Origin: Nitrosarchaeum sp.
GTDB lineage: Archaea > Thermoproteota > Nitrososphaeria > Nitrososphaerales > Nitrosopumilaceae
Assembly (NCBI GenBank): GCA_021414365.1
Contig: JAIOOR010000005.1
Span: 1 to 64,000 of the forward strand
Direction of reading: 5' to 3'
Length of the DNA: 64,000 nucleotides
Below are positions 1 through 64,000 of the stretch, piece after piece (the stretch's first letter is position 1; the number at the start of each line of letters is the position of its first letter). The notes beneath the pieces are model-generated. The model worked only from the letters and a program-made list of their open reading frames with translations. It made no database searches and had not been told where the DNA came from. The position numbers and the translations under genes were made by a program.

Positions 1-1688
1 AGTGGTTTTTCAAAAGATAAGAAAAATGGACTGTCATCTGTTACGGGATGAACTTTTGTGGAATACATTGAATAAAATTCTTCAAATGAAACATTACCCT
101 CAAACAAGGAAGGATATGGCTCCATCATGACTTTTTCTGGAACTAAAATTGGCTTGTACCCATTTTTAATAAATGAATCAGACAAAAATGATATCTCTGA
201 TTCTGTGAAAGGAGATTTTGATACGATGGCCATTGTCACACTTGGATCTTTGGTAGTTGATTCCGATGTTGCAATTATGATGTGCTTGTAGGTATCTTTT
301 AGTGGAATTCCATTATTTTCCAATAATTGTATGAAAGTAGTTACAAATCTTGGAGAATCTATTAGCCATCTGACAGATACGACCTTGCCATTTTCATTTA
401 GATGATCATAGTATTCTTGAAATCCTTCTTTTGTGTAAAGAAAATACTCAGATACTCCCAATCCACCAGAAGACACAGATGCCCACGTATCAACAAATGG
501 GATGTAGATGATGTCGAATTTTTCTTGAGACCTTGAAACAAAACTCCTACCCTCATCTACGTTTGAATGTACATATTCATGATCATAGAGATTTCCTGCC
601 CTATCCCCATAACTTCTGACAGTCTGAAAAATTATTGGGTTTATCTCGACTGTAGTTACATCTTTGCTTCCACTTGCAATTGCTGCAATGACGTCCCTGC
701 CTCCTCCAGAACCAATGATCAGAACTTTGGGATCATCAATCATTTTAAACGGAAGATACTGCATCCATGAAGAAAGTTCTTTTCTGCTATCTGGATTGCC
801 ATCCCATGAAATAATATTTGTCCCTGCCCCACCATCTATGAAGATTTTTGCAATCACTCCCTCATCTACACATTGAGAGGGGTTTCTTGTATCCAATGAA
901 GGAATGCAGTTTCCAGATATGCCTTCAACTACATCAATTCTTGAAAAAGAATTCCATTGTGTCTTTGCAATGTGAGAACCGGGATTTTCTCTTAAAAATA
1001 TTGGTAGATCTTTGTTTGCAGTAGGGTCAGTTGGAATTGAAAACATCTGAGTTGTTTCATGAATTCCAAGCAAAGATACAGCAAACGCAACAAATGCAAT
1101 TGAGATAATTATTTTCCTTTTACTTTTTATCGTCACTGAAAAGATGGTTGCACATACAGCTGTAATTATTCCAACTAAAAGTACAGTGCCTTCGCCTCCC
1201 AATAATGATAAAAACAGGACAACTGACAGTGAGCCTACTGAGGCGCCAATTAGGTCAAATGCATATAGTCTTCCTGCATTTTGTGCAAATGCACTAAACG
1301 CTGTAGATATAACAACACCTACAAAAAAGAATGGAATTGAAAATAAGAACATAAACAGTGGCAGGTATGCCACTTGAGATGCAAGTGAGTGCATCACATA
1401 CAGTGTTATTGGAAGTATTATGCAAATTCCAAGAGATGAGGCAATAGTCAGATCATGTGCCCAATTTTCCTTGATTTTTTTTAATCTGTAATGAACCAGC
1501 AACCCAGATGATCCAAGACCAACCAGTGCTACAGATACTGCAACAAATGCAAAATGATACCATATTGCAGCAGAAAATATCCTAGTTATTGCAATTTCCA
1601 ACACCAATCCGGAAAGAGAGACAAAAAATATGCCTGCAAACAGAATTCTTGTGTTAATTTTAAACGTTGGAGTTCCTAATTCGGACAA
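1..1688 (-). CDS. Spermidine-synthase-like multi-pass membrane protein (C-terminus off window)
   Basis: The reading frame runs off the left edge, so the C-terminus is missing. The first third is a string of hydrophobic helices. The second half is a Rossmann methyltransferase-like domain with a glycine-rich SAM-binding loop (GSGGGRD) followed by VEINP, the acidic strand end that binds the ligand ribose, as in the spermine/spermidine synthase family. Membrane-fused members occur in archaea and bacteria; their substrate is usually unknown. No ATG is available after the upstream in-frame stop, so I place the start at TTG 1688, which is uncertain. It diverges from the small genes at 1.8 kb. Family assignment is firm, polyamine synthesis is not. 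Confidence 0.8.
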   Translation of the reverse strand, partial: MSELGTPTFKINTRILFAGIFFVSLSGLVLEIAITRIFSAAIWYHFAFVAVSVALVGLGSSGLLVHYRLKKIKENWAHDLTIASSLGICIILPITLYVMHSLASQVAYLPLFMFLFSIPFFFVGVVISTAFSAFAQNAGRLYAFDLIGASVGSLSVVLFLSLLGGEGTVLLVGIITAVCATIFSVTIKSKRKIIISIAFVAFAVSLLGIHETTQMFSIPTDPTANKDLPIFLRENPGSHIAKTQWNSFSRIDVVEGISGNCIPSLDTRNPSQCVDEGVIAKIFIDGGAGTNIISWDGNPDSRKELSSWMQYLPFKMIDDPKVLIIGSGGGRDVIAAIASGSKDVTTVEINPIIFQTVRSYGDRAGNLYDHEYVHSNVDEGRSFVSRSQEKFDIIYIPFVDTWASVSSGGLGVSEYFLYTKEGFQEYYDHLNENGKVVSVRWLIDSPRFVTTFIQLLENNGIPLKDTYKHIIIATSESTTKDPSVTMAIVSKSPFTESEISFLSDSFIKNGYKPILVPEKVMMEPYPSLFEGNVSFEEFYSMYSTKVHPVTDDSPFFLSFEKP

Positions 1689-1821
1689 TTTACTTGCATG
1701 TCAAATAGTTGCCATATTATTCTTTTAGTTCGTCAAAAACCTAGTTCCATTATATTTTCTTCATATATGACATTCATAAAAGATTCGAAGGACTTTTCAA
1801 TGACTGAAAATTTCATAAAAT

Positions 1822-2307
1822 ATGAAATTAGAAACTTATGCAAAAATAGGCATCAGCGTAGGAATAACTGCAGTATGCATCATGATTTTCATCATGTTGG
1901 TCATGGTTGTACCTAATTTGATAGGATCATACGTTGAAAATCTTAGAGGGCACTTTATAGACCGCAAACAAATCATGACACAAATGCTAGAAACACCATC
2001 TCATGACTCGTTTATCACACGATTCCCAGACTATAGGGCAAATGTGATTGACAGCGACAATGATTTTTCTTACAGTCTTGAGGCAATAAATCCAAATACT
2101 TTGAATTCACTGAGGTTGATATTACAATACGATTTTTACAAAAATAAAATTAATGAGATAGTTTCGTGCAGTTCTCTTAAAGGAACTAATTTGTCTATAA
2201 GTAGCTATGATACTGCATTTCAGGACGCTTTTATTAAAAATACAGATTGCTTGGATGATGATTTTGAATTTCCTTCAAATACGGATTCAAGATTTGACTA
2301 TAATTAG
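1822..2307 (+). CDS. Hypothetical single-pass membrane protein
   Basis: 161 residues. One strong transmembrane helix (about residues 8-35, rich in I, V and M) is followed by a polar, acidic domain with no motif I recognise. The ATG at 1822 fits the hydrophobic N-terminus. Only 3 bases separate it from the next gene, so the run 1822-3526 is probably one operon of small envelope proteins. Not recognised as a named family. Confidence 0.7.
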   Translation: MKLETYAKIGISVGITAVCIMIFIMLVMVVPNLIGSYVENLRGHFIDRKQIMTQMLETPSHDSFITRFPDYRANVIDSDNDFSYSLEAINPNTLNSLRLILQYDFYKNKINEIVSCSSLKGTNLSISSYDTAFQDAFIKNTDCLDDDFEFPSNTDSRFDYN

Positions 2308-2310
2308 AAA

Positions 2311-2778
2311 ATGAAAACTAGAGTTTTGACTACAATTGTCATTCTCATACTGTCATTATCTATTTCTCAATCATCAGCACTAATTGAATCTCACACTCCG
2401 GAAGAACTGTATGACATCTATGACATAATTGTGCTGGGAGAAATTTTAGATTATGCTGATATGGGTACTGTTTCTCTTTATGATGTCAAAGTAATACGTT
2501 ATCTAAAAAATTCACAATCTGGGGAGATCCTTCAAGTGATTGGGAGTGGAGTTCATGGTAAAATGATGTGGATTGAGGATTCAACAGTTTTTGAGATTGG
2601 AGAGCGAGCAGTATTATATCTTGAGAATGATGATGATACTCTGAGAATTGGACCTTATTCTTTTTCAACACAATTAGATATTGAAAACCCTTATTGGTAT
2701 TTTCCATACAGGTGGATAATGATTCTAGGTACAATCATTGGCATTATTGCATTTTTGGTTTGGAGAAAAAGAAAATGA
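2311..2778 (+). CDS. Secreted, C-terminally anchored protein, possibly TIMP/netrin-like fold
   Basis: 155 residues: signal peptide (about 1-23, ending in a Ser/Ala patch), a beta-rich extracellular middle, and a C-terminal helix (about 131-150) followed by RKRK, typical of an outward-facing domain with a C-terminal membrane anchor. The middle (an alternating pattern around VLGEILDY, then VKVIRYLK and a VLYL strand) resembles the NTR/TIMP-like domains often found in archaeal surface proteins; that resemblance is inferred from pattern only. Its stop overlaps the next gene's start (ATGA). Confidence 0.65.
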   Translation: MKTRVLTTIVILILSLSISQSSALIESHTPEELYDIYDIIVLGEILDYADMGTVSLYDVKVIRYLKNSQSGEILQVIGSGVHGKMMWIEDSTVFEIGERAVLYLENDDDTLRIGPYSFSTQLDIENPYWYFPYRWIMILGTIIGIIAFLVWRKRK

Positions 2779-3158
2779 TAACAATTGACTGTAGCAGGAC
2801 ACTGGCAATAAAAGATCAACTATTGGTATATGTGGCAGACAAGCTTGAGGTGCTTCCGATACTACAATCAGATAAATTTACTCTAACTCAGATATATGAT
2901 GCTCAAATCATTAACAAATCAGATGTGCTGTCTGCAATTATAGAGTTTTTAGAGTCAGTAAATCTGAAAAACAGTTTTCAAATTATTCCCAAAGTGGATA
3001 ACATCATAATAGACCCACTTGAAGGCAAAGATATGAAGGAAAATCTGGAAAAACTTGGTGGCAATAATAAAGATCTGTTCTTTGAGTGTACGCATTGTGG
3101 ATTTTTGACTCAATATGAGGGGGAATTGAAAACTCACAAGTTGATTCATTATGTTTGA
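2775..3158 (+). CDS. Small protein with C-terminal C2H2 zinc finger
   Basis: I choose ATG 2775 (MITIDC...), which overlaps the preceding stop as ATGA; a longer frame starting at 2694 only adds out-of-frame translation of the upstream gene. The 127-aa product ends in a C2H2 finger: C-x2-C, twelve residues, then H-x3-H (CTHCGF ... HKLIH). The N-terminal ~95 residues are mixed alpha/beta and not recognised. A DNA- or RNA-binding role is possible but unproven. It lies in an operon of small envelope proteins. Confidence 0.65.
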   Translation: MITIDCSRTLAIKDQLLVYVADKLEVLPILQSDKFTLTQIYDAQIINKSDVLSAIIEFLESVNLKNSFQIIPKVDNIIIDPLEGKDMKENLEKLGGNNKDLFFECTHCGFLTQYEGELKTHKLIHYV

Positions 3159-3169
3159 GATTGAAGAAA

Positions 3170-3526
3170 ATGAATAATCTCTTGAAATTAGGATTGATTT
3201 TGCTTGGATTTGGATTAGGAAATTTTCTTTTGGTCTTTGTGTATTTTTCATTGTGTTGTAACATTAATCTTGTCTTGTTAGTACCATTTGATGGTAATGA
3301 ATCAGGCAACATACCTGATCCCATTTGGCAATTTTTACGCAGTAATGAAATATTGGAAAACATAGGACAAAGACTAGGAAGTGGTGGGACAGTTGTTGGT
3401 TTTAACGATGGATGGCCATTTAGTATCTGGGAAATAACATGGTCCGTTTCACTATACCTAAGCATGATGTTATTGCCTATATGGTATTTTAAATCACGAA
3501 AAAATAAAATAAAAATCAAAGATTAG
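3170..3526 (+). CDS. Hypothetical membrane protein, two transmembrane helices
   Basis: 118 residues from ATG 3170 (an in-frame TTG at 3155 would add five residues). Helix 1 spans about residues 4-30 and helix 2 about 91-108, followed by a lysine-rich tail. The loop between them is probably extracellular. Last gene of the plus-strand run beginning at 1822. No family recognised. Confidence 0.6.
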   Translation: MNNLLKLGLILLGFGLGNFLLVFVYFSLCCNINLVLLVPFDGNESGNIPDPIWQFLRSNEILENIGQRLGSGGTVVGFNDGWPFSIWEITWSVSLYLSMMLLPIWYFKSRKNKIKIKD

Positions 3527-3693
3527 ATAGTTAATTTTACTGCTCCAAGACTTTACAATCGAGACATATTTTTTTAATTTTTACAACAAAAATCAGATTG
3601 CTTGTCTATTTTTAGTTCTGTAAAAGTCATATACTCAAAAGCCTGCAATTCTTTGATAAAATATACCTCCATTATTCAAATTGAATTTAACGA

Positions 3694-3732
3694 GTTCATA
3701 AATTCTTCTAATCTTTTATTCTCTCCATCAAA
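3694..3732 (-). repeat. Direct repeat copy 1 (39 bp) downstream of the 3743-4717 gene
   Basis: This 39-bp stretch matches 4742-4780 at 34 of 39 positions in the same orientation, so the two copies bracket the exported-protein gene 3743-4717. Read on the minus strand, both encode a similar peptide (FDGENKRLEEFMN and FDEENKRLEHFMN), and both hold an A/T-rich TATA-like core. The rest of the 3527-3742 gap shows no gene. A duplicated promoter or the scar of a gene duplication would explain it. Confidence 0.6.
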
Positions 3733-3742
3733 GAGTAAAAAA

Positions 3743-4717
3743 TTACCAGTCTTGATATTCATCGTCAGATAGAACCACACCCCATCCTCGCTCATTCAAT
3801 TTATTGTGAGTATCACCAGTAACACAAATTGATTTTATAAATTCCATAGGCTTTAACATTAGTCTCAAACCATCATTGCATTGAACCATATGTGGTTCAA
3901 CACCAATTTTTGTTTGTAATAATGGCGATATGTATCTTGAATCGTTTCCCCAAATTGAACCACAGAATTCATTTCCACTCAAATAGATAGTTCCAATCAT
4001 CTCAATTTTGTTATATCCTGATGGAAGATCCATTTTGAAACTTTGTGTAGTTGAATTTTCAATAAAATCGAAATCTATCTCCTCACCATTATTTAGCACA
4101 AAAAATTCACTAGATTTACAGTTGTAAAACAGAGCATCCATTGCTTTATTTGAAATATGGATTTCTACTGGTCCTCCAATATGTTTTTGCAGTAACATTT
4201 CGATGGAATTATCAACATCAGATTTACAAAAATATGGTTTTGATTCTCCATTAGATACAAAATCTAGTTGTATGGGATTGCAATTTTTTGTGTAAAAGTC
4301 TTCAATTTTTTTATTATCTAGTTTTATCAAATTAATTATTTCACCAAAATTCATTATAGAATTTTTGACGGTGACATCAATTATTCCATTATTGAATGAA
4401 TAATGATAAGAATATGGTCTATAACATCCATTTTCGTTTTGATTAAACTTTATTAGTAAAACTTCTTTTTCGTTGGTTTTTTCTACTGTAAAACTTAACT
4501 CGCCGTTTATTGGGTTTGTATCCTCCATTGCAGCATATCTTGTTGCATTAGGATATTTTTCGATAAATGTTCTTGCTGCAATGTCTTTTTCAAATATTTT
4601 CTCAAGTGGAGTTGACGAGTCTCCAAAGTTGCAATTAACTAGACTTTGTGCAAATATGGTTGTAGGCATTGTAATTGAGACTATCAATAAGATGAAGAAT
4701 GAAAGGCGGAGTTTCAT
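3743..4717 (-). CDS. Exported protein of unknown function
   Basis: The open frame starts at 4783, but a clear signal peptide begins at the internal ATG 4717 (MKLRLSFFILLIVSI..., cleavage near TIFAQ), so I prefer that start (324 aa). The mature part is beta-rich with about eight cysteines, consistent with a disulfide-stabilised surface or periplasm-like protein. No catalytic motif recognised. It lies 69 bp downstream of the beta-propeller gene on the same strand, so could be co-transcribed, but the repeat at 4742-4780 may be its own promoter. Confidence 0.65.
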   Translation of the reverse strand: MKLRLSFFILLIVSITMPTTIFAQSLVNCNFGDSSTPLEKIFEKDIAARTFIEKYPNATRYAAMEDTNPINGELSFTVEKTNEKEVLLIKFNQNENGCYRPYSYHYSFNNGIIDVTVKNSIMNFGEIINLIKLDNKKIEDFYTKNCNPIQLDFVSNGESKPYFCKSDVDNSIEMLLQKHIGGPVEIHISNKAMDALFYNCKSSEFFVLNNGEEIDFDFIENSTTQSFKMDLPSGYNKIEMIGTIYLSGNEFCGSIWGNDSRYISPLLQTKIGVEPHMVQCNDGLRLMLKPMEFIKSICVTGDTHNKLNERGWGVVLSDDEYQDW

Positions 4718-4741
4718 TATTTGATACAGGAGTAATGAGAA

Positions 4742-4780
4742 GTTCATAAAGTGTTCTAGCCTTTTATTCTCTTCATCAAA
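4742..4780 (-). repeat. Direct repeat copy 2 (39 bp), candidate promoter of the 3743-4717 gene
   Basis: Partner of 3694-3732 (34/39 identical). It contains AATAAAAGG in sense orientation about 40 bp before the ATG at 4717, a plausible BRE/TATA region. The repeat overlaps the N-terminal extension of the long open frame, another reason to doubt the 4783 start. Confidence 0.5.
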
Positions 4781-4786
4781 CACAAA

Positions 4787-7120
4787 TCATCTAACAAATG
4801 GAATGATGTTTCCAGTTTGCTGAATTTTGATAGAGTTAATCTCATCAAGTGTATCAATGTCGTTAATCTTCATGCTCCCATCCATCACAGTGTATAGAGA
4901 ATCATTAATGTAAAATGATCTTGGCTGCATGTACTGACTGTTATAGTTGTACTGCCACTGGTAATGAAGAATTTGTCCTTTCTCTTCAAATCCACTAGAA
5001 TCTACTGAATACACGTAAAATCCATACCATTGTTTGTTATAGTCTTCACTGACAATCTTGTTTTGTGGTTTTATTGATGCCATGTCAGTCTTTATTGGAA
5101 TGGAGATTATTCCCTTACCTTTATCCAACAAAAGGGCCTTGTGGCTATCTAATGCATCAGAATGTGTTCCAGTTCCACCAATCACAATAGTATCAGTTTC
5201 TTTTGGTTTGTTAAAATCAGATACATCAAACATGGATATCTTTACTCCTTTCTGTTCTACTCCACCCCATGAATTTTCTTTTGTGTCCCTACCAATTCCA
5301 ATGATATGATTTTCATCATATGGTTGTAGATAGTTTGAAAATCCAGGAATCTTTAGCTCACCTAGTATCTTTGGATTATTTGACGATAAGTCAATTACAA
5401 AAAATGGATCCACTTGCTTGAAGGTTACAAGATATAGCTTGTCTCCCATGAATCTTGCAGAATAGATTCGCTCTTCAGGTGCAATCTTTTCTAGTTTGCC
5501 CACAATTTTGAGTGATTCATCAAGAACATAGACATTATTTGATAATATGGTTTGACGCGGCCCATATGATTCGCTGGTAGTAGCTATTCTAAAAAATCCA
5601 GAATGTTCATCCATTGAAAATTGGTTTAGAGGATAACCAGAAACATCATTATTTGCAACGTATTTCAGATTACCACTATCTAGTGCAATCTTGTGAATTA
5701 TAGTTCTTCTTGTGTCATTTTGGAATTTGGAGTCATATTCTGCTATTGCGTCTTGCATCTTTGAGAATAGTTTGTCTTTTTCTTCTTTTGGCATGGCATT
5801 ATAGGTGTCTTGTAATACCTTTGATACCTGTCTCCATTTTTCTCTAGAATCAAGGGTGGAATCACTTTGGATGGATTTTATTTTGTCTTGTGTGTCTTTT
5901 GGCAATAGAGGAACAATAACATCAAAGAATCGTTCTTTTTGTATTAAATCATAATCAGTTGGTGCGATATTTTTTTCATATGTGATGTAAAGATTTTCTT
6001 CTGAAACATAGATGGAGTTAGAATAACCCATCATGAATGTCTCTGAATTTATCAGATTACCTGAAACATCAACTGCAGTAACAGTGTTAAAGTTGTAACC
6101 CTGTTCTGGATTTGGGAATCTATACACATCAGGATAAATCACTTTATCTTCAGACATTATTGTTGGAATTATCAAATTAGAGTAATCAATACCGCTTGAT
6201 GAAAGAACATAAACTGTATCTCCAATCATTCTTGAATTGTAATAATTTCCATCAACTTCATGTGTTGAAATTACTTTGGGAGATGTTTTATCAGACACAT
6301 CTAATATCGATATGATTGTCTTTGAGTTGTAAATTGGATATGGCTTGAAATCAAATTCAGAAATCGCTTGACTCTCAGAGGTGCCATGATACATTAGCAC
6401 AAGACGATCACCATTTAGAAACATGTTTTCAATGTTTTGCTGATCAATATCCACTGCAAACCTTAGAATCACCTTGGCAGATTCTGGAGGGTATGCATCA
6501 ATTATTGATATGGTGTTCTGGGTTCCAATGTAGACATATTTTCCGTCAGTTTTGAGATAGTCTGGCTCATCTACATTTTTGACCTGGACATTTGTAGTGG
6601 AATAGTCTGATCTACTGTTTAGATTAACATCCGCATCACCTAATTGTACATGTACTTCCTCACCTGAATTCCACTCGGATCCAAAAGGCGTTGGATATAC
6701 GGATCTATCCGAACTTACAGAGCCGCCATGTGTGGGCATTTCAGGTCTAGGCATTTTCATCGATTCTGGTTCCGGAACTGGTGCCATCAAATCCATATCG
6801 GGACTGTGGACAAAATTGTATTGTTGCTGTGTTTTTTGGGATTGTTTTAGAAATTCTGTTATTTCTTTTGCTGATTCAAATTTTACTGGTTCATTTGATA
6901 AGATGGATGCTTTTGGAAATATTGTCAAATCAAAAACTTCTTTGCTAAATTGATATGGAAATTTTGATGGGGCCTGCATAGTTTTGATATTATTTTGTTC
7001 TTGAACAGAGACTGGCACATTTTGTTTTACTTGTGGTGTTATGTTGATAGAGTAGTACATTCCCAATCCACCAATAACAATAATTGCAATCAGCGCAGAA
7101 GATAAAATAATTTTATTCAA
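4787..7120 (-). CDS. Membrane-anchored beta-propeller protein (COG4880-like)
   Basis: 777 residues. An N-terminal transmembrane anchor (about 5-25) is followed by a Pro/Glu/Met-rich linker (about 105-150) and a long series of beta-propeller blades with repeated aliphatic-D-(V/I)-S-D/G strands, the pattern of the archaeal 'secreted protein with C-terminal beta-propeller' family. These are extracellular or anchored scaffolds of unknown ligand. The linker contains DRSVYPTPFG followed by WNSGEE (residues 138-154), both also found in the divergent regulator at 7696-8484. It follows the exported protein 7164-7595 by 43 bp and is probably co-transcribed with it. Confidence 0.85.
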   Translation of the reverse strand: MNKIILSSALIAIIVIGGLGMYYSINITPQVKQNVPVSVQEQNNIKTMQAPSKFPYQFSKEVFDLTIFPKASILSNEPVKFESAKEITEFLKQSQKTQQQYNFVHSPDMDLMAPVPEPESMKMPRPEMPTHGGSVSSDRSVYPTPFGSEWNSGEEVHVQLGDADVNLNSRSDYSTTNVQVKNVDEPDYLKTDGKYVYIGTQNTISIIDAYPPESAKVILRFAVDIDQQNIENMFLNGDRLVLMYHGTSESQAISEFDFKPYPIYNSKTIISILDVSDKTSPKVISTHEVDGNYYNSRMIGDTVYVLSSSGIDYSNLIIPTIMSEDKVIYPDVYRFPNPEQGYNFNTVTAVDVSGNLINSETFMMGYSNSIYVSEENLYITYEKNIAPTDYDLIQKERFFDVIVPLLPKDTQDKIKSIQSDSTLDSREKWRQVSKVLQDTYNAMPKEEKDKLFSKMQDAIAEYDSKFQNDTRRTIIHKIALDSGNLKYVANNDVSGYPLNQFSMDEHSGFFRIATTSESYGPRQTILSNNVYVLDESLKIVGKLEKIAPEERIYSARFMGDKLYLVTFKQVDPFFVIDLSSNNPKILGELKIPGFSNYLQPYDENHIIGIGRDTKENSWGGVEQKGVKISMFDVSDFNKPKETDTIVIGGTGTHSDALDSHKALLLDKGKGIISIPIKTDMASIKPQNKIVSEDYNKQWYGFYVYSVDSSGFEEKGQILHYQWQYNYNSQYMQPRSFYINDSLYTVMDGSMKINDIDTLDEINSIKIQQTGNIIPFVR

Positions 7121-7163
7121 ATGTAAAACCTCGGCTAATCTTTTTAATGTTCATGATTTTATC

Positions 7164-7595
7164 CTATATGTTTTGTTTTGTCACGTCAATAGTTATTGTT
7201 CCAGGAGTTTGCCTTTCTAAAAGAGAATCAACATAATTTGAATCAAGATCTACAACTTTGAATATCTTTACCGTGTAATCCCCTTCAAATATTTTGGTTG
7301 TCTTGTTATCAGTTACATCCAGCACTCGAAATCTGTACTGGTATGTTCCATCATCACTTACTGGAACCTGTGCAAAATGAACTGGCTTGTCATCTTTGTA
7401 TATCTGAATTATTACAGGATAATCTTTTACTTGACTTGTTATCTTTCCTTCAACAAAACCCCATGGAATATGATTATCAGAAGGAATTGACATTTGTATT
7501 GTGGTTTCTTCTAATACAGATGTATCGTCTGCAAATGACTGGATTGGTATTATAGAGAATATCGTTAGAAGCGAAATTACAAAGATTGATTTCAT
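7164..7595 (-). CDS. Small exported beta-sandwich-like protein
   Basis: 143 residues with a textbook signal peptide (residues 1-22, cleavage after QSFA). The mature part alternates beta strands (VIIQIYKDDKPVHFAQV, YQYRFRVLD, YTVKIFKV), the look of Ig-like or carboxypeptidase-regulatory-like domains common in thaumarchaeal surface proteins. It is the first gene of a pair with the beta-propeller gene and is divergent from the regulator at 7696, with about 100 bp between them for shared control. Confidence 0.7.
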   Translation of the reverse strand: MKSIFVISLLTIFSIIPIQSFADDTSVLEETTIQMSIPSDNHIPWGFVEGKITSQVKDYPVIIQIYKDDKPVHFAQVPVSDDGTYQYRFRVLDVTDNKTTKIFEGDYTVKIFKVVDLDSNYVDSLLERQTPGTITIDVTKQNI

Positions 7596-7695
7596 TTATG
7601 AATCATAAAACAGGTGTACATAAAACCTTTGATTAAAACTAGATTATACCTAAAAATCACAAAAGATATCTTTCACATATGTTCAAAACTATATC

Positions 7696-8484
7696 ATGAT
7701 AAATGACAATCATGAATCTACGGATAACTCTAAAACAAAACCGGGTGAATCAATAAAGGTAATGTCAGTTGATGATCAAAAGATAAAGATAGTAGGCGAG
7801 GTATTGTCAAATGATTCAAGCAGGGCAATCCTAAAGATACTTGCAGACAGAGAAATGTCTGCAAATCAGATATCACAAGACGCCAATTTGTCTATTGCCC
7901 TTGTTGCGTTTCACCTAAAAAAGATGCAAGATGTCGGGATAATCAAGATAACAAAGACAGGCAAATCTGTAAAGGGGCAAGATGTAAAATATTACTCTGC
8001 AACAAATCAGTCTTTTCTTATCACTCCTGCAAGACACACTGAATCTATTTTGGACTCTGTGAAAAGATATTCAAGATTTGCGGCAATAGGTATCGCGGGA
8101 TTGGTATCATGGGTAATTCTAAGAAAAGATGTTGGAACATGGAATTCTGGGGAAGAGATTCCAATGACAATATCTGATTCAGATACAGTGATAAAAGAAC
8201 CTAGACCCACACTTCCACCTAGTGATTTTATGCATGGTGAAGATTCAAGTAATCTTCCTGAACCTAGTCCAGAACCAACGCATTCAGGTGTGCAAGACTA
8301 TAATCTTCAATTAAGTGATCCTGATACGATACAACTTGATAGGACAGTGTATCCAGTACCGTTTGGCACATCTGTCGAATCAATAGAGCCAATCATTTTA
8401 TCACTGCTGATTCCAATTGCAGTAATCATATCTGGAGTAATCATTGATAGAGTGATTAGTAGATGGATGATTAAAAGAAAATAA
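7696..8484 (+). CDS. Membrane-bound winged-helix regulator with two TM helices
   Basis: 262 residues. An ArsR/MarR-like winged helix (about 35-105) has recognition-helix pattern SANQISQDANLSIALVAFHL. A first TM helix lies around 120-136, an extracytoplasmic loop of about 95 residues follows, and a second TM helix lies around 235-253 with a basic tail. The loop carries WNSGEE and DRTVYPVPFG, near matches to the linker of the adjacent beta-propeller protein. Divergent placement and shared motifs suggest that it senses or regulates that surface protein system (inference). Confidence 0.8.
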   Translation: MINDNHESTDNSKTKPGESIKVMSVDDQKIKIVGEVLSNDSSRAILKILADREMSANQISQDANLSIALVAFHLKKMQDVGIIKITKTGKSVKGQDVKYYSATNQSFLITPARHTESILDSVKRYSRFAAIGIAGLVSWVILRKDVGTWNSGEEIPMTISDSDTVIKEPRPTLPPSDFMHGEDSSNLPEPSPEPTHSGVQDYNLQLSDPDTIQLDRTVYPVPFGTSVESIEPIILSLLIPIAVIISGVIIDRVISRWMIKRK

Positions 8485-8519
8485 AGAGAATTAATTTACA
8501 GTTCAAGTCTCAATAGGTT

Positions 8520-8864
8520 TTAGCTAGTTTTTTCTCTGGATTGCCTTACCAATAACAATTGATATCTTGCAGATGCATTTTTTGGTCTAGTTCTAAGAAC
8601 AACATTACAGCAAGGACAATGAACTCCAGCCCAGTCTATAAAAATCTCACATGCTGAACACCGTTTATGGCCTAAATCATAGTGTTTAATGCCAGAATTT
8701 GATTTGACATGGTATCTGGCACATGTTCCCTTGCATGTCATAAGATAAATCCAAAAGCAGTTGTTATTAATGAATTGGTTCTCAGATTTGACAAAATCGT
8801 AAAGCATATGCCCTACATTCAAACTTTTGTCATTGTCAAAAATCATTTTTTTATCTGAAATCAT
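8520..8864 (-). CDS. Cys-rich zinc-ribbon-like small protein (Thaumarchaeota type)
   Basis: The frame gives 114 aa from ATG 8864. The conserved-looking part begins at the internal Met coded at 8741 (MTCKGTCARYH) and runs through KRCSACEIF to VHCPCCNVVLRTRP: six cysteines in C-x3-C, C-x2-C and C-x2-C spacing. From memory, short proteins with this pattern are frequent in Nitrosopumilus-type genomes; their function is unknown but zinc binding is likely. The true start may be 8741 (73 aa). Confidence 0.7.
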   Translation of the reverse strand: MISDKKMIFDNDKSLNVGHMLYDFVKSENQFINNNCFWIYLMTCKGTCARYHVKSNSGIKHYDLGHKRCSACEIFIDWAGVHCPCCNVVLRTRPKNASARYQLLLVRQSREKTS

Positions 8865-8959
8865 ATTCAGCTTTTGATGATATGGTTGTCAAAATAGATC
8901 ATGCGATCAAAAATTAATTTTCACTATTGATGCTAAATCAAAATTACTAATGATATAAT

Positions 8960-9142
8960 ATGGAAAAATCACAACAAATAATACAAAAACCAATTCAAGA
9001 CAGATTAAGACATGCAAGCTGTATCACAATAGAGTCTGCACTTCGAAACAAAGTAGACCTGAATATATCATGGTACGACATTCACGGTATAGAACAGAAT
9101 CAAAAATACACCATTTCAGCGGGTTCTGTAATCGAGTTTTAG
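8960..9142 (+). CDS. Small hypothetical protein
   Basis: 60 residues, ATG start, no hydrophobic segment and no recognised motif. The C-terminal half looks like two beta strands (VDLNISWYDI, YTISAGSVIEF). It sits just before parB on the same strand and may belong to that transcription unit. Confidence 0.5.
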   Translation: MEKSQQIIQKPIQDRLRHASCITIESALRNKVDLNISWYDIHGIEQNQKYTISAGSVIEF

Positions 9143-9218
9143 AACACTTATTTTTTCTTTTTTTGTCAACTATACAACACCGGATTCTTTTAACAAAAAA
9201 TAACACCTACTAATAATT

Positions 9219-10019
9219 ATGGCAAAGCGTTACCATTCCCCCATAACTTATCGATTAAAAGAAATTCCAACAAAATACATCAAAGTATGGAAAGATGCAC
9301 AGGCAAGAAAACTAGACAGGGAAGGAATTGCAGAACTTGCACGTTCCATCAAGACAGAGGGACTACAAAATCCGCCAATGGTCCAAAGAGAGTCAAAAAA
9401 TTCATATCTTTTGATGTCTGGTCAGAGAAGACTTGCGGCACTCAAGAGACTAGGTGCAAAAAAGATACCCGTATTGTTACTTACTCAAAGCACAAAATAC
9501 AATTTGGATGACGCAAAGGCAGCGTCAGTAATTGAGAATCTTCACCGAACCAAGATGAATGCAAAGGATATGACATCTGCTTGTGTCTTTTTGGCCAAAT
9601 CAGTGGGCAAAAGCAAGGCAGCTCAATCCCTTGGAATATCACAGCAAACCCTCAAAAAATATCTGGGATTTGCAGCAGTACCTGATAAATTAAAAGAATA
9701 CGTCCCAAAGATTTCTCGTGATGATGCAACCAAACTATATCAAATCATTCCAAATGTATCTCAGGCAGTACGAGTTGCAGAAAAGATCATTCCACTTGAT
9801 GCAAGGCTTCGCAAGCAATATCTACGGAATTTGGCAAAAAGCCCAAGATCATCTCATCTCAAGATACTCAAAAACGCAAAAACTGGATTGTTACAGAAAA
9901 AAGTTACACTAGATCTTAACAAGGGCAATGCAAGAAAACTACATATCCTAGCTGCAAAAAAGGATTTGGATGTAACAGATATGGCAGAGAAGATAGTGTC
10001 GGATTATTTGAAAAGATAA
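9219..10019 (+). CDS. parB: ParB/Spo0J-like partition protein (copy 1)
   Basis: 266 residues. The N-terminal ParB/Srx nuclease-like domain shows the family motifs GLQNPPMV and LLMSGQRRLAALKRLG (GxRRxxA box, about residues 50-80), followed by ENLHRTKMNAKD and a helix-turn-helix with KAAQSLGISQQTLKKYLG (about 128-146). ParB binds a centromere site and CTP in characterised relatives. Directly downstream lies an iteron array, a natural candidate target. A close paralogue is encoded at 33073-33879. Confidence 0.9.
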   Translation: MAKRYHSPITYRLKEIPTKYIKVWKDAQARKLDREGIAELARSIKTEGLQNPPMVQRESKNSYLLMSGQRRLAALKRLGAKKIPVLLLTQSTKYNLDDAKAASVIENLHRTKMNAKDMTSACVFLAKSVGKSKAAQSLGISQQTLKKYLGFAAVPDKLKEYVPKISRDDATKLYQIIPNVSQAVRVAEKIIPLDARLRKQYLRNLAKSPRSSHLKILKNAKTGLLQKKVTLDLNKGNARKLHILAAKKDLDVTDMAEKIVSDYLKR

Positions 10020-10224
10020 ATTAATTTTAAAATTGTTTGTATTTTGGTTATAATGTCCTCGATGCGTTTGAAATGTGAGTCTGTATGGATTCGCACTGTT
10101 TTTTCTAAAATTACAATATTCTTTGTCCGGGTTGAATTCATCTATTAGGTATGGTTAACCATTAAGATCACTATAATTCCTCTAGTAATAAACCGCTGGA
10201 AAAATACTCCCAGTCTAAATAGTC

Positions 10225-10373
10225 TGAAATTAATATGAAATTAATACTTTGAAATTAATACTTTGAAATTAATACTTTGAAATTAATACTTTGAAATTAA
10301 TACTTTGAAATTAATACTTTGAAATTAATACTTTGAAATTAATACTTTGAAATTAATACTTTGAAATTAAAAC
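10225..10373. repeat. Iteron array: 11 copies of a 14-bp unit
   Basis: The core GAAATTAAT recurs eleven times. Copies 2 to 11 are spaced exactly 14 bp apart (unit GAAATTAATACTTT), the first pair 11 bp apart. Sequence between copies is invariant except at the last (TAAAAC), indicating recent or selected homogeneity. The array starts about 205 bp after the parB stop codon. Confidence 0.9.
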
Positions 10374-10399
10374 TGACGTAATGGGGGGCGTACGTGAGA

Positions 10400-10545
10400 C
10401 GGTATGATGGTATGATATAATGGTATTATGATATAATGATATGATTTTAACTGGTATTGTGGTATAATGATGGTATGATTTAATTTCAACTGATGGTATG
10501 ATTTAATTTCAACAGGTATTATGATATAATGATATTATGACGGGG
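10400..10545. repeat. Tandem and dispersed direct repeats (22 bp and 20 bp)
   Basis: Two adjacent copies of a 22-bp unit beginning GATGGTATGATTTAATTT lie near 10470-10515, flanked by two copies of GGTATTATGATATAATGATA near 10421 and 10516. The units share GGTAT-ATGAT elements with each other. They extend the iteron-type region and contain several TATAAT-like AT-rich cores. Confidence 0.7.
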
Positions 10546-10706
10546 CATGCTTTAAATCTAAAATTAAAAATGAATCTCAAAGGTAGCAGAAAAAAGATAA
10601 ATTTACGGTAGCAGAAAATTAAAAGACGAGAGAAAAATTAATTTAGTTAAATTAAAGTGGACGGTTGCAGAAAATAATGACTGTGACGAATTCGCAATTG
10701 ATGAAT

Positions 10707-11072
10707 TTAGTGTTTTTCTGGCTTGATCATTATGCTGTCTTTGTGGCAAAAGATGTCAAGTGATTCATTTGATAAAGAGAGCAACTTTATGAATCTAATT
10801 GGAACTGTTATTTTTGCGGAATAGTACTTTTGGTTCCTGTACGTCTTTGTCAGTCTCAGTCTTATTTTGACTGGCACCGAGTCTTTGGATGCTTTTGCGT
10901 GCAATCTGATGGTTCGGGTCTTCTCTGAGGCGGTTCCGTAAAGTATCGCGGCATCTTTTAGTTTGAGATCTGTTGCTACTGTGTATGGTATGGTGATATT
11001 GTATGAATCGTGTCTTTGTATGCCGTAAATTTCTTTTTTGGTCCTTGAGATACATTGCAGTCTTGGCATCAT
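10707..11072 (-). CDS. AbrB/SpoVT-like small DNA-binding protein
   Basis: About 120 residues (two adjacent Met codons at the start). It shows two segments with the swapped-hairpin pattern: YNITIPYTVATDLKLKDAAI near the N-terminus and YYSAKITVPIRFIKLLSLS near the C-terminus, each ending in a short strand. This resembles AbrB-family transcription or antitoxin folds, often duplicated in archaea. It borders the iteron region, so could regulate replication or partition genes. The start overlaps the upstream frame's stop (ATGA). Confidence 0.55.
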   Translation of the reverse strand: MMPRLQCISRTKKEIYGIQRHDSYNITIPYTVATDLKLKDAAILYGTASEKTRTIRLHAKASKDSVPVKIRLRLTKTYRNQKYYSAKITVPIRFIKLLSLSNESLDIFCHKDSIMIKPEKH

Positions 11073-11254
11073 GCTGTGAAAGGAAATTTGAATTTAAAGT
11101 GGGAAAATCTTTGAAAATTTCTCACTTTTGTCTGGCTTTTGATAAAAGTCGACCTTGCGGTACCGGCACTGGATAATTTTGCCCTACTATGTAACATGCA
11201 ATACGTTTTGAATCTAATGCAGTTTGGATTGTCCGCAATTCTACTCCGTGCCAT
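11069..11254 (-). CDS. Possible small basic protein, translationally coupled to the AbrB-like gene
   Basis: 61 residues from ATG 11254; its TGA overlaps the downstream ATG, the overlap style used throughout this block. The residue pattern is very basic and not obviously globular, and a competing frame covers the same DNA (11122-11280). I cannot say which is translated. Confidence 0.3.
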   Translation of the reverse strand: MARSRIADNPNCIRFKTYCMLHSRAKLSSAGTARSTFIKSQTKVRNFQRFSHFKFKFPFTA

Positions 11255-11280
11255 GAATGATCCCTTTCCGGGATTGGCAA
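11122..11280 (-). CDS. Alternative small ORF with TTG start behind an AGGAGG
   Basis: 52 residues beginning LPIPERDHSWHG and ending SKARQK. An AGGAGG lies 13 bases upstream of the TTG at 11280, longer than the 7-base spacing seen elsewhere in this block. The composition is more protein-like than the overlapping 11069-11254 frame. Listed as an alternative reading of the same DNA. Confidence 0.35.
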   Translation of the reverse strand: MPIPERDHSWHGVELRTIQTALDSKRIACYIVGQNYPVPVPQGRLLSKARQK

Positions 11281-11677
11281 CTAGTCTCTAATTCCTCCTG
11301 AGCTGTATGCGCGGTTCTGCACCGCCGTTGCATCGGCGACCCGGACACATCATCCCTGCAGTGTACTATATGCTGTGATTCTTTTTAAGGATTTAATTTG
11401 CGCATCTCTTCTTGCAGTAAAGTGTATTTCTGCAAGTCAAATTCTTGCATCTCTTTGTTTTCTTATTTGTTGAAAAAATTTCATTTTAAATCTTGATTTT
11501 TTCCCCTACTATAATTTTCAGAAATGAAGATTATAGTTTCGGCAATACCCTGTGGATAAAGCCAACCCGACAAAAGTCGAGCTCCTGACACGATCGCCTT
11601 TGATGATGTGGACTAGGAGCCATCTCATCTACTGCTTGAATCATTGTCAGGATCATCAGGGGGATTCCCTGGAAATG
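11281..11677. other. Noncoding gap with inverted repeats
   Basis: About 400 bases without a credible gene. A 28-bp inverted repeat lies at 11509-11536 (arms CTATAATTTTC and GAAGATTATAG, one mismatch), downstream of the 11678-12049 gene and possibly its terminator or an operator. A second inverted repeat pairs GCTCCT (11581-11586) with AGGAGC (11615-11620). A GC-rich stretch around 11310-11345 has short hairpins but no tRNA fold I can complete. Confidence 0.5.
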
Positions 11678-12049
11678 TCATTTACTCTGATGAAAATGAC
11701 TATTCGTTTTGAGTGCTGAGATGAAGCATCTTTTTGTGTATGCGTCTGCTATGCTTGCTATCTCCTCTGCGTTTGTGCAATCAGAAAGTATGGTTATTGC
11801 AGGATTCTTTTCTCGCGTGATCTTCACTGAAAAGGTGTTTTCTGCAAATGCGTCTTTGAGGTGCGCCTTTAGTATTTTTGCTCTGACTGCAATGTCTAAT
11901 TGCTCTGTGAGTTGTTGCGGATATCTGTCAGGAAGGTATCTTGCTTGGTTTTGCTTGCCTGTTCTTTCAAGGTATCTTTTTGAGCGCTTTATCGCAACAT
12001 CAAATGCAAATGTGGTCTTTCTTTGAAGTGTATGTTGTCTCTGACTCAT
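11678..12049 (-). CDS. Hypothetical small protein, last gene of leader-A unit
   Basis: I place the start at ATG 12049, overlapping the stop of the zinc microprotein (ATGA), rather than four codons upstream; 123 residues. The N-terminus is basic and glutamine-rich, then mixed alpha/beta segments (TFSVKITREKNPAITILSDC). No family recognised. It closes a compact minus-strand operon with three upstream overlapping genes. Confidence 0.55.
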   Translation of the reverse strand: MSQRQHTLQRKTTFAFDVAIKRSKRYLERTGKQNQARYLPDRYPQQLTEQLDIAVRAKILKAHLKDAFAENTFSVKITREKNPAITILSDCTNAEEIASIADAYTKRCFISALKTNSHFHQSK

Positions 12050-12192
12050 TTGCAGTTGCACCAGTTGTAGATACGGCCTATCAGATCAGGACCTGTAAAT
12101 ATCAGGGTGTTGCATAATCTGCACATCCTTCTTGTTTCGGGCTTGCCGCCAAAAATCCTCACAGTTACGATTTTTTGATTTGTTTTATGCAT
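12046..12192 (-). CDS. Zinc-ribbon microprotein (paralogue 1)
   Basis: 48 residues: GGKPETRRMCRLCN in the middle and NWCNCK at the end, giving C-x2-C and C-x-C metal-binding pairs. It overlaps the upstream gene's stop by 8 bases and the downstream start by 4. Two relatives occur in the same block: 18449-18632 (frameshifted) and, more distantly, 19317-19517. Zinc binding is likely; the target is unknown. Confidence 0.65.
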   Translation of the reverse strand: MHKTNQKIVTVRIFGGKPETRRMCRLCNTLIFTGPDLIGRIYNWCNCK

Positions 12193-12712
12193 TGCTCTGT
12201 GCACGCATGATTGCTTCTTTTACTAGACGCATTTTTTCTTCATACTGTGAAATCTTTTCATCAATATTTTCCAACAAATACATGATCCAGTCCCTGCCTC
12301 TTTTGGATATTGTTGCGTATGTAGAGTTGTCCCATTTTGCAACGTTGTATCCGGAATGTGATTGCTCAATTACGACATGCCACATTTGCTCTCTGAATGT
12401 ATAATCAGAGTCAAATTTTGCAATGAATTTTTGCAGCATCTCGTATTTTGGATAATCATATTTGTCGTATCCTCGGATTGACGAATATTGGCTTTGGTGT
12501 TCTGTGATGTGTTGATTAAGCATCCACAAAGGATCAGACTCTCTTATTGCATCGCAAAACCGGGACACATCGCAATCTTCTTCAAGATATGCGTTGTTGT
12601 TTTTGATGTAACTATACAATGAGATCTTGTTTTCGATTCCAAGTTCCTTGAGTTTTGAGATTGGAACTTTGAGCCACCCGTGACCTGCGTCTGCATAAAA
12701 GTCGTATTTCAT
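12185..12712 (-). CDS. Hypothetical protein of leader-A unit
   Basis: 175 residues, soluble, helical. Ends with a long amphipathic helix (about 135-170: LLENIDEKISQYEEKMRLVKE) that could be a coiled coil. No known motif. ATGA overlap with the upstream 156-aa gene indicates translational coupling within the leader-A operon. Confidence 0.7.
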   Translation of the reverse strand: MKYDFYADAGHGWLKVPISKLKELGIENKISLYSYIKNNNAYLEEDCDVSRFCDAIRESDPLWMLNQHITEHQSQYSSIRGYDKYDYPKYEMLQKFIAKFDSDYTFREQMWHVVIEQSHSGYNVAKWDNSTYATISKRGRDWIMYLLENIDEKISQYEEKMRLVKEAIMRAQSNA

Positions 12713-13179
12713 GAGAAATGACTCTGCACATGTGGCATGGATTCAACCAGTGCAATCAGTGGCGCAATAGACTTGATGGCTTTTGAGCTGGTCCAGTTTC
12801 CATCGCATCCGATGTTTCTGTAATTATCTGCAAGTCGCTTTATCTTTCTTCTTTGGACTTGATTGGATGGTGCAATTGCATAGTCAAAACCAAAGCAGTG
12901 TCTTTGTGCTCCTTGCTCTAGTCTGATTACAGGTCCGTAGTTGATGTTGAGAAGATAGACATCTCCAAATTTTTTCTTCAGATTGTCTACATCACCCCAA
13001 CATTCCTCAAAGTTTTTGTCTGCCCTGAATTCCGTGTTTTCATATGTCAGCCATTTTTCATAGTCATTCCAGGATTTTACATCGCTTGGAAGAGATGTGA
13101 AATCAAACGGATTTCTCTGTGTTTTCACATGGTTTGAAACAGAGATATGATCATCTGTCTGTCTGTTTGTTTGTTTCAT
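12709..13179 (-). CDS. Hypothetical protein, first gene behind leader A
   Basis: 156 residues. The open frame begins upstream at 13203, but the Shine-Dalgarno GGAGG seven bases before ATG 13179 and the same arrangement in the three other leader copies fix the start at 13179 (MKQTNRQ...). The protein is soluble with conserved-looking aromatic patches (WNDYEKWLTYE, HCFGFDYAI) but no family I recognise. Overlaps the next gene by ATGA. Confidence 0.7.
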   Translation of the reverse strand: MKQTNRQTDDHISVSNHVKTQRNPFDFTSLPSDVKSWNDYEKWLTYENTEFRADKNFEECWGDVDNLKKKFGDVYLLNINYGPVIRLEQGAQRHCFGFDYAIAPSNQVQRRKIKRLADNYRNIGCDGNWTSSKAIKSIAPLIALVESMPHVQSHFS

Positions 13180-13282
13180 TTTTTTCCTCCTTAAAGGATA
13201 CACTCACACACCCGCCTGCTGAGTCAGTTCCTGGTTTGCCAGAAATAAAACGGGTTTGGAGTGATAGTCTCAGTCAAAAAAT
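13180..13282 (-). promoter_or_regulatory. Structured repeat leader, copy A
   Basis: About 100 bp between the toxin-like pseudogene stop (13297) and ATG 13179. In sense orientation it reads CTGAG, CACTC, ACCCGT, a hairpin with CTGG-CAAA-CCAG core, CTCAG, GCGGGT, GAGTG, then AAGGAGG and seven A before the ATG. CACTC/GAGTG and ACCCGT/GCGGGT pair as nested stems (one G-U wobble in the second), and CTGAG/CTCAG would cross them as a pseudoknot. Copies B, C and D are at 14.3, 17.9 and 18.6 kb. Confidence 0.85.
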
Positions 13283-13296
13283 AATCGGTGTATCAT

Positions 13297-13560
13297 CTAG
13301 TCTTTAGAGTAGACGGACTTGTGGTCACAGACTCGGTGCAAATCTACGATGTTTTCAGAATATCTCACACTAAAGATTATTCTATATTTTCCAACATTGT
13401 ATGCAAAAACTCGCATATCTGGTTTGTAAATTCCCAAACTGGTTGGATTTTCAGAATTGGCAAGTTCTTCCTATATACTGTTAACACATTTTTTTGTTTG
13501 TGAATCCAATTTTTTGAATTGTTTTAAAAATTGAGATTTACGGTAAAAATCCCATGTCAT
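13297..13560 (-). pseudogene. RelE/ParE-superfamily toxin with one in-frame stop
   Basis: The frame from ATG 13560, overlapping the antitoxin stop as ATGA, runs 88 codons to 13297 with a single TAG at codon 30 (13471-13473). On either side the protein is a good RelE-type toxin: QFKKLDSQTKKCV before the stop, then NPTSLGIYKP, YRIIFSV and the terminal HRVCDHKSVYSKD. No frameshift is present, so one substitution separates it from an intact toxin. The neighbouring toxin at 14439-14708 has the same type of lesion at a different place. Confidence 0.75.
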
Positions 13561-13796
13561 AATTCATTGAGCTCTTGCAAGAGTTCTCGAAGAGTTTTTG
13601 TTTCCCCTTTATCACTATTTCTAGACTCTATGATATCTAGTACTTCTTCAGGGATTAGATCATCTTCATGTAAAGATTTCAGATGACTCTCAAAACTTTC
13701 AGATCTGTATTTTCCTTTTTCATAATCTCTTCGGATTATCTTCAGTTTGTCTTCTGGAAGATGCTCAAAAGGATTTACAGTTTTTGCCTTTGACAT
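13557..13796 (-). CDS. Antitoxin-like protein of the RelE-type pair (MSKAK family)
   Basis: 79 residues beginning MSKAKTV, acidic and helical, ending LLQELNEL. It sits directly upstream of and overlaps the RelE-like frame, the usual antitoxin-first order. The other antitoxin at 14711-14854 also starts MSKAK-x-V but is otherwise different. A 37-bp repeat lies 25 bp before its start. Confidence 0.6.
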   Translation of the reverse strand: MSKAKTVNPFEHLPEDKLKIIRRDYEKGKYRSESFESHLKSLHEDDLIPEEVLDIIESRNSDKGETKTLRELLQELNEL

Positions 13797-13820
13797 GTTT
13801 CGGATGTACTCCAGATGGTT

Positions 13821-13857
13821 AAAAAAGATTAGGAATCAAGAATTCGATTCAATTCCT
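13821..13857 (-). repeat. 37-bp repeat upstream of antitoxin 1
   Basis: Identical to 14878-14914. In sense orientation it has the arms AGGAAT and ATTCCT (extendable through G-U pairs) followed by AATCTTTTTT, so it looks like a hairpin plus T-run, a terminator-like element. In the 14.9-kb copy the same DNA also encodes the last codons (ELNRILDS, stop) of the 92-aa gene; here that tail is orphaned, so part of a gene end was duplicated together with the antitoxin module. Confidence 0.75.
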
Positions 13858-13951
13858 ATCTGTCTTTTCCAAGTATTTCATCTATTGTTTTATCTTCGTT
13901 TTCTGCTTCAACAGTGAAACAAGCACTAAATTCTATTCGATACTTAGGCAA
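13856..13951 (-). CDS. Possible 31-aa protein with TTG start
   Basis: The frame PKYRIEFSACFTVEAENEDK...ILGKDR starts at TTG 13951 within the end of the 73-aa gene. The beta-strand pattern FSACFTVEAEN resembles FRTSFEFECKAKDK of the 57-aa gene at 14158-14331, suggesting small related proteins. The stop TAG abuts the 37-bp repeat. Short length and TTG start keep confidence low. Confidence 0.35.
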   Translation of the reverse strand: MPKYRIEFSACFTVEAENEDKTIDEILGKDR

Positions 13952-14165
13952 ATACCATTCCCCCGCATCTTAGACACATCAATCTAAAATTAGGGGTTCG
14001 TACATCTTCTATTTGTTCGATGTATCTCTCAGGTATTCCGCACTCACAGTTTACTCCGTATCTGGAAAGTGATTTGAGTTCTTCACTGATGAATTGCTTT
14101 GTGTTTCCTTCACTTTTTGCAGCATCAACCAATTGTGCAAATCTATCTATGAATTTTTTACTCAT
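13944..14165 (-). CDS. Small zinc-ribbon protein
   Basis: 73 residues: a helical N-terminal half and a C-terminal C-x-C ... C-x2-C set (CECGIPERY ... CLRCGGMVF), typical of a structural zinc ribbon. Start ATG 14165 overlaps the preceding gene by 8 bases, so it is translated as part of the leader-B operon. Function unknown. Confidence 0.6.
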   Translation of the reverse strand: MSKKFIDRFAQLVDAAKSEGNTKQFISEELKSLSRYGVNCECGIPERYIEQIEDVRTPNFRLMCLRCGGMVFA

Positions 14166-14331
14166 TTTGTTGGACAGCAGTTTCCTCCGACATGTTAGAA
14201 GCGAGTTGTTCGTACACAGAATGAAACCAGTCTGATTGAATCCATTTTTCTATTGCATCTGATTTGTCTTTTGCTTTGCATTCAAATTCAAAGGACGTTC
14301 TAAATTTTTTGAGTTTCGTTTTTGTTTTCAT
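14158..14331 (-). CDS. Small basic/acidic protein, first gene behind leader B
   Basis: 57 residues from ATG 14331, placed by the Shine-Dalgarno of leader B (the open frame itself reaches 14358). Basic N-terminus KTKTKLKKF, then a beta strand and a helix (FEFECKAKDKSDAIEKWI). No family recognised. Upstream partner of the 73-aa zinc-ribbon gene. Confidence 0.6.
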   Translation of the reverse strand: MKTKTKLKKFRTSFEFECKAKDKSDAIEKWIQSDWFHSVYEQLASNMSEETAVQQNE

Positions 14332-14432
14332 TTTTTTCCTCCTAAAGGATACACTCACACACCCGTCTGCTGAGTCAGTTCCTGGTTTGCCAGAAATAAA
14401 ACAGGTTTGGAGTGATAGTCTCAGTCAAAAAA
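14332..14432 (-). promoter_or_regulatory. Structured repeat leader, copy B
   Basis: Same element as copy A, between the second toxin pseudogene (stop at 14439) and ATG 14331. Differences fall at pairing-tolerant positions: the inner stem here is ACCTGT/ACGGGT, replacing a C-G pair by a U-G wobble. Hairpin CTGG-CAAA-CCAG as in copy A. Ends in TTTAGGAGG and seven A before the ATG. Confidence 0.85.
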
Positions 14433-14438
14433 TTTGTA

Positions 14439-14708
14439 TCAGTCTTTGCCATAGACTGACTTGTGATCACCTACAACAATCAACAGGATGATTTTTTGCT
14501 GATTGATAACTTTGTAGATTAGTCGATATGATCGTCCCAATTCGTAGGCAAGATAGCCTTTGAACTTTCCTTTTTTTAGAATTCCTAAATCCGCAGGAGA
14601 TTATGATTTTGCAAGAGTCAAGATTGCATCATCGGTCTTTTTTTGCAGTTCAGAAGAAAGTTTCCTGTAACTGGTTGCAAAAAGTCGGGTTCTCTCTATT
14701 TGCCACAA
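14439..14708 (-). pseudogene. RelE-superfamily toxin with one in-frame stop (second copy)
   Basis: From TTG 14708, just after the antitoxin stop, the frame runs 90 codons with one TAA at codon 36 (14601-14603). The flanks are clearly RelE-like: FATSYRKLSSELQKK, then SPADLGILKKGKFKG, YRLIYKV and GDHKSVYGKD at the end. The same distance separates the KL and LG landmarks as in the 13.3-kb toxin, confirming that the frame is otherwise intact. Probably inactivated by a point mutation. Confidence 0.75.
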
Positions 14709-14710
14709 AA

Positions 14711-14854
14711 TTATTTTGTTTTGTGAAGATCTGCAATTAACGCTTCAGGAGTTTTAAACATCTTGGGTTTGTCCTTGCCTGATTCGTATTGCTCTATTGC
14801 ATATTCTTCATTTGGCCAGAGATTATCATTTGTGACTTGTTTTGCCTTTGACAT
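14711..14854 (-). CDS. Antitoxin-like protein of second RelE-type pair
   Basis: 47 residues, too short for many ORF callers: MSKAKQV ... YESGKDKPKMFKTPEALIADLHKTK. Same MSKAK opening as the antitoxin at 13557-13796. The C-terminal helix (TPEALIADLHK) resembles toxin-binding tails. It abuts the interrupted toxin frame. The 37-bp repeat lies 24 bp upstream. Confidence 0.55.
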   Translation of the reverse strand: MSKAKQVTNDNLWPNEEYAIEQYESGKDKPKMFKTPEALIADLHKTK

Positions 14855-14877
14855 GTCTTTTGTGTCTCTTACTTTCT

Positions 14878-14914
14878 AAAAAAGATTAGGAATCAAGAAT
14901 TCGATTCAATTCCT
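14878..14914 (-). repeat. 37-bp repeat upstream of antitoxin 2
   Basis: Identical copy of 13821-13857. Here it coincides with the last codons and stop of the 92-aa gene and then gives a hairpin-plus-T-run. This copy is presumably the original, since it is embedded in an intact gene end. Confidence 0.75.
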
Positions 14915-15164
14915 GGCTGACCTTTTTTAGTGACTTTTTGTGCTTTCTGTTGCGAATTAAATCTTGGGCGCGTCCTGGATTTTTTGCACCATTGTTCTTG
15001 CCGGATGTTTGTCTGGAATCATTTACTATTTTCACCGCTTCTTTGTTGATGAAACCTTGCGCTTTTTTGTCCAGTTCCAAATAAAGTCTGATCACTTCAC
15101 TGCGACAACCATAGATTGCCGAGATGTTGATCATTTGCACAACAAGCCTTGTGCTTATTGTCAT
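14886..15164 (-). CDS. Hypothetical basic protein of leader-C unit
   Basis: 92 residues. Helical, strongly basic second half (SGKNNGAKNPGRAQDLIRNRKHKKS), so nucleic-acid contact is plausible. Starts by ATGA overlap with the 94-aa gene and ends inside the 37-bp repeat. No family recognised. Confidence 0.6.
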   Translation of the reverse strand: MTISTRLVVQMINISAIYGCRSEVIRLYLELDKKAQGFINKEAVKIVNDSRQTSGKNNGAKNPGRAQDLIRNRKHKKSLKKVSQELNRILDS

Positions 15165-15445
15165 TGTATCATGTCTGCAAAAGTCACTGTTCTCTCACAT
15201 GACTTGAATTGTGCACATGTCTTTTGCAGCATCTCCACTAGTTGTGGAATCTGCTCTAACTGGATTGAGAATCCCTTGTTCCATACTATTTGAGAGTTTT
15301 CCGAGTTGACAAATGTTGTCGCAAGATACATCTGAATTTTTTTGCCGATCACATCGCTTCGTTGTCTTTGTATCACAAGTTTTGCGTCATTTGGAAGGTG
15401 ATTCAATTTCATCTCGTCGATTTTTTCAAATGTGTGTTCTGACAT
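15161..15445 (-). CDS. Hypothetical small protein of leader-C unit
   Basis: 94 residues, soluble alpha/beta, with a VIQRQRSDVIGKKIQMYLA strand region and a C-terminal helix containing two cysteines. Coupled to the ArdC gene by TAATG overlap and to the next gene by ATGA. Function unknown; association with ArdC suggests a role in DNA transfer or anti-restriction (inference from context). Confidence 0.6.
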   Translation of the reverse strand: MSEHTFEKIDEMKLNHLPNDAKLVIQRQRSDVIGKKIQMYLATTFVNSENSQIVWNKGFSIQLEQIPQLVEMLQKTCAQFKSCERTVTFADMIQ

Positions 15446-16254
15446 TAGTTGCTCACATTAATCACATCGGTTTGTTTTAGGCAAGTTTGTGCGTCTTGCA
15501 GTATGGCATTGATTATTTTTTGCACTCTTGCCAGTACTTTCATGCATGCCTGTCCTACCTTTTGTGGCGAGTCAGTATCGGCATAATTTGCAATGTATTG
15601 CCAGGTATAGTTTTGTACGTCGTACCCGTACATTTTTGCCAAAACACATGCTCCCAACTGGGCTACTGTCTCTTGCTGTGCATCCTGTCCTGGCTTTAAC
15701 GGGTGATTCAAGTTGTCATACCAGTGGACAAGCTCATGCAAAAATGTGTCAGGAGAGTCTGTGCTAATAGTCATGCTGCCAGATTTCACATCAATTGAAC
15801 CGTATTCGCCAAATGATGAATTTTTCCATCTTACTTGGATGCCATTTTTTTTGGCAAGATCAAAGAGAGGCGGTAAGACCTTTGGTTCGTATTCCTTTAA
15901 CGGCATGCCTTCTGTGTCCTCGTATCGAAATACGGGCATTGCCTTGAACCCAAATGTAATCATCTTTGATTCGTCGGTGTCTTGCTCTTTGATCTTTTTT
16001 TGCATCGGCACTAGGATGTGTATTGCCTTGCTTCCCTTTTTGACATTGCGATACACTTGTCTCCACTGGTTGTACCCTCTTGCATCTGCAGTGCCTGAAA
16101 ATATCATCAGCAACTGGTTTCCCAAAGACCAGGAAGATGACGGGATTTCTGGCGCCTTGATAAATGTCTTGGCACATATCTCAGGCAGTTTTTCTTGCGA
16201 GAATATACTGACTAGATTTTGCAGCAATTGCGCTGCTTGTTGCGTGTGAGTCAT
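15445..16254 (-). CDS. ardC: ArdC-like anti-restriction protein with zincin metallopeptidase domain
   Basis: 269 residues from ATG 16254, which follows the upstream stop (an alternative ATG at 16278 overlaps it). The N-terminal ArdC-type ssDNA-binding domain has the family landmarks SWSLGNQLLMIF, ADARGYNQWRQ and KKGSKAIHILVP. The C-terminal half carries HELVHW near residue 172, the HExxH zinc site of the linked peptidase domain. ArdC proteins protect incoming single-stranded plasmid DNA from host restriction during conjugation, which fits the conjugation genes elsewhere in the window. Confidence 0.88.
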   Translation of the reverse strand: MTHTQQAAQLLQNLVSIFSQEKLPEICAKTFIKAPEIPSSSWSLGNQLLMIFSGTADARGYNQWRQVYRNVKKGSKAIHILVPMQKKIKEQDTDESKMITFGFKAMPVFRYEDTEGMPLKEYEPKVLPPLFDLAKKNGIQVRWKNSSFGEYGSIDVKSGSMTISTDSPDTFLHELVHWYDNLNHPLKPGQDAQQETVAQLGACVLAKMYGYDVQNYTWQYIANYADTDSPQKVGQACMKVLARVQKIINAILQDAQTCLKQTDVINVSN

Positions 16255-16261
16255 TTCTGCA

Positions 16262-17815
16262 CTAGATGAGCATTGCAATTTTTGCTACATCATCGCATGA
16301 CATCTCTGAGACATCAGAAGATGACAGTCCTAGGTTTTGTACCATCTCTGCCTGTCTGGATTGGCTGATTGATTCCCAGTGTTTTGAGACCTGTGTCCTG
16401 ATTATTTCCTCAAAATCAGCAAGGCAATACTTTGAGTTTGCCTCATCGTACTCTGATTTTGCTTTTTCATACTCTGCAAAGAATTCTTTGAGGATTTGGC
16501 AGATGCCGTTTTTTGCACAGTATTTTTTTGTATCCTCTATTGACTTGAAGTGTCTCGGTACGATTTGGATGTTGTTGCCTGAGCAGTCAAATCTATTTCT
16601 CCATCCAGTGTAGTGGTATGGAAGTTTCAATACTGACTCGCTGTAATTATTCCCTCCAATGATGCAATTCCCTACAATTACAATCGAGTATTTGTTTGTA
16701 GGACGTCTGTTTTCTGCGACATACAACTGCAGTGACATGATACCATCAGAGTATTTTTCCAAAAACTCCAGATGCCCGTGATTTTTGATGGATTCAAAGC
16801 ACTTTGTATTTGGTGTCTTGCCTTTTCTTTTCAGATAGTATGTTATTCTTTCTGTTTTTTGAATTATTTTTTGCAGCTCACCTATTTCAGAATCTGTCTT
16901 TTTGTCTGTCTCGTCTGTATCGTCCTGAATTTTTCCAGTCTCTATGTGCATCTGATTTTCAAGATCTGATATTGTCTTGTGGTATCTTTCTCTTATTTCC
17001 GTTATTTTTTCTCTGTTTTGTCTTTCCAATGCATCTTGACTTTCTCTGAGATCTGCAATTGATTTTGTGTTTTTGTTGTATGCAGATATCATGTAATGCG
17101 CATCTGATTGATCAAGTGGCACTGATTCTTCATCATCAAGAGAAAATCCTTTTCCGTATCCCAAGAAATGATGACATAGCTGCATTGCCTCATGCCAGTT
17201 CTCCATTGTTCCATCAGAATGGATAGTTATGGCGTCTTTGAGATGGTGCTTTGCAATTACAAGACAAATAGTTACTGCCAGGTCGTACGGCTTGTATGCA
17301 GTCTTTGTACACTGGAAATATTTTCCAATTTTGTCTTCATCTGTCTTGTCTCTTGTGCCGTCAGAGTTTGTATAGAGCCTGTCCTCTTTTTGTGGTTCCA
17401 ACTCGTATGTGCTGCCATCGTATCTCGTCATGACGGTTTCCATTTTTTGCTCAAGTGAGAATGTCTCATGGGAGCAGTCGCCTCCACATACCCTGGATTC
17501 TAATTTAGCTCCTGCAAACCATTGTGATTTTGTGATATTTGCAAGTACTGTATCAGTTCCGTTTTTTAACACACCAGATGCTGATTCGCTTGGCCATGTG
17601 ATTCCAAGTTCTCTTTGAGTGTGTCCGCATTTGGCAAGCCCATTGAATATTATTTTTGTAGGGCTGATTGTCGGATAGTTCTGACCACTTCCGTCTGCAA
17701 GGACTACCCCAAGATGTTTTAGCGGTGTGATCATTTTCTTGAAATCTGCTGCAACATTTGCAAATGCTTTTGCATCAAATTTCTTTGAGACATAGTAATA
17801 GTGGGTGTATCCCAT
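16262..17815 (-). CDS. MGYTHY-type hypothetical protein with central coiled coil
   Basis: 517 residues. The N-terminus MGYTHYYYVSKKFD matches a family of phage and plasmid proteins known only by its MGYTHY opening. Residues about 265-345 are rich in E, K, Q and R with heptad-like spacing, a likely coiled coil. The N-terminal half has several Cys and His (CGGDCSHE). It is translationally coupled (TAATG) to a 19-aa upstream ORF behind leader C. Function unknown; its mobile-element setting is consistent. Confidence 0.75.
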   Translation of the reverse strand: MGYTHYYYVSKKFDAKAFANVAADFKKMITPLKHLGVVLADGSGQNYPTISPTKIIFNGLAKCGHTQRELGITWPSESASGVLKNGTDTVLANITKSQWFAGAKLESRVCGGDCSHETFSLEQKMETVMTRYDGSTYELEPQKEDRLYTNSDGTRDKTDEDKIGKYFQCTKTAYKPYDLAVTICLVIAKHHLKDAITIHSDGTMENWHEAMQLCHHFLGYGKGFSLDDEESVPLDQSDAHYMISAYNKNTKSIADLRESQDALERQNREKITEIRERYHKTISDLENQMHIETGKIQDDTDETDKKTDSEIGELQKIIQKTERITYYLKRKGKTPNTKCFESIKNHGHLEFLEKYSDGIMSLQLYVAENRRPTNKYSIVIVGNCIIGGNNYSESVLKLPYHYTGWRNRFDCSGNNIQIVPRHFKSIEDTKKYCAKNGICQILKEFFAEYEKAKSEYDEANSKYCLADFEEIIRTQVSKHWESISQSRQAEMVQNLGLSSSDVSEMSCDDVAKIAMLI

Positions 17816-17874
17816 TATTGCTCATATCCTGCTGTGCCTTTTGTAACGGCATGATTTGTGTTTGAATTTGTCAT
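17815..17874 (-). CDS. 19-aa ORF behind leader C, coupled to the MGYTHY gene
   Basis: ATG 17874 is placed exactly where the other leaders start their first gene, seven bases after AGGAGG. It encodes MTNSNTNHAVTKGTAGYEQ and its TAA overlaps the ATG of the 517-aa gene (TAATG). The long gene has no Shine-Dalgarno of its own, so its translation probably depends on reading this short ORF. It may be a leader peptide or merely a translational bridge. Confidence 0.6.
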   Translation of the reverse strand: MTNSNTNHAVTKGTAGYEQ

Positions 17875-17974
17875 TTTTTTCCTCCTAAAGGATACACTCG
17901 CACACCCGTCTGCTGAGTCAGTTCTTAGCTATGCTAAAAATAAAACGGGTTTGGAGTGATAGTCTCAGTCAAAA
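17875..17974 (-). promoter_or_regulatory. Structured repeat leader, copy C
   Basis: Begins one base after the HicA stop codon and ends at ATG 17874. The P1 stem is CACTC/GAGTG (plus-strand positions 17954-17958 and 17895-17899). The P2 stem ACCCGT/ACGGGT is perfect. The hairpin is changed to TTAGC-ATA-GCTAA, preserving pairing despite a different sequence from copies A and B. CTGAG and CTCAG are retained. Ends TTTAGGAGG with seven A. Confidence 0.85.
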
Positions 17975-17975
17975 T

Positions 17976-18191
17976 CTAGAGATGTTTTAGAAAATCATCT
18001 TTTGATATTTCAGCCTGTTCCAGTATGAGATTTAGAGTTGATTCTTTAATTGGAGAATGTCTTGGTACTGGAACTATGTTTCCATTTTTATTTTGCAGAA
18101 TTATGTGGCTGCCTCTTTGTCTATTCACAGAATACCCGAATTTGCTTAATGCCTTTATGACATCAAGCCAATTGTGGTTTCTGAGACTCAA
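17976..18191 (-). CDS. hicA: HicA-like mRNA interferase toxin
   Basis: 71 residues with the full HicA pattern: a first helix (WLDVIKALSKFGY), the GSHIIL strand bearing the catalytic histidine, VPVPRHSPIKESTLNLILEQAEIS and the terminal helix. HicA toxins cleave mRNA; the fold is dsRBD-like. Overlaps hicB by four bases (ATGA). Intact, unlike the two RelE-type toxins of this block. Last gene of the leader-D unit. Confidence 0.9.
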   Translation of the reverse strand: MSLRNHNWLDVIKALSKFGYSVNRQRGSHIILQNKNGNIVPVPRHSPIKESTLNLILEQAEISKDDFLKHL

Positions 18192-18397
18192 TTTGGAATC
18201 TCGATGATTATTTTTTGGTCTGGTTTTGCTTTTTCCTCGATTGATTCTAAAATCAGAGATATCACTTGCTTCATGTTTGATTCGAGTTGCTCCATTGTGT
18301 CTCCTTCACTAATAGCTGCAGGCAATTCAAAACACCTTCCAGTGAATCCGCCTTCAGGGGACTTGATTACTTGTATGGTGAATTTTCTTGCGTTCAT
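18188..18397 (-). CDS. hicB: HicB-like antitoxin
   Basis: 69 residues of the HicB/UPF0150 type: FTIQVIKSPEGGFTGRCFELP, AISEGDTMEQLESNMKQVISLIL. It neutralises HicA in characterised pairs. The C-terminus lacks an obvious extra DNA-binding domain. Order hicB-hicA with ATGA overlap. Confidence 0.88.
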   Translation of the reverse strand: MNARKFTIQVIKSPEGGFTGRCFELPAAISEGDTMEQLESNMKQVISLILESIEEKAKPDQKIIIEIPN

Positions 18398-18448
18398 GCT
18401 TTTTTTTGTACACTTGTTTTGTATTTATTGTTTGCATATTTGTGACTT

Positions 18449-18632
18449 TCACTTGCAGTTGCACCAATCATATACGCGGCCTATCAAATAAGATGGAATA
18501 ATCAGTGTTGCATGACGTGCACATTCTTGTTTCTGGTTTGCCACCAATACTTGCAATCACTATTCTGATGTTTTGATCAGTTTGCATTTGGATAATCGTA
18601 TCTCTTGTATCATCGAATTGATTTTGTTTCAT
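18449..18632 (-). pseudogene. Zinc-ribbon microprotein (paralogue 2), frameshifted
   Basis: Starts at ATG 18632 behind leader D. In frame it reads 54 residues (MKQNQFDD ... IGGKPETRMCTSCNT ... DRPRI) to a TGA at 18468. In another frame the DNA continues as YLIGRVYDWCNCK to 18449, the exact counterpart of DLIGRIYNWCNCK in the 12046-12192 protein. A 1-2 base indel near 18485 therefore removed the second zinc pair, or a sequencing error or recoding exists there. Confidence 0.65.
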
Positions 18633-18736
18633 TTTTTTCCTCCTAAAGGATACGCTCGCACATCCGTCTGCTGAGTCAGTTCTTAGCTTGCGCTAAAAAT
18701 AAAACGGGTTTGGAGCGACAGTCTCAGTCAAAAAAA
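18633..18736 (-). promoter_or_regulatory. Structured repeat leader, copy D
   Basis: The stop codon of the 117-aa gene (TGA, 18728-18730) lies in the first bases of this copy. P1 is CGCTC/GAGCG (18713-18717 with 18653-18657): both arms changed relative to copies A to C, keeping the pairing. The hairpin is TTAGC-GCAA-GCTAA. P2 has one mismatch here (ACCCGT against ACGGAT). Ends TTTAGGAGG, seven A, ATG 18632. Confidence 0.85.
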
Positions 18737-19081
18737 TGTTATGATTTCTGTTCTATTTTTTCCAGAGAGTTTCCAATCTTTTTGAGAATGGATATCAATC
18801 TCTGAATGGTTTTGTTTCTGCGATGATGCAATGTCTACTAGCGAGCTGTTCATTTTTTCAAGGATGACGGTTTGTTTTTCTACAGTATCATCTATTTTAT
18901 GCAAGATGATATTTTGCTTGTTGAATCGCTCGTGTAGTTTTCGTGCCACCTGTCTTGTTGCATCATGTATATCCCTACGACACTGGAAATAATAAAGGCC
19001 GTTCCGAGCACCACAAGCGTTTCTGCATATGGTATACACTATTGTCATTATGACTATTCCTGAAATCACGATTGCAAACAA
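18728..19081 (-). CDS. Small membrane-anchored coiled-coil protein
   Basis: About 117 residues from TTG 19081 (no ATG in frame after the previous stop; the start is uncertain). One N-terminal TM helix (residues 2-20, IVISGIVIMTIVYTI) is followed by a long helical, heptad-like stretch (QNIILHKIDDTVEKQTVILEKMNSSLVDI). Such proteins often act as spacers or lysis-like or septum-associated factors, but nothing specific can be claimed. Confidence 0.55.
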   Translation of the reverse strand: MFAIVISGIVIMTIVYTICRNACGARNGLYYFQCRRDIHDATRQVARKLHERFNKQNIILHKIDDTVEKQTVILEKMNSSLVDIASSQKQNHSEIDIHSQKDWKLSGKNRTEIITFF

Positions 19082-19113
19082 AAATGCATTGTTCCCAATG
19101 ATATCTTGTATCT

Positions 19114-19320
19114 CTATTTGCGCGCATTATCCATCACATCTATTTTTCCAAACACTGCTCTTCGTATGATGCAGTCTATCTGGTTTCCAGTGCCGCGAAT
19201 CTTTCCTTCTTTGATCTTGGCGTATGCATACTCTGCGGATTTTCTTGCGATGGATTCTACCAATACATCAAAGTATGGCTCGTCTTGGAAATATCTGATC
19301 GCGTTTTCTTCTGCAGTCAT
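19114..19320 (-). CDS. Hypothetical small protein
   Basis: I prefer ATG 19320 (MTAEENAIRYF), which overlaps the upstream stop as ATGA like most genes here, over the longer frame from 19407, giving 68 residues. Helical with a basic C-terminal half (RRAVFGKIDVMDNARK). No motif recognised. Confidence 0.55.
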   Translation of the reverse strand: MTAEENAIRYFQDEPYFDVLVESIARKSAEYAYAKIKEGKIRGTGNQIDCIIRRAVFGKIDVMDNARK

Positions 19321-19517
19321 TTTCTCTTTTGGCATATGCACCAACCGCAAAACGTCCTGGCATTGTTCTCCCAGTGACAGATACTGTTTGTCATATCTGT
19401 GTGACAATCATGACATGTTATTTTGCGTGTGCTGTTTCCATCACCCCCCAATACTTTTGCGTGAAATACTGCTGCTCTGCTAAGCAGGCATTGCTTGGGA
19501 ATTTTTTGGGATGACAT
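19317..19517 (-). CDS. Zinc-ribbon microprotein (paralogue 3)
   Basis: 66 residues starting immediately after the stop of the 244-aa gene. GGDGNSTRKITCHDCHTD and FCGWCICQKRK supply C-x2-C pairs, laid out like the GGKPETR-MCRLCN ... NWCNCK proteins at 12.1 and 18.5 kb. The relationship is by motif order, not close identity. Confidence 0.55.
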   Translation of the reverse strand: MSSQKIPKQCLLSRAAVFHAKVLGGDGNSTRKITCHDCHTDMTNSICHWENNARTFCGWCICQKRK

Positions 19518-20252
19518 CTAGTTACTCACTGAGAATCTCTTGCAGAGTTGTTCTCTGAGTGACTGCTGCGATTCACTTGGAATGGCAAACCCGTCAATCT
19601 TTTTGAGAGTCATCACATCACATAGTGGTGAGACTCCAAATGATTCAAGCCATGTTGCACCATGGTCCGATACTCTGCTGTACATCTTTGGCTTGTCTAT
19701 GCTGACAGAACACAGGCCTGCCATGGAATGTGTGATTCCATTTGACTGGTATGTTTTTTGTCGTGGCATGGATTCTGTCTTTGCAGATTCTCTTGCGTCT
19801 TCTATGGCAGTCTGTATCTCTACAAACTCGGCATCAAGGGATGTGGTGGTCTCTTCTCTGAGATTGAATCTCTTTCTGTATTGGAGATATCCTCCACATG
19901 GACATTTTTTGATATTTTCTTTTTGCATCCATGACTTGCACTTTGTGCATCTCATTGCATTTTCAGTCACTATGATGTCCTTTAATGACACCATTTTTGC
20001 ATCAAGTGGCATTCCGATGAATCTCTTGACTGGTCTTGCAAACACGTACATCTTTGTGCCTTTTGCAACTGCTGCAATCTCTTTTGTCTGCACTAGTTTG
20101 AACTGTACAAATTCGTCAAGAATATCAAAGGATATTCTTGGTTTTCTTATTTTGTGCTCCAATGTTTGCTCCAATGATTGCTCGATGAAGCATTTTGCCA
20201 AAAATAATTTTTGGTCTTTTGTTTGGATTTTGTCTTGTTGTTTTTGTTTCAT
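19518..20252 (-). CDS. Hypothetical protein with central zinc ribbon
   Basis: 244 residues; the start is placed at ATG 20252, nine bases after GGTGA, rather than 20264. A lysine/glutamine-rich N-terminus is followed by alpha/beta segments and a zinc ribbon around 107-130 (CTKCKSW ... CPCGGY), then a Ser/Thr-rich C-terminal domain. Could bind nucleic acid. First gene of the unit upstream of leader D; behind the decayed leader E. Confidence 0.65.
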   Translation of the reverse strand: MKQKQQDKIQTKDQKLFLAKCFIEQSLEQTLEHKIRKPRISFDILDEFVQFKLVQTKEIAAVAKGTKMYVFARPVKRFIGMPLDAKMVSLKDIIVTENAMRCTKCKSWMQKENIKKCPCGGYLQYRKRFNLREETTTSLDAEFVEIQTAIEDARESAKTESMPRQKTYQSNGITHSMAGLCSVSIDKPKMYSRVSDHGATWLESFGVSPLCDVMTLKKIDGFAIPSESQQSLREQLCKRFSVSN

Positions 20253-20515
20253 ATTTTTTTTCACCGGTTAGGGTCTTTTTTCAAACACAGAGTTATCAGA
20301 TCTCACTTGTGTATCCATACATCATTGATGTCGTCACCTGATGCGCAGCTTGCGTCCGAATTAAAAAATTTCATCACGGTGTACATGATTTCATAATCCT
20401 ATTTTGAAATTCATGTTGCATTGATATCCTTTTTACGATATCAAAATTGGTATGTTGGACTAGATGATGTCATTGTAGTTGATGTGTTTGAAAAAATTAA
20501 TCTCCAATATCCTTG

Positions 20516-20566
20516 CTCTGCTGAGCCAGTTTGGTTTGCAGGGTTGGAGATCTTCTCTCAGTTACA
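20516..20566 (-). promoter_or_regulatory. Decayed leader-like copy E
   Basis: On the plus strand the order CTGCTGAG, CAGTT, GGTTTGC, TTGGAG, six bases, TCTCAGT matches the intact leaders, but the AAATAAAACGGG segment and the Shine-Dalgarno end are missing. The two pseudoknot arms are retained. Probably a relic; the next start codon is about 265 bp away. Confidence 0.6.
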
Positions 20567-20592
20567 AACTTTCCAAAAAATGGTGCTTTTTG

Positions 20593-20612
20593 CCTTTCAT
20601 AATTTTGAAAGG
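20593..20612. repeat. 20-bp palindrome (partition/operator site 1)
   Basis: CCTTTCATAATTTTGAAAGG: arms CCTTTCA/TTGAAAGG. Matches the site at 20844-20863 at most positions, 251 bp apart. A further half-site (TTGAAAGG) lies near 20824. Confidence 0.75.
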
Positions 20613-20843
20613 AGTTTTGTTGATTTGTCAAAAAAATGGCGTTTTTGATGTTTGGTGTTAACAGTAGGGATTTTTCCTTATCCTATGCCGGGTAATGATT
20701 TAGAAGTTGTTTTTTGGATTTTTTTATGTTTGTTTAATAAATAGTACAGAAATTGTATTAGGGAATGTTTTTTTATCCTCTTTTTGCGCTCTCTGAGAGT
20801 GTAAAAATCTGCCTTTTCTGATCTTGAAAGGTTTTGTTTTTTA

Positions 20844-20863
20844 CCTTTCATAAATGTGAAAGG
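20844..20863. repeat. 20-bp palindrome (partition/operator site 2)
   Basis: CCTTTCATAAATGTGAAAGG, ending 12 bp before the parM TATA box, where a bound protein would block or assist transcription initiation. Natural candidate for binding by the small 81-aa partner encoded after parM, as ParR does at parC. Confidence 0.75.
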
Positions 20864-20874
20864 CAAAAAACGGG

Positions 20875-20884
20875 CTTTAAATTG
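20875..20884 (+). promoter_or_regulatory. TATA box of parM operon
   Basis: CTTTAAATTG centred about 25 bp before ATG 20904, the spacing of a leaderless archaeal transcript. Confidence 0.6.
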
Positions 20885-20903
20885 AAAAATCATTGTACAC
20901 ATT

Positions 20904-21743
20904 ATGAATAAAAATTTAATCGGACTAGACATAGGGACGGGTTCAGTCAAAGTTGCAACATCCTCCGGCACATTTTCATTCCCTTCCATAATTGCAAGAG
21001 GGAAAAGTATCGACATTGAGGCAAAAGAGATTGTACTTGTAGGCAATGATGCCCTAAAAGCAGAGTATGTAAAATCAATGGCAATAAGAACGCCGGTGTA
21101 CAGGGGCGCCCCAACATCAATGGATGATTATTTAGATTTGATACGACACGCACTTGATCATATAATAAACTCCAAAGATGCCATCTCAGTCCATTACTCT
21201 GATCTTGTAATTATGGCAGGCATTCCATACAATGCAAAAGAACATGTGGGAAAAATTAAAGAAGCAGTCATTGAATCATTTGGACCCAAGTTCTTTGGCG
21301 TAATGTTTCAGGCAAAAGCCACACTTGACCACATGGCATTGCAAGACGGCATCGTTTGCCACATTGGTCACGGCACCACTGAGATAATGGCAGTATCGCA
21401 CGGAAAGATTGCATATGGACAGACATTAATGCACGGTGTCGGCGATATCACAAATGCGATATGCAGCTCAAAGACCCAGTATGTGGATAATGAGATATTT
21501 TTAAAAAATACCCCGGAACTTGCAAATAGCAGAAAGATACTGGCTGCCAACATATCAGACTCACTTGAAAAAGTCGTAATTGACTATCCGCACTTGAAGA
21601 TTGTTTTTGCAGGTGGCGGCGCATTGGTGCCAAGACTTGTATCGGAGATAAAAAACGGCATAATCAAGGATGTCATCATTGCAGAGAATCCAGTATTTTC
21701 AAATGCACTTGGGATGCTAAAAAGGGCAGAAAAATGTATCTGA
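20904..21743 (+). CDS. Actin-like ParM-type ATPase
   Basis: 279 residues with actin-superfamily signatures: phosphate 1 GLDIGTGSVK (7-16), phosphate 2 CHIGHGTTEIM (about 152), adenosine motif VFAGGGALVPRL (about 233). The length is short for ParM (about 320) but similar to archaeal and plasmid actin-like proteins such as Ta0583. Followed by an overlapping small gene, the parM-parR arrangement, with palindromes upstream. Plasmid segregation by polymerising filaments is the likely role. Confidence 0.85.
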   Translation: MNKNLIGLDIGTGSVKVATSSGTFSFPSIIARGKSIDIEAKEIVLVGNDALKAEYVKSMAIRTPVYRGAPTSMDDYLDLIRHALDHIINSKDAISVHYSDLVIMAGIPYNAKEHVGKIKEAVIESFGPKFFGVMFQAKATLDHMALQDGIVCHIGHGTTEIMAVSHGKIAYGQTLMHGVGDITNAICSSKTQYVDNEIFLKNTPELANSRKILAANISDSLEKVVIDYPHLKIVFAGGGALVPRLVSEIKNGIIKDVIIAENPVFSNALGMLKRAEKCI

Positions 21744-21979
21744 CAGACAGGGAGAAAAGGACGATTGCCACACCCAACTCCATGTCAGGCCAGCAACTAT
21801 GGAATGCAAAATTTCATGCAAGATCAAAGATTGTTCAGATATTGCAAGACATGCAGTTTATCACAGAACACAAAGACACGATATTGCAGGAATTTGGAAT
21901 TGACGTAAATGAGATGCTAGGGCTGGACAAAAAACAAGACACTGTAACAAATGCAACTGATGATTCGGATCTTTTGTGA
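21734..21979 (+). CDS. Small ParR-like partner of the actin-like protein
   Basis: 81 residues, overlapping parM by 10 bases. Basic, helical N-terminus (MYLTDREKRTIATPNSMS, KFHARSKIVQIL) and an acidic disordered tail (TDDSDLL), the design of ParR adaptors. No ribbon-helix-helix pattern is certain, so ParR is assigned by position only. Confidence 0.55.
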   Translation: MYLTDREKRTIATPNSMSGQQLWNAKFHARSKIVQILQDMQFITEHKDTILQEFGIDVNEMLGLDKKQDTVTNATDDSDLL

Positions 21980-22028
21980 ATGTTCTGTCTGGTTCTCAAG
22001 ACTCCCAAGTTTGAGATAACCTGAACCA

Positions 22029-22427
22029 TCATTGTATGGTTACAACTTTTACCAGCGGCTTTTGCATTCCTTGTGAGTCTGTTGCCACAAATGTAATTAT
22101 TGCATCATCACCTGGCACTACGCCCAGGTCAGTTGCTTTGATTGATGAGAATATGTAGCCTGTATCATTTCTTGGATAGAGTGGAAATGATACAGGGCTT
22201 GCCAGGTTTGTACCTTGCATGTCTGCTGTGACAGATACAATATCAGTGTCCCCCGTATTGTAGATGGTGTATTGTATTATGACGTAACTGTCAACTATTA
22301 CGGCAGATACTTCGGCACTAAAATCCATATTTGTGACCTGCTGGCTGGAAAGAAAGATGGTAGATGCAATTGCAGCAACTATTCCGGTAAATAGGAATAT
22401 CTTGAGGTATTCTTGTGTGAGGATCAT
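22029..22427 (-). CDS. Pilin/ArlG-like exported protein
   Basis: 132 residues: N-terminal hydrophobic helix (about 9-27) without a cleavable-looking Ala-rich end, then a beta-sandwich (VIIQYTIYNTGDTDIVSV) like archaellum ArlF/ArlG and CARDB-type pilin domains. Overlaps the TBP-like gene by ATGA. Probably an accessory surface subunit for the element's pilus. Confidence 0.6.
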   Translation of the reverse strand: MILTQEYLKIFLFTGIVAAIASTIFLSSQQVTNMDFSAEVSAVIVDSYVIIQYTIYNTGDTDIVSVTADMQGTNLASPVSFPLYPRNDTGYIFSSIKATDLGVVPGDDAIITFVATDSQGMQKPLVKVVTIQ

Positions 22428-22933
22428 ATTTTTGGAGTCACGTATTTTTCTAGCATCTTTGCTATGGGGATTATCTCGTCGATTGTCTTTGAGCTTGCAG
22501 TGATTTTATCTGCAAACACCTGAAGACTCGCATTTGGGAATTGCAGGTGTGCCGAATTAAACCCGCGTATCATTTTTTTGAATTCCGGGAGTGTTTTGAT
22601 TTTTGCAATGTCTATTTTTCCGTCAAGCAAAATTTTAAAGACAATCACCGATGTCACCGGTTTTGATACTATGATTATGTCCATTCCTAATTTTCTTAGC
22701 TGTTTTATGAAGATATCAATTGATTCTATGGCCCAGTCTACGTATGAGGCACCCTTTGATGTTATTTTGCCAGAATCAAAAAGAGATATCTGGGCATTTT
22801 TGCCTAGTGGAACGCATATGCCAGGAAAATCATTTGGCCGGAATTCTGCAAGAAACATATTTTTGAGGATTTTGTTTTGATCAAATCCTGAGATCTTTGC
22901 ACTGACTACGACATTTGTTGTGATTATGTACAT
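22424..22933 (-). CDS. Divergent TATA-binding-protein-like protein
   Basis: 169 residues. Residues 1-85 follow a TBP direct repeat: TNVVVSAKISG, then AEFRPNDFPGICVPL with the DNA-intercalating FPG phenylalanine region (36-38), ISLFDSGKITSKGA (F52, SGK 54-56) and the C-terminal helix IDIFIKQLRKLG. A second, decayed repeat seems present after residue 88 but lacks FPG and SGK. Genomic archaeal TBPs are about 180-190 aa with two good repeats, so this is an unusual element-encoded paralogue. Could alter promoter choice for element genes (inference). Confidence 0.72.
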   Translation of the reverse strand: MYIITTNVVVSAKISGFDQNKILKNMFLAEFRPNDFPGICVPLGKNAQISLFDSGKITSKGASYVDWAIESIDIFIKQLRKLGMDIIIVSKPVTSVIVFKILLDGKIDIAKIKTLPEFKKMIRGFNSAHLQFPNASLQVFADKITASSKTIDEIIPIAKMLEKYVTPKI

Positions 22934-23313
22934 TTTTCCTCCTTGTATTTTGAGATTGAATGATTAGTTATCGCCATGCAAACATGGCCTGTTCCAATTA
23001 CATACGACATTATGGTATCACCTATTGCCAGAAAGGATACAATGTTGATGAGTATCCCTACAAGAAATATTACAAAAAACGACAGCTGGGGGCTGAATTT
23101 TCTTTGGAGTATGGCAAACAGGGGGTTTGTCTCTTTTGAGTGGCAATCTTTGATTTTGATGGTGGAATAATAATCGGCTAAAAACGAGACGACATAAAAC
23201 ACAATGGCAGGCAAAGCACCAAAGTCATTTAAAAGCGCGTTTATGATGATTCCAAGCAGCGTGGAAAAAATCGAAATTATTCCAACTAAGAAAAAATTTG
23301 GACGGGCCATCAC
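22924..23313 (-). CDS. Multi-pass membrane protein, DUF5658-like
   Basis: 129 residues with about four TM helices. The DYYSTIKIKDCHSKETNPLF segment (Asp near a helix end, then E-x-NP) resembles small archaeal DUF5658 proteins, of unknown function. Overlaps the start of the TBP-like gene by 10 bases, lies 1 bp from the upstream 90-aa gene. Confidence 0.6.
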   Translation of the reverse strand: MMARPNFFLVGIISIFSTLLGIIINALLNDFGALPAIVFYVVSFLADYYSTIKIKDCHSKETNPLFAILQRKFSPQLSFFVIFLVGILINIVSFLAIGDTIMSYVIGTGHVCMAITNHSISKYKEEKCT

Positions 23314-23314
23314 T

Positions 23315-23587
23315 TTATTTTGATACCCTTAGCGTGACGCCGATCATTATGCCACCTGCAATGATTGCAATGTATGCGGCCCATCGGATGTAAAAGATCA
23401 CCTCGCCAATAAAGTCTGTAAAAAAACTGCCAAAAATTGGTTTTGTATCCGGTGCATCTGCGGTGCCAGGTGCAAAATTTTCTGCGACTGCAATAGCTGC
23501 TGCAATCACAATTATCGCAAGGGCAAATACTCCGACTGGTCCGCGTATTGCTTCAGTTAGGTCTTGTTCGTTCTTTTTTGCAAGCAT
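23315..23587 (-). CDS. Small two-helix membrane protein, candidate VirB2/pilin-like subunit
   Basis: 90 residues: TM helix 1 (about 17-37) and TM helix 2 (about 65-85) with an acidic, proline-containing loop, the size and topology of VirB2-type conjugative pilins. No sequence signature proves this. First gene of a four-gene operon starting from a leaderless promoter. Confidence 0.5.
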   Translation of the reverse strand: MLAKKNEQDLTEAIRGPVGVFALAIIVIAAAIAVAENFAPGTADAPDTKPIFGSFFTDFIGEVIFYIRWAAYIAIIAGGIMIGVTLRVSK

Positions 23588-23607
23588 TAACCATTTAATA
23601 AAAAATT

Positions 23608-23617
23608 GGATATAAAG
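23608..23617 (-). promoter_or_regulatory. TATA box for the 23587 operon
   Basis: Sense CTTTATATCC centred about 26 bp before ATG 23587, implying a leaderless transcript. Confidence 0.6.
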
Positions 23618-23647
23618 TCAAAAATGCGATTCTGAGGAGGTCTAGGA

Positions 23648-23989
23648 TTAATTTTCCCGAAGAATCTCCTCGTGAATGCGTCTTGCAGCCTCTATGTCCT
23701 TCTTTGTTCTTGGCTTTTTGTCCAGATATTGGATTTGTAAATGTCCGATTATTCGCCCTATGTTGTAATTGGCTTCCTCCAGCTGCGGTATTTTTTTTCT
23801 TCCAATATGACGTGAAATTTTGTGCTGAATTGGCTCTGTAAGATTGACAAGCAAAGTATGTGTGTCTTTATAGTCAAGTTTTGATAGCACTCTTGCCAGC
23901 TTTTTGTCAAGCGGATTGCAAGCAAGGCATGAGCCATCACCACATTTTGATTGGGTATTTTTTGATTTTTTGGATTCTTTGACTGTCAC
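23648..23989 (-). CDS. Hypothetical protein with N-terminal Cys cluster
   Basis: 113 residues. Lys/Ser-rich start, then CGDGSCLAC (C-x5-C-x2-C), then a helical basic domain (HKISRHIGRKKIPQLEEAN ... RRIHEEILREN). Could be a small DNA-binding accessory protein. No family recognised. Confidence 0.6.
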   Translation of the reverse strand: MTVKESKKSKNTQSKCGDGSCLACNPLDKKLARVLSKLDYKDTHTLLVNLTEPIQHKISRHIGRKKIPQLEEANYNIGRIIGHLQIQYLDKKPRTKKDIEAARRIHEEILREN

Positions 23990-24081
23990 TTTGTAACAGT
24001 TTGACTGGATTAGAAATAAGAATTGTGGAGGATTTGTTCATAATAAAATCACAAATCTACTTTGTATGATTATATCAAAAT

Positions 24082-24330
24082 TCAGACATCAGTGATTTTC
24101 TTTATGTACAGACCAAGAGGCTGCGGAATCTGTGAATAGGTTTTGAGTTTTGCCAAACGGTAAAGAGGGGCGTCATATGTGGATCGCCAATAGTACCGTA
24201 GTTTTTTACATCGGATTATTTTGTTGATCTGAAATAATATTTTGATATTCCATATAATTGAGGCTTGGGCATTATTCCAAGCCTCAATTAATTTACCAGT
24301 TTGGAAACTTTGAAGATCCATTATGACCAT
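24082..24330 (-). CDS. Small hypothetical protein, uncertain
   Basis: 82 residues, basic and aromatic-rich, no motif. ATG codons at residues 1 and 4. Flanked by AT-rich gaps, without a clear promoter or neighbour overlap. May be spurious. Confidence 0.3.
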   Translation of the reverse strand: MVIMDLQSFQTGKLIEAWNNAQASIIWNIKILFQINKIIRCKKLRYYWRSTYDAPLYRLAKLKTYSQIPQPLGLYIKKITDV

Positions 24331-24440
24331 TTGGATACATTACGTATCCTGATTCTAATGATTTTCCCAATTATGTGATTCGGCAAATGATTTGACGTTA
24401 TTACTCTACTTCTTTTGTAAAGCGCTTAAAACTAAATTCA

Positions 24441-24466
24441 ACTTTATAAAGTGACTTTAACTTTAT
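24441..24466. repeat. 26-bp direct repeat, upstream copy, overlapping ATPase promoter
   Basis: ACTTTATAAAGT (a perfect 12-bp palindrome) followed by GACTTTAACTTTAT. The final TTTATA serves as TATA element about 25 bp before ATG 24491. Identical to 25762-25787 after the gene. Confidence 0.85.
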
Positions 24467-24490
24467 AACTATGTATTAGAACACAGTCTC

Positions 24491-25741
24491 ATGGGGAGTT
24501 TTTGGAATACTCTAGGTTTGGAAGATAATCCTTATGATCCAAGACCATTAACAATTAATGATAAAGACAGAAAACTATTCGTTGGTCGCACTAATGAATT
24601 AACACAACTCAGTACTCTTGTGAGTGGCGACAAAGGTGGAATAATAATCATAGAAGGAGAAGTTGGAGTGGGAAAAACAAGCTTCGTCAACATATTTCAG
24701 CACGATAAATGGAAGCATGAAAAATTACTTCCGTCATCTGAGAAAATAGAACTCAGTGATAATACTAACTCTGTGAACTTTATGTTGTCAGTACTTTCCA
24801 ACATGATTTTCAATCTAGAAAAGATCGATAGCAGCACATTATTAAAAAAAGATCAAGTACACAAAAACACCAAAGCCCTCATTGCAAAAACTATCGAATC
24901 CGGATGGGTTGGAAGTATTTCCGTAGCTGGATTTGGTGGCGGAGTTTCTCGCCACAAAACAGTTTCACAACCGGCAGCTGTTGTTCTGCCTACTATTTTG
25001 GATGCAATGGACAAGTGGGTAAGTTTTGTAATAAATAAGCTTGGATATTCTTCGATTATTGTTCCAGTTGATAACTTTGATATTGTTGATGAAGATGTGA
25101 TTATAGATTTTTTGAATGGAACTCGTGATATTTTGATTGGAAGAACAAATATCTGGTGGCTATTGATTGGTCAAAAAGGATTGTTTTCTTTAATTGAAAA
25201 AAAAGCACATAGAGTCAGTGAAATTATTACGGGAAAACCAGTTATATTGAATTCACTAAGTTTGAAAGAAATGCATCAAATGATTAATTTAAGATATGAA
25301 AACTTGAAAAAATCTAAACCTGTTGAACAAATAATTCCGTCTCAAGTAATAGACATACTATATGATGCCTCCAAAGGTGAAGCCAGATACATTTTAAAAA
25401 GAATAACCGATATGGCCTATTCATTTATTGGGGAATTCCCATCAGAAAGAAAAATTTCATTGAATATTGCAAAAAATCTTCTACACAGTGATGTAAAAAA
25501 AAGAATAGAAAACGCAGAACTTACAGAAAGACAATCAGAGGTATTGCAGAGGATGGTAAAAATTGGTTCATTTCAACCAAAAGAATTTACTCAATTTGGC
25601 TTGAAATCTGCCCAAGCACTAAAAGACTATGTAGATAAATTCAACAATTTCGGTTTTGTCAAAAAAGAAGAAACGTCTGGAAAAGCAGTTTACTATCGCA
25701 CTACTGGCGATGTAAATATCTATTTTAAGAGACAGATGTAA
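24491..25741 (+). CDS. AAA+/STAND-type ATPase with C-terminal winged helix
   Basis: 416 residues. NPYDPRPL and LFVGRTNEL precede Walker A GEVGVGKTS (about 56-64); a Walker-B-like strand IIVPVDNFDIVD follows near residue 195; sensor-like WWLLIGQKGLF; and a C-terminal winged helix (LTERQSEVLQRMVKIG ... FNNFGFVKKEE). The layout recalls archaeal Orc1/Cdc6 and related plasmid initiator or regulatory ATPases. Flanking 26-bp repeats and adjacent AT-rich DNA suggest it binds those sites as an initiator or autoregulator. Confidence 0.7.
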   Translation: MGSFWNTLGLEDNPYDPRPLTINDKDRKLFVGRTNELTQLSTLVSGDKGGIIIIEGEVGVGKTSFVNIFQHDKWKHEKLLPSSEKIELSDNTNSVNFMLSVLSNMIFNLEKIDSSTLLKKDQVHKNTKALIAKTIESGWVGSISVAGFGGGVSRHKTVSQPAAVVLPTILDAMDKWVSFVINKLGYSSIIVPVDNFDIVDEDVIIDFLNGTRDILIGRTNIWWLLIGQKGLFSLIEKKAHRVSEIITGKPVILNSLSLKEMHQMINLRYENLKKSKPVEQIIPSQVIDILYDASKGEARYILKRITDMAYSFIGEFPSERKISLNIAKNLLHSDVKKRIENAELTERQSEVLQRMVKIGSFQPKEFTQFGLKSAQALKDYVDKFNNFGFVKKEETSGKAVYYRTTGDVNIYFKRQM

Positions 25742-25761
25742 AGTAGTAAAATTGTGATTTC

Positions 25762-25787
25762 ACTTTATAAAGTGACTTTAACTTTAT
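25762..25787. repeat. 26-bp direct repeat, downstream copy
   Basis: Exact copy of 24441-24466, 21 bp after the ATPase stop. Same orientation as the upstream copy. Confidence 0.85.
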
Positions 25788-26320
25788 GAAATGAATGGTA
25801 AAAATGTTTGGGGGAAAATTGATTCCTTCCAGAAATAAAACAACAAAAAATCTAGAATTTTCTTTTGTGCGTGTTCTATTCAAATTTTAATCAAGTTTGA
25901 TTCCAATTCGATTAGATTCAAGTTTGATTTTATTCAAGTTCAATTCAAATTTTATTCAGGTTTTAATTAAGGGGGATTGTCAGGGCTTGGCCCTTTTTTA
26001 TTGTGCTTTTGGCGCTATAATAGCGCGGCATAGTGGAGCACAGAAGCGCAGTGATCTGCATCTGAATTTCAGTCTAAATTTTATTCCAGTTTTATTCAAA
26101 TTCAACGAGTTCAAATTCAAAAGATACCAATTCCGAACGCGTATTGAGCGCATGGAAAGTCGTACATCGTGACACTGGAGACTTGGTTCTTCAAGGAAAG
26201 CAATATGTCGACTTGGTAGGTGCGTCTGTAAGCAAATCTGGAAGGGCTACCATGGACACTAATGGTGTAATTAATCAAACTTGCATTAATGTGTCAAGTT
26301 CCCTTTATGGTACACTCAAC
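25788..26320. other. AT-rich repeat region with hairpin; no supported gene
   Basis: 25875-25975 and 26075-26125 are made of degenerate TTCAA(A/G)TTT-type repeats. Between them lies a GC-richer insert with GCGCTATAATAGCGC (a perfect stem) near 26013. A Ser/Asn-rich reading frame (26144-26329, ending SSSLYGTLNSS) resembles the tail of a surface protein but has no credible start. Possibly a decayed replicon origin or transposon debris. Confidence 0.45.
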
Positions 26321-26486
26321 TCATCTTAAAACCCTACAATACATCATAAATGATGCAATGTTGAGAAATCCAAGATAATTCTCTGCTTTTCTCTCATATC
26401 TGATTCTAGTTCTGTGAAATCCATTTTTCAACCAAGCATGGAATCTCTCAAATCAGTTTCCACATAGGAATCAACTCTGCGTTATG
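26321..26486 (-). pseudogene. IS5-type transposase C-terminal relic
   Basis: Minus-strand frame FERFHAWLKNGFHRTRIRY, RKAENYLGFLNIASFMMY, ending CRVLR and stop, is the conserved tail of IS5-family transposases seen in thaumarchaea. A one-base shift before FERF joins it to VDSYVETD. The rest of the element is absent; the coupling ATPase gene ends six bases away. Confidence 0.75.
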
Positions 26487-26491
26487 CAAGT

Positions 26492-28915
26492 TTACAATGA
26501 TGGTATCTTGGAGAGGAAAAAATTTCCCAGTCTTGACTTTATCATGTAACCTCTTCTCTGCAATTCTGCTTTGATCTCTTCTTTCTGGTAAATGTCGCAC
26601 TCTTGCCAAATATAAAAAAGCGCCTGCTCTGTCAAGTCGGCGTAATTATTTTTTTTCTGTATCTTTGTGGCAGATACAGTCTCTGAATTTGTTTCTGGCA
26701 ATACCACAACTGGCAGCAGCGTATGCGGCATGTCAGTCATTTGTGGGACTTGCAACTTTGTTTCTTCTCCATCCTGCTTTAGAATGGACCATGTTGTGTT
26801 TGCAGGGGTTGCATCCGGGTTTGTCCTGTAAATGTTGTGTGTTTTTTGCAAATGCTCCAGTCCGTCAAGTACTTCTTGCTGCTCAAAGCGCCACAATTCC
26901 TCAAAAATGTTTTTCTGTGTAGTGACACCTTTGCAGTCAATTAGTGTCTTTATTATTATTGATTCAATCTCTGAATATCTTTTGATTTGTGCAGAATCAC
27001 CAGTCAGATAGGCTTTGTCAATTATTTGTATGGAGTAATTGTTTTTTGCCACACCGTGTCTTTCCAGTTCTGCAATGATTCCGTCTTTGATTGATTCATT
27101 ATACACGATAAACCACACGTTGTGTCCTTTTTTTGCAGATTTTTCCCAGTTTTTGTATGCCTGCTCCCAGTGTTTGCCCGGCTCTGTTTCCACTTCTACG
27201 GCAATGACATTCTCTGACCATTCAGACGGATGATATCGTGTGTTCTGATATGCATCTGAAATTTTCTTTGGCGAGTGTATCAAAAGATCTGCTTTTTGCG
27301 CGGAATTTTTTCCAAGATCAGGCATGCAGTAATTTCCCATGTTTGTCTGCACGTCCATTACCATAAATATGGTAGACAGATGCAAATCCCCGCCTGCACG
27401 CCGACCGGCTGCTGCCTTTGAGAAAATCCGGTCAATGGCAGTCTTGGTTATGACATATCTTGACTCAAATGTATCATCGCCATCATCAGAGATTGTGTCT
27501 TTTTTTGCAACAAAAGCGTTTGCTGCAATCAGAGTATCATGCAAGGCAGAAGATATCATCCTGGGATGAGATGCATATCTTTTTTCAATGTAGGATGTGA
27601 TCTCTTGCTTTGTCATGTCCCTGTTTTGTACCCTCAAAAGATTCAGTATTCCAAATTCAAGCGGTGTGAGTATTACGTCTGCATCGCCTCCTTTTTGCGT
27701 ATAGTATTTGTCAAGGGATACATAGATGCCAAGATTATTCACACTTGCCTGCGCTGCAGTCTCTGACCTGTCAATAACTTGCACATGGCGTGTCTTTGCA
27801 ACGGCCCTAACTGGTTTGTCCCCTGCGCTGTAAAAAGAGAAATGGTGAAATGATAATTGTTGCTGCTGCTCAGGCTTTATTGGCAGGACTGATTTTAAAT
27901 GTGCAGCAGTGACTGCGTCGCATCTAAAACACGCCACAGATCTGCACAGAGTCATTATCTCATCTGCAAGGTCCCTATCTAGTGCCGATGCAGACTGGGT
28001 GGCAATTGTGGCTTTAATGCCGTACTTTCTCACGGTGTTTAATAGCTCGCGAATCATCGTGGCTGAAAACATTTGTACCTCGTCAAGATAAAGATTAAAC
28101 GTGTCGTATTTGCCGTCACTGTTTTTTGCCCTTTTTTTGTACTGGGTGTAAAAAAGATGCAAAAATATATTTCCCAAAAACATCACCATGTCATTTGGCA
28201 GTCCTCCGAAATCCAAAACCACGTACATTGCATCATTTATTATTTTTTCAAATGTGACTGACGACTTTTCAGTGTTAAACATTGCATCCATCTCAGGAAT
28301 TGTCAGCATTTTGTTTAGCTTGTTAAAGATCACGCCCCCTGCCTCTTTTGGATACTGGTCATCGTACACGTTTACAAAAAAATCCTTTGCCTGCCTGTTT
28401 GTTATTTGCGGAACAAATGACTGCCTGAATTCCTTGTCTGTCAAAAGTTTGAGCATCGTCCCCAAAGTGTTTGACTGTGTCCCAATGACTGACAGTGCGC
28501 CATTTCTTGCACAGGTCTCAACTCGTGCACCCCATGAATCTGCAAATGCGGCGGCAAGCGATTCGGTAAAATTTAATGCAATCATTCCAGCATCATGCGG
28601 ATCTTTTATCTCAAGAGGATTGAATCTGAGAGTTTTTTCATACTTTCTAATGGAGCCAAGATTGACATAGACTAGCTTGTCATACTGGTCAGGCGGAATC
28701 ATCGAGAGTATCTCCCCTGAGAGCTCTGAGTGGTTTTCGGCAAGCAGGAATCCTCTTTTATTTTTGATATCCTGCATTATCAGTAATCGGAGTATGCTTG
28801 ATTTTCCAGAACCTATCTCGCCTAAGACCAGCATGTTTTGGCGCGTGGTGTTTTGCATTGCAATTACCTTCTCATCATCGAGGTATCCAATTAGCGAGTA
28901 ATCAGCAGGATTCAT
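26492..28915 (-). CDS. TraG/VirD4-like conjugative coupling ATPase with C-terminal nuclease-like domain
   Basis: 807 residues. Walker A GEIGSGKSS (32-40) and Walker B LYLDEVQMF (about 277), followed by IKATIATQSASAL, mark the T4SS coupling/HerA-like ATPase family, here without N-terminal TM helices. After a linker, residues about 440-500 look like a winged helix, and about 540-600 contain DLLIHSP ... AVEVETEPGKHWEQ, a D ... ExE arrangement reminiscent of PD-(D/E)xK folds. That addition could process DNA or be structural. Overlaps the VirB4-like gene by ATGA. Confidence 0.8.
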   Translation of the reverse strand: MNPADYSLIGYLDDEKVIAMQNTTRQNMLVLGEIGSGKSSILRLLIMQDIKNKRGFLLAENHSELSGEILSMIPPDQYDKLVYVNLGSIRKYEKTLRFNPLEIKDPHDAGMIALNFTESLAAAFADSWGARVETCARNGALSVIGTQSNTLGTMLKLLTDKEFRQSFVPQITNRQAKDFFVNVYDDQYPKEAGGVIFNKLNKMLTIPEMDAMFNTEKSSVTFEKIINDAMYVVLDFGGLPNDMVMFLGNIFLHLFYTQYKKRAKNSDGKYDTFNLYLDEVQMFSATMIRELLNTVRKYGIKATIATQSASALDRDLADEIMTLCRSVACFRCDAVTAAHLKSVLPIKPEQQQQLSFHHFSFYSAGDKPVRAVAKTRHVQVIDRSETAAQASVNNLGIYVSLDKYYTQKGGDADVILTPLEFGILNLLRVQNRDMTKQEITSYIEKRYASHPRMISSALHDTLIAANAFVAKKDTISDDGDDTFESRYVITKTAIDRIFSKAAAGRRAGGDLHLSTIFMVMDVQTNMGNYCMPDLGKNSAQKADLLIHSPKKISDAYQNTRYHPSEWSENVIAVEVETEPGKHWEQAYKNWEKSAKKGHNVWFIVYNESIKDGIIAELERHGVAKNNYSIQIIDKAYLTGDSAQIKRYSEIESIIIKTLIDCKGVTTQKNIFEELWRFEQQEVLDGLEHLQKTHNIYRTNPDATPANTTWSILKQDGEETKLQVPQMTDMPHTLLPVVVLPETNSETVSATKIQKKNNYADLTEQALFYIWQECDIYQKEEIKAELQRRGYMIKSRLGNFFLSKIPSL

Positions 28916-30786
28916 CTGGGGCGAAATAATTCAAGCTGCTCTTTGTCAGGCAAAATGTTTACTGGCACCATGTGATTGCCGTATTTTATCAGTGCCTGTC
29001 CTATTGCAAGTTTCATCAAAAAAGAGACTGCAAAATCAGACAGTACGAAATGCTCTTTTAATGCCGATACCGTAGCTTCGCTTTGTCGCAGAAATATTAC
29101 AGTGTCGCTGTTTACAAGCACGTTTTTGGCAGCGACATTTCCTGTCATGTCTTCGATGTTCTGAGTCGCCATCATCAGATTGATGTTGTATTTTCTGCCA
29201 CGCCTTGACAGGTTTTGTATATAGTTTCCAAGCGATTGGTGTTGGAGCAGCATCCACACTTCGTCAAGCATTATCATCTTTGGGATTATCTTTGGCATTA
29301 GCAGGGCTTTTCCCATCGCGTAAGACAGTGCTATCTGTGTGATTAGCCTGTGCACCATGCCTCCGGCACTGCCGATGTTTTTTAGCGAGAGTATTATCTT
29401 ATTTGATGACGGCGGCTGTCCCTCAAAGAAATCAGAGTATGGAGGACTGCTCAGCATTTCAAAATATTGCAACATGTCAAAATATTTAGAATATCCAGGC
29501 CCATCAAAAGAGGGCGGCTGCAGGTCTTTTAGTATCTGGTAGAATTTTTTAAAACTTCTCTGAGATATCTCCATTTTTGCAAGAACTGCTGCTGCCTTGT
29601 TTGCGTGCAGTCTGCTTGCATCGTCAATGTTTAGTGCGTTGCACAATGTCTCAGATGCTGCAAATGTGTCTGGCACCATTTTAAAGAGGTCCAGTCCCAT
29701 CTTTTTTCCAAAGGAATAGTCAATGTATGTAAAACCCATGTTCTGGCCCAGTGCCACATACTCGTTTTCAGGATCAACTCCGAATATGAAACTCTGAGGA
29801 TACATCTTTTCAAAACTTTGAATTATCATCATTGCAAGCGTTGTCTTTCCAGAGCCGGATGTTGCAGCCAGTACCGTGTTTCTGTTCATTCTGTTGTTGA
29901 TGTTCCACTGGACGGGATTTCCAGTAATCATGTTTTCACCTAACAGTATGCCGCCTTCCTCATAGATCTCAGATGTGGAAAATGGAATCAGTGCCGCAAA
30001 TGCACTTGTAGATACAAGTATTTTTTGTCCTACAATTCCCTGCAAAAGTTTTGCCTGGACGTGTTTGGCAGTCTGGATGCCAGGAGTGTTTTTTGTAGTT
30101 TGCAAAAATTCCTGCTCTCTTTTTTTTAACTCGTCAGGATTTTTTGCAAGAATCGACATCATTATTTTTATAAAGAATAATTTTTCAGTCCTTTTGTTTA
30201 ACACCAGTTCTTTTATTATTCCAATGTTTGCAGTTGCATCCATTTTTGATGCACTAGATAGGGTCATCTGGGCTGTTCTGTGGTTTGCAATTACTGGTCT
30301 TGTTTTTTCCTCAGGTACTGGCTGCACATACACCTTTACTACATCTGATGATTGGTACAAGTCATAGAGCCATCCGGGGCGCAGGTCATCAAGCAGGCTT
30401 GTCAGGGTGAATGTTTTGCAACACATGCCGTCTTGCAAGGTGACATAATTTGGATACTCGTCTGATATTTGCCAGTTTCGTGTGTCTGTTTTTTCGTATC
30501 GTATTCCTGCAATATTTAGCACGGTTTGGGGGTGCGAGTCTGCAGTGTTTAGTATTACTTTGTCAAAGATACAGTTTCTCACAGTCTTGTAAAATAACAG
30601 ATCCTCATAGTCTCGCACCATCTCAAAATAGAACGGGCCCTCAAAGCCGTCAAAGAGTCTCAGAAATTGCGATATCAGAATGTCTCTTTCAGAGACTCCG
30701 GCTATCCGTGTGGAATCTGAGGAAAATTCCAGGTTAAATGGGTGCAGCAAAAAAGATTGGACTGGCAAGTTTGCTATTTGTTTCAT
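28912..30786 (-). CDS. virB4: VirB4/TraC-like conjugation ATPase
   Basis: 624 residues from ATG 30786 (the frame extends to 30873, but a TATA box 25 bp upstream of 30786 indicates a leaderless start there). Walker A ATSGSGKTTLAMM (about 308), followed by FGVDPENEYV, Walker B MIMLDEVWMLL (about 508) and MMATQNIEDM, the VirB4 signature order. Provides energy for type IV secretion-type DNA transfer and pilus assembly. Forms an operon with the coupling ATPase. Confidence 0.88.
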   Translation of the reverse strand: MKQIANLPVQSFLLHPFNLEFSSDSTRIAGVSERDILISQFLRLFDGFEGPFYFEMVRDYEDLLFYKTVRNCIFDKVILNTADSHPQTVLNIAGIRYEKTDTRNWQISDEYPNYVTLQDGMCCKTFTLTSLLDDLRPGWLYDLYQSSDVVKVYVQPVPEEKTRPVIANHRTAQMTLSSASKMDATANIGIIKELVLNKRTEKLFFIKIMMSILAKNPDELKKREQEFLQTTKNTPGIQTAKHVQAKLLQGIVGQKILVSTSAFAALIPFSTSEIYEEGGILLGENMITGNPVQWNINNRMNRNTVLAATSGSGKTTLAMMIIQSFEKMYPQSFIFGVDPENEYVALGQNMGFTYIDYSFGKKMGLDLFKMVPDTFAASETLCNALNIDDASRLHANKAAAVLAKMEISQRSFKKFYQILKDLQPPSFDGPGYSKYFDMLQYFEMLSSPPYSDFFEGQPPSSNKIILSLKNIGSAGGMVHRLITQIALSYAMGKALLMPKIIPKMIMLDEVWMLLQHQSLGNYIQNLSRRGRKYNINLMMATQNIEDMTGNVAAKNVLVNSDTVIFLRQSEATVSALKEHFVLSDFAVSFLMKLAIGQALIKYGNHMVPVNILPDKEQLELFRPR

Positions 30787-30806
30787 AATATGACAAAAGA
30801 ATTTTG

Positions 30807-30814
30807 TATTTAAG
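30807..30814 (-). promoter_or_regulatory. Promoter of the virB4 operon
   Basis: Sense CTTAAATACAAAATTCTTTTGT, of which the TATA core is CTTAAATA, about 25 bp before ATG 30786. The same segment with one change precedes the VirB3-like gene at 44342. Confidence 0.65.
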
Positions 30815-31004
30815 TGGGGGATTTTTTGGTCTTGTGTGATTATTCCTCTGAATATCTTGATGGCTGTCTTCAAAAATGTAGACAGTTACAAAAATACGTA
30901 CAAATCAATATTTTCAAAAATGAATCAAATTTTTTGACGATGATTAATTTTCTTTAAGACCTCAATATCCATTATAATTTCCATCTTCATCAAATGATGG
31001 ACAT

Positions 31005-31835
31005 CTAAATATTAAGCAATGCTGATTTTTCTTTAAGTTTAGATTTACAGAATTTTGCAAATTCTTTTTCATCATAAGCAATCTCTTTCAAAATATTATC
31101 AAAACTTGAAATTTTAGGATATTCATCATAAATTCTTCCATTGATAATTCTTCCACCAGATTTTGGTCTTATACCTCCCCACTGTTTAAAGAAAACTGCA
31201 ACATTTTGTTTTTTACATTGTTTGATAATTTCAAGAATCCATTCTTTCTTTACTTCTCTATAATTATATCCACTCTCTCCACCAATTATTACCCAATCAA
31301 TTTTTTGCAAATTTAGCTTCCCAACTGAACCAATTAATGGTTCAATACTAAGAAAACGAGTATGACATTTTGTATCCCTTAAATCATCAATACGATATTT
31401 GTAATTTTCATTTTCAACACTTACACCCATCCATATGTGTGGAGGAATTATATCTCCAAAGAAATTTTCAAATAAATCTGAAAATTGTTTCATTTTTTCA
31501 GAACGTTTTGTAAGTACTTGATATTGGTGACGTTCTACATCAAGCATAACATGAAAACAACTTGCAATGTATTCCATACGTGATTCTTCGTGAAATAAAT
31601 CAGACATGCTATTTACGAATATTCGTTTTGATTTTTTCCAAGAATAAGGCAATGTTAAATCATTAGGTTGTTCAGTAAATTCAAAATTATTTCGATATTT
31701 TTTTACACCCATAGATTTTAGACGTTTTGAGAGTCTTTCAGCATAGCAATTTTTACAACCAGGAGAAATTTTAGTACATCCAGTAGTTGGATTCCATGTA
31801 GCCTCAGTCCATTCAATTTGAGAGCCTACTGCCAT
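31005..31835 (-). CDS. DUF5131 (phage Gp37/Gp68-like) protein
   Basis: 276 residues. The N-terminus IEWTEATWNPTTGCTK followed by ISPGCKNCYAE (C-x6-C-x2-C) is the hallmark of the Gp37/Gp68 family, related to radical-SAM folds; LSIEPLIGS and WVIIGGESGYN are the other conserved blocks. Members are frequent in phages and mobile elements, often in defence neighbourhoods; their substrate is unknown. Intact, single gene, lies at the left of an accessory stretch. Confidence 0.88.
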   Translation of the reverse strand: MAVGSQIEWTEATWNPTTGCTKISPGCKNCYAERLSKRLKSMGVKKYRNNFEFTEQPNDLTLPYSWKKSKRIFVNSMSDLFHEESRMEYIASCFHVMLDVERHQYQVLTKRSEKMKQFSDLFENFFGDIIPPHIWMGVSVENENYKYRIDDLRDTKCHTRFLSIEPLIGSVGKLNLQKIDWVIIGGESGYNYREVKKEWILEIIKQCKKQNVAVFFKQWGGIRPKSGGRIINGRIYDEYPKISSFDNILKEIAYDEKEFAKFCKSKLKEKSALLNI

Positions 31836-31960
31836 TTGATGTATAATCTACGACGATCTAATAAAAGGGTTAATCGGTACAGTGTAGTTTGACAACAGGT
31901 TAACAATTTCAATTGTTGTAATGTTTTTGTATTGTAATATAACAAATATGATGATTATTT

Positions 31961-32215
31961 ATGCAAAAAGATCCTTATGATTGGGCTAAAGAGAGAATAG
32001 GATATCTAATTGAAAAAATTGAATTATCAAAAGTAACATCAATGGTATCAAAATGTCAAGGAGAGAAAATAAATTGAGAACGTGCTTTAGAAGCAATTAG
32101 AATTCTTCAGGGTTATGGTGCATTACAAAGAGACAATAATGATAGAATATGGTTAACAGTTATTGGTCATGATACACGAAAACATCAGTCGTTTAAAAAA
32201 TATCACAGCCAATAA
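31961..32215 (+). pseudogene. Small hypothetical gene with one in-frame TGA
   Basis: The frame MQKDPYDWAKERIGYLIE ... KCQGEKIN is stopped by TGA at 32075-32077 and continues as ERALEAIRILQGYGALQRD ... KKYHSQ. The product would be 83 aa, helical. Both sides look coding, so a point nonsense mutation is likely. Followed by another interrupted frame. Confidence 0.55.
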
Positions 32216-32224
32216 TGTCGAGTT

Positions 32225-32362
32225 ATGTTATCTGCAAAATTAAAAAGTAAATCCATATTTTTGTTATATCCATCAGAGAAAGAGAAATACATTAAAGAAA
32301 TCAAATAACTCAACTTCGCTGAATTCTTTGCAGAAAGATTCAAGTTAAATGAGAATTATTAG
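32225..32362 (+). pseudogene. Short interrupted frame
   Basis: MLSAKLKSKSIFLLYPSEK ... YIKEIK, in-frame TAA at 32306-32308, then LNFAEFFAERFKLNENY. Possibly another decayed gene; too short to classify. Confidence 0.35.
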
Positions 32363-32415
32363 TAAATTTTTCTTTATACAACCTATAGAAAAGCAAGTGT
32401 ATTCTATACTGTTCA

Positions 32416-32523
32416 ATGGTAAAAAGAACAAAAGCTCAACGTAGTGCTTCAGCAAAAAAAGGCGTTCTCACTAGAAAAAGAAACGCAGCAAAAAAAGGTT
32501 CTAAAAGTACAAAGAAACGTTAG
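32416..32523 (+). CDS. Very basic 35-aa protein
   Basis: MVKRTKAQRSASAKK ... RNAAKKGSKSTKKR: more than a third Lys/Arg, no acidic residue, resembling histone-tail or ribosomal extensions. ATG start, no overlap with neighbours. Could be a nucleic-acid-binding microprotein; alternatively a chance lysine-rich ORF in A-rich DNA. Confidence 0.45.
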   Translation: MVKRTKAQRSASAKKGVLTRKRNAAKKGSKSTKKR

Positions 32524-32852
32524 AACCTATTTTCCTTTTTTATTTTTCAAAACTGATTGTATATGGTTGGGTAAAACCGTAATCCTATACAAGATTATCC
32601 AATATCGCTTCGCTATCTTTTACGATAAAACTTTATTCAGACTTTTTCTTTATTTTGTAGTTTTTTTGCGATAGGTGCCCGAGTAAACCCGTACGGAGTA
32701 AATATACCGAATTTCATGCCCGAGTAATTTACGATAATTTCCATGGTAGAATAATTGGATTTACGCGCACAGATATGGAGTTTATTGGGAACAGTTATCG
32801 GGTTTATTTGGACAGTTACTCAGAATACATGTCCAAATGATGCCAAGTCAAG
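32524..32852. other. Noncoding gap
   Basis: About 330 bases with no gene recognised. TGCCCGAGTAA occurs twice (near 32688 and 32718) and TTTACGATAA twice, hinting at short duplicated sites; otherwise nothing seen. Confidence 0.4.
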
Positions 32853-32993
32853 ATGATAGAATACAAGGATATGGATGAATGTACACGATGTCACAAATTC
32901 ATCTATGCTGATATACCAAAAGAGAAAGAAAGTAGAGTCAAAGATGACATTGCTCCAGAATATCTAGAAAATGAATTGGAAGATAATGCTTGA
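32853..32993 (+). CDS. Possible 46-aa protein
   Basis: MIEYKDMDECTRCHKFI ... ELEDNA: a C-x2-C-H cluster near the N-terminus and an acidic tail. ATG start, terminates 80 bases before the second parB. May be half of a zinc-binding protein. Low confidence because of length. Confidence 0.4.
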   Translation: MIEYKDMDECTRCHKFIYADIPKEKESRVKDDIAPEYLENELEDNA

Positions 32994-33072
32994 TTTCAGG
33001 GAATATTTTTTGATTACTTGTCAATTATGAATTACTGCATCTTTTAACCCATATCATTTCCTTTAACATATC

Positions 33073-33879
33073 ACGGCAAAGCGCTACAATTCACCAATAT
33101 CTTATCGTCTAAGAGAGATTCCAGTAAAGCAGATCAAGATCTGGAAGGATGCACAGGCAAGAAAACTAGACCGTGAAGGTATTGCAGAACTTGCACGTTC
33201 CATCAAAAATGAAGGCCTTCAAAATCCTCCAATGGTCCAAAAGGAATCAAAAAACTCGTATTTATTAATGTCAGGCCAACGAAGGCTTGCAGCATTAAAA
33301 CGACTAGGTGCAAAAAAGATACCGGTATTATTGCTAACTAATTCCACAAAGTATGATCTCGATGATGCAAAGGCAGCATCAGTAGTTGAGAATCTTCACC
33401 GAAATAAAATGAACACAAAGGACATGACTGCAGCATGTGTCTTTTTATCCGAATCAGTAGGAAAAAACAAAGCTGCACAATCACTTGGAATCTCACAGCA
33501 AACACTCAAGAAATATCTTGGATTTGCAGCAGTGCCGGATAAATTAAAACAATATGTCCCAAAGGAATTATCTCGTGATGACGTCATTAGATTGTGTCAA
33601 ACTATTCCAAATATACCAAAAGCTGTAAAAATTGCAGGAAAAATTATCCCACTTGATCAAAAACTCCGTAAACGATATCTATACCATCTAGCAAAAAGCC
33701 CAAAGTCATCTCATCTCAAACTGCTCAAAAAGGCAAAGGCAGGATTGCTCCAGCAAAAAATTAATCTTGAGTTGAGTAAGGGTAATGCAGGAAAATTGCG
33801 TAGTTTGGCTGTTCGAAATGATTTGGAAGTAACAGAAATGGCAGCAAAGATAATGTCCGACTATTTGAAGAGAAAATAA
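33073..33879 (+). CDS. parB: ParB-like partition protein (copy 2) with ACG at the expected start
   Basis: Alignable with copy 1 along its full length: T/MAKRYNSPISYRLREIP ..., GLQNPPMV, SGQRRLAALKRLG, KAAQSLGISQQTLKKYLG. The codon matching copy 1's initiator is ACG (33073-33075) in an otherwise conserved context (ACGGCAAAGCG against ATGGCAAAGCG). If only ATG, GTG or TTG work, the first start is ATG 33232 and the protein loses the N-terminal 53 residues. Either an ACG start, or a silenced paralogue. Confidence 0.8.
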   Translation, partial: TAKRYNSPISYRLREIPVKQIKIWKDAQARKLDREGIAELARSIKNEGLQNPPMVQKESKNSYLLMSGQRRLAALKRLGAKKIPVLLLTNSTKYDLDDAKAASVVENLHRNKMNTKDMTAACVFLSESVGKNKAAQSLGISQQTLKKYLGFAAVPDKLKQYVPKELSRDDVIRLCQTIPNIPKAVKIAGKIIPLDQKLRKRYLYHLAKSPKSSHLKLLKKAKAGLLQQKINLELSKGNAGKLRSLAVRNDLEVTEMAAKIMSDYLKRK

Positions 33880-33923
33880 TCCAAAAACAATATAGAGACT
33901 GAATCATAAATTAAGAGAATAAC

Positions 33924-36900
33924 ATGAGCGGAGTATTTTCAATTACAGGAGATGCCATAAATCGATTATCTTCAGAAGATTGTGTGAAATTATTTGGAGA
34001 ATTATTACACTTAGATGCGAGGAGATTAGAATTATCTATTTCTAAAATTCATTTTACAGCAAAAACAGTGTCTGATGGAGGAATTGACGCATCTATTGAA
34101 GATGGAATTTCTGAAATTGGTGATTTAATTATTGATTCAGAATCATTCTATCAAATAAAGGCAGGAGATACATTCAAACCTTGGCAAGAATCAGAAATTA
34201 GAAAAGAATTACTTGACAATAAAGAATCAAAACAAGAAAATTTGGGTTTGGAAGTACAAAGATGTATTGCGCAAAATGGAACATACATTTTAGCATGTAT
34301 GAAAGTATCACTAACCACTGAACAAAAGACAAAAGCAGAAATGAATCTAAAAACTATTTTAGGTGAATGTGGAGTATCAAATCCCAAAATAAAAGTATTT
34401 GATCAAGAACAAATTCTAGGAATAATTCAAAAATTCCCTTCACTTGTTTTACGTCTTACAAATCGCAATTCTATGACATTTCAAACACATCAAGAATGGG
34501 CACAAACTGAAGAAATGAGAAAAGAATTAGTCTTAGGCGATGAACAAAAAAAATTCATTGTGTCTATTCATGATGCATTATTTAATGACTCTGAACCGAT
34601 TCATGTGAATGTACATGGCGAAACCGGAGTGGGAAAAACAAGATTAATTTTAGAAGCAACTCGTGATCCATTTTTGGCACCCTCGGTGATTTATTGTTCA
34701 TCTCCTAGAGATTTTCTTTCAAGTAGTTTATTGGCTACCCTAATTCGGGATACTTCATTACATTGTATACTTGTAATTGATGAGTGTGATTTAGCAGAAA
34801 GATTACGAATATGGGATCAAATCAAAAATACAGACAATAGAATAAAACTAGTTACCATTTACAATGAATTTAGAAGAACTGACGGGACAACAAAACAAAT
34901 TCAAACTCCAAATTTATCTGACGAGGATATTCAAAAAATAATACAAACTTACCGAGATGATTCAATCATTGCACGTCAATTATCAGGAATCTGTGGTGGG
35001 ATACCAAGATTTGCACACGTATTAGGATTTGAATTAAAAAATGATTCAGAATTATTGGGCGGAATTCCAGATACTTTTGATATTTTTGATAGATATCTAA
35101 ACTATGGTGAGGATCCTAATTCGGAACATGTCAAACAAAGAAAGAGAATACTTTCATCAATTGCAGTTTTTAAAAAATTTGGTAACAGTAAACATTTTCC
35201 AGAGGAGATTAAAGCAGTACATGAACTAGTAAAACAAATAGATCCGAATATCACTTTTTCAATTTTTCAAGAACATATTAAAGAGCTACAAGGTAGAAAA
35301 ATTCTTCAAGGAGAAGACACCCTATACATAAGTCCCAAGGGATTGCATTTGTGGTTATGGAAAAGGTGGTGGGACGAATATAGTTCGTCCTTTAATTTTG
35401 ATAAATTAGTTGAAAATTTACCCCCACAACTAAGAGAATGGTTTTTTGCAATGTTTGAATACGCCGCAAATTCTGATGTTACTAGCTCCATCGTAAAAGG
35501 ACTATTTGATGATGGAGGACCACTTCATAATTCTGATTCTATTAAAACAGAATTAGGCTCAAAATTTTTCAAATCTCTATCCTTCGTTGATCCTACTGCA
35601 GCAACAAATTATCTTGAAAACTCCATGTCAAGTTGGTCACAAAATGATTTTTCTAATTTTAATATAGGTAGACGAGAGGTTTTGAATGGTTTAGAAAGGA
35701 TAGTGTTTGAACCTGATTTATTTTATCGTGGTGGAAAATTACTAAGAAGTCTAGCCGAATTTGAAAACGAAGAATGGTCTAACAATGCTACAGGTTTATT
35801 TGCAAATTTATTTTCACTTGGTCCAGGATATGTCTCAATAACAAAAACACCCCCCGAAAAAAGAATTCCATTATTGAAAGAAACTTTATGTGAAAATAAT
35901 ACCCAAATTAGAAAATTGGGTTTAATGGCATGTGAATCTGCCCTTCAAGCTGTACACTTCAGTAGAGTAAGCGGTCTGTCAGGAAATGAATTAATTATTG
36001 ATCAAAAAGGATGGGAGCCTAAAACATATCAAGAGTGGACTAATGCATATCAAGGAGTTATCGATGTAATGATTGAAAAAATCCCTTCACTATCAGAAAA
36101 AGATCAAAAGAAAATTGCAGAAATCATTTTTAATAATTCAAGAGGGATTCTTGGGCACGTTCCAAATATGGGAAATTATCTAATCAAAACATTATCGAAT
36201 TTGTTAAAATATGTGGATAAAGAGTTTGCCATAAAAGAAATAATTGATATTTTAGAATTTGATGGTGATAAACTTCCTACAGAAATAAAACAATCTCTTA
36301 AGAAAATATATGATAATCTTAGTGGAAAAGAATATCCAGATTTAATGAAACGTTACGTTGGAATGGATATGATGGTAGATCGTGCTAGAGAAAAAAGAGA
36401 AGGAGAACGTAAACAGATGATTAATCAATTAGCTAAAGAATCGCTTGATCTTGAAAAATTAAAAACTCAATTACCATGGCTTGTTACTTTTGATGCAAAA
36501 GCAGGTTATCAATTTGGATATGAGTTATCCACGATGGATGCAGACCATGAATTATTAAATGTCATATTAGATTTTCAAAAAAAATCTAACCAAAATGGAA
36601 GTCCATTTTTTCTAAGTGGATATATGCAAAAAATATTTGAAGAGGATGCAGAACTTTGGACAAAATTAATGAAAGATCTTTCAAATGATAAAGAATTCCT
36701 GAGGTTTTATATCGAAATTGCTTGGAGATCTGGAATAACCGATGAAATTGGAATATTGTTATTAGATTTAATTGAAAAAAATAAAATCAATATTGATGAA
36801 TTAGCTCATTTTCAATTAGGGAGCGTAATCAACAAACTTTCTGAAAACGTAGTAAAAAAATGGATTGAAAAAATGCTTGAAAACAACCAACAAAAGACAA

Positions 36901-37676
36901 TAATTAGTGCCATTACTCTTTTTAACACCTATTTTGTATTTAGAATGAAAAAACCCCTAGATTTAGAATTAACAAGCAAATTATTAACTCATGAGGTATT
37001 GTTTGACAAAAAATATCCTCCAGTATACAACACAATGATTGATTACTACTGGAAGGAAATCACTCTTGAATTCATCAAACAGTTTCCCGATAAAGCATTA
37101 ATGATTGCAGATAAAATGCTTGAAAATATGGGCAGAGATGGAACTATTGTGAGAACTCATTCACAATCCATGGAAGTATTAGATGTAATATCTAACGATT
37201 TTCCAAATGACATTTGGGAATTAATTACAAAATATGTTGATTTACCTTTTGATGAAAGGGCATTTGATATTATTAATTGGATGAGGGGAGGAATGTTTGA
37301 AACAACGCCAAATTTTATAGAAAAAGTGAACTTTGAAAAAATATTTGATTGGATAGACCATGATCCTAATAGACGTGCATCATTTATCATTAATTATGTT
37401 CCACCTATTTTGAAAAAAGAAAAATGTCTTGCAAGAGAATTATTGATAAGATATGGACAAGATGAGTCTGTGAAACGCAGTTTACTTAGTAATTTTAGCA
37501 CGGGTTTTTTTTCAGGTCCTGCATCAGTACAATTTGAAAATGAAAAACAAGAACTTTTAGAATACAAAAAAACAGAGGATAATGATAATGTGAAAGAATG
37601 GATAGACTATTATGTTAAAAAATTAGATGAAGATATAGAACGGGAAAGATTAAGAGAAGAAAGAGAATATTATTAA
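33924..37676 (+). CDS. Giant nuclease-STAND NTPase, candidate antiviral defence protein
   Basis: 1250 residues. The N-terminal domain has GIDASIEDG (D55) and FYQIKAGD (Q77, K79), the D ... QxK core of PD-(D/E)xK/Cap4- or Mrr-like nucleases. A P-loop follows with HGETGVGKT (about 232-239) and Walker B CILVIDECD (about 281-289). The remaining ~850 residues are alpha-helical repeats, the presumed sensor. Effector-NTPase-sensor order is that of Avs/STAND immune proteins, which recognise phage proteins and degrade DNA. Stands alone, next to decayed genes, PolB relic and toxin-like genes. Confidence 0.8.
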   Translation: MSGVFSITGDAINRLSSEDCVKLFGELLHLDARRLELSISKIHFTAKTVSDGGIDASIEDGISEIGDLIIDSESFYQIKAGDTFKPWQESEIRKELLDNKESKQENLGLEVQRCIAQNGTYILACMKVSLTTEQKTKAEMNLKTILGECGVSNPKIKVFDQEQILGIIQKFPSLVLRLTNRNSMTFQTHQEWAQTEEMRKELVLGDEQKKFIVSIHDALFNDSEPIHVNVHGETGVGKTRLILEATRDPFLAPSVIYCSSPRDFLSSSLLATLIRDTSLHCILVIDECDLAERLRIWDQIKNTDNRIKLVTIYNEFRRTDGTTKQIQTPNLSDEDIQKIIQTYRDDSIIARQLSGICGGIPRFAHVLGFELKNDSELLGGIPDTFDIFDRYLNYGEDPNSEHVKQRKRILSSIAVFKKFGNSKHFPEEIKAVHELVKQIDPNITFSIFQEHIKELQGRKILQGEDTLYISPKGLHLWLWKRWWDEYSSSFNFDKLVENLPPQLREWFFAMFEYAANSDVTSSIVKGLFDDGGPLHNSDSIKTELGSKFFKSLSFVDPTAATNYLENSMSSWSQNDFSNFNIGRREVLNGLERIVFEPDLFYRGGKLLRSLAEFENEEWSNNATGLFANLFSLGPGYVSITKTPPEKRIPLLKETLCENNTQIRKLGLMACESALQAVHFSRVSGLSGNELIIDQKGWEPKTYQEWTNAYQGVIDVMIEKIPSLSEKDQKKIAEIIFNNSRGILGHVPNMGNYLIKTLSNLLKYVDKEFAIKEIIDILEFDGDKLPTEIKQSLKKIYDNLSGKEYPDLMKRYVGMDMMVDRAREKREGERKQMINQLAKESLDLEKLKTQLPWLVTFDAKAGYQFGYELSTMDADHELLNVILDFQKKSNQNGSPFFLSGYMQKIFEEDAELWTKLMKDLSNDKEFLRFYIEIAWRSGITDEIGILLLDLIEKNKINIDELAHFQLGSVINKLSENVVKKWIEKMLENNQQKTIISAITLFNTYFVFRMKKPLDLELTSKLLTHEVLFDKKYPPVYNTMIDYYWKEITLEFIKQFPDKALMIADKMLENMGRDGTIVRTHSQSMEVLDVISNDFPNDIWELITKYVDLPFDERAFDIINWMRGGMFETTPNFIEKVNFEKIFDWIDHDPNRRASFIINYVPPILKKEKCLARELLIRYGQDESVKRSLLSNFSTGFFSGPASVQFENEKQELLEYKKTEDNDNVKEWIDYYVKKLDEDIERERLREEREYY

Positions 37677-37794
37677 TTCAGATCAAATCTTCAACTAAAT
37701 TAATTCTTCTTTTATTACAGTTCACTTTCTGGGTCATATGCTCCTTCATCATAACCTGTCCATGTAACCTCATTTTTTGAGATAATATCCCCCA

Positions 37795-38262
37795 CTAAAT
37801 CAATGGGAATAGGCAGGAATCACAGAATTTCTTATCCTTTAGTGATTCTAGTTGAGAAAACCACATTCTTTTTCTATCCGAGTTTAATCCAATTTTCTTG
37901 TCATATTCTTCAATTTTTCCAATATCGTCAATCTTGTCATAATTGATTGCTCCTTTGATGTGAGGCGTTCGTGTAGTCTGTATTGTAATGTAGAGTTGTC
38001 CTTTCTCATCGATTTTTGTATCCAAATGCTGAATCTCTATTTTTCTTTCAGTGTCATATCCAATGCCACGATTCTTCCATACCCCATTAATATAATAAAA
38101 TCCATTTGATAGAAAGTATGTATTAAATCCAAACTTGTCTAGTTTCATTCCACCTAGTTCTTTACTGTCTAGATTTGGAATTTTCTTTCTACATGCTATA
38201 GAATCAGTTGCAAATGCAACAACATCCTTTTCAAATAATAGATTTGAATTGATCGATGATTT
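37795..38262 (-). pseudogene. C-terminal relic of a family-B DNA polymerase
   Basis: The open frame has ATG only at 38148 but reads upstream without stop to 38262. There, LLFEKDVVAFATDSIACRK places ATDS where family-B polymerases have the catalytic YxDTDS motif C; LGGMKLDKFGFNTYFLSNG and the following thumb-like part resemble plasmid or viral PolB. Motifs A and B and the exonuclease are absent. PolB is carried by thaumarchaeal viruses and casposons, so this may be a virus or transposon remnant. Confidence 0.5.
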
Positions 38263-38480
38263 TCAGAGTTGAGGGATAATTGAAATTTAATTTATGTACC
38301 ACATAAGTTAAATCATTTGTAGCTCTTCGGATGTAAAAATTAAACAGAAGGTAATTAGTTACTTGAAATAGATTAAATAGAAGAAATGATAATCATTCAT
38401 TCTCTAGAGATTTTGATGTATCGATTTACACTGAGTAATAGAACGATATACATTTATTGTAATGGCGGAGGATTTTAACA

Positions 38481-39206
38481 GTGTTAACACTACGTGAAAA
38501 ATGGCTTTTAGTAGTTATTGGATCTGAAAATTATGTTGAGGGAAAAACTAGATTACACAAATATGGTTTACTAGTCTACAAAAAAGTTCCAGACATTGAA
38601 GAATTTTATCAAGACTGGACACCAAATAATTATGGAGTTTTTAGTCCATCGCTTGCCAAAGGCCTACAAACATTACAAATGCAAGAATATGTTATTGCTG
38701 ATCAGTTCATCTCTGCTTCTGGAAGATCAGTCAATAGATACAAAATAACAGAAAAAGGGAGAAATGAAATTAAAGAATTATTGGAAAAACAACAAGAACA
38801 AGTTAGAAAAATAAGCGAAATAATTCATCATTATTTCACAAAATCCCTAAATGAGGTTCTAAACGATGTATATTCACTATTCCCAGAATTTACAACCAAA
38901 AGTAAAATCATACTGGATGTAAACAAATTCAAGCTTGAACAAGAAGAGTTTTTTGAACAAGAATTAGATGACTCGATTGAAGAAAAATTAGAATCTAATT
39001 TAACAAACTTGGTAACTAGAGAAACTACTGAATATGTATACAATGATGAGGATATTAGAGAGAAATTAGCTAAGAAAATAGGCTTGCGTGCTATACCAAA
39101 ATTAGATTCAAGTGCATTTGATAAGTTGTCTGGATTATTAGCAAATAGAATAAAATCAAAAGAAATTGACTCGGTAGATGTAGTAAGAACTGTAAGGGGT
39201 TCTTAA
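38481..39206 (+). CDS. Winged-helix protein, likely antitoxin/regulator of the PIN gene
   Basis: 241 residues from GTG 38481. The N-terminal winged helix begins LTLREKWLLVVIG and has GKTRLHKYGLLVY, the pattern of archaeal helix-turn-helix proteins at TA-like loci; a long acidic helical middle follows (EEFFEQELDDSIEEKLES). Ends one base before the PIN-domain gene. By position it may be the antitoxin. Confidence 0.6.
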   Translation: MLTLREKWLLVVIGSENYVEGKTRLHKYGLLVYKKVPDIEEFYQDWTPNNYGVFSPSLAKGLQTLQMQEYVIADQFISASGRSVNRYKITEKGRNEIKELLEKQQEQVRKISEIIHHYFTKSLNEVLNDVYSLFPEFTTKSKIILDVNKFKLEQEEFFEQELDDSIEEKLESNLTNLVTRETTEYVYNDEDIREKLAKKIGLRAIPKLDSSAFDKLSGLLANRIKSKEIDSVDVVRTVRGS

Positions 39207-39207
39207 T

Positions 39208-39786
39208 GTGCAGAAAACATACATTGACACAAATATTCTAATAGCATATGTAAGTGGCCCACAAAAAGATCCATTCCAATATCCAAAGGCCAAACAAATA
39301 TTCGATGAAATAAAACAAGGCAAGTATGTAGGAGTTTTTTCTACTTTAACACTAATAGAAGTAAAAGGTGTGCTCAGGAGTCTTTTAGGACGAGAACGTT
39401 CACTTCTTCAAACTATTGATATGCATAAACAGTCAGATTTTATCAAAAAAGAATCCACTGATGCATACAACATATTATTAGCAGAATTATTGAAACTTCC
39501 TCATGTTAAATTTGAGAAAGGCAAACAGACAAATTTTCAATCTATTCTTGATGATGCAGATCAAATAATGGACGATATCAAAGGTTTTGTAAAATTTTAC
39601 AATAATTGTGGTGTTTGTAAATCCAATTACAAAAATTCTGCACATAAACAAATTCTTGTAGCTGACATACTTCATGCATTACTAGCAAAAGACATTGGAT
39701 GTGATTCACTAATCACTTTTGATAAAGGATTTAACGCATTAACTGGAAATACTCAAATCGGCTTAATGCAAATAATTGTTAGATAA
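39208..39786 (+). CDS. PIN-domain nuclease (VapC-like)
   Basis: 192 residues from GTG 39208. YIDTNILIAYV supplies the first catalytic Asp and TN; TLTLIEVKGVLRSLL the conserved Glu; HKQILVADILHALLAKDIGCDSLITFDKGF the downstream Asp pair. Longer than a minimal VapC (about 130) because of an insertion around 75-130. PIN toxins cleave RNA. Probably an active RNase paired with the upstream protein. Confidence 0.8.
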   Translation: MQKTYIDTNILIAYVSGPQKDPFQYPKAKQIFDEIKQGKYVGVFSTLTLIEVKGVLRSLLGRERSLLQTIDMHKQSDFIKKESTDAYNILLAELLKLPHVKFEKGKQTNFQSILDDADQIMDDIKGFVKFYNNCGVCKSNYKNSAHKQILVADILHALLAKDIGCDSLITFDKGFNALTGNTQIGLMQIIVR

Positions 39787-39938
39787 TTTAAAAAACTCCC
39801 ATAATAAAGAAATAGGAAGAAATTAGGAAAGGAGTTTCATCCAGCAACTATCTCTACCATTGGATAACCAACTAAACTCACTCAATCTTAGAATGTCGTG
39901 AATCGCCCTCCACATTACAGGTCTGGACAACCAGAGCA

Positions 39939-41927
39939 TCATTTTATAAAATATTTACATGGTCTGAGTATGACGTTTTTTGCCATTGGCTTTTTTGCAA
40001 CATCAGAAGATAGTGGGGTCCGTGCATCAAAGGATATGCAGATTTCAATGTGTGCCAGCGCCCTTCTCAATCTTTCACCAAGAGAAATATCTGCCAATCC
40101 GAATTTGTCGCAATAAAGTTTTAGCATCTTTGGTGTGAATCGCTTCGCTGATCCATCAGGGGCCACGACATGTGTCATTTCAGTTGCATCAAAAGTAAGT
40201 AAACCGAGCTTGTCAACAATCTCTTCTGTGACATCTTTTTCTTCCAGTATTGGCAATAGAAAATATATCATGCTATAATACATATCAAGTATTTCGTGTC
40301 CTGTGGTTCTATCAAATGCAACATGTACTAATTCATCTTTATCAAAAATACATTTCATCTTGATTGCAGGCAGTCCGCAAAACATCTCCACCTGGTCTTC
40401 TGCAAATCCCCACACCCTTCTTCCTATGGTGCTCTGCGAGTGGTCAGGATCAGAGTCTGCCCTGTTTTGCAGTCTCTGATCAAGTGAGTCGTTTTGCACA
40501 TACCACATTTTGTGTGCTGTGTCATGCCAGCAGTTATTGTACACACTCTCAGGTAAAATATTTTCAGGTGCTGCAAAGTTTGCAAGTGTGGTTCTGCTTC
40601 TGTCTCTTTTTTTTAGCGCTTCTTGCAATTCGTCATATGTTACAGAATTCTTGAAGATGGGGTCATGTCCCTGTTTTGTGTTTGTCTTTTCAAGCATATA
40701 GCGAATCCATGCATCATTGTACTCGTCTGTGAAATTCTCCAGCGGTACGTTTTTGCACCACTGGTCATAAATTATGGCACTCTTTTTGTCATATGAGCAA
40801 AGTGATGCAATGTTGTTTTCATCCAAAAGTAGCTGCGTGTCTAAAAAGATAGGATCAGAGTCGATGGTTTTCTGAATTGATTCTTTGAGGTGTAGATAGT
40901 CTTTGTCTTTTTGCAGTTTTTTAAACTCGTCGGCATTCTGGCATTTTTTTTCAAGTGAGTCGATTTGGTCTTGCAGTCTGTCAATCTCGATTTTTGTCTT
41001 GACCCACGCTTCGCTTCGTACTTGCAATTCTTTTCTCTGTTTTGCCTCTACATCTGAGATGTGACTTATCATGTCTGGTGAAATTGCTGCCAGTTTGCAG
41101 GAAAGTATGCTTGCACGATCAAGATCCGCAAATCCCTGTGTGTAGTATCCGAAAGTGTGGCGCACATGCTCTTGCAGATATGCGTCAAATTCCGGATTCT
41201 TTGAGTTTTCCAAGTTGTATAGCTCATCATATGAGAGATTGCGGAATTTTCTTTCAACATTTAGAAATGCCATTCCTTCTGTTTCTCGCCATCTTACAAG
41301 CTCGTCTTTAATAACAGATAGCACGATGTTTTTGTCAGTCTTGTCAGGCAGTTGAAAATCAAATGAATATTTTGATTTAGCTTCAGTCCACAGGATGCGT
41401 ATCATATCTTTTTTTGATTCGGTGACAAGTGTTATTATTGAATAAGGCACCTCAAAGGTCACACCTTTTTTGGTCTCAAGTGTCACTCCAATGTTTGTTA
41501 TGTAGAGTCTACCTGTTCCTTTTTTTGTCTTTATGTTTTCAAAGACCATCACTATCTGCTCTGATCCGCGCATCTTTAGCAGACCGTGCTCGTTTTTTGA
41601 GTATAGTGCCATCTTTTCATATTCGGTTTGTATGAAATGACACAGATTCAGTGCAGGCATTTTTGGCTTTTCCAGATCACAGTCAAAGTATTTTCTCATC
41701 ATCATCACGCCTTTTCCAAAATTTGCAAATGTTGCATACTGGATTCGTATCTTGTTTTTCTTTAGTGGAATGATACAGCGAATGAGTCGCATCTCAACTG
41801 AGATGATGATTTTTTTAGAGCTGTACACTGCTACTTTGCCAGTAGTTACCTCCAATGTCCTGTTCTTTTTTAGGGGCACCTCTATTATTTGACGTTCGCC
41901 TGCATATTGTGTTGCTAACATGTCCAT
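39939..41927 (-). CDS. PH/GRAM-like domain protein of the conjugation cluster
   Basis: 662 residues. Residues about 120-200 (GTGRLYITNIGVTLETKKG, VPYSIITLVTESKKDMI) have the strand pattern of PH/GRAM domains, rare in archaea; residues about 300-340 are a coiled-coil-like segment (IDRLQDQIDSLEKKC). No TM helices. A leaderless start at ATG 41927 has its TATA box at 41944-41951. Lies in line with VirB6-like and VirB3-like genes, so may be a cytoplasmic or membrane-associated component of the transfer machine (inference). Confidence 0.6.
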   Translation of the reverse strand: MDMLATQYAGERQIIEVPLKKNRTLEVTTGKVAVYSSKKIIISVEMRLIRCIIPLKKNKIRIQYATFANFGKGVMMMRKYFDCDLEKPKMPALNLCHFIQTEYEKMALYSKNEHGLLKMRGSEQIVMVFENIKTKKGTGRLYITNIGVTLETKKGVTFEVPYSIITLVTESKKDMIRILWTEAKSKYSFDFQLPDKTDKNIVLSVIKDELVRWRETEGMAFLNVERKFRNLSYDELYNLENSKNPEFDAYLQEHVRHTFGYYTQGFADLDRASILSCKLAAISPDMISHISDVEAKQRKELQVRSEAWVKTKIEIDRLQDQIDSLEKKCQNADEFKKLQKDKDYLHLKESIQKTIDSDPIFLDTQLLLDENNIASLCSYDKKSAIIYDQWCKNVPLENFTDEYNDAWIRYMLEKTNTKQGHDPIFKNSVTYDELQEALKKRDRSRTTLANFAAPENILPESVYNNCWHDTAHKMWYVQNDSLDQRLQNRADSDPDHSQSTIGRRVWGFAEDQVEMFCGLPAIKMKCIFDKDELVHVAFDRTTGHEILDMYYSMIYFLLPILEEKDVTEEIVDKLGLLTFDATEMTHVVAPDGSAKRFTPKMLKLYCDKFGLADISLGERLRRALAHIEICISFDARTPLSSDVAKKPMAKNVILRPCKYFIK

Positions 41928-41943
41928 ATTATAGAATAATTCC

Positions 41944-41951
41944 TTTTAAAG
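41944..41951 (-). promoter_or_regulatory. TATA box of the PH-like gene
   Basis: Sense CTTTAAAAGG, about 22 bp upstream of ATG 41927. Confidence 0.5.
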
Positions 41952-42018
41952 ATTAAATTGATTTTAGACGCACTTTGGATATCGCACAAAAATAAAAAAA
42001 ACAATCATGGTGTATTTT

Positions 42019-43725
42019 TTATTTTTCAATTTTGTCTTTAGGTGGATTACTTGTCTGTGGAGTTGCATCAGTGCTACTACCATGTTCGGGTATGGTTGTC
42101 TGCTTTGTATTTGATGTCTTTGATGTATTTGTAACCAGAGTTCCAGATGTAGTCGATGTCTGAGAATGCTGCCCCGCCTCTTCACCTGTCTGCAGTTGCT
42201 CACCAGCAATGAAACCTTTGTGAAAAGCATCGCCGGACTCGGAAGTATCAACACCGCTGCTTGGAATTCCGGCACCTGGCATAATTTTTCCAGAGCCCAT
42301 CAGATCATTTCTAAACGCATTTTTTGCACCAGACATACCGCCTGAGCTCATTCCGCCAGCTAATGCCTTTAGTCCTGCCCCTGTGCCAAGCGCCTTTAGG
42401 GTTCCAAGCGCTCCTGTACTGCCACCTGCAGCAAGTCCTTTCATTGCAGATGCACCGCCACCTGCCAGCCCTTGAACAGCACTTGCGGCACCCATCACAC
42501 CCGTCATCGTTCCAGTCATTACCATCTTGCCTACCATTGAGGATACACTGGAAAGCATAGGCACAAACATCACGGGTGTCATTACAGCAAGGGACAGAGT
42601 TGCAATGGCATACACCCAGAAAAGATACCTGTCTGAGAGAAGTGAATTCAGGTCTTCTTTTCCCTCTACTGTGGTGACGTCGACTTCCTGCTCAAGCAAA
42701 CTTGTGCTTCCGGCAGTAATTATCAAGGCGGTAAAAAACGGGACAAACAAAAGCGGTACAAACACACCTAAAAGAACTCCTGCAAGTTTGTCTATTCCCA
42801 ATACGGGTATGCTTCGCAGTGCCAGTAAAATTGGCAGTGAAATAACTATCACGTCAGTCAGCAGATACCTCATAGAGCCGACAAGGGCGGACATTGTTGC
42901 AAGGAAAAACAGCATGGCAGTCTTTGTAATTCCTTCAAACATCACGCCGAATATTCCCTGAGCTACAGTTGTGGCATATGCGTTTATCTGATCAAAGACA
43001 TTCCACCACTGGCCTCCTTCGGATTTAAAATCGACATTCACACTTGCGCCAAAAATTGCCTTTGCAAAAAGATAGTTTGATCGAAGTGCAGGATCACAAA
43101 TGCTTGAATCATCTGTGACTATTCCGCCAACGCTGGACCTCTCCTTCATAAGAGTCTGGTATTTTACCAGCTCTGCCACACGCGGGTCACTTGAGACTAT
43201 ACACGGATTGTCCTTATCAAAAGAGTATAGCGGGTTTAGCATCCACACAGATGACATCTCTGATACATCAGAGATAGGATCCCAGATGTATGGAAATATC
43301 ATTATTATGATTATCCCGACAAATGCGGATTTTATCATATTTTTTAATGTCTCGCTTGTGACAAGCTGGGCCTGCTTTAGTGCAAGCAATATGCCAAACA
43401 AAAAGAAAACAAAAATAAAAAAATAAAAAGAAATGTCGCGAAATATTGAAAACAGCAGATATGAAAAGTTTCCACTCTCCACGCCATTTACCACATGGAA
43501 TTCAAAGTTTGGAACGCTGGTAACTATATCTACAAATCCTGCTGCAATCTCTTTGATTAGCAGCATCATGACGCCAGAAAAAGCAAGAACTGACGCAATA
43601 GTAGTTACAATTAATATTCCGGCATCAGCACCCGGAATCAATCCATCAAGGGACGTGTTTAGTTTTTTATGAACATGTGAAATTACTCCTCTTGCAAATA
43701 GTGATGTCATGTATGGTGCAGTCAT
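42019..43725 (-). CDS. VirB6-like polytopic membrane protein
   Basis: 568 residues. About six or seven TM helices (for example 55-75, 88-112, 140-155, 275-295, 300-330, 360-385), a conserved-looking cysteine-containing loop, then a Gly/Ala/Met-rich stretch (440-510) and a polar Ser/Thr-rich tail. This design is that of VirB6/TrbL inner-membrane channel proteins. Overlaps the VirB3-like gene by ATGA. Confidence 0.72.
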   Translation of the reverse strand: MTAPYMTSLFARGVISHVHKKLNTSLDGLIPGADAGILIVTTIASVLAFSGVMMLLIKEIAAGFVDIVTSVPNFEFHVVNGVESGNFSYLLFSIFRDISFYFFIFVFFLFGILLALKQAQLVTSETLKNMIKSAFVGIIIIMIFPYIWDPISDVSEMSSVWMLNPLYSFDKDNPCIVSSDPRVAELVKYQTLMKERSSVGGIVTDDSSICDPALRSNYLFAKAIFGASVNVDFKSEGGQWWNVFDQINAYATTVAQGIFGVMFEGITKTAMLFFLATMSALVGSMRYLLTDVIVISLPILLALRSIPVLGIDKLAGVLLGVFVPLLFVPFFTALIITAGSTSLLEQEVDVTTVEGKEDLNSLLSDRYLFWVYAIATLSLAVMTPVMFVPMLSSVSSMVGKMVMTGTMTGVMGAASAVQGLAGGGASAMKGLAAGGSTGALGTLKALGTGAGLKALAGGMSSGGMSGAKNAFRNDLMGSGKIMPGAGIPSSGVDTSESGDAFHKGFIAGEQLQTGEEAGQHSQTSTTSGTLVTNTSKTSNTKQTTIPEHGSSTDATPQTSNPPKDKIEK

Positions 43726-44342
43726 TTTCTCTCAAAGATTATCATCTTGTCATACAATACATGGGATGCCTCATCAATTACACGGACGCGCTTGTGTCCG
43801 TAACTTTCAAGCAGTATGGTGCATGATACGTTTCCATGTCTGTCAGTTACAGTATTTGAGACATGTATCTGGTTCTCCCCTGACTCTTCGGCAAAAAATA
43901 TCGATACAGGTACAAACTGCGATTCAGAGAGTGTCTTGATTTTTAGCGTATATGGAATTTCCAGATTTTCAATCTGTATTGTTTCTGGCGTATCTGCTGG
44001 TTTTGGCACAGGCTGCACAATCATCTCAGAGTAGCTGCCAATGCCAATTAGTGATGATTCTTGTTTTTTCTGCTTTTTAGAACCATTACCTTTGAGACGA
44101 AATGACAAAAATGCGATCATCTGTTTTTCAGGAGTAAGAAAGCCAAATGGCAAAAATGCGAAAACAATTACCAGAATCCCAAAAACAGCAAGTATCGGGT
44201 GCGCCTTGCCAGTAAAGGCGGCAATTAATGATATTATGCCAGTTATGGCGCCAAGAAATTCACGCGGACTAAATGTCCTAATTGAGGCATTTATCCACCT
44301 CACATCAAGCAAAGATTTGCTTGGAACTGCCAATACTCGCAT
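43722..44342 (-). CDS. VirB3-like membrane-hairpin protein with extra-membrane domain
   Basis: 206 residues. The N-terminal cytosolic stretch, followed by a hydrophobic hairpin (about 34-70), FGFLTPEKQMIAFLSFRLKG, matches VirB3/PrgI-type T4SS proteins; a C-terminal beta domain with 'DRHGNVSCTILLESYG' repeats is unusual for VirB3. Start ATG 44342 has its TATA 25 bp upstream and is the first gene of the pair. Confidence 0.6.
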   Translation of the reverse strand: MRVLAVPSKSLLDVRWINASIRTFSPREFLGAITGIISLIAAFTGKAHPILAVFGILVIVFAFLPFGFLTPEKQMIAFLSFRLKGNGSKKQKKQESSLIGIGSYSEMIVQPVPKPADTPETIQIENLEIPYTLKIKTLSESQFVPVSIFFAEESGENQIHVSNTVTDRHGNVSCTILLESYGHKRVRVIDEASHVLYDKMIIFERK

Positions 44343-44362
44343 ATTACAACAAAAGGATTTTG

Positions 44363-44370
44363 TATTTAAG
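44363..44370 (-). promoter_or_regulatory. Promoter of the VirB3/VirB6-like operon
   Basis: Sense CTTAAATACAAAATCCTTTTGT; the TATA core CTTAAATA lies about 25 bp before ATG 44342. Differs by one base from the promoter of the virB4 operon. Confidence 0.65.
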
Positions 44371-44543
44371 GGGATTTTTCAGTCTGCAAAAACCAATATT
44401 GATCATGTGATAGTTTAATGTGTTGTTGATATGAATAATTGGGGGCGTCTATCTTAATAAATAAAAATAACATTCCAAATAAAACATTTTGACAGCTGAT
44501 AAAGTAGTTACAATGCACAATCTCTCGTAGGTTATATGTTTCA

Positions 44544-45710
44544 ATGAATTTAGGGATTGAATTACTTGGGGATTTGGCATTTTTGCTAATAGCCTGTGCA
44601 GCGGTAGGCGCTTTGGCATATGTTCTACGACAGCCATTGATTCTTGGTTTTCTTGCTGCAGGTATAATGATTGGTCCGTTTGGACCGTTAAGTCTTATCA
44701 AAAATATTGACATGCTAAATAATTTTTCAGACATTGCAATTGTCTTACTGCTCTTTGGTGTTGGGTTGACATTTCCATTATCCAAACTACGTAATGTCGG
44801 AAAAGTCGGAGTTACAATTGCAGTAATAGAGGTAATAGTAATGCTGGGAATCGGATTTGTAATAGGGCAATTGTTTGAATGGACATTTTATGATTCAATG
44901 TTCTTAGCTGCTGCCCTATCAATTAGTTCTACTGTCGTAATAATCAAAGTACTGGAAGATGGAGGAAGTATTGAAACCACTTCTGGAATGCTGTTGACAG
45001 GGGTTTTGGTAATTGAAGACATTATCGCTATAATCTTGATAAGTACATTACATTCTGGAGTAGTTACTGGCTCTTTTGAATATTCAGTAGTAATATGGAC
45101 AATTGCAAAAATTGGCATATTTTTTGCAGTTACACTAGGTCTTGGAATTTTATTAGTTCCAAAACTGTTTGATCTTATTGCAAAACTGGAAAGATTTGAG
45201 ATAACTATGACATTTGCATTAGGGCTGGCTTTTGGATTGTCATTTCTGACGTATGAACTTGGATTTTCAGCTGCAACAGGTGCGTTTTTGGCAGGTGTTA
45301 TAATTGCAGGTTCTAAATTTTCTGATGACGTGTCTACTCTGATTACTCCTATTAGAGAAGTCTTTGTCGCAATATTCTTTGTAACGATTGGTGCACTGAT
45401 GAATTTGTCTACAATAGGGACATTTTGGATTCCAATTCTTGTAATTACAGTATTGACAATATTTGGAAAAATTTTTGGTGTGTATATGGGAGTAAAACTA
45501 TTTGGCAGTGGCAAACAATACGCACTTGCCATAGGTCTAAGCATGGCATCGTTAGGAGAGTTTTCATTTATTGTGTTAAAAACAGGAATGGATCTTGGTG
45601 TTGTAAGTGATAATCTTTTCCCAATAGTTGGCATGGTAGTAGTGTTGACTACTTTTCTTGGCGTATTGATGGCAAAAAAAGGGATAAAGACAGTTGAAGC
45701 ATACGAATAA
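44544..45710 (+). CDS. CPA2/Kef-type cation:proton antiporter
   Basis: 388 residues, about eleven or twelve TM helices, with the CPA2 landmarks LILGFLAAGIMIGP near the start, ALSISSTVVIIKVL, and GFSAATGAFLAGVIIAGS. No C-terminal TrkA-N domain. Works in monovalent cation/proton exchange. Chromosomal-type gene, convergent with a second antiporter. Confidence 0.9.
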   Translation: MNLGIELLGDLAFLLIACAAVGALAYVLRQPLILGFLAAGIMIGPFGPLSLIKNIDMLNNFSDIAIVLLLFGVGLTFPLSKLRNVGKVGVTIAVIEVIVMLGIGFVIGQLFEWTFYDSMFLAAALSISSTVVIIKVLEDGGSIETTSGMLLTGVLVIEDIIAIILISTLHSGVVTGSFEYSVVIWTIAKIGIFFAVTLGLGILLVPKLFDLIAKLERFEITMTFALGLAFGLSFLTYELGFSAATGAFLAGVIIAGSKFSDDVSTLITPIREVFVAIFFVTIGALMNLSTIGTFWIPILVITVLTIFGKIFGVYMGVKLFGSGKQYALAIGLSMASLGEFSFIVLKTGMDLGVVSDNLFPIVGMVVVLTTFLGVLMAKKGIKTVEAYE

Positions 45711-45746
45711 TAAAATTTTGCAATGTTATTTTCTAAATCGCGAGAA

Positions 45747-47516
45747 TTATTCTTTGTCTGAAGACATCCAATTGTCAAACAAATGAGTCTGTGTAAGTTT
45801 TCGTATTGAAAATATTGTGCTTAGAATCAGAGGTATCATTACAACAAAACCTATAGTTGAAATGATCACCTTTGCATTTTCCATTTCCCAATCTACAAAG
45901 CTGATGAATATTGCAACTAAAAGTAAGATTAATCCGATAAAGATGATGTTGCGCAATACTCTGTGTATTGGTTTATTGACAATCTGTTTTTCATTTTGCC
46001 CATAATTGACTGTAATTGTATTTGATACTCTATCTATTATCCCCTCAATTTTTCCTATCATCAGAAATATTGGATATGCTACAATGAGTGCAGTTAAAAT
46101 TCCAAGAAACAAAGATGGGCTCATAAAGAATGGTATGTCTGGATTTTCTAAAAGATCTATTATTGTTGGTGTAAAATAACTTAACAACGCAAGTGATGAT
46201 ACAATTATTACAAAGTGAACCATGATTTTTGGTCCATACTTTTTCAAATCATTTTTTTTATTACCCTGTTCTGTTTTTTCTTTAAATGCACCTGCTCCTA
46301 CAAATCTGCCTGCAAAGAAAACATAATTCAAGAGTTTTTTTGGAATGATTGACCTCTGATCTACAACTGTAGGTAAAGCTCGTAAAAGAAGAGGCATTGC
46401 AAGCATGGTGATAAGGGATACTAATATTGTGACAGGATAGATGGATTCGTCTATGCTTCCACTGTCTACTCCTAATTTAGCTATGATAAATGAAAATTCT
46501 CCAATAGGAATCATCATGGCACCGATAGTGGATGCACTGATGAAAGTATTTCCTGACATTGATGCTGCAAACATGTTTCCGATGAATTTCCCAACTATAG
46601 CTATAATGACAATTGGAATTGCAATCCAAATTGCATCTGGAATTAATGCAATGTTTACAAGCATTCCAATTGACACAAAAAATATCACAATAAAAAAATC
46701 CTTTAACGGTAAAACACGCGGAGTTATCTTTTCAGAAAACTTTGATGATGCAATTATCATTCCCATCAAAAATGCCCCAATTGCACTGCTCAAACCCAAA
46801 AAATGTGCAAGAACTGCCAAGCCAAATGCCAAACCAAGTGCAGTGACAAAAGGAGCTTCTTCCATGTTTATTTTGGATACCCTCTCTAGCAACTTTGGAA
46901 TTACTTTGATGCCTATTGCCAAAGTCAAAACAAAAAACAATATGCTTTGAATTATCAATGATCCTGCATCAGTTATTGCAAAATGTTCTCCACTTGAAGC
47001 ATTGCCAAGCAATGTTAAAAGAAGAACAGCTGCAAGGTCCTCTATTATCAGTATGGTGATTACGGTATCCCATTCTTTGGTATTTACTAAATTGAGATCC
47101 CGCAAGAATCTAAGCGATATCGCAGTACTTGTAATGGACAAAATACTACCCAAGAAAAGTGCTTCCAGATGAGACCATCCAAGTGCTATTGCAACAATAT
47201 ATCCCAAAAAGAATACAATTCCAAGCTGGACTGTTCCTATGATGATTCCGTTTAGTCCAACACGCTTTAACTTGTTAATGCTAAATTCTAATCCTACAAC
47301 AAAAAGCAGTATGATGATTCCAAATTCTGCTAACAGATTAATTAATTCGGTATCTTCTATTACACTTAATCCGTAAGGTCCTACGATTATTCCGACTAGT
47401 ATGAATCCTATGATTGTTGGAAATTTTATCTTGTGCATTAGCCACGCACCAATCATTCCTCCGCCAAAAAGAATTGCAAGTAAGCTTAGAAACTCTGTTG
47501 TTCCTGCAGATACCAA
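45747..47516 (-). CDS. CPA2/Kef-type antiporter with C-terminal membrane extension
   Basis: 589 residues. Kef core in residues 1-400 (ATG 47516; TIIGFILVGIIVGPYGL, LSITSTAISLRFL, GAFLMGMIIASS). The last 190 residues hold three more predicted TM helices rather than the usual RCK domain. Only about 30% apparent similarity with the neighbouring antiporter, so not a tandem duplicate. Confidence 0.9.
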   Translation of the reverse strand: MVSAGTTEFLSLLAILFGGGMIGAWLMHKIKFPTIIGFILVGIIVGPYGLSVIEDTELINLLAEFGIIILLFVVGLEFSINKLKRVGLNGIIIGTVQLGIVFFLGYIVAIALGWSHLEALFLGSILSITSTAISLRFLRDLNLVNTKEWDTVITILIIEDLAAVLLLTLLGNASSGEHFAITDAGSLIIQSILFFVLTLAIGIKVIPKLLERVSKINMEEAPFVTALGLAFGLAVLAHFLGLSSAIGAFLMGMIIASSKFSEKITPRVLPLKDFFIVIFFVSIGMLVNIALIPDAIWIAIPIVIIAIVGKFIGNMFAASMSGNTFISASTIGAMMIPIGEFSFIIAKLGVDSGSIDESIYPVTILVSLITMLAMPLLLRALPTVVDQRSIIPKKLLNYVFFAGRFVGAGAFKEKTEQGNKKNDLKKYGPKIMVHFVIIVSSLALLSYFTPTIIDLLENPDIPFFMSPSLFLGILTALIVAYPIFLMIGKIEGIIDRVSNTITVNYGQNEKQIVNKPIHRVLRNIIFIGLILLLVAIFISFVDWEMENAKVIISTIGFVVMIPLILSTIFSIRKLTQTHLFDNWMSSDKE

Positions 47517-47675
47517 TCAACTACTTTATCTTTTTAATCCTTAAAAGTCTATTTGATAGTGGTTAAATAAACTTCAATGGCATACAATAAACAATTTCCA
47601 AAAAATGGTTGAGAATAACATCTAAATTTTAAATCAATATGATTGCCATTATATTATTGAATTACTAATGCTAAT

Positions 47676-48533
47676 GTGGATGTGATTCCTATTGATCAAA
47701 ATGCCAAAATAGGTCAAGTTCATCTTAAAGTATCTGACATTAACCACTCTCTAAAATTTTACAAATCCTTTCTAGGTCTCAAGATAGTTAAACAAACAGA
47801 TCATGCGGTATTTCTTTCACCTAACGGTAAGATGCCTTATCTTGTTGCACTATCTACAGCCAAACCACCTAATTCAACTCAAAGAGCAGGATTGTATCAT
47901 TTTGCAATACTACTTCCGCAAAGAAAAGACTTGGCAGACTTTCTTTCACATTTACTAAAACACAAAAATACGATCAAAATTGATGGTTTTTCAGACCATC
48001 TTGTATCTGAAGCGATTTACATTCGTGATCCTGATAATATTGGAATAGAAATTTACCGTGACAGAATACCATCCGAATGGAAATGGATTGAAAACCAAGT
48101 AGTGATGTCAATAGAACCGCTTGATATGGAAGGATTACTTGCCGAATCAACCAAATCCTGGAATGAGTTTCCATCAGATACATCAATAGGACATGTCCAC
48201 CTACATGTATCCAATCTTGCAAAGGCAAAAAAATTCTATTCAGAAGTTTTAGGTCTTTCAAACACTGCAAGTATGAAAGGTGCATTGTTTTTTGCAGCAG
48301 GAAAATATCATCATCATATTGCCACTAATACTTGGCTTGGAGAAGACATATCACAAGCATCAACGGACTTTGCAGGATTGGATTTTTTTACAATTCAATT
48401 TTCAACCAGAGACAAACTAGAAAATATGATAAAAAAATTGGAATCTTATAAAATACTTGTTACATCATTAGAAGATGGTTCATTTAGCATATTTGATGAA
48501 GATAAAATATCAATTCATTTGACTGTTAAATGA
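47676..48533 (+). CDS. VOC/glyoxalase-type protein (ring-cleavage dioxygenase-like)
   Basis: 285 residues from GTG 47676. Two VOC halves: IGQVHLKVSDINHSLKFYKS (first metal His) with YHFAILLP, and IGHVHLHVSNLAKAKKFYSE with HHHIATNTW. This is the CatE-like extradiol dioxygenase/glyoxalase organisation with H, H and E ligands (FFTIQF region near the end). Substrate unknown. Confidence 0.85.
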   Translation: MDVIPIDQNAKIGQVHLKVSDINHSLKFYKSFLGLKIVKQTDHAVFLSPNGKMPYLVALSTAKPPNSTQRAGLYHFAILLPQRKDLADFLSHLLKHKNTIKIDGFSDHLVSEAIYIRDPDNIGIEIYRDRIPSEWKWIENQVVMSIEPLDMEGLLAESTKSWNEFPSDTSIGHVHLHVSNLAKAKKFYSEVLGLSNTASMKGALFFAAGKYHHHIATNTWLGEDISQASTDFAGLDFFTIQFSTRDKLENMIKKLESYKILVTSLEDGSFSIFDEDKISIHLTVK

Positions 48534-48568
48534 TCAGTTGTCTTGATAAAAAAGAAAAAAGATTACTC

Positions 48569-49138
48569 TTATGGGCTTAATCCAATCTGTTTCATAAAGG
48601 ATTGATTATCCCAGAACAGATATTCTTCATCCATGACACCGTTCTTCCAATGACCTACAGTGCTCATCTTCAACTTGAAAGATTTTCCAGTTGGAGGAAT
48701 TGAAGTTCCATCTGGTAATGGCATTGGTTCTGTAAACGTGCCTTCCATGATCCCAATAACACTTGTCCATTCACCTGACGCTATTCTAACAGGATGTTCT
48801 TGTATGCGAGTATCAGGGGCATAAACAAACATTGCTTTCAAATCTTCAATGTGTTTTTCAAGACCCTCTGTATGATGTCCATCTGGCCAATAGACTACTA
48901 TATCCTGTGAATGACTTTTTGTGAATCCATCCCAATTCTGGGTTGTAAACATTTCAAAATCTAGTTCATCAAATGTTTGTAGATGTTGCATTGCAATGTT
49001 TTCTGCGGTTTTGTATCTTTCTAACTCGATCTGTGTATCTGTTGTAGTGATATTGTTTGATGTTTGAAAAACAGTATAACCAATTCCCACTCCAATGATA
49101 AAAATGCCTATGGTTATTCCAATCCACATGTTTTTCAT
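48569..49138 (-). CDS. Membrane-anchored SnoaL/NTF2-like protein
   Basis: 189 residues. N-terminal TM anchor (5-24), then a SnoaL-like domain: NWDGFTKSHSQDIVVYWPDGHHTEGLEKHIEDL, VIGIMEGTFTEP, GHWKNGVMDEEYLFWDNQSFMKQIG, a well-known polyketide-cyclase-like pattern. Surface-exposed enzyme or binding protein. Confidence 0.85.
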   Translation of the reverse strand: MKNMWIGITIGIFIIGVGIGYTVFQTSNNITTTDTQIELERYKTAENIAMQHLQTFDELDFEMFTTQNWDGFTKSHSQDIVVYWPDGHHTEGLEKHIEDLKAMFVYAPDTRIQEHPVRIASGEWTSVIGIMEGTFTEPMPLPDGTSIPPTGKSFKLKMSTVGHWKNGVMDEEYLFWDNQSFMKQIGLSP

Positions 49139-49265
49139 TGTATATTTTATGTGTCCTAACTAATTAAAGACAATAGTTTCTATCAAGTTACTTGGTATGG
49201 TTATTCTAACCTACTAAGTAAGTAATTACTACCATATTTAAATAATTAACAGTGTATACTATATT

Positions 49266-50180
49266 GTGAAACAAAACACAACAAATCAAAATCTAGTAAA
49301 AAATACAACAAAGACTCGTTCAGTATTGCAAGTTACTAATGCAAAAACAACATTAGAAGGTGAAGGATTTGTGGTACACAGAGCATTTCCAAATGGTAGT
49401 CTTAGAGAAGTTGATCCGTTTCTTTTGTTAGATGAGATGGGCCCAATTGAAATCTCTGCTGGAGAAGCTAAAGGTGCACCAGATCATCCGCATAGAGGAT
49501 TTGAAACTGTCACATACATGATTGATGGCGTATTTGAACACAAAGACTCGCAAGGACATTCTGGAAAAATAAAGGCAGGTGACATTCAATGGATGACAGC
49601 AGGTTCTGGTGTAATTCATTCAGAGATGCCAGAAAAAGAATTTTCACAGAAAGGTGGAACGCTACATGGATTTCAGTTATGGGTAAACTTGCCAAAAAAA
49701 GACAAGATGATGAATCCACGTTATCAGGATTTACCAGCAAACAAAATTTCAATTGCACAAAAGGATGGTGTCAAGGTTAAAGTAATTGCAGGAGAATCAA
49801 TGGGAGAAAAAGCAGTGATTGATACAATAACTCCTATAATGTATCTTCATTTTACTTTACAACCAAATGCCAAAGTAACACAAACTATTCCACAAAACTA
49901 TAATGCATTTGCATATGTCATAAATGGAGAAGGATTGTTTGGAGACAAACAAATTTCTGCTCACAAAGAGCAGATTGTTTTATTTGAACAAGATGGAACT
50001 GAGATAACAATCCAAGCATCAAATGACATATCATCACATTTGGATGTTCTTTTGATTGCAGGAGTTCCATTAGGCGAACCTGTTGCTCGTTATGGACCAT
50101 TTGTAATGAATACCGAAGATGAAATAGCACAAGCAATACTAGATTACAACACTGGGAAGATGGGTAAAATTGACTTTTAA
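49266..50180 (+). CDS. Pirin-family cupin protein
   Basis: 304 residues from GTG 49266, about 27 bp after a TTTAAATAA box, so leaderless. Pirin motifs: PFLLLDEMGP, GAPDHPHRGFETVTYMIDG, QWMTAGSGVIHSEMPE (metal-binding His/Glu set) and the second cupin half. Pirins have quercetinase or redox-regulatory roles. Confidence 0.93.
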   Translation: MKQNTTNQNLVKNTTKTRSVLQVTNAKTTLEGEGFVVHRAFPNGSLREVDPFLLLDEMGPIEISAGEAKGAPDHPHRGFETVTYMIDGVFEHKDSQGHSGKIKAGDIQWMTAGSGVIHSEMPEKEFSQKGGTLHGFQLWVNLPKKDKMMNPRYQDLPANKISIAQKDGVKVKVIAGESMGEKAVIDTITPIMYLHFTLQPNAKVTQTIPQNYNAFAYVINGEGLFGDKQISAHKEQIVLFEQDGTEITIQASNDISSHLDVLLIAGVPLGEPVARYGPFVMNTEDEIAQAILDYNTGKMGKIDF

Positions 50181-50199
50181 AATAAAATTTCATAATACA

Positions 50200-50406
50200 C
50201 TAAATGTCACATGTTACTTCGCTTTTCTTTCCACCATCATATAGCAATATGACAGCATCGATATCACAATCAGAGATGTATGGATAGTCAGTCTCTATTG
50301 TTGGAAACATAAGATCTTCAGGTGCTGTGGAATGTGCAAGACCAAACGCATGGCCTAGTTCGTGTCTTAGTATGGTTTCAAACTGTGCCTTTGATAGTTT
50401 ATCCAT
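50200..50406 (-). CDS. Matrixin-like metalloprotease fragment
   Basis: 68 residues from ATG 50406. RHELGHAFGLAHSTAPEDLMFP contains the zinc site HExGHxxGxxH and the Met-turn. The frame continues upstream about 17 codons (SEITIFE) to a stop, so the signal peptide and pro-region are missing. Probably a 3' remnant of a secreted protease, or a very small protease. Confidence 0.6.
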   Translation of the reverse strand: MDKLSKAQFETILRHELGHAFGLAHSTAPEDLMFPTIETDYPYISDCDIDAVILLYDGGKKSEVTCDI

Positions 50407-50460
50407 TTCAAATATTGTAATTTCTGATTTTAGTATCTGATTATTGGGTTAATACTAACG

Positions 50461-50757
50461 GTGTCTGCATACGGTTTCTCATTCATTCTAACAACAACTA
50501 CTGATTTTTGCATTGTAGATGGAATTAATGATTTAGTGAATATGATAAAACACAGTTGGATTAGCGATTCTCTAAATACAACAAAGATTGAAAATTGCAT
50601 AACTAAAACTTCGGATTTTAATATGGCAACATATTATGTAGGATTTGCAGGGATAGTCATACTGGCCATTTCATCATTTTTACTTAGTAAATTGTCTTTT
50701 AGAACAAGTTCAATTTCACCCCCATATTCAATCATCAATAACAGAAAGATTACGTAA
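50461..50757 (+). CDS. Small exported/anchored protein
   Basis: 98 residues from GTG 50461, directly opposite the metalloprotease fragment. Hydrophobic N-terminus (YGFSFILT; the frame extends upstream as LIIGLILTVS without a canonical start) and a C-terminal TM helix (about 58-78). No family known. Confidence 0.4.
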   Translation: MSAYGFSFILTTTTDFCIVDGINDLVNMIKHSWISDSLNTTKIENCITKTSDFNMATYYVGFAGIVILAISSFLLSKLSFRTSSISPPYSIINNRKIT

Positions 50758-50895
50758 TCCTAGTTAGGATTATAAAAAAACAGTAAATTTAGCCACAAAA
50801 TTGGGTCTGAAACTAATCCCAGAAAAGTATATCAGTCCCACTAGACCCGCTACTCTCATGTCCTTTATTAGGTTCCAAGATAAAAAAGAACCAAA

Positions 50896-51054
50896 ATGAA
50901 AATAACAAAAGATGAATTTCGCCGGACAGAAGGAAAGCCAGAGTTTGAATTATTCTTGCAGGAAATAATGGCAAAGGAGACAAAGCAAAAATACACATTT
51001 CAAACTCAGATACATCATCGTATATCTACAAAGACACGTGTACAAAGAGTCTGA
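50896..51054 (+). pseudogene. Possible N-terminal fragment of a tyrosine recombinase
   Basis: 52 codons: FRRTEGKPEFELFLQEIMAK, ETKQKYTF, then an unrelated-looking tail to a stop at 51054. F-x2-FL-x-E ... T-x3-Y resembles the core-binding domain of integrases. Lies at the boundary between chromosomal-type genes and the pilus locus, and overlaps the 74-aa gene on the other strand. Assignment is by pattern only. Confidence 0.3.
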
Positions 51055-51239
51055 GAATCAAACAAAGACACACAGTACAATACCTTGCCGTCAACTTTGC
51101 GCAAACCGTCAAACACTATTTTGTGTGATCCAGACGACATCTCATCGCCTGGTGCCGCAGACAAAATCATCGATGCGACCGCTTGTTTTTCCAATCCCAT
51201 CTTGTCGCATATCTTTGCAAACGCCTTTTTTCTGTCCAT
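51015..51239 (-). CDS. Small hypothetical protein at the end of pilus locus
   Basis: 74 residues from ATG 51239: MDRKKAFAKICDKMGLEKQ, an alpha/beta pattern, ends CTRVFVDIR. CTTAAATGG about 25 bp upstream is a good TATA box, so leaderless. No family recognised. Confidence 0.55.
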   Translation of the reverse strand: MDRKKAFAKICDKMGLEKQAVASMILSAAPGDEMSSGSHKIVFDGLRKVDGKVLYCVSLFDSQTLCTRVFVDIR

Positions 51240-51285
51240 ACAAGATACAAAAAATTTTCCATTTAAGGCATTATTTTAGTATGAA

Positions 51286-54048
51286 TCATTTTCTAAAATA
51301 CATCCTGAGAATTCTATACACGGCATAAAAAATTCCAAGACCTGACGCAATCCAGAACAGACGCATCGGTGCAACATCAATCCATGCATCTGGATCATAC
51401 TCTACATGCTGCGGCCCCGTCACATTTTTTGCAGATGCGACACCGCCCCACATGTTCTTAATTGAAATGTCTGCAGGATTTGAATCAGGCAAAAACACAA
51501 TGCATCCAAAATCACATATGACATTGTCGTGCTTTTTTCCATTTACAAACACATCGTACTCTTTTCCAAAATACACGTTTTCTCCAATCACTGCCACATC
51601 ATCGGACCTGCCAATATCTAAAAAGTTGTCCTGGTTCATATTTACATGGAATCGCTCAGATTCAGAGATATCAGCCCCGCCAATTTGAATTGTGTTTGTC
51701 TTTGGAAATATTTGGTTGTGAGCTTGAATCACCACATCATAGTAAGAGTACCCTAAAAAAAACTGCCTTGCAGGCAAATTCATCACATAGTCGCGCGGCG
51801 GCACAATGGCATCATTGATGACGTTGTTTTTCAGTATTGCCTGGTATGATCTAAAATCGTAACTTGCACCAGTCTTGTTTATCAACAACAAAACAGAACT
51901 AGAGTCAAAGCTCTTTTTTGGATTCATGTCATACATGTCTGCCATATGCATAAAGGCAAACTTGTCATCAACATGTTTGTCAAGGTAAAATTCAACCGCA
52001 GATAGAAAATCGACATCCTTTTTTGTTTCTGCGATATCTATAAAATCAATTTTGGTGGTATTATCTGTCTGTGGCTGAAATTTTTCATCAACTAAAAAAG
52101 CAGTGACATTTAACGGAACGGAAAAATACCCCCAAGGAAAATCATAGTAATCATTTCCAAGATATGTTATCTGCTTTCCGCCGAAATTCCTTGATTCCAG
52201 CGTATCATATGCAGTCACATTGTTGTTGTATCTCTCAATTTTCTCTTTTGATACATCAAGGCTTCGCAGTATTCTCATGTATCCTGCAGAGTCAATTTGC
52301 AGACTCTGGGAGGTGGAGTTGAACTTTACTTTGGCAGGATTTGGAAACACGTCTACAAATTTTGCATCCTTTGGAATATACGAATATACAGAATCCAAAA
52401 CATGCAAATCGGTAAGACCCTGCGCATCAGATATTGTCGCATTTGACTTCCAATCAGAGAGGACAACCCCGAAAGGATTTGACATAAAAGACACGTTTGA
52501 GATATCCGTAACTTTCATGCGCCTCTCTGTGCGGATTGTGGAATTGCCATCATCAATTCCGCCGCCAAAAGAACCGTCATATTTTACTGCAATGGCATAT
52601 CGGTCTTCAAAGGACTGGTATTTTGCATCAGCCAGCCTGACCCATGTGTCAGAATCTGATATTTTCGGCTCATAAATCACGACAAGCGGAGTTGCAGTGC
52701 CGCTGTATTTTCCGACATATTTGCCAATGTTGTACATTTTTGAGACGTATGAGACATGCGCAAATCCTAAAGAGTCAGAAGTGAAATGCGTTGAGATTGT
52801 ATCGCCGTTACCAATGTCGTGGTAGGATGGTGAGATTTTTTCTCCCTGTTGCAGTACGGTGCATGAGTTTTCACATCCTGCAAAGTCAATCTGCTGCAAG
52901 TCACTTGAATCAATCTTACTTTCAAATGATATGGTGCCTGTTCTCTTATTTTTCCATTTCACATCAGGCATTGAATGAATGCCAATAGCATCATCAAGAT
53001 AGTACGTGCCGTCATTGTTTTTAGAATCAAAATTATCAAGGTCTGGAATAGCAGGATACGAAAACAACACACCGCCAAAAGACGGCAAAATAAAAAACGG
53101 CATGGTACTATCGGATGTCACAGTAAATGACTTGCATCTTTTATCAGAGCAGTGCGTACCGGTACCCCTTACACTCAAAGTCATGTTGTCTTTGGAATCA
53201 TCGATGACACATTCGTCTTTTTCTTTTATACCATCATAATTTATTTTCATTTTGTCAAGCTCTTCAAAGAGGCATATTTTTTTTTCAGCAACCTCAGGCT
53301 TTACCTCGGCATGACCAAACACACATCCGGCATATTTTGTACCATCAGAGCACACTTGTTTTACAAAATTAACAAACGAATCAACAGAGGATGCATCCTC
53401 TGTCGTATGTTTGTCGACACCAATACTGTATGATTCTTTGACTTTGACCAAATGCCATTGATAGGTGTATATTATTTTGATGTTATCTGCCAGCCTTTTT
53501 GAGCCGTATTTGTCTACATCCACAGAGACTGGGTCAAGTATGCCCGGAATGTTCATTTGGTCTTGGCGTACTGACAAGATAGGATTCTCTGAGAGAGTGT
53601 ACTGTACCTCAGAGCATGCAGAGCCACCACCTTTCAAACCAATACAGTCTTGATGCACTGAGAGGATTTTATAATAATTGGAGATCTGGATATTTTTTGG
53701 AACCCAGTGGTACAAGATGATACCCTGAGGTTTTGTATTTCCATCAGAGAGCGATAATGCGGATTTGAGTTCAAGGTTTGCAGAGCCAACCAGAGGTTGT
53801 ACAGCAAAGGAAGTGCATGTCTCAGAATACGAATATTTGTAGAGAAAATGAAACGCATCCCCCGGATACAGCGAACCGTCAGGATTGCTCCTTGGATTAT
53901 CATTCCATGTAACCTGAAAAGGAATCGGGATTTGTGACACATTTACAGAGCAGTTCCTGTCAGTCAAAACAGTATGTTTTGCATATGCAGAATCTGATGA
54001 GACAAATACGACAGACAGTACAATTACCAAAAGCAAAAACAGTTTCAT
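51286..54048 (-). CDS. Very large secreted protein with C-terminal anchor
   Basis: 920 residues: signal peptide (1-23, SDSAYA), long beta-rich ectodomain with about 20 cysteines, and a C-terminal TM helix (about 898-915) with an RK end. Repetitive NxS/T sites. Composition of a surface layer or pilus-tip protein. ATGA overlap with the equally large gene upstream; both belong to the pilus operon. Confidence 0.7.
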   Translation of the reverse strand: MKLFLLLVIVLSVVFVSSDSAYAKHTVLTDRNCSVNVSQIPIPFQVTWNDNPRSNPDGSLYPGDAFHFLYKYSYSETCTSFAVQPLVGSANLELKSALSLSDGNTKPQGIILYHWVPKNIQISNYYKILSVHQDCIGLKGGGSACSEVQYTLSENPILSVRQDQMNIPGILDPVSVDVDKYGSKRLADNIKIIYTYQWHLVKVKESYSIGVDKHTTEDASSVDSFVNFVKQVCSDGTKYAGCVFGHAEVKPEVAEKKICLFEELDKMKINYDGIKEKDECVIDDSKDNMTLSVRGTGTHCSDKRCKSFTVTSDSTMPFFILPSFGGVLFSYPAIPDLDNFDSKNNDGTYYLDDAIGIHSMPDVKWKNKRTGTISFESKIDSSDLQQIDFAGCENSCTVLQQGEKISPSYHDIGNGDTISTHFTSDSLGFAHVSYVSKMYNIGKYVGKYSGTATPLVVIYEPKISDSDTWVRLADAKYQSFEDRYAIAVKYDGSFGGGIDDGNSTIRTERRMKVTDISNVSFMSNPFGVVLSDWKSNATISDAQGLTDLHVLDSVYSYIPKDAKFVDVFPNPAKVKFNSTSQSLQIDSAGYMRILRSLDVSKEKIERYNNNVTAYDTLESRNFGGKQITYLGNDYYDFPWGYFSVPLNVTAFLVDEKFQPQTDNTTKIDFIDIAETKKDVDFLSAVEFYLDKHVDDKFAFMHMADMYDMNPKKSFDSSSVLLLINKTGASYDFRSYQAILKNNVINDAIVPPRDYVMNLPARQFFLGYSYYDVVIQAHNQIFPKTNTIQIGGADISESERFHVNMNQDNFLDIGRSDDVAVIGENVYFGKEYDVFVNGKKHDNVICDFGCIVFLPDSNPADISIKNMWGGVASAKNVTGPQHVEYDPDAWIDVAPMRLFWIASGLGIFYAVYRILRMYFRK

Positions 54049-56654
54049 TTTCGCTTGGCTGCAAAGATTCCCGACATCCTGTCTCTTTTCATAAATACAA
54101 ACAGTGACACAACTGCAAAGACAAAGACTAGCACAATGCCTGAATAATCCTGCCTGTACACAACTGTAGTGTCAAAACTTTTCTCTGCAGTAATTTTTAC
54201 AGTCTGCAAATAGACATCATACCCTTGCGGAAGATACGACCAGTGATCAAATGTGTCACGTACCAGAAAAGAGACAACATCTCTGGGCGGGGCATCAAGT
54301 GTGATTGTGTCACCTTTCTCAAAAGCACCGCCACCGATACCGCCTTTGGCTGTCACAAAAATTGTGTTTTTGTAAACAGCCGTGATGCTGACTGGTCCTG
54401 AAATTGGTATGTCTGCAATATTTGATTTGTATCTTTGACCATCAGATGTTGTGATTCCCTCAAAGACAAACCCTGACAAACCAGTAATGATTGTCTGTGG
54501 AAATTCAAGATGAGTGACACCGTATCTGGAGAGGAAAAAACCAGGCGTATTCACAGATTCAGTATTGGCAATTACAGTCGAACCAACAGACACTCCGTCA
54601 GAATTCACAGTGTTTAGATTAACTTGAATTTTCTCTGATACGACAAAAGAATGTGATTGTATTTGCGTCTTGTACCCTTGTTTTGAAAACACAACACTCA
54701 GATCATATTTGCCATCACTGTCCGGCTTTAGTGTGACAGAGTTATCTGAGGTCTCAAATGGGATGGCAGAAGAAACAGTAAATGTCACACCTGCTGCAAG
54801 GTTGAATTTTATCACACGCTTCTCGCCAATATGCAACTCGTCTGGACCAAAATCAGCTGCAAAGTCATTTTGCTCAAACGTGTTTTCAAATATGTCAATT
54901 GCCTTTGATGCAAATCCCACATCCTTGTTAAAAACGACAAACTTTGAAGGCTTGACACATTTAAACAGGCTGTCTTCAAACAGGCAGTCGCTTTTCAGAT
55001 AACTGTCAATCTCAGATATTGGTTTGCCGTCTGCCAAAAGCTGCGCATATGCAGGGAATGGCTCGCCTGAATGCGCACTGTTTGGCATCTGTATGGAAAT
55101 GACTAGGCTTTGATTTGGAACAGACTGGGACGTTGCGGCAATATTAGAGTTTTTGGAAACTGCCGTGACTGTAGGATGTCTTATCTCTGATTTTCCGTAA
55201 AGTATCGTCACAGGCTCTTTTAGACTTGTCAAGTCGGATTCAAAAGTTGCCTCTTTTGAAAGCAGTTGTATTTGCAGATCGCCAAATGTGTAATGAGGGT
55301 CCAAAACTGCACCATTTTGGTCAAGTACTGATAGTGCAAACAAAGGTCTGCTGTCAGTTGCAGATACGCCAGAAACAAATGGCAGGGGCGTAAAAGAAAG
55401 CGTGTACTCTACAGGAGGTATTATTTGCACATCTGCTGTTACTGTAGGCATTCCAGGCGTTGAGACATAAACGGTGTGATTGCCTGTTATTTTTCCAGTC
55501 AATGGAATTATCATTGACTGTGATTTTCTGCCGTCGCTGAGAAATTCAACTGCAGAATCATGCAAAAGATTTTGCGATGTCACTGAAAATTCAGAGAGTT
55601 CCACACCGTATGCAGGATACGTATAGTTTGCCTGAGAAAACATGGAGATTACCAAGTATGCATACGAGTCAGTTGACGGTGGAAAAATTTGTGTTTTCAT
55701 ACTGTTTGGTTTTGTATCAGATGATATGGCAGGGATTGGATTTTGCACCGATATGTTTTTTCCAGCCGCACCATACCCTGGCACATTTACAGTGACTGTC
55801 GAGTTCCCCAACTGGTGCGAATATATTTTCTGATAAAAAAATCCGTCTTGGATGAACATGTCTTTTTGTTGCAAAGACATACCATCCACACTGAGCACAT
55901 TATTGCCAGAGACTTGCAGTGTGGATCTTATGATTGGCGGATGATGCAATATATTTCCAGACTCGTCAGTCAGCCAGACAAAGACATACCCAAAAGAGTT
56001 TGGTGCGATCACATCTGGTGCGACATCCATATTCACATTAAATTTCATACTATCATAACTGATGCGTATTGTGTTTGATGTCGATTCGTTTGTGTATGCA
56101 CTGAGTGTGGAATCACCATGTACTATTACTGGGAAAAATGCACTGGACTGGCCTTTTTTTACAGTTACCGAGTCATCAACATCAAGGCCGGTACCTACAA
56201 GGTGCACCACAGTATCATCTGATGTATACACGGGATTTAGCAAGCTATCTACAAAATACAATGCCCCGTTGATTTTTGATGCAGTTGTTTTTTGTGGAAA
56301 AACAAGCAGTATGTTGTAATCAGAATTTACAGCATTGTAAATTCGGACAGTTGAGTTGAAAAACACGTTGCCATACTGGGCTACCACATTGGCATCACCT
56401 GTACCATATAGTGAAATATCAAATGATGCGTGGTTTTTGCCTGCCGGAATGTACAGATTCTCAGGCAGTTTTACAATATCAGAGTCTGTTGCAAGATAAA
56501 CAAGTGCAGAAGACGAATCATCCTGGCGTACAAACACACCCTGATATGATTCTGAGAGGATCATGTTTGCAGGAATAAAAAGCTCGTCAGCATATGCCAG
56601 GGTAAACATATTTGCATATGCAATTAACAGGACAGCAAATGTTACATGCATCAT
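54045..56654 (-). CDS. Very large secreted Ig-like/adhesin protein with C-terminal anchor
   Basis: 869 residues from ATG 56654 (the frame reaches 56714, but a signal peptide starts here and a TTTATTTAA box lies about 25 bp upstream). Tandem Ig-like blocks (V-x-I-P, VFVWLTDESGN, FALSVLDQNGA) and a C-terminal TM helix (about 845-862) followed by KRDR. Likely an adhesin or pilus-associated surface protein. Confidence 0.7.
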   Translation of the reverse strand: MMHVTFAVLLIAYANMFTLAYADELFIPANMILSESYQGVFVRQDDSSSALVYLATDSDIVKLPENLYIPAGKNHASFDISLYGTGDANVVAQYGNVFFNSTVRIYNAVNSDYNILLVFPQKTTASKINGALYFVDSLLNPVYTSDDTVVHLVGTGLDVDDSVTVKKGQSSAFFPVIVHGDSTLSAYTNESTSNTIRISYDSMKFNVNMDVAPDVIAPNSFGYVFVWLTDESGNILHHPPIIRSTLQVSGNNVLSVDGMSLQQKDMFIQDGFFYQKIYSHQLGNSTVTVNVPGYGAAGKNISVQNPIPAISSDTKPNSMKTQIFPPSTDSYAYLVISMFSQANYTYPAYGVELSEFSVTSQNLLHDSAVEFLSDGRKSQSMIIPLTGKITGNHTVYVSTPGMPTVTADVQIIPPVEYTLSFTPLPFVSGVSATDSRPLFALSVLDQNGAVLDPHYTFGDLQIQLLSKEATFESDLTSLKEPVTILYGKSEIRHPTVTAVSKNSNIAATSQSVPNQSLVISIQMPNSAHSGEPFPAYAQLLADGKPISEIDSYLKSDCLFEDSLFKCVKPSKFVVFNKDVGFASKAIDIFENTFEQNDFAADFGPDELHIGEKRVIKFNLAAGVTFTVSSAIPFETSDNSVTLKPDSDGKYDLSVVFSKQGYKTQIQSHSFVVSEKIQVNLNTVNSDGVSVGSTVIANTESVNTPGFFLSRYGVTHLEFPQTIITGLSGFVFEGITTSDGQRYKSNIADIPISGPVSITAVYKNTIFVTAKGGIGGGAFEKGDTITLDAPPRDVVSFLVRDTFDHWSYLPQGYDVYLQTVKITAEKSFDTTVVYRQDYSGIVLVFVFAVVSLFVFMKRDRMSGIFAAKRK

Positions 56655-56691
56655 TTGACTATAAAAAAAATTAAATAAAAAGGGGGGAAAA

Positions 56692-57120
56692 TTAAATCCT
56701 CGAGACATATGCAAGACCAGTCTTTACTAGATTCAGTCCGGTACTGCTAGTTGCATTAACTGAGAGAGGATACGATGCTCCAGTCGACAGTGCAGACGAG
56801 TTTGGAATCTCTACAACATGTGACATTATTGCCCCAACATCAAGAGTTCCAGAATTGATCACAAAAGAGAAAGGGACGCCTGATGGAAGTCCAATTACAG
56901 CACCGTTAATGTTGGTGATCGGGGAATTTCCAATGTTTTTCACAGTAAGTGTGAGTATTGACTGTGTTGTGGCTCCTTTTTTGATGCTGGACTCGGTTAT
57001 ATCCAACCCCTCATTTGTGACACTTGAAAGTATAGATGTTGCAATAATGGCAAGGGCCAGCACTGCAACGATACTTCCAATGGCTAGATGTTTTAGTTTT
57101 TCCGAAGTATAATCAACCAT
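56692..57120 (-). CDS. Type IV pilin/archaellin-like protein
   Basis: 142 residues. A short charged N-terminus (MVDYTSEKLKHLA) then a 20-residue hydrophobic helix (IGSIVAVLALAIIATSI), followed by a beta-domain (SILTLTVKNIGNSPITNI). This is the class III signal peptide/pilin design; the peptidase at 62263-62904 is the likely processor. Probable major or minor pilin. Confidence 0.75.
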   Translation of the reverse strand: MVDYTSEKLKHLAIGSIVAVLALAIIATSILSSVTNEGLDITESSIKKGATTQSILTLTVKNIGNSPITNINGAVIGLPSGVPFSFVINSGTLDVGAIMSHVVEIPNSSALSTGASYPLSVNATSSTGLNLVKTGLAYVSRI

Positions 57121-57171
57121 TACACAAATTAAAGATAACCGTATTAGGGGGGTTTCGGTTCATTTTTAAAA

Positions 57172-57312
57172 ATGAATATACCCAAGTCTCATCTAGATAG
57201 CAAAATCCTGCAAATAAAAGGAGTAAAGAAAGAAGAGGTACTAGAAGAACTTGGATTAAGAGAGTGGTGCCTATTGCAATGCCACTTTGAGTTTACTCTG
57301 AAGAATTATAAT
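57172..57312 (+). CDS. Small ORF cut by the HEPN module
   Basis: 46 codons: MNIPKSHLDSKILQIKGVKK, EEVLEELGLREW, then a probably foreign end to 57312. The DNA from 57271 onwards is antisense HEPN gene, so the true protein may have been truncated by insertion of the toxin module. Direction opposite to the pilus genes. Confidence 0.4.
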
Positions 57313-57759
57313 TTCAGACTGCGTTAAATTATCAATAATTTTTTGTATCTCTAACACAAATGTCTTCGTGTCAGCAACTATTGCATTTAGATTAATTGGA
57401 ATGGATTGAGTATAATATTGTACATCTATACGGTCATCCTTAGATTGTTGAAAATCTTGTATCAATTTGGGTGGAATTTTACCTGTAAACAGATATTCGA
57501 ATAAAGATATTGTACAGTCGTGTATTTCACATTTTATTCCGATACGTGATAATAGTGAATAAACAACAAAATATTTTGCATAATAGCTTGTAGATACCAC
57601 CCACTCATTAATTCCTTCTTTTGCGTTAGCATCCATTGATTTTATGGCGTCTTCTGATTTCTTTAGATATGCTTTCTGTAGATTAAGGGATTCTTTAATA
57701 ATTTTAATCCCATATTTTTGTTTTGCACACCATTTCAGTTTATTTTTACTTGGTTTCAT
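57271..57759 (-). CDS. HEPN-domain protein (RNase toxin-like)
   Basis: 162 residues from ATG 57759 (alternative 57780), overlapping the nucleotidyltransferase gene. HEPN helices with YFVVYSLLSRIGIKCEIHDC, the R ... H end of the second helix, and LFEYLFTG. HEPN proteins paired with minimal nucleotidyltransferases form toxin-antitoxin modules in which the partner can AMPylate the toxin. The spacing R-x7-H is wider than the classical R-x4-6-H. Confidence 0.7.
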   Translation of the reverse strand: MKPSKNKLKWCAKQKYGIKIIKESLNLQKAYLKKSEDAIKSMDANAKEGINEWVVSTSYYAKYFVVYSLLSRIGIKCEIHDCTISLFEYLFTGKIPPKLIQDFQQSKDDRIDVQYYTQSIPINLNAIVADTKTFVLEIQKIIDNLTQSEIIILQSKLKVALQ

Positions 57760-58357
57760 AATATCTCCACATAATATCACAGAATTTGTCTACACCTTTA
57801 AGTACAATATGGTTAGAAACGACTTCATTTATCAATGGATCGTTATTTTTCAAACTGCTAGAAAATTTTGATTCAGTTGTAGATTTTATGTTTATATTAC
57901 GACCTATGAGACTTGCAGTTTTTAGAATCATGTTGTTTTCAATTTTTTTTCCATCAATAGAAAATAGATCTATATCACTTTCTTTATTATAAGTTACATT
58001 TGCGAAACTACCAAATAAAATAAGCGGTCCATCTATTTTATTTTCAATTTCGACCAAGATTTTTTTTATTATGAAATTCTTGTGAAGATAAACAATAGTG
58101 GTAAAAGTCTCTGCCATAATTAAATAATATTTTGTAATCACATTATTAAGATTCAAAACATATTCCTTATTTTTTCCTTTAATTGTACTTGAAAGTACAT
58201 TAATTGTTTCTAATTTTTTAAGTTGGTGTTGCGCAGTGTTTACATCTATCTTTGTTTTTCTTGCTATCTCTCTCAAATGAAGTGATTTCGTATAATTAGC
58301 ATTATAGAGATGTAGTATATTCAAGGTAGTTTGTGTGACGTTTGTTTTTTCCAACAT
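57746..58357 (-). CDS. HTH-nucleotidyltransferase (MntA-like antitoxin)
   Basis: 203 residues. N-terminal winged helix (YTKSLHLREIARKTKIDVNTAQHQLKKL) and a polymerase-beta-type nucleotidyltransferase (LILFGSFANVTYNKESDIDLFSI; GS and DxD motif). Antitoxin of the HEPN gene that follows by overlap. Its own start codon lies at the centre of a 24-bp perfect palindrome. Confidence 0.85.
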   Translation of the reverse strand: MLEKTNVTQTTLNILHLYNANYTKSLHLREIARKTKIDVNTAQHQLKKLETINVLSSTIKGKNKEYVLNLNNVITKYYLIMAETFTTIVYLHKNFIIKKILVEIENKIDGPLILFGSFANVTYNKESDIDLFSIDGKKIENNMILKTASLIGRNINIKSTTESKFSSSLKNNDPLINEVVSNHIVLKGVDKFCDIMWRYYETK

Positions 58358-58369
58358 ATGTTGGAAAAA
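58346..58369. promoter_or_regulatory. 24-bp perfect palindrome over the MNT start codon
   Basis: TTTTTCCAACAT and its reverse complement. The ATG of the MNT gene (58355-58357) is in the centre (CATATG). In a leaderless gene this is a likely operator for the winged helix of the same protein (autoregulation). Confidence 0.8.
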
Positions 58370-58521
58370 CCCAACAATTCACTTAAAGTTATTGTTTTAT
58401 GACTAAAAAATGTTCACGAACTTTTGATCGTCGCCATATAAGCCAATGATTTTAAAAATACACTTGTTTTGGGCTTGATACATGTTTATTCACTAAAGAT
58501 TAAAATGGTTTGAACTGCTAA

Positions 58522-58740
58522 ATGAGATATATGAAACTACAAACTGTTTTTTGGAAAGAAGATGACATGTACATCATAAAAGAAGTTGTTACTGGAGTTA
58601 CAACACAGGGGAATACGATGGAAGAAGCACTAGCTAATCTCAAAGAAGCAGTTAGTCTGTATGTTGAAGAAATGCCTGATGCCAGAGAAATGCTAACAAG
58701 TATGAATACAGTTGGTGCAGTAAGTGTCGAGATTCCCTAA
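58522..58740 (+). CDS. hicB: HicB-like antitoxin (second HicBA)
   Basis: 72 residues (ATG codons 1 and 4 possible). HicB pattern DDMYIIKEVVTGVTTQGNT, MEEALANLKEAVSLYVEE, ends VSVEIP. Overlaps hicA by 17 bases. Confidence 0.85.
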   Translation: MRYMKLQTVFWKEDDMYIIKEVVTGVTTQGNTMEEALANLKEAVSLYVEEMPDAREMLTSMNTVGAVSVEIP

Positions 58741-58954
58741 ACTTTCAGGAAAAGAAATTGTCAATATTCTAGTAAGAGAATTTGATTTTGAAGCAACTCG
58801 TCAAACAGGCAGTCACATAATATTACATAAATTTGTAGATGAGAAGAAAATAGTTACAGTTGTTCCACTTCATAAAGAAGTAAAAATCGGCACACTTTTT
58901 GGAATATTAGCACTTGCCAAAATTGAAAAAGAAGAATTTCTAAAAAGATTATAG
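58724..58954 (+). CDS. hicA: HicA-like toxin (second HicBA)
   Basis: 76 residues from GTG 58724. PKLSGKEIVNILVREFDF, ATRQTGSHIILHK (catalytic His), VPLHKEVKIGTLFGILALAKI. Intact mRNA interferase fold. Second HicBA of the window, unrelated in close sequence to 17976-18397. Confidence 0.88.
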   Translation: MSRFPKLSGKEIVNILVREFDFEATRQTGSHIILHKFVDEKKIVTVVPLHKEVKIGTLFGILALAKIEKEEFLKRL

Positions 58955-58985
58955 ACGTATTTTAGTTTCGTAATTCCAATTTTTC

Positions 58986-59294
58986 TCAAAGGGCTGAATT
59001 CACAAGATTGGATATCACATCAAAGAAAAAATCCCAGCCAACCAAAATGACAAATGTGATAACAAGACTGAGTCCAAGTGGCAAGGTGGCAAAAAATGTG
59101 GCGTATGTGACACGGGAAATGACTAGGCCTGAGCAGACAGACATTATCACCAAAGCAGGTTTTAGCGCATCAAGTAACTGACCAAAATCAGGTTTGATCA
59201 AAAAGCTGGCGTATTTAGGATCAAAAGACAGCACGCTTGTGCTATCTGGCATACCGACTGTAAAAGACATCAATATCGAAGCCATCAAAGACAA
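58986..59294 (-). CDS. Membrane protein, likely second half of the T2SF (TadC-like) component
   Basis: 102 residues; three TM segments (1-14, 46-60, 67-92). The frame overlaps the end of the 502-aa T2SF gene by 53 bases; reading through this overlap in the other phase continues a membrane helix (RLMMFIL to SLMASILMSF). Either a separate subunit with TTG start, or the 3' end of a gene split by frameshift. Confidence 0.5.
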   Translation of the reverse strand: MSLMASILMSFTVGMPDSTSVLSFDPKYASFLIKPDFGQLLDALKPALVIMSVCSGLVISRVTYATFFATLPLGLSLVITFVILVGWDFFFDVISNLVNSAL

Positions 59295-60750
59295 TCTGCA
59301 AGATAAACATCATAAGGCGCAATCTTTTTGAAGACAGGTTCGGATCGTAAAACAGATCCTTTTTTGTGTACGTTATTTCATAGAGCCTTGCACGCACATC
59401 ATCTAATATCTCTGAGAACATCATGTATTTTTTGCCAATCTCAGGGGATTTGAGTAATTTTTTAATTGAGACTATAAAGTTTGAATCAACTTTGCGCCTC
59501 TCAATTAAATCACGAATGAAGATAGGAAATCCGTCTGTCTTTGAGCGCCACGACTTAAGTTGCCTTTGGACGGACACGCCATTAATTATCGCCATTACCA
59601 GGATGCCAAGAGATACAGAAGCAAGCCAGTCATGAGTTGCTGCAAACCATGGTATGGCAAAAGCCAGTCCGAAGAGGGAATGTCTGTTGTATTTCAAAGA
59701 CACGTCAGAGTGTCTTGAATTTGTAAAAAACACATACAATGCATACATGACTGGAATCAAAAATAGCACATATGCGATATACTGCACAGAGTGCGGATCA
59801 GTCTGCATAAACATCATTGTAAGCATCATTATTGGTGCCATGATCATGGCCATTGCACCGTACATAAAGACAGACGTGACTTTGCCAATGCTTTTCTCGT
59901 CTTGGGTGATTATTTTTTCAAATTCGACATCGGCAGTCTTTGAGACAAAACTATCCAGTCCGGGAGTGTTTGATTTTGATATTGCATAGTATGAAAACAA
60001 AAAAGACTGGAATGTCTTATGAGAGTGGTTAAGGGCCAGACTGTTAATTGCAATTGATTCAGAATAGCCATCCAAAGACACCCATTTTTTCAGGGTGTTT
60101 GCATCACGCTCGATTGAGTGCAGTATGTTTTTGCCCAGCAATTTCGCCATTGACAAATACAGGCCAAGGCCAGCCGCTGTGGATATCTGCAGGTATGCCA
60201 AAAAGTAGGCAAATTCATCATCATACGATGATGCCATATCTGATGACATTATTTTGTTTGAGATTCCAGGATACAAACGGACAAACAATGGAAACAAAAA
60301 TGTCAGTAAAAATAATAAATTAAAAAAGACAAAGACGCCAATCAGAGATATTATTATTGATGCTGCAAAAGAAACTGCAAAGACAAAAACAATATTTTTT
60401 GATACATGCAAAGGAGTCACAAGGGACCCAGTCTTTATCGCGCCAGACAGCGAGGTTCTCTGTATGCTCTTATTCATGTTTGAAAAAAATCTGTATTTCA
60501 CAAGATGCCCGTACAAAATATCTTGGTATGATGCCCGTGATTTTTCAAGCAACAGTGTCGGCGGATTTATGTTTTTGTACAACATCTGTTTTAATTTTTT
60601 AAAAATCACACGCAACTGGGCAAAAAACAGCAGAGGTATGACACATGCAAGCAATAAAATCAAAACCAAAAGATGTCCAGAGGCGCCCAAAACAAAAGCT
60701 ACAAACAACAGCATTGCAGAGAATGCAAATGCAAAGAATCTATTTGGCAT
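59242..60750 (-). CDS. Type II/IV secretion T2SF membrane protein (TadC/ArlJ-like)
   Basis: 502 residues. Several TM pairs and the T2SF pattern YFLAYLQISTAAGLGLYLSMAKLLG around 190-215; a second such pattern is weaker. Inner-membrane platform for pilus assembly, working with the ATPase encoded immediately upstream (11-base overlap). Archaeal ArlJ-type proteins are 450-600 aa. Confidence 0.75.
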   Translation of the reverse strand: MPNRFFAFAFSAMLLFVAFVLGASGHLLVLILLLACVIPLLFFAQLRVIFKKLKQMLYKNINPPTLLLEKSRASYQDILYGHLVKYRFFSNMNKSIQRTSLSGAIKTGSLVTPLHVSKNIVFVFAVSFAASIIISLIGVFVFFNLLFLLTFLFPLFVRLYPGISNKIMSSDMASSYDDEFAYFLAYLQISTAAGLGLYLSMAKLLGKNILHSIERDANTLKKWVSLDGYSESIAINSLALNHSHKTFQSFLFSYYAISKSNTPGLDSFVSKTADVEFEKIITQDEKSIGKVTSVFMYGAMAMIMAPIMMLTMMFMQTDPHSVQYIAYVLFLIPVMYALYVFFTNSRHSDVSLKYNRHSLFGLAFAIPWFAATHDWLASVSLGILVMAIINGVSVQRQLKSWRSKTDGFPIFIRDLIERRKVDSNFIVSIKKLLKSPEIGKKYMMFSEILDDVRARLYEITYTKKDLFYDPNLSSKRLRLMMFILQIVFDGFDIDVFYSRYAR

Positions 60751-62266
60751 AATACCTGGATAGAATTCCCATTACCTTTTTTGGCGTGTATGCTTTTTGT
60801 CTCACACATTCATCAAGCAGACTTGCCCTGTGTTTTAAATCAGAGGCCAAGTCAGATGATGCGTCAAATCGGGTGAGGTAGTCAAGTTTTTTGCTTTTTG
60901 AGATCATCTCAGTAATTGTAGCGCCAAGAAAAGAGTCAGATAGTGCGTCATAGCTGCATAAATTGACAAGGCTTGCATGCACACCATCGTAGCACACCTC
61001 GTCAAAGGACACACATTTTCTCTTGTGTCTTTTGTCTTTGTCTATTATTGTTGCAACTGTGAGAATAAACCACAGATGTGAAAAAGATGCAGGATGCACG
61101 TCATATTCGGAAATTATTTTACGCATTGCGCCTTCTGCAGAAAATGCATGAAATGATGAAAGCGATGAATGTCCCGTCGACATGACATCAAATAATTTTT
61201 TTGTTGATTTTCCTCTCACCTCACCGACTGAAATCATCTTTGGTCTGTGACGCAGCACTGCGTTTAGCAGCTCCTGGAATTTGTCATGGTATTGCGGAGA
61301 TGTTATGGGGGCATCAATAATTAACGGTGTCCAGTCAAACTGAGGTATCTGCAGTTCCGCAGTATCCTCAATGGTCATGATTTTCGATGATCTATGCAAT
61401 AATGGAAACAGCGTGTTTAGCAGAGATGATTTTCCGGCACCTGTGGCGCCAACCACCAGACCCGTTCCACGAAAATCAAGCATCTTCCAGATTACAGAAA
61501 CAACGCTTGTGGGAATCACGTTTTTCTCGATCATCTCAGTAATGGTAAATGGCTTGTCAGATTTTATGCGAATTGAAAATGCGGCTGATTTTGGAGATAT
61601 TATCTCATCAGATATTATGGCCACGCGGAATTTGTCCTCAAGCTGAAAATCAAGCATCGGATCCGATGAAGATATGTGCTTTCCGCCAAGTCGGGCAATT
61701 CTTTCCAAGAACACGTTTAGGTGTTCTGAATTACGAAAACGCACATTGGAGCGAAGCACTTCTGATTCAAGATAATCCCGGTGTATCACGCCGACTGACG
61801 TCGGGTCAGAGCAGGTAATGTCCTCGATGTGTGCGGAATCCTTCATCATGACATCAAGTATTTCGTAACCAAAGATATCGCGTTTTGCAAAATACCGGAC
61901 TGTCTTGTAATTGTCAGTCAAGACATTTGAGAGGCCAAGGTCAGCTGCTGCCGCAGTAATTGAGATCATCAGATGCTCTTCAGTCAACGAGTTTACATCT
62001 TCTTTTAGGAGCTGCTTGTACTGCATTATTTTGTCATATGCAAGTTTGTCTGATTCGTTTTTGAATTGCGGCTCAAATACAAGATACTGGAAATCATCTG
62101 TGATGGTAACTATTGCATCGCCCACTGCATACCTGTCTCGGTATAGGTCTGGCATGGCGTGAAAAGTTTGCACACAAAACATTGGCGTATCTGAGAATTT
62201 CGCAGCAGGTGTTGCATCTTGTTTTGCGACAAACTTTGCTTTTTTTACAATATCAAAGATGTTCAC
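60740..62266 (-). CDS. Type II/IV secretion ATPase (TadA/ArlI/PilT-like)
   Basis: 508 residues from GTG 62266, which overlaps the peptidase stop as GTGA (the frame extends to 62290). Walker A VVGATGAGKSSLLN (about 275), Asp box TIEDTAELQIP, Walker B MISVGEVRG (about 343), and HAFSAEGAMRKI. Energises pilus extension. Pairs with the T2SF and the peptidase genes in one operon. Confidence 0.92.
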   Translation of the reverse strand: MNIFDIVKKAKFVAKQDATPAAKFSDTPMFCVQTFHAMPDLYRDRYAVGDAIVTITDDFQYLVFEPQFKNESDKLAYDKIMQYKQLLKEDVNSLTEEHLMISITAAAADLGLSNVLTDNYKTVRYFAKRDIFGYEILDVMMKDSAHIEDITCSDPTSVGVIHRDYLESEVLRSNVRFRNSEHLNVFLERIARLGGKHISSSDPMLDFQLEDKFRVAIISDEIISPKSAAFSIRIKSDKPFTITEMIEKNVIPTSVVSVIWKMLDFRGTGLVVGATGAGKSSLLNTLFPLLHRSSKIMTIEDTAELQIPQFDWTPLIIDAPITSPQYHDKFQELLNAVLRHRPKMISVGEVRGKSTKKLFDVMSTGHSSLSSFHAFSAEGAMRKIISEYDVHPASFSHLWFILTVATIIDKDKRHKRKCVSFDEVCYDGVHASLVNLCSYDALSDSFLGATITEMISKSKKLDYLTRFDASSDLASDLKHRASLLDECVRQKAYTPKKVMGILSRYYAK

Positions 62267-62904
62267 TTTAAGGCAAGTCCTACAAACCATAAAAACGCAA
62301 ACGCCATAGTAGAGTATACAAACTGCGGATGTGCAGAAAACACGTATTTTGTATCAGGTGTCAGTTTGTTCTCACGCTTTATGGATAACCGCATCACACC
62401 CATTTCATCAAATCTTTCTGCAGACAAGATGAATCGGTCACGGGGTCTTTTGCATCGTGCCAAAAAGAACCACCACATTTTTCTGAGTCGGTGATTTTTC
62501 AGGTAAGGCATGTCAGAAAATAGTGTGTCTCCCTGTGCCAAATCCGAAAAATTGTAAGCAAGATTGGAAATGATGATGGCCCAGTTTTGGACAAACAATG
62601 TAGTTAACAGCAGTGGAATTCCGGCAGGTATTGGGCCTATGTGGGGTATCGCAAAAGACAAGATAAGAATGCCGAGCAGATCTGCCTTGCCAAATAATTT
62701 GCACAAAAACGCCACACCTACAAAGACTGCAGATGTTGCAAACAATAGCAGATCAGATAAAATATTATCTGAATCAAATGCAATTTTATGAATAATTACA
62801 AAAATAGCAAGTGCGACAAACCAGTATGCTTTGATTTGTCTTTTCTTTACATCAAGTATTGCAAAAAATACAAATGCTGCAAAAAGTGCAAATTCAATAT
62901 ACAT
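62263..62904 (-). CDS. Type IV prepilin peptidase (FlaK/TadV-like, A24)
   Basis: 213 residues, about six TM helices. Catalytic aspartates in ILDVKKRQI (Asp18) and GKADLLGILIL (Asp75), the D ... GxxD pattern of A24 aspartyl prepilin peptidases. The C-terminal third is basic and cytosolic. Would process the pilin at 56692-57120. Confidence 0.8.
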   Translation of the reverse strand: MYIEFALFAAFVFFAILDVKKRQIKAYWFVALAIFVIIHKIAFDSDNILSDLLLFATSAVFVGVAFLCKLFGKADLLGILILSFAIPHIGPIPAGIPLLLTTLFVQNWAIIISNLAYNFSDLAQGDTLFSDMPYLKNHRLRKMWWFFLARCKRPRDRFILSAERFDEMGVMRLSIKRENKLTPDTKYVFSAHPQFVYSTMAFAFLWFVGLALK

Positions 62905-62926
62905 GGTTAGATGAAAAAATTAAAAC

Positions 62927-64000
62927 TCACATGCTTGTTTGAACATGTGCGTCTTTGATATTTGCAGTAGCACTTGAGGTGCCAGATGAGGATGCAATGA
63001 CATACCCAGATGGTGCAGAGTAGGAGTCAATCTCACCGGAGATCTTGGCATATACAAAAAACTCTACAAAATCACCAGGATTCACTGGAACTGATACTGT
63101 TCCAGAGAGCACATAGTCCGGATAAGTATAGGTCACAGTTTTTGTAACTATCTTAGAGGACATAGTGGCTGTCGGTACAAAGTCAGGAAACGGGTTTATG
63201 CCAAGTGTCTTTTGCTGCACCAGTGCCCCATTGACATACACATCCACCCATCCTGAGAGCGGATCTCTTCTTACTGGTGGTGACGGTGGTGGTGGTAATT
63301 GCTGCAACGTGTATGCATTTGAGATATTGACATTGCCAGATGCGGTCTGAGTAATTATTGCATTGAGATTACCATTTGTTGTTGCAATTGCAAATGTCAC
63401 GGTGCCAGCTACTGCCTCAGCTGAGGAAATTGGAGATGATACAGAAGATACAGATACAGTCGATGTCGCAGGGTTTGCTATTTTGATTCCGGTTCCTCCA
63501 AGTATGTCTTCATACTGCAGCGATGTGTCAATTCCGTTTATCGTTATGTTTATTGTGTGGAATCCTGGAATCACTGGAACCATTATGTCTTGTCCGTTTG
63601 AGTATCTTTTGTCAAGATATGACAAAGGCAGTGTTCCGTCAAGGTTTGTGTCAGTTACATTTACATTTCCAATTACAGGAATTTTCGCGTATGCGTGAAC
63701 CACATACACTTTGTCATCTACAGTATCGATGTGTATTGTTTGGGAATTCACTTCATCAAATATTACTGTGCTAAACGGGCCCCTATATTTTAAAGAGTCA
63801 GGATACAGATTAATCACGCCACCCATTGCCAGAATGCTGGTACTGGTTGCACTCTGAATCATTCCAGACGGGGATGTCATTCCTACGATTACTGGAATTC
63901 CATCTTTGAGTATCTTGTATGGAATGTTTGCTGGCAAGTCAGAAATTGTGATAAATGGAATTGCATTTTGCGCTTCTCCCTTGATGTCTACTGTCTTTCC
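62927..64000 (-). CDS. Secreted beta-rich surface protein (N-terminus off window)
   Basis: The frame is open to the right edge, so the start is beyond the window; at least 357 codons. Repetitive beta segments, Ser/Thr/Val-rich (VSSVSSPISS, ANIKDAHVQTSM), a proline patch (PPPPSPP), no TM helix at the C-terminus. A pilus-tip or adhesin-like subunit, given the position in front of the peptidase gene. Confidence 0.6.
   Translation of the reverse strand, partial: GKTVDIKGEAQNAIPFITISDLPANIPYKILKDGIPVIVGMTSPSGMIQSATSTSILAMGGVINLYPDSLKYRGPFSTVIFDEVNSQTIHIDTVDDKVYVVHAYAKIPVIGNVNVTDTNLDGTLPLSYLDKRYSNGQDIMVPVIPGFHTINITINGIDTSLQYEDILGGTGIKIANPATSTVSVSSVSSPISSAEAVAGTVTFAIATTNGNLNAIITQTASGNVNISNAYTLQQLPPPPSPPVRRDPLSGWVDVYVNGALVQQKTLGINPFPDFVPTATMSSKIVTKTVTYTYPDYVLSGTVSVPVNPGDFVEFFVYAKISGEIDSYSAPSGYVIASSSGTSSATANIKDAHVQTSM

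Follow-up and report, generated by a model that had tools for sequence, protein, structure and literature searches.

ToxR/CadC-type regulators combine a cytoplasmic winged helix, a membrane segment and an extracytoplasmic part, and are encoded next to a divergent target operon. In the DegS/RseA/sigma-E pathway, peptide motifs of outer-membrane proteins report the state of the envelope to a membrane-bound regulator. We know of no earlier description of a regulator whose ectodomain mimics the S-layer, and the literature that we searched contained none. Searches on archaeal S-layer sensors, membrane winged-helix regulators and COG4880/PF09826 returned nothing on point, and the literature searched held no account of archaeal monitoring of S-layer supply or integrity.

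Here we describe such a candidate from a stretch of 64,000 nucleotides (the window, meaning the whole of the DNA analysed), whose host is a Nitrosarchaeum-like member of the Nitrosopumilaceae. In these archaea the S-layer serves as the main envelope and enriches ammonium at the surface of the cell (PMC11153153); its protein in Nitrosopumilus maritimus, NmSLP (Nmar_1547, PDB 8c8k-8c8r), has ten Ig-like domains (PMC11153153). A membrane winged-helix regulator and a beta-propeller protein encoded in the window have motifs in common with NmSLP but, unlike it, hold only pieces of 10-35 residues and no whole domain. The layout of the locus is like that of the ToxR/CadC type, although here the DNA-binding domain is an ArsR-like helix-turn-helix (HTH), there are two membrane segments, and a disordered loop with S-layer segments stands in place of a folded sensor domain. 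The likeness to DegS/RseA/sigma-E is conceptual only and implies no homology; in this locus the copied peptides are part of the regulator, and neither a protease nor a sigma factor is apparent.

Layout of the divergent locus

The regulator is a protein of 262 aa (7696..8484, plus strand) that consists of an ArsR-like HTH, a marginal first membrane segment (TM1), the loop with the S-layer segments, a strong second membrane segment (TM2) and a K/R-rich tail, as read from Pfam profiles (HTH_5, 5.9e-07; HTH_20, 9.2e-07), hydropathy and charge. Its closest named relative, at 92% identity, is from Nitrosarchaeum sp. GW199_bin.3. The winged-helix DNA-binding domain (aa 37-92; 7804..7971, plus strand) is defined by profile matches, reaching 29.7 bits for HTH_5 against a cut-off of 22, while the protein falls below the NCBIfam metalloregulator cut-off (NF033788, 33.4 bits vs 55); it is a winged-helix regulator that is not filed as an ArsR/SmtB metalloregulator. 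One chain contains both this domain and a strong membrane-spanning segment, TM2 (aa 232-250; 8389..8445, plus strand; Kyte-Doolittle 2.76). TM1 (aa 128-146) is hydropathically marginal, at 1.45 or below. The loop between them has 0-3 K/R before the motif, and both membrane flanks are basic, a charge bias consistent with a loop that is predicted to be extracytoplasmic; it would be cytoplasmic if the marginal TM1 does not span the membrane. A PEFG-CTERM or archaeosortase sorting signal at the C-terminus was considered and discarded, no NCBIfam profile matching there.

On the minus strand, a secreted protein of 143 aa (7164..7595), for which a profile search gave no family above the cut-off, is followed by a membrane-anchored beta-propeller of 777 aa (4787..7120; PF09826 Beta_propel, 1.1e-151; also modelled with AlphaFold) and by an exported protein with a WING-49 domain (3743..4783; NF058652, 2.9e-13). 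These apparently form a three-gene operon, divergent from the regulator across a gap of 100 bp. The earlier note omitted the secreted-protein gene; because this gene lies between propeller and regulator, it is the one directly divergent from the regulator, and the propeller gene comes second. A gene resembling it also adjoins the related regulator of genome G048.

The propeller begins with a membrane anchor or signal (aa 4-22; 7055..7111, minus strand; Kyte-Doolittle 2.32), and its PF09826 domain (aa 173-758; 4847..6604, minus strand) matches the profile over its full length (1-495 of 495; 506.6 bits against a cut-off of 22.4). No function is defined here for this family. The stretch with the S-layer segments, the N-terminal linker, is not part of the Pfam domain. 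In the AlphaFold model the domain is folded and aa 100-179 are disordered (pLDDT <50); by this model the segments are exposed on a flexible stalk that joins the membrane anchor to the propeller. That the linker docks on its own propeller is unsupported, the same residues being left at pLDDT <50. A fold search with the propeller was uninformative, its top PDB matches being multi-propeller proteins such as DDB1 at TM-scores of about 0.16-0.26, and an AlphaFold model of an S-layer fragment was left out as too poor (mean pLDDT 45).

Between the two operons lies a conserved 31-bp element, ACCTTTGATTAAAACTAGATTATACCTAAAA (7625..7655, plus strand), a candidate operator or promoter of both. It is conserved upstream of every regulator in the clade to which the window's regulator belongs, with 0-8 mismatches to the consensus ACCTTTGATTAAATCTAGATTTTACCTAAAA, and is the sole site in the window genome at up to three mismatches; some paralogous regulators have related, more symmetrical upstream sites. 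The element may be a promoter, an operator or both, and local control of the two divergent operons by it would be the simplest reading.

Segments of the S-layer protein in regulator and propeller

The earlier note drew attention to motifs common to the two proteins. In the propeller, DRSVYPTPFG (aa 138-147; nt 6680-6709) is followed by WNSGEE (aa 150-155; nt 6656-6673), both on the minus strand; in the regulator, WNSGEE (aa 149-154; nt 8140-8157) precedes DRTVYPVPFG (aa 215-224; nt 8338-8367), both on the plus strand. The positions were as the note gave them, as were the 60-residue spacing in the regulator and the Pro/Glu-rich stretches in both loops; its description of the motifs as exact holds for WNSGEE, which is identical in both proteins, and is slightly overstated for DR[T/S]VYP[V/T]PFG, which matches at 8 of 10 residues. 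This sharing is not due to chance: the local alignment scores 71, against a mean of 30.7 and a maximum of 60 in 3000 shuffles, and neither an exact shared 6-mer nor an 8/10 match arose in any of 1000 shuffles. Where the two window genes encode the same residue, one of five codons is identical in WNSGEE and four of eight in DR[T/S]VYP[V/T]PFG.

The source of the motifs became apparent from a pattern scan of 250 family genomes, which found the motif in 102 and returned 0 for a reversed-pattern control. Nearly all motif loci read encode one very large Ig-like protein (...DFRDASGEIIEVGDSAGVRANTGSVSLDRTVYPVPFG...), which is the NmSLP-type S-layer protein. Almost all DR[TS]VYPxP matches examined in these genomes belong to S-layer proteins; the remainder consists of the regulators and propellers described here and four WING-49 exported proteins, so the motif is not common in unrelated proteins. 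The earlier note had proposed that regulator and propeller share a partner or that one mimics the other in a surface-sensing circuit; it pointed in the right direction, but the template is the S-layer protein, and the idea that the two proteins mimic each other was dropped in favour of a common S-layer origin once the census had shown the motif in this protein at about 100 loci. Two WING-49 proteins with the motif had also raised the idea of a generic linker of exported proteins, which the census rejects as a general rule.

Searches of 177,635 PDB sequences point to the same template. With a 43-residue piece of the propeller linker, NmSLP ranks first (E=1.4e-7, the next match at E=0.86) and aligns over stretches 459-490 and 1013-1035; with the regulator loop, it again ranks first (E=0.0012, next E=1), through partial alignments at 467-483, 817-835 and 1013-1033 that follow one another in the loop as they do in the S-layer protein. 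Specific NmSLP segments are thereby found in both proteins. In the regulator these are WNSGEEIPMTISDSD (8140..8184, plus strand), corresponding by alignment to about NmSLP 467-483; PEPTHSGVQ (8269..8295, plus strand), corresponding to EEAPSHSGVVS at about 817-835 and weak when taken alone; and DRTVYPVPFG (8338..8367, plus strand), corresponding to 1019-1028, which lies 8 residues before TM2 here and 8-13 residues before it across the regulators. In the propeller linker they are THGGSVSSDRSVYPTPFG (6680..6733, minus strand; NmSLP 1013-1028) and EWNSGEEVHVQLGDADVNLNSRSD (6605..6676, minus strand; NmSLP 467-490). Judged from these comparisons, WNSGEE and DRxVYPxPFG are both signatures of the S-layer protein, with P[ST]HSG a weaker third. 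The copied stretches, around NmSLP 467-490, 823-828 and 1012-1028, apparently each lie at the start of an Ig-like domain, a placement read from sequence and from the domain description in PMC11153153 and not from structural measurement.

In the window's own assembly the S-layer gene was not found, only shorter homologues (mostly at 36-43% identity), which is probably an assembly gap; the window was therefore compared with the S-layer protein of a relative. A search of the window genome with that protein recovered the window's propeller linker (E=8e-4). In the closest relative, G402, the S-layer protein of 1730 residues contains all the pieces, DEWNSGEEIPITLVDGDANRNSRSDEDLD, DAGTHSGVVSLD and RANTGSVSFDRTVYPVPFG; the propeller has SEWNSGEEVPVQLGDPDVNLNSRSDYS, and the regulator has TWNSGEEIPMIISDSD ... 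PEPSHSGVQ ... QLDRTVYPVPFG. An example from the nearest relative is EWNSGEEIPITLVDGDANRNSRSD in the S-layer protein against EWNSGEEVPVQLGDPDVNLNSRSD in the propeller. Regulator orthologues elsewhere have NTGSVSLDRTVYPxPF in the same loop, and the adjoining propellers have the same stretch; at one locus in genome G243 the regulator reads RANTGSVSLDRTVYPEP and the propeller RANTGSVSLDRTVFPMP.

When each protein was aligned to the S-layer protein of its own genome and scored against shuffles, z was 5.5-9.2 for eight regulators and 4.9-14.4 for six propellers with the segments (tagged propellers); five untagged propellers scored about 0. All regulators of the window clade reach z of at least 4.9, and all paralogues tested stay at or below 1.8, including two loci (L027 and L023) that show PTHSGVE or NSGEEI by eye yet fail the alignment test. 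High background scores in long ORFs came, on inspection, from genuine homologues of the S-layer protein or from Ig-like alignments that are long and weak, and not from compact segments. Neither regulator nor propeller has whole tandem Ig-like domains, only short pieces in disordered stretches, and the two are not themselves S-layer proteins. Mimicry of S-layer segments by both is well supported by this body of comparison.

A possible S-layer-coupled module

The motifs are conserved in orthologous pairs: all five of the other divergent regulator/propeller loci of the clade have S-layer segments in both partners. In a tree of the propeller domains, from which the linker was left out, monophyly of the tagged propellers is rejected (p-AU 3e-6), and at least four label changes are required. 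Six tagged propellers, which is most of them, adjoin a regulator of the window clade, and where an untagged propeller has an adjacent regulator, that regulator is a paralogue without S-layer segments. Independent contrasts gave three cases in which the clade regulator goes with the tag, none against and one equal (sign test p=0.25, n=4 being too few for significance). There are exceptions on both sides: the propellers of G003 and G025 are tagged with no clade regulator adjacent, and the regulators of G061, G062, G088 and G048 are tagged with no propeller adjacent.

Our preferred reading, to which we give a little less than an even chance, is that regulator and propeller form an S-layer-coupled module, in which an S-layer-mimicking transmembrane one-component regulator controls the operon of the tagged propeller. 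The module would serve in sensing, or docking to, S-layer subunits or a factor that handles them. The regulator would be a one-component transcription factor that spans the membrane and binds the single element between the operons; the S-layer segments would be decoy copies of binding sites, through which regulator and propeller could both bind whatever binds the S-layer protein there. Such a partner would most likely be exported, unassembled S-layer subunits, engaged by edge-strand pairing, or else a membrane-proximal handling factor. Fixed at 8-13 residues from the membrane, the main segment would read subunits passing the membrane surface and not the distant lattice, and it is this proximity that favours sensing at the membrane surface over lattice binding. 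What follows sensing is conjecture: occupancy might alter DNA binding at 7625-7655 and thereby how far the operon is expressed, whose three products (secreted protein, tagged propeller and WING-49 protein) might assist S-layer handling or repair.

We rank three rivals to this reading, of which attachment comes first, shared client sites second and neutral relics third. The segments might be attachment tags that intercalate in the S-layer lattice or among stacked Ig-like domains and hold surface proteins in place, the regulator being tethered only. This would suit the disordered, exposed linker of the propeller, the propellers that carry the segment away from any clade regulator, and the four WING-49 exported proteins that carry it without a regulatory domain. 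We nevertheless consider it unlikely, as the regulator's main segment, so near the membrane, has little reach towards a canopy, it is not obvious why a transcription factor should be tethered, and most exported proteins lack the tag.

Alternatively, the segments could be client sites that an S-layer enzyme or chaperone (a protease, a prolyl isomerase, or a glycosylation or folding factor) recognises in all these proteins, with the regulator either sensing free activity by competition or being cut. Several segments contain Pro and sit where a domain apparently begins; more than one kind of segment has been kept in both proteins, as would be expected for a factor scanning the S-layer chain; and N. 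maritimus is described as having a membrane-associated parvulin (PMC4922055). No candidate factor was identified here, and we hold this account to be quite unlikely.

Segment copies in two neighbouring surface proteins suggest a circuit that senses or engages the cell's own coat. If the mimicry is functional, S-layer sensing could be tested directly with what the S-layer-coupled module would provide: a named sensor, a target operon, a candidate operator and three short peptides. A propeller family that has drawn little notice would then also stand out as possibly accessory to the S-layer. More speculatively, and we would call this doubtful, ammonia-oxidising archaea may have a dedicated S-layer surveillance, with a transmembrane transcription factor that senses supply or assembly of the S-layer protein through an ectodomain that is a collage of S-layer pieces, and a tagged propeller as assembly or quality-control factor, a self-mimicking counterpart of the bacterial envelope-stress response.

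Conservation and age of the segments

The window clade comprises ten regulators from nine genomes; the nearest is 92% identical to the window's and the others 42-52%. Seven of the nine ectodomain columns that do not vary among the ten are those of DRTVYP and F, the rest of the loop being hardly alignable. Where the third segment and the S-layer gene encode the same residue, the codon is identical in about a third to a half of cases, and nucleotide identity is 61-85%. These values and the differing codons rule out recent gene conversion or DNA copying from the S-layer gene, so the segments appear to be old or conserved at the protein level.

The third rival, that low-complexity linkers took up functionless fragments of the S-layer gene by recombination, is improbable: fast-evolving, Pro/Glu-rich linkers, local exchange between the two genes and a variable segment order in the propeller speak for it, but it sits poorly with conservation of the protein sequence despite codons diverged from the S-layer gene, with a motif invariant inside a hardly alignable loop, with the recurrence of the tag in separate propeller clades and with its absence from all paralogous regulators tested.

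The exchange itself is seen in G243 and G123, where the regulator and propeller copies have 10 of 14 and 9 of 13 codons in common, more than either has with the S-layer gene, which points to local exchange between the two genes. Where several segments are visible in a regulator, the S-layer order is kept; in the propeller, segment order differs between lineages.

Segments shared among exported proteins, propellers and regulators

Exported proteins of the WING-49 type, the type encoded by the third gene of the window's propeller operon, can carry an S-layer segment, (S/T)(L/I)DRTVYP(V/I)P(F/W), which lies shortly ahead of the WING-49-like stretch. Such proteins are encoded at loci L042 (4911-6740, reverse strand, and 9623-10846, forward strand), L193 (544-1998, reverse) and L200 (199-2709, reverse); in genome G061 a tagged regulator has two of them, one on each side. 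A second stretch, LEEALELQ(K/R)R...GSGTPI, is not S-layer, and is common to propeller linkers (L047, L048) and regulator loops (L058, L059, L062, L072) across different genera.

S-layer-like proteins in genome G000

No canonical S-layer gene was found among the sequences of the G000 assembly. On its contig C15, L117 (2264-5434, forward) encodes a 1057-residue homologue of the N-terminal half of the S-layer protein, with a different C-terminus. Contig C21 encodes a 941-residue protein (L118, 3557-6379, forward) that by eye appears to be an odd fusion, in which S-layer-like Ig domains seemingly stand between an N-terminus resembling a proteasome or Ntn-hydrolase-type domain and a C-terminus that is cupredoxin-like.

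Intergenic elements

Between the divergent genes of the window lies a perfect 12-bp palindrome, AAAGATATCTTT (7662-7673), which is kept in the nearest relative, G402, and not in the other regulator/propeller pairs. A long inverted repeat, CTTTGATTAAA...TTTAATCAAAG, stands upstream of the propellers at L049 and L050; because it is related to the window's intergenic element at 7625-7655, it suggests that these membrane regulators have a family operator.

Follow-up and report, generated by a model that had tools for sequence, protein, structure and literature searches.

What can a TATA-binding protein (TBP) do in an archaeal mobile element when half of its sequence no longer looks like a TBP? This question is raised by a divergent TBP gene for 169 amino acids with an ATG start (22424..22933, minus strand (-)) in the 64,000-nucleotide stretch of DNA analysed here, in the following called the window. 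The N-lobe of the gene product is TBP-like. It matched the Pfam TBP model PF00352 with 1.2e-6 (28.7 bits, cut-off 22.9) over residues 6-82, which covers the N-lobe only. Ten NCBIfam TBP models matched as well (best 5.6e-10), and in the PDB sequence set nothing other than TBPs was hit (five chains, best 1.8e-9). All of these matches rest on the N-lobe, some continuing into the C-lobe as far as its first strand and helix. Codon statistics of the two halves of the reading frame (0.142 and 0.159, with the five alternative frames between -0.15 and 0.03) are like those of the neighbouring genes. Since the frame is intact and has this coding bias, a pseudogene or a chance reading frame is disfavoured. 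Judged from these comparisons, 22424-22933 (-) is a real, coding TBP homologue. In the TBP phylogeny it forms an extremely long, saturated branch that leaves the parent lineage unresolved, with an identity to canonical archaeal TBPs of about 27% at best. No close homologue was found when viral and genome contigs were scanned with strict patterns, or in a phage collection.

A preliminary description of the locus had called the protein half-degenerate, which is correct and stronger than was claimed there. Both AEFRPNDFPG and LFDSGKI of the TBP repeat are present in the N-lobe, while their C-lobe counterparts are altered, with FNS in place of FPG and ADK in place of SGK. A profile built exclusively from canonical ammonia-oxidizer TBPs gave 35.7 bits for the N-half and 2.4 bits for the C-half; in global alignments compared with shuffled sequences, the z values were 10.9 and 2.6, respectively, and approximately 0 past residue ~117. 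Canonical TBPs possess two intercalating phenylalanines per lobe, a central asparagine pair in the saddle and an acidic C-terminal stirrup (EPEQF), which contacts TFB/TFIIB. In the protein described here, Asn7, Val9, Phe36, Pro37, Phe52 and Lys56 of the N-lobe are kept. The first asparagine of the central pair (N69 and N159 in yeast) is conserved as N7, while the equivalent of N159 is V96. Of the intercalating phenylalanines, the N-lobe pair F36 and F52 is secure; the second pair would correspond to F125 and F140, which lie in a region of chance-level similarity. The stirrup EPEQF is changed to KMIRGF (E-x-E to KKMIRG), and no E-x-E is present, whatever register is chosen. Acidic residues of TBP are critical for the contact to TFIIB (PMC12529657). 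The protein would represent a naturally occurring TBP that has given up the TFB contact and retained one DNA-binding lobe.

The fold was modelled with AlphaFold2. Without an alignment no usable fold was obtained (pLDDT 33), whereas an alignment of 32 canonical TBPs led to a full two-lobe saddle (pLDDT 90, pTM 0.79), for which all 44 significant PDB matches in Foldseek were TBPs (TM approximately 0.86). The saddle by which the preliminary description proposed to recognize a TBP was thus seen, but only with canonical TBPs as alignment. Because the alignment supplied the fold, the saddle indicates compatibility and is not independent proof for the C-lobe, which past residue 117 may have been imposed on the model.

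The host does not depend on this gene as its only TBP, a case that had been considered in advance as a refutation. Its genome (1.875 Mb, 26 contigs) harbours five canonical TBP genes scoring 94-105 bits per repeat, compared to about 28 bits for the protein described here, which is therefore an extra TBP; a role as the main TBP of the host was rejected for the same reason. Adjacent genes for a canonical TBP and a TFB are found in several ammonia-oxidizing archaea, here at L207 (C9:72.5-73.6 kb) and elsewhere at L225, L227, L231, L234, L239, L240 and L252. These adjoining genes likely encode specialised pairs.

The assignment of the gene to a mobile element was borne out by its surroundings, in which VirB4, VirD4, VirB6, FlaI, TadC, ArdC and integrase-like genes are located. 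The transfer genes encode a VirD4/TraG-like coupling ATPase (26492..28915 (-), TraG-D_C 5.4e-5), a VirB4-like ATPase (28912..30786 (-), P-loop_TraG 3.6e-14) and a VirB6-like membrane protein (42019..43725 (-)), homologues of which are encoded at VirB4 loci in further genomes (down to 2e-31). At higher coordinates of the contig, a TadC/UpsF-like membrane protein (59242..60750 (-), UpsF 3.3e-20), a FlaI/VirB11-type secretion ATPase (60740..62290 (-), FlaI 5.6e-61) and a probable prepilin peptidase (62263..62904 (-)) are encoded; we infer the name of the latter, homologues of which lie beside TadC/FlaI in other elements. A ParB-like protein (9219..10019 (+), ParB_N 2.1e-12) is encoded towards the left side of the element, followed by an ArdC-like anti-restriction protein (15445..16278 (-), ArdcN 5e-5), a type typical of conjugative elements, and an actin/MreB-like protein (20904..21743 (+)) occurring in many related elements. 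With its VirB4, VirD4, VirB6 and FlaI/TadC-type genes, the locus fits a thaumarchaeal integrative-conjugative element (ICE). A tyrosine-recombinase-like reading frame (contig 74,422-75,696) is located 10 kb beyond the window and scored 23.0 bits, below the cut-off of 27.1. Neither clear att repeats nor a tRNA were found in a search for the element ends, and VirB4 matches were absent from the 17 other searched genomes of the same genus. The closest element (G147) has a VirB4 with 73% identity; the G147 contigs stop before the TBP operon.

Several further genes of the window are worth recording. The ParB-like gene at 9219-10019 has a closely similar counterpart at 33232-33879, apparently shortened at the N-terminus. 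Host-like genes (two Kef-type antiporters, a glyoxalase-like and a pirin-like gene, assigned by eye) are situated between two blocks of transfer genes (44544-50180) and could be either cargo or the sign of two elements side by side. A large protein of 1250 amino acids with an ATPase-like motif (33924-37676) and an AAA/STAND-like ATPase of 416 amino acids (24491-25741) are possible defence genes within the element.

The operon with pilin-like and small membrane protein genes, in which the TBP gene had been placed, was confirmed by overlaps on both sides (10 bp upstream, 4 bp downstream). Its first gene encodes a VirB2/TrbC-like small protein of 90 amino acids (23315..23587 (-); TrbC 0.07, a weak match) and is preceded by an ordinary box, CTTTATATCC, approximately 30-21 nt before the ATG. 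The next gene product, a small membrane protein of the transfer apparatus (129 amino acids, 22924..23313 (-)), has weak homologues (E 1e-3 to 7e-3) encoded between the pilin and FlaI genes of other elements; the stop of this gene overlaps the ATG of the TBP gene by the 10 bp mentioned. Downstream, a pilin-like protein of 132 amino acids without Pfam match (22029..22427 (-)) is translationally coupled to the TBP via a 4-bp ATGA overlap. A small protein of 113 amino acids is encoded at 23648..23989 (-) and is 84% identical over 94 residues to a protein of G224.

A divergent, reduced TFB of 222 amino acids is encoded 3.9 kb beyond the window (contig C26 67,853-68,518; L071:3853-4518, -). It contains a Zn ribbon (1.6e-5) and one recognisable cyclin region and is related to TFB-like genes of other elements (phmmer 2e-9 to 1e-5). 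The 341-aa gene that follows it forms with it a gene pair recurring in several other elements. The TFB gene is 45 kb away from the TBP gene and not part of the same operon. An altered TBP and an altered TFB in one element suggest, without proving it, that ICEs bring their own factors for the start of transcription.

To what extent other elements encode such TBPs was assessed by scanning the neighbourhood of VirB4 in the 42 genomes where VirB4 was matched. Divergent TBPs were detected in about three of roughly 30 elements scanned (the one described here, G230 and G006) and are therefore not essential for such elements. The G230 protein, encoded among transfer genes, is nearly intact (160 bits), with both lobes recognisable and the acidic stirrup kept. 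The G006 protein, also encoded among transfer genes, scored 26.6 bits and has lost the FPG of the N-lobe and kept that of the C-lobe; a TFB-like gene is present in the same element. Judged by these sequences, element-borne TBPs are recurrent but sporadic and have diverged differently. A TBP near VirB4 is unsurprising on its own, because there are several host TBPs per genome; ownership by the element is argued for by strong divergence together with a position among transfer genes. A canonical TBP near VirB4 in G154, located at a contig end, was not counted, as it may be a host gene. The different places of degeneration argue against a common half-TBP design, and action as a dimeric half-TBP, proposed in the preliminary description, is unsupported, given the full two-lobe length of the protein and the TBPs of G006 and G230, which are degenerate elsewhere or hardly at all.

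In a search of 15 genomes with a TBP model, canonical repeats scored 82-106 bits. Low scores were obtained for the G006 element copy, a second G006 TBP, a G222 TBP, a frameshifted G222 copy and a fragment at a contig start. The second G006 TBP is encoded near a ParB-like gene at 1.21 Mb (L343:1-300 (-) with L342:19752-20000), the G222 TBP beside restriction-modification genes at 1.44 Mb (L345:49-603, -). In both, CGY replaces the FPG of the N-lobe, and CGY-type TBPs are possibly a family of their own. As far as sequence comparison tells, divergent TBPs are rare, yet not confined to transfer-gene clusters.

Conserved promoters of the transfer operons had been suggested as targets of the TBP. 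The motif CTTAAATACAAAAT is located upstream of the VirB4-VirD4 operon (30801..30814 (-)), where it is preceded by a BRE-like run of C, and as an exact match upstream of the operon of a 206-aa gene and VirB6 (44357..44370 (-)). Because the motif lies between the two possible starts of VirB4, ATG 30786 is likelier than TTG 30873. This 14-mer has two exact copies in the 1.875-Mb genome, both at transfer operons. No excess was observed at up to three mismatches (27 in the window versus 26.4 expected) and no clear excess at one mismatch (11 matches in all versus 8 in the control). Directly before the ATG, both operons have AAAAATCCCC(CA)CTTAAATACAAAATyCTTTTGT in common, and TTTTCCCTTTAATACAAAA is found at the same place before VirB4 of the related G147 element. 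The sharing of the motif by two operons and the G147 VirB4 is thus upheld, while binding of the TBP to these promoters is a candidate interaction.

With roughly even credence, we take the TBP to be a fast-evolved paralogue owned by the ICE and acting as an element-specific promoter factor, most likely with the element TFB. It would be made together with parts of the transfer apparatus and would contact the minor groove of A/T-rich promoter DNA, mainly via the N-lobe (Asn7, Val9, Phe36, Phe52). At the shared BRE/TATA promoters, TBP and the element's own TFB would then switch on the transfer genes. Recruitment of a host TFB in the normal way is improbable, because the acidic stirrup is gone. Activation with the element TFB is preferred, since the lost host-TFB contact and the altered TFB resemble co-evolved partners; against a promoter factor stands the resemblance of the transfer promoters to boxes which the host TBP could read too, as do the 45-kb separation of the TBP and TFB genes, the unrecognisable C-lobe past residue 117 and the occurrence of divergent TBPs away from T4SS genes. 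It is doubtful, though conceivable, that degenerate TBP and reduced TFB form a complete private promoter-recognition set that guides the polymerase of the host to a BRE/TATA variant present at the element's transfer operons only. If true, this would be the archaeal counterpart to a mobile element with its own sigma factor.

Competitive repression is the main rival and the closest alternative to activation, albeit an unlikely one. The TBP would sit on TATA boxes, either those of its own element (autorepression) or those of the host, without recruiting TFB, and initiation would be blocked until its release. Retention of the DNA-contact residues of the N-lobe alongside the change of the TFB-contacting stirrup is in line with such a competitor, as is its production with an operon on which feedback could act. 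However, the affinity may be low, as the Asn159 equivalent is lost and the C-lobe degenerate, and archaeal TBP-DNA complexes are short-lived, some requiring TFB for bending (PMC4041446). It is improbable that the protein has departed from transcription and serves the transfer apparatus as a DNA-bending or structural accessory, e.g. in DNA processing at transfer. The gene does lie between membrane-protein and pilin-like genes of a transfer operon, and no relaxase was found in such elements (PMC6563490), but the promoter-binding signature residues of the N-lobe are retained and the element TFB points to transcription. Least probable is that a host TBP was captured, lost its function and is now decaying, as could be read from the long branch, the single copy and the eroded C-lobe, but not from the intact frame, the equal coding bias of both halves, the tight operon coupling on both sides and the presence of TBPs in further elements.

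It has long been noted that archaeal elements can encode TFIIBs, and to our knowledge there is no functional test of them. Extra TBP genes on extrachromosomal replicons are found in haloarchaea (Halobacterium pNRC plasmids), for which we know of no transfer-operon context. Unlike the element described here, the pNRC plasmids are typed as non-mobilizable (PLSDB). Canonical archaeal TBPs (1MP9, 2Z8U and the five host copies) share the N-lobe motifs and, in the alignment-guided model, the saddle with the element TBP, which differs in being encoded by a mobile element and in having lost the acidic stirrup, the counterpart of Asn159 and, in the C-lobe, FPG and SGK. With thaumarchaeal ICEs (PMC6563490; PMC5797428) the element has VirB4, VirD4, VirB6, FlaI/PilT, a prepilin peptidase, pilins, a ParB-like protein and a divergent TFIIB in common, and it is near their reported median size of 64 kb. 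Every integrative-conjugative element described by Krupovic et al. 2019 encodes a TFIIB homologue (PMC6563490). The element adds a TBP; the terms 'TBP' and 'TATA' are absent from PMC6563490 and PMC5797428, and no literature report of an element-borne TBP was found for this group, in which element-borne TFBs are known. A homologue of a general factor in a pilus or secretion operon is also represented by the single-cyclin TFIIB homologues (arCOG05559) in archaeal T4P operons (PMC4858521), which differ in being TFIIB, not TBP, and in belonging to Thermoproteales. The pattern of kept and lost residues is paralleled by KSHV ORF24, a viral TBP mimic with the phenylalanines kept, the N-lobe better conserved and the TFIIB-contact acids lost (PMC12529657). 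The parallel is an analogy and does not imply close kinship; ORF24 differs as a multi-domain herpesvirus protein which binds RNA polymerase II. By this analogy, a protein with such a residue pattern can function as a stand-in for TBP that is specific to a virus. With a strongly altered TBP, an equally altered TFB and a recognisable transfer promoter, redirection of host RNA polymerase by an element becomes concretely testable.
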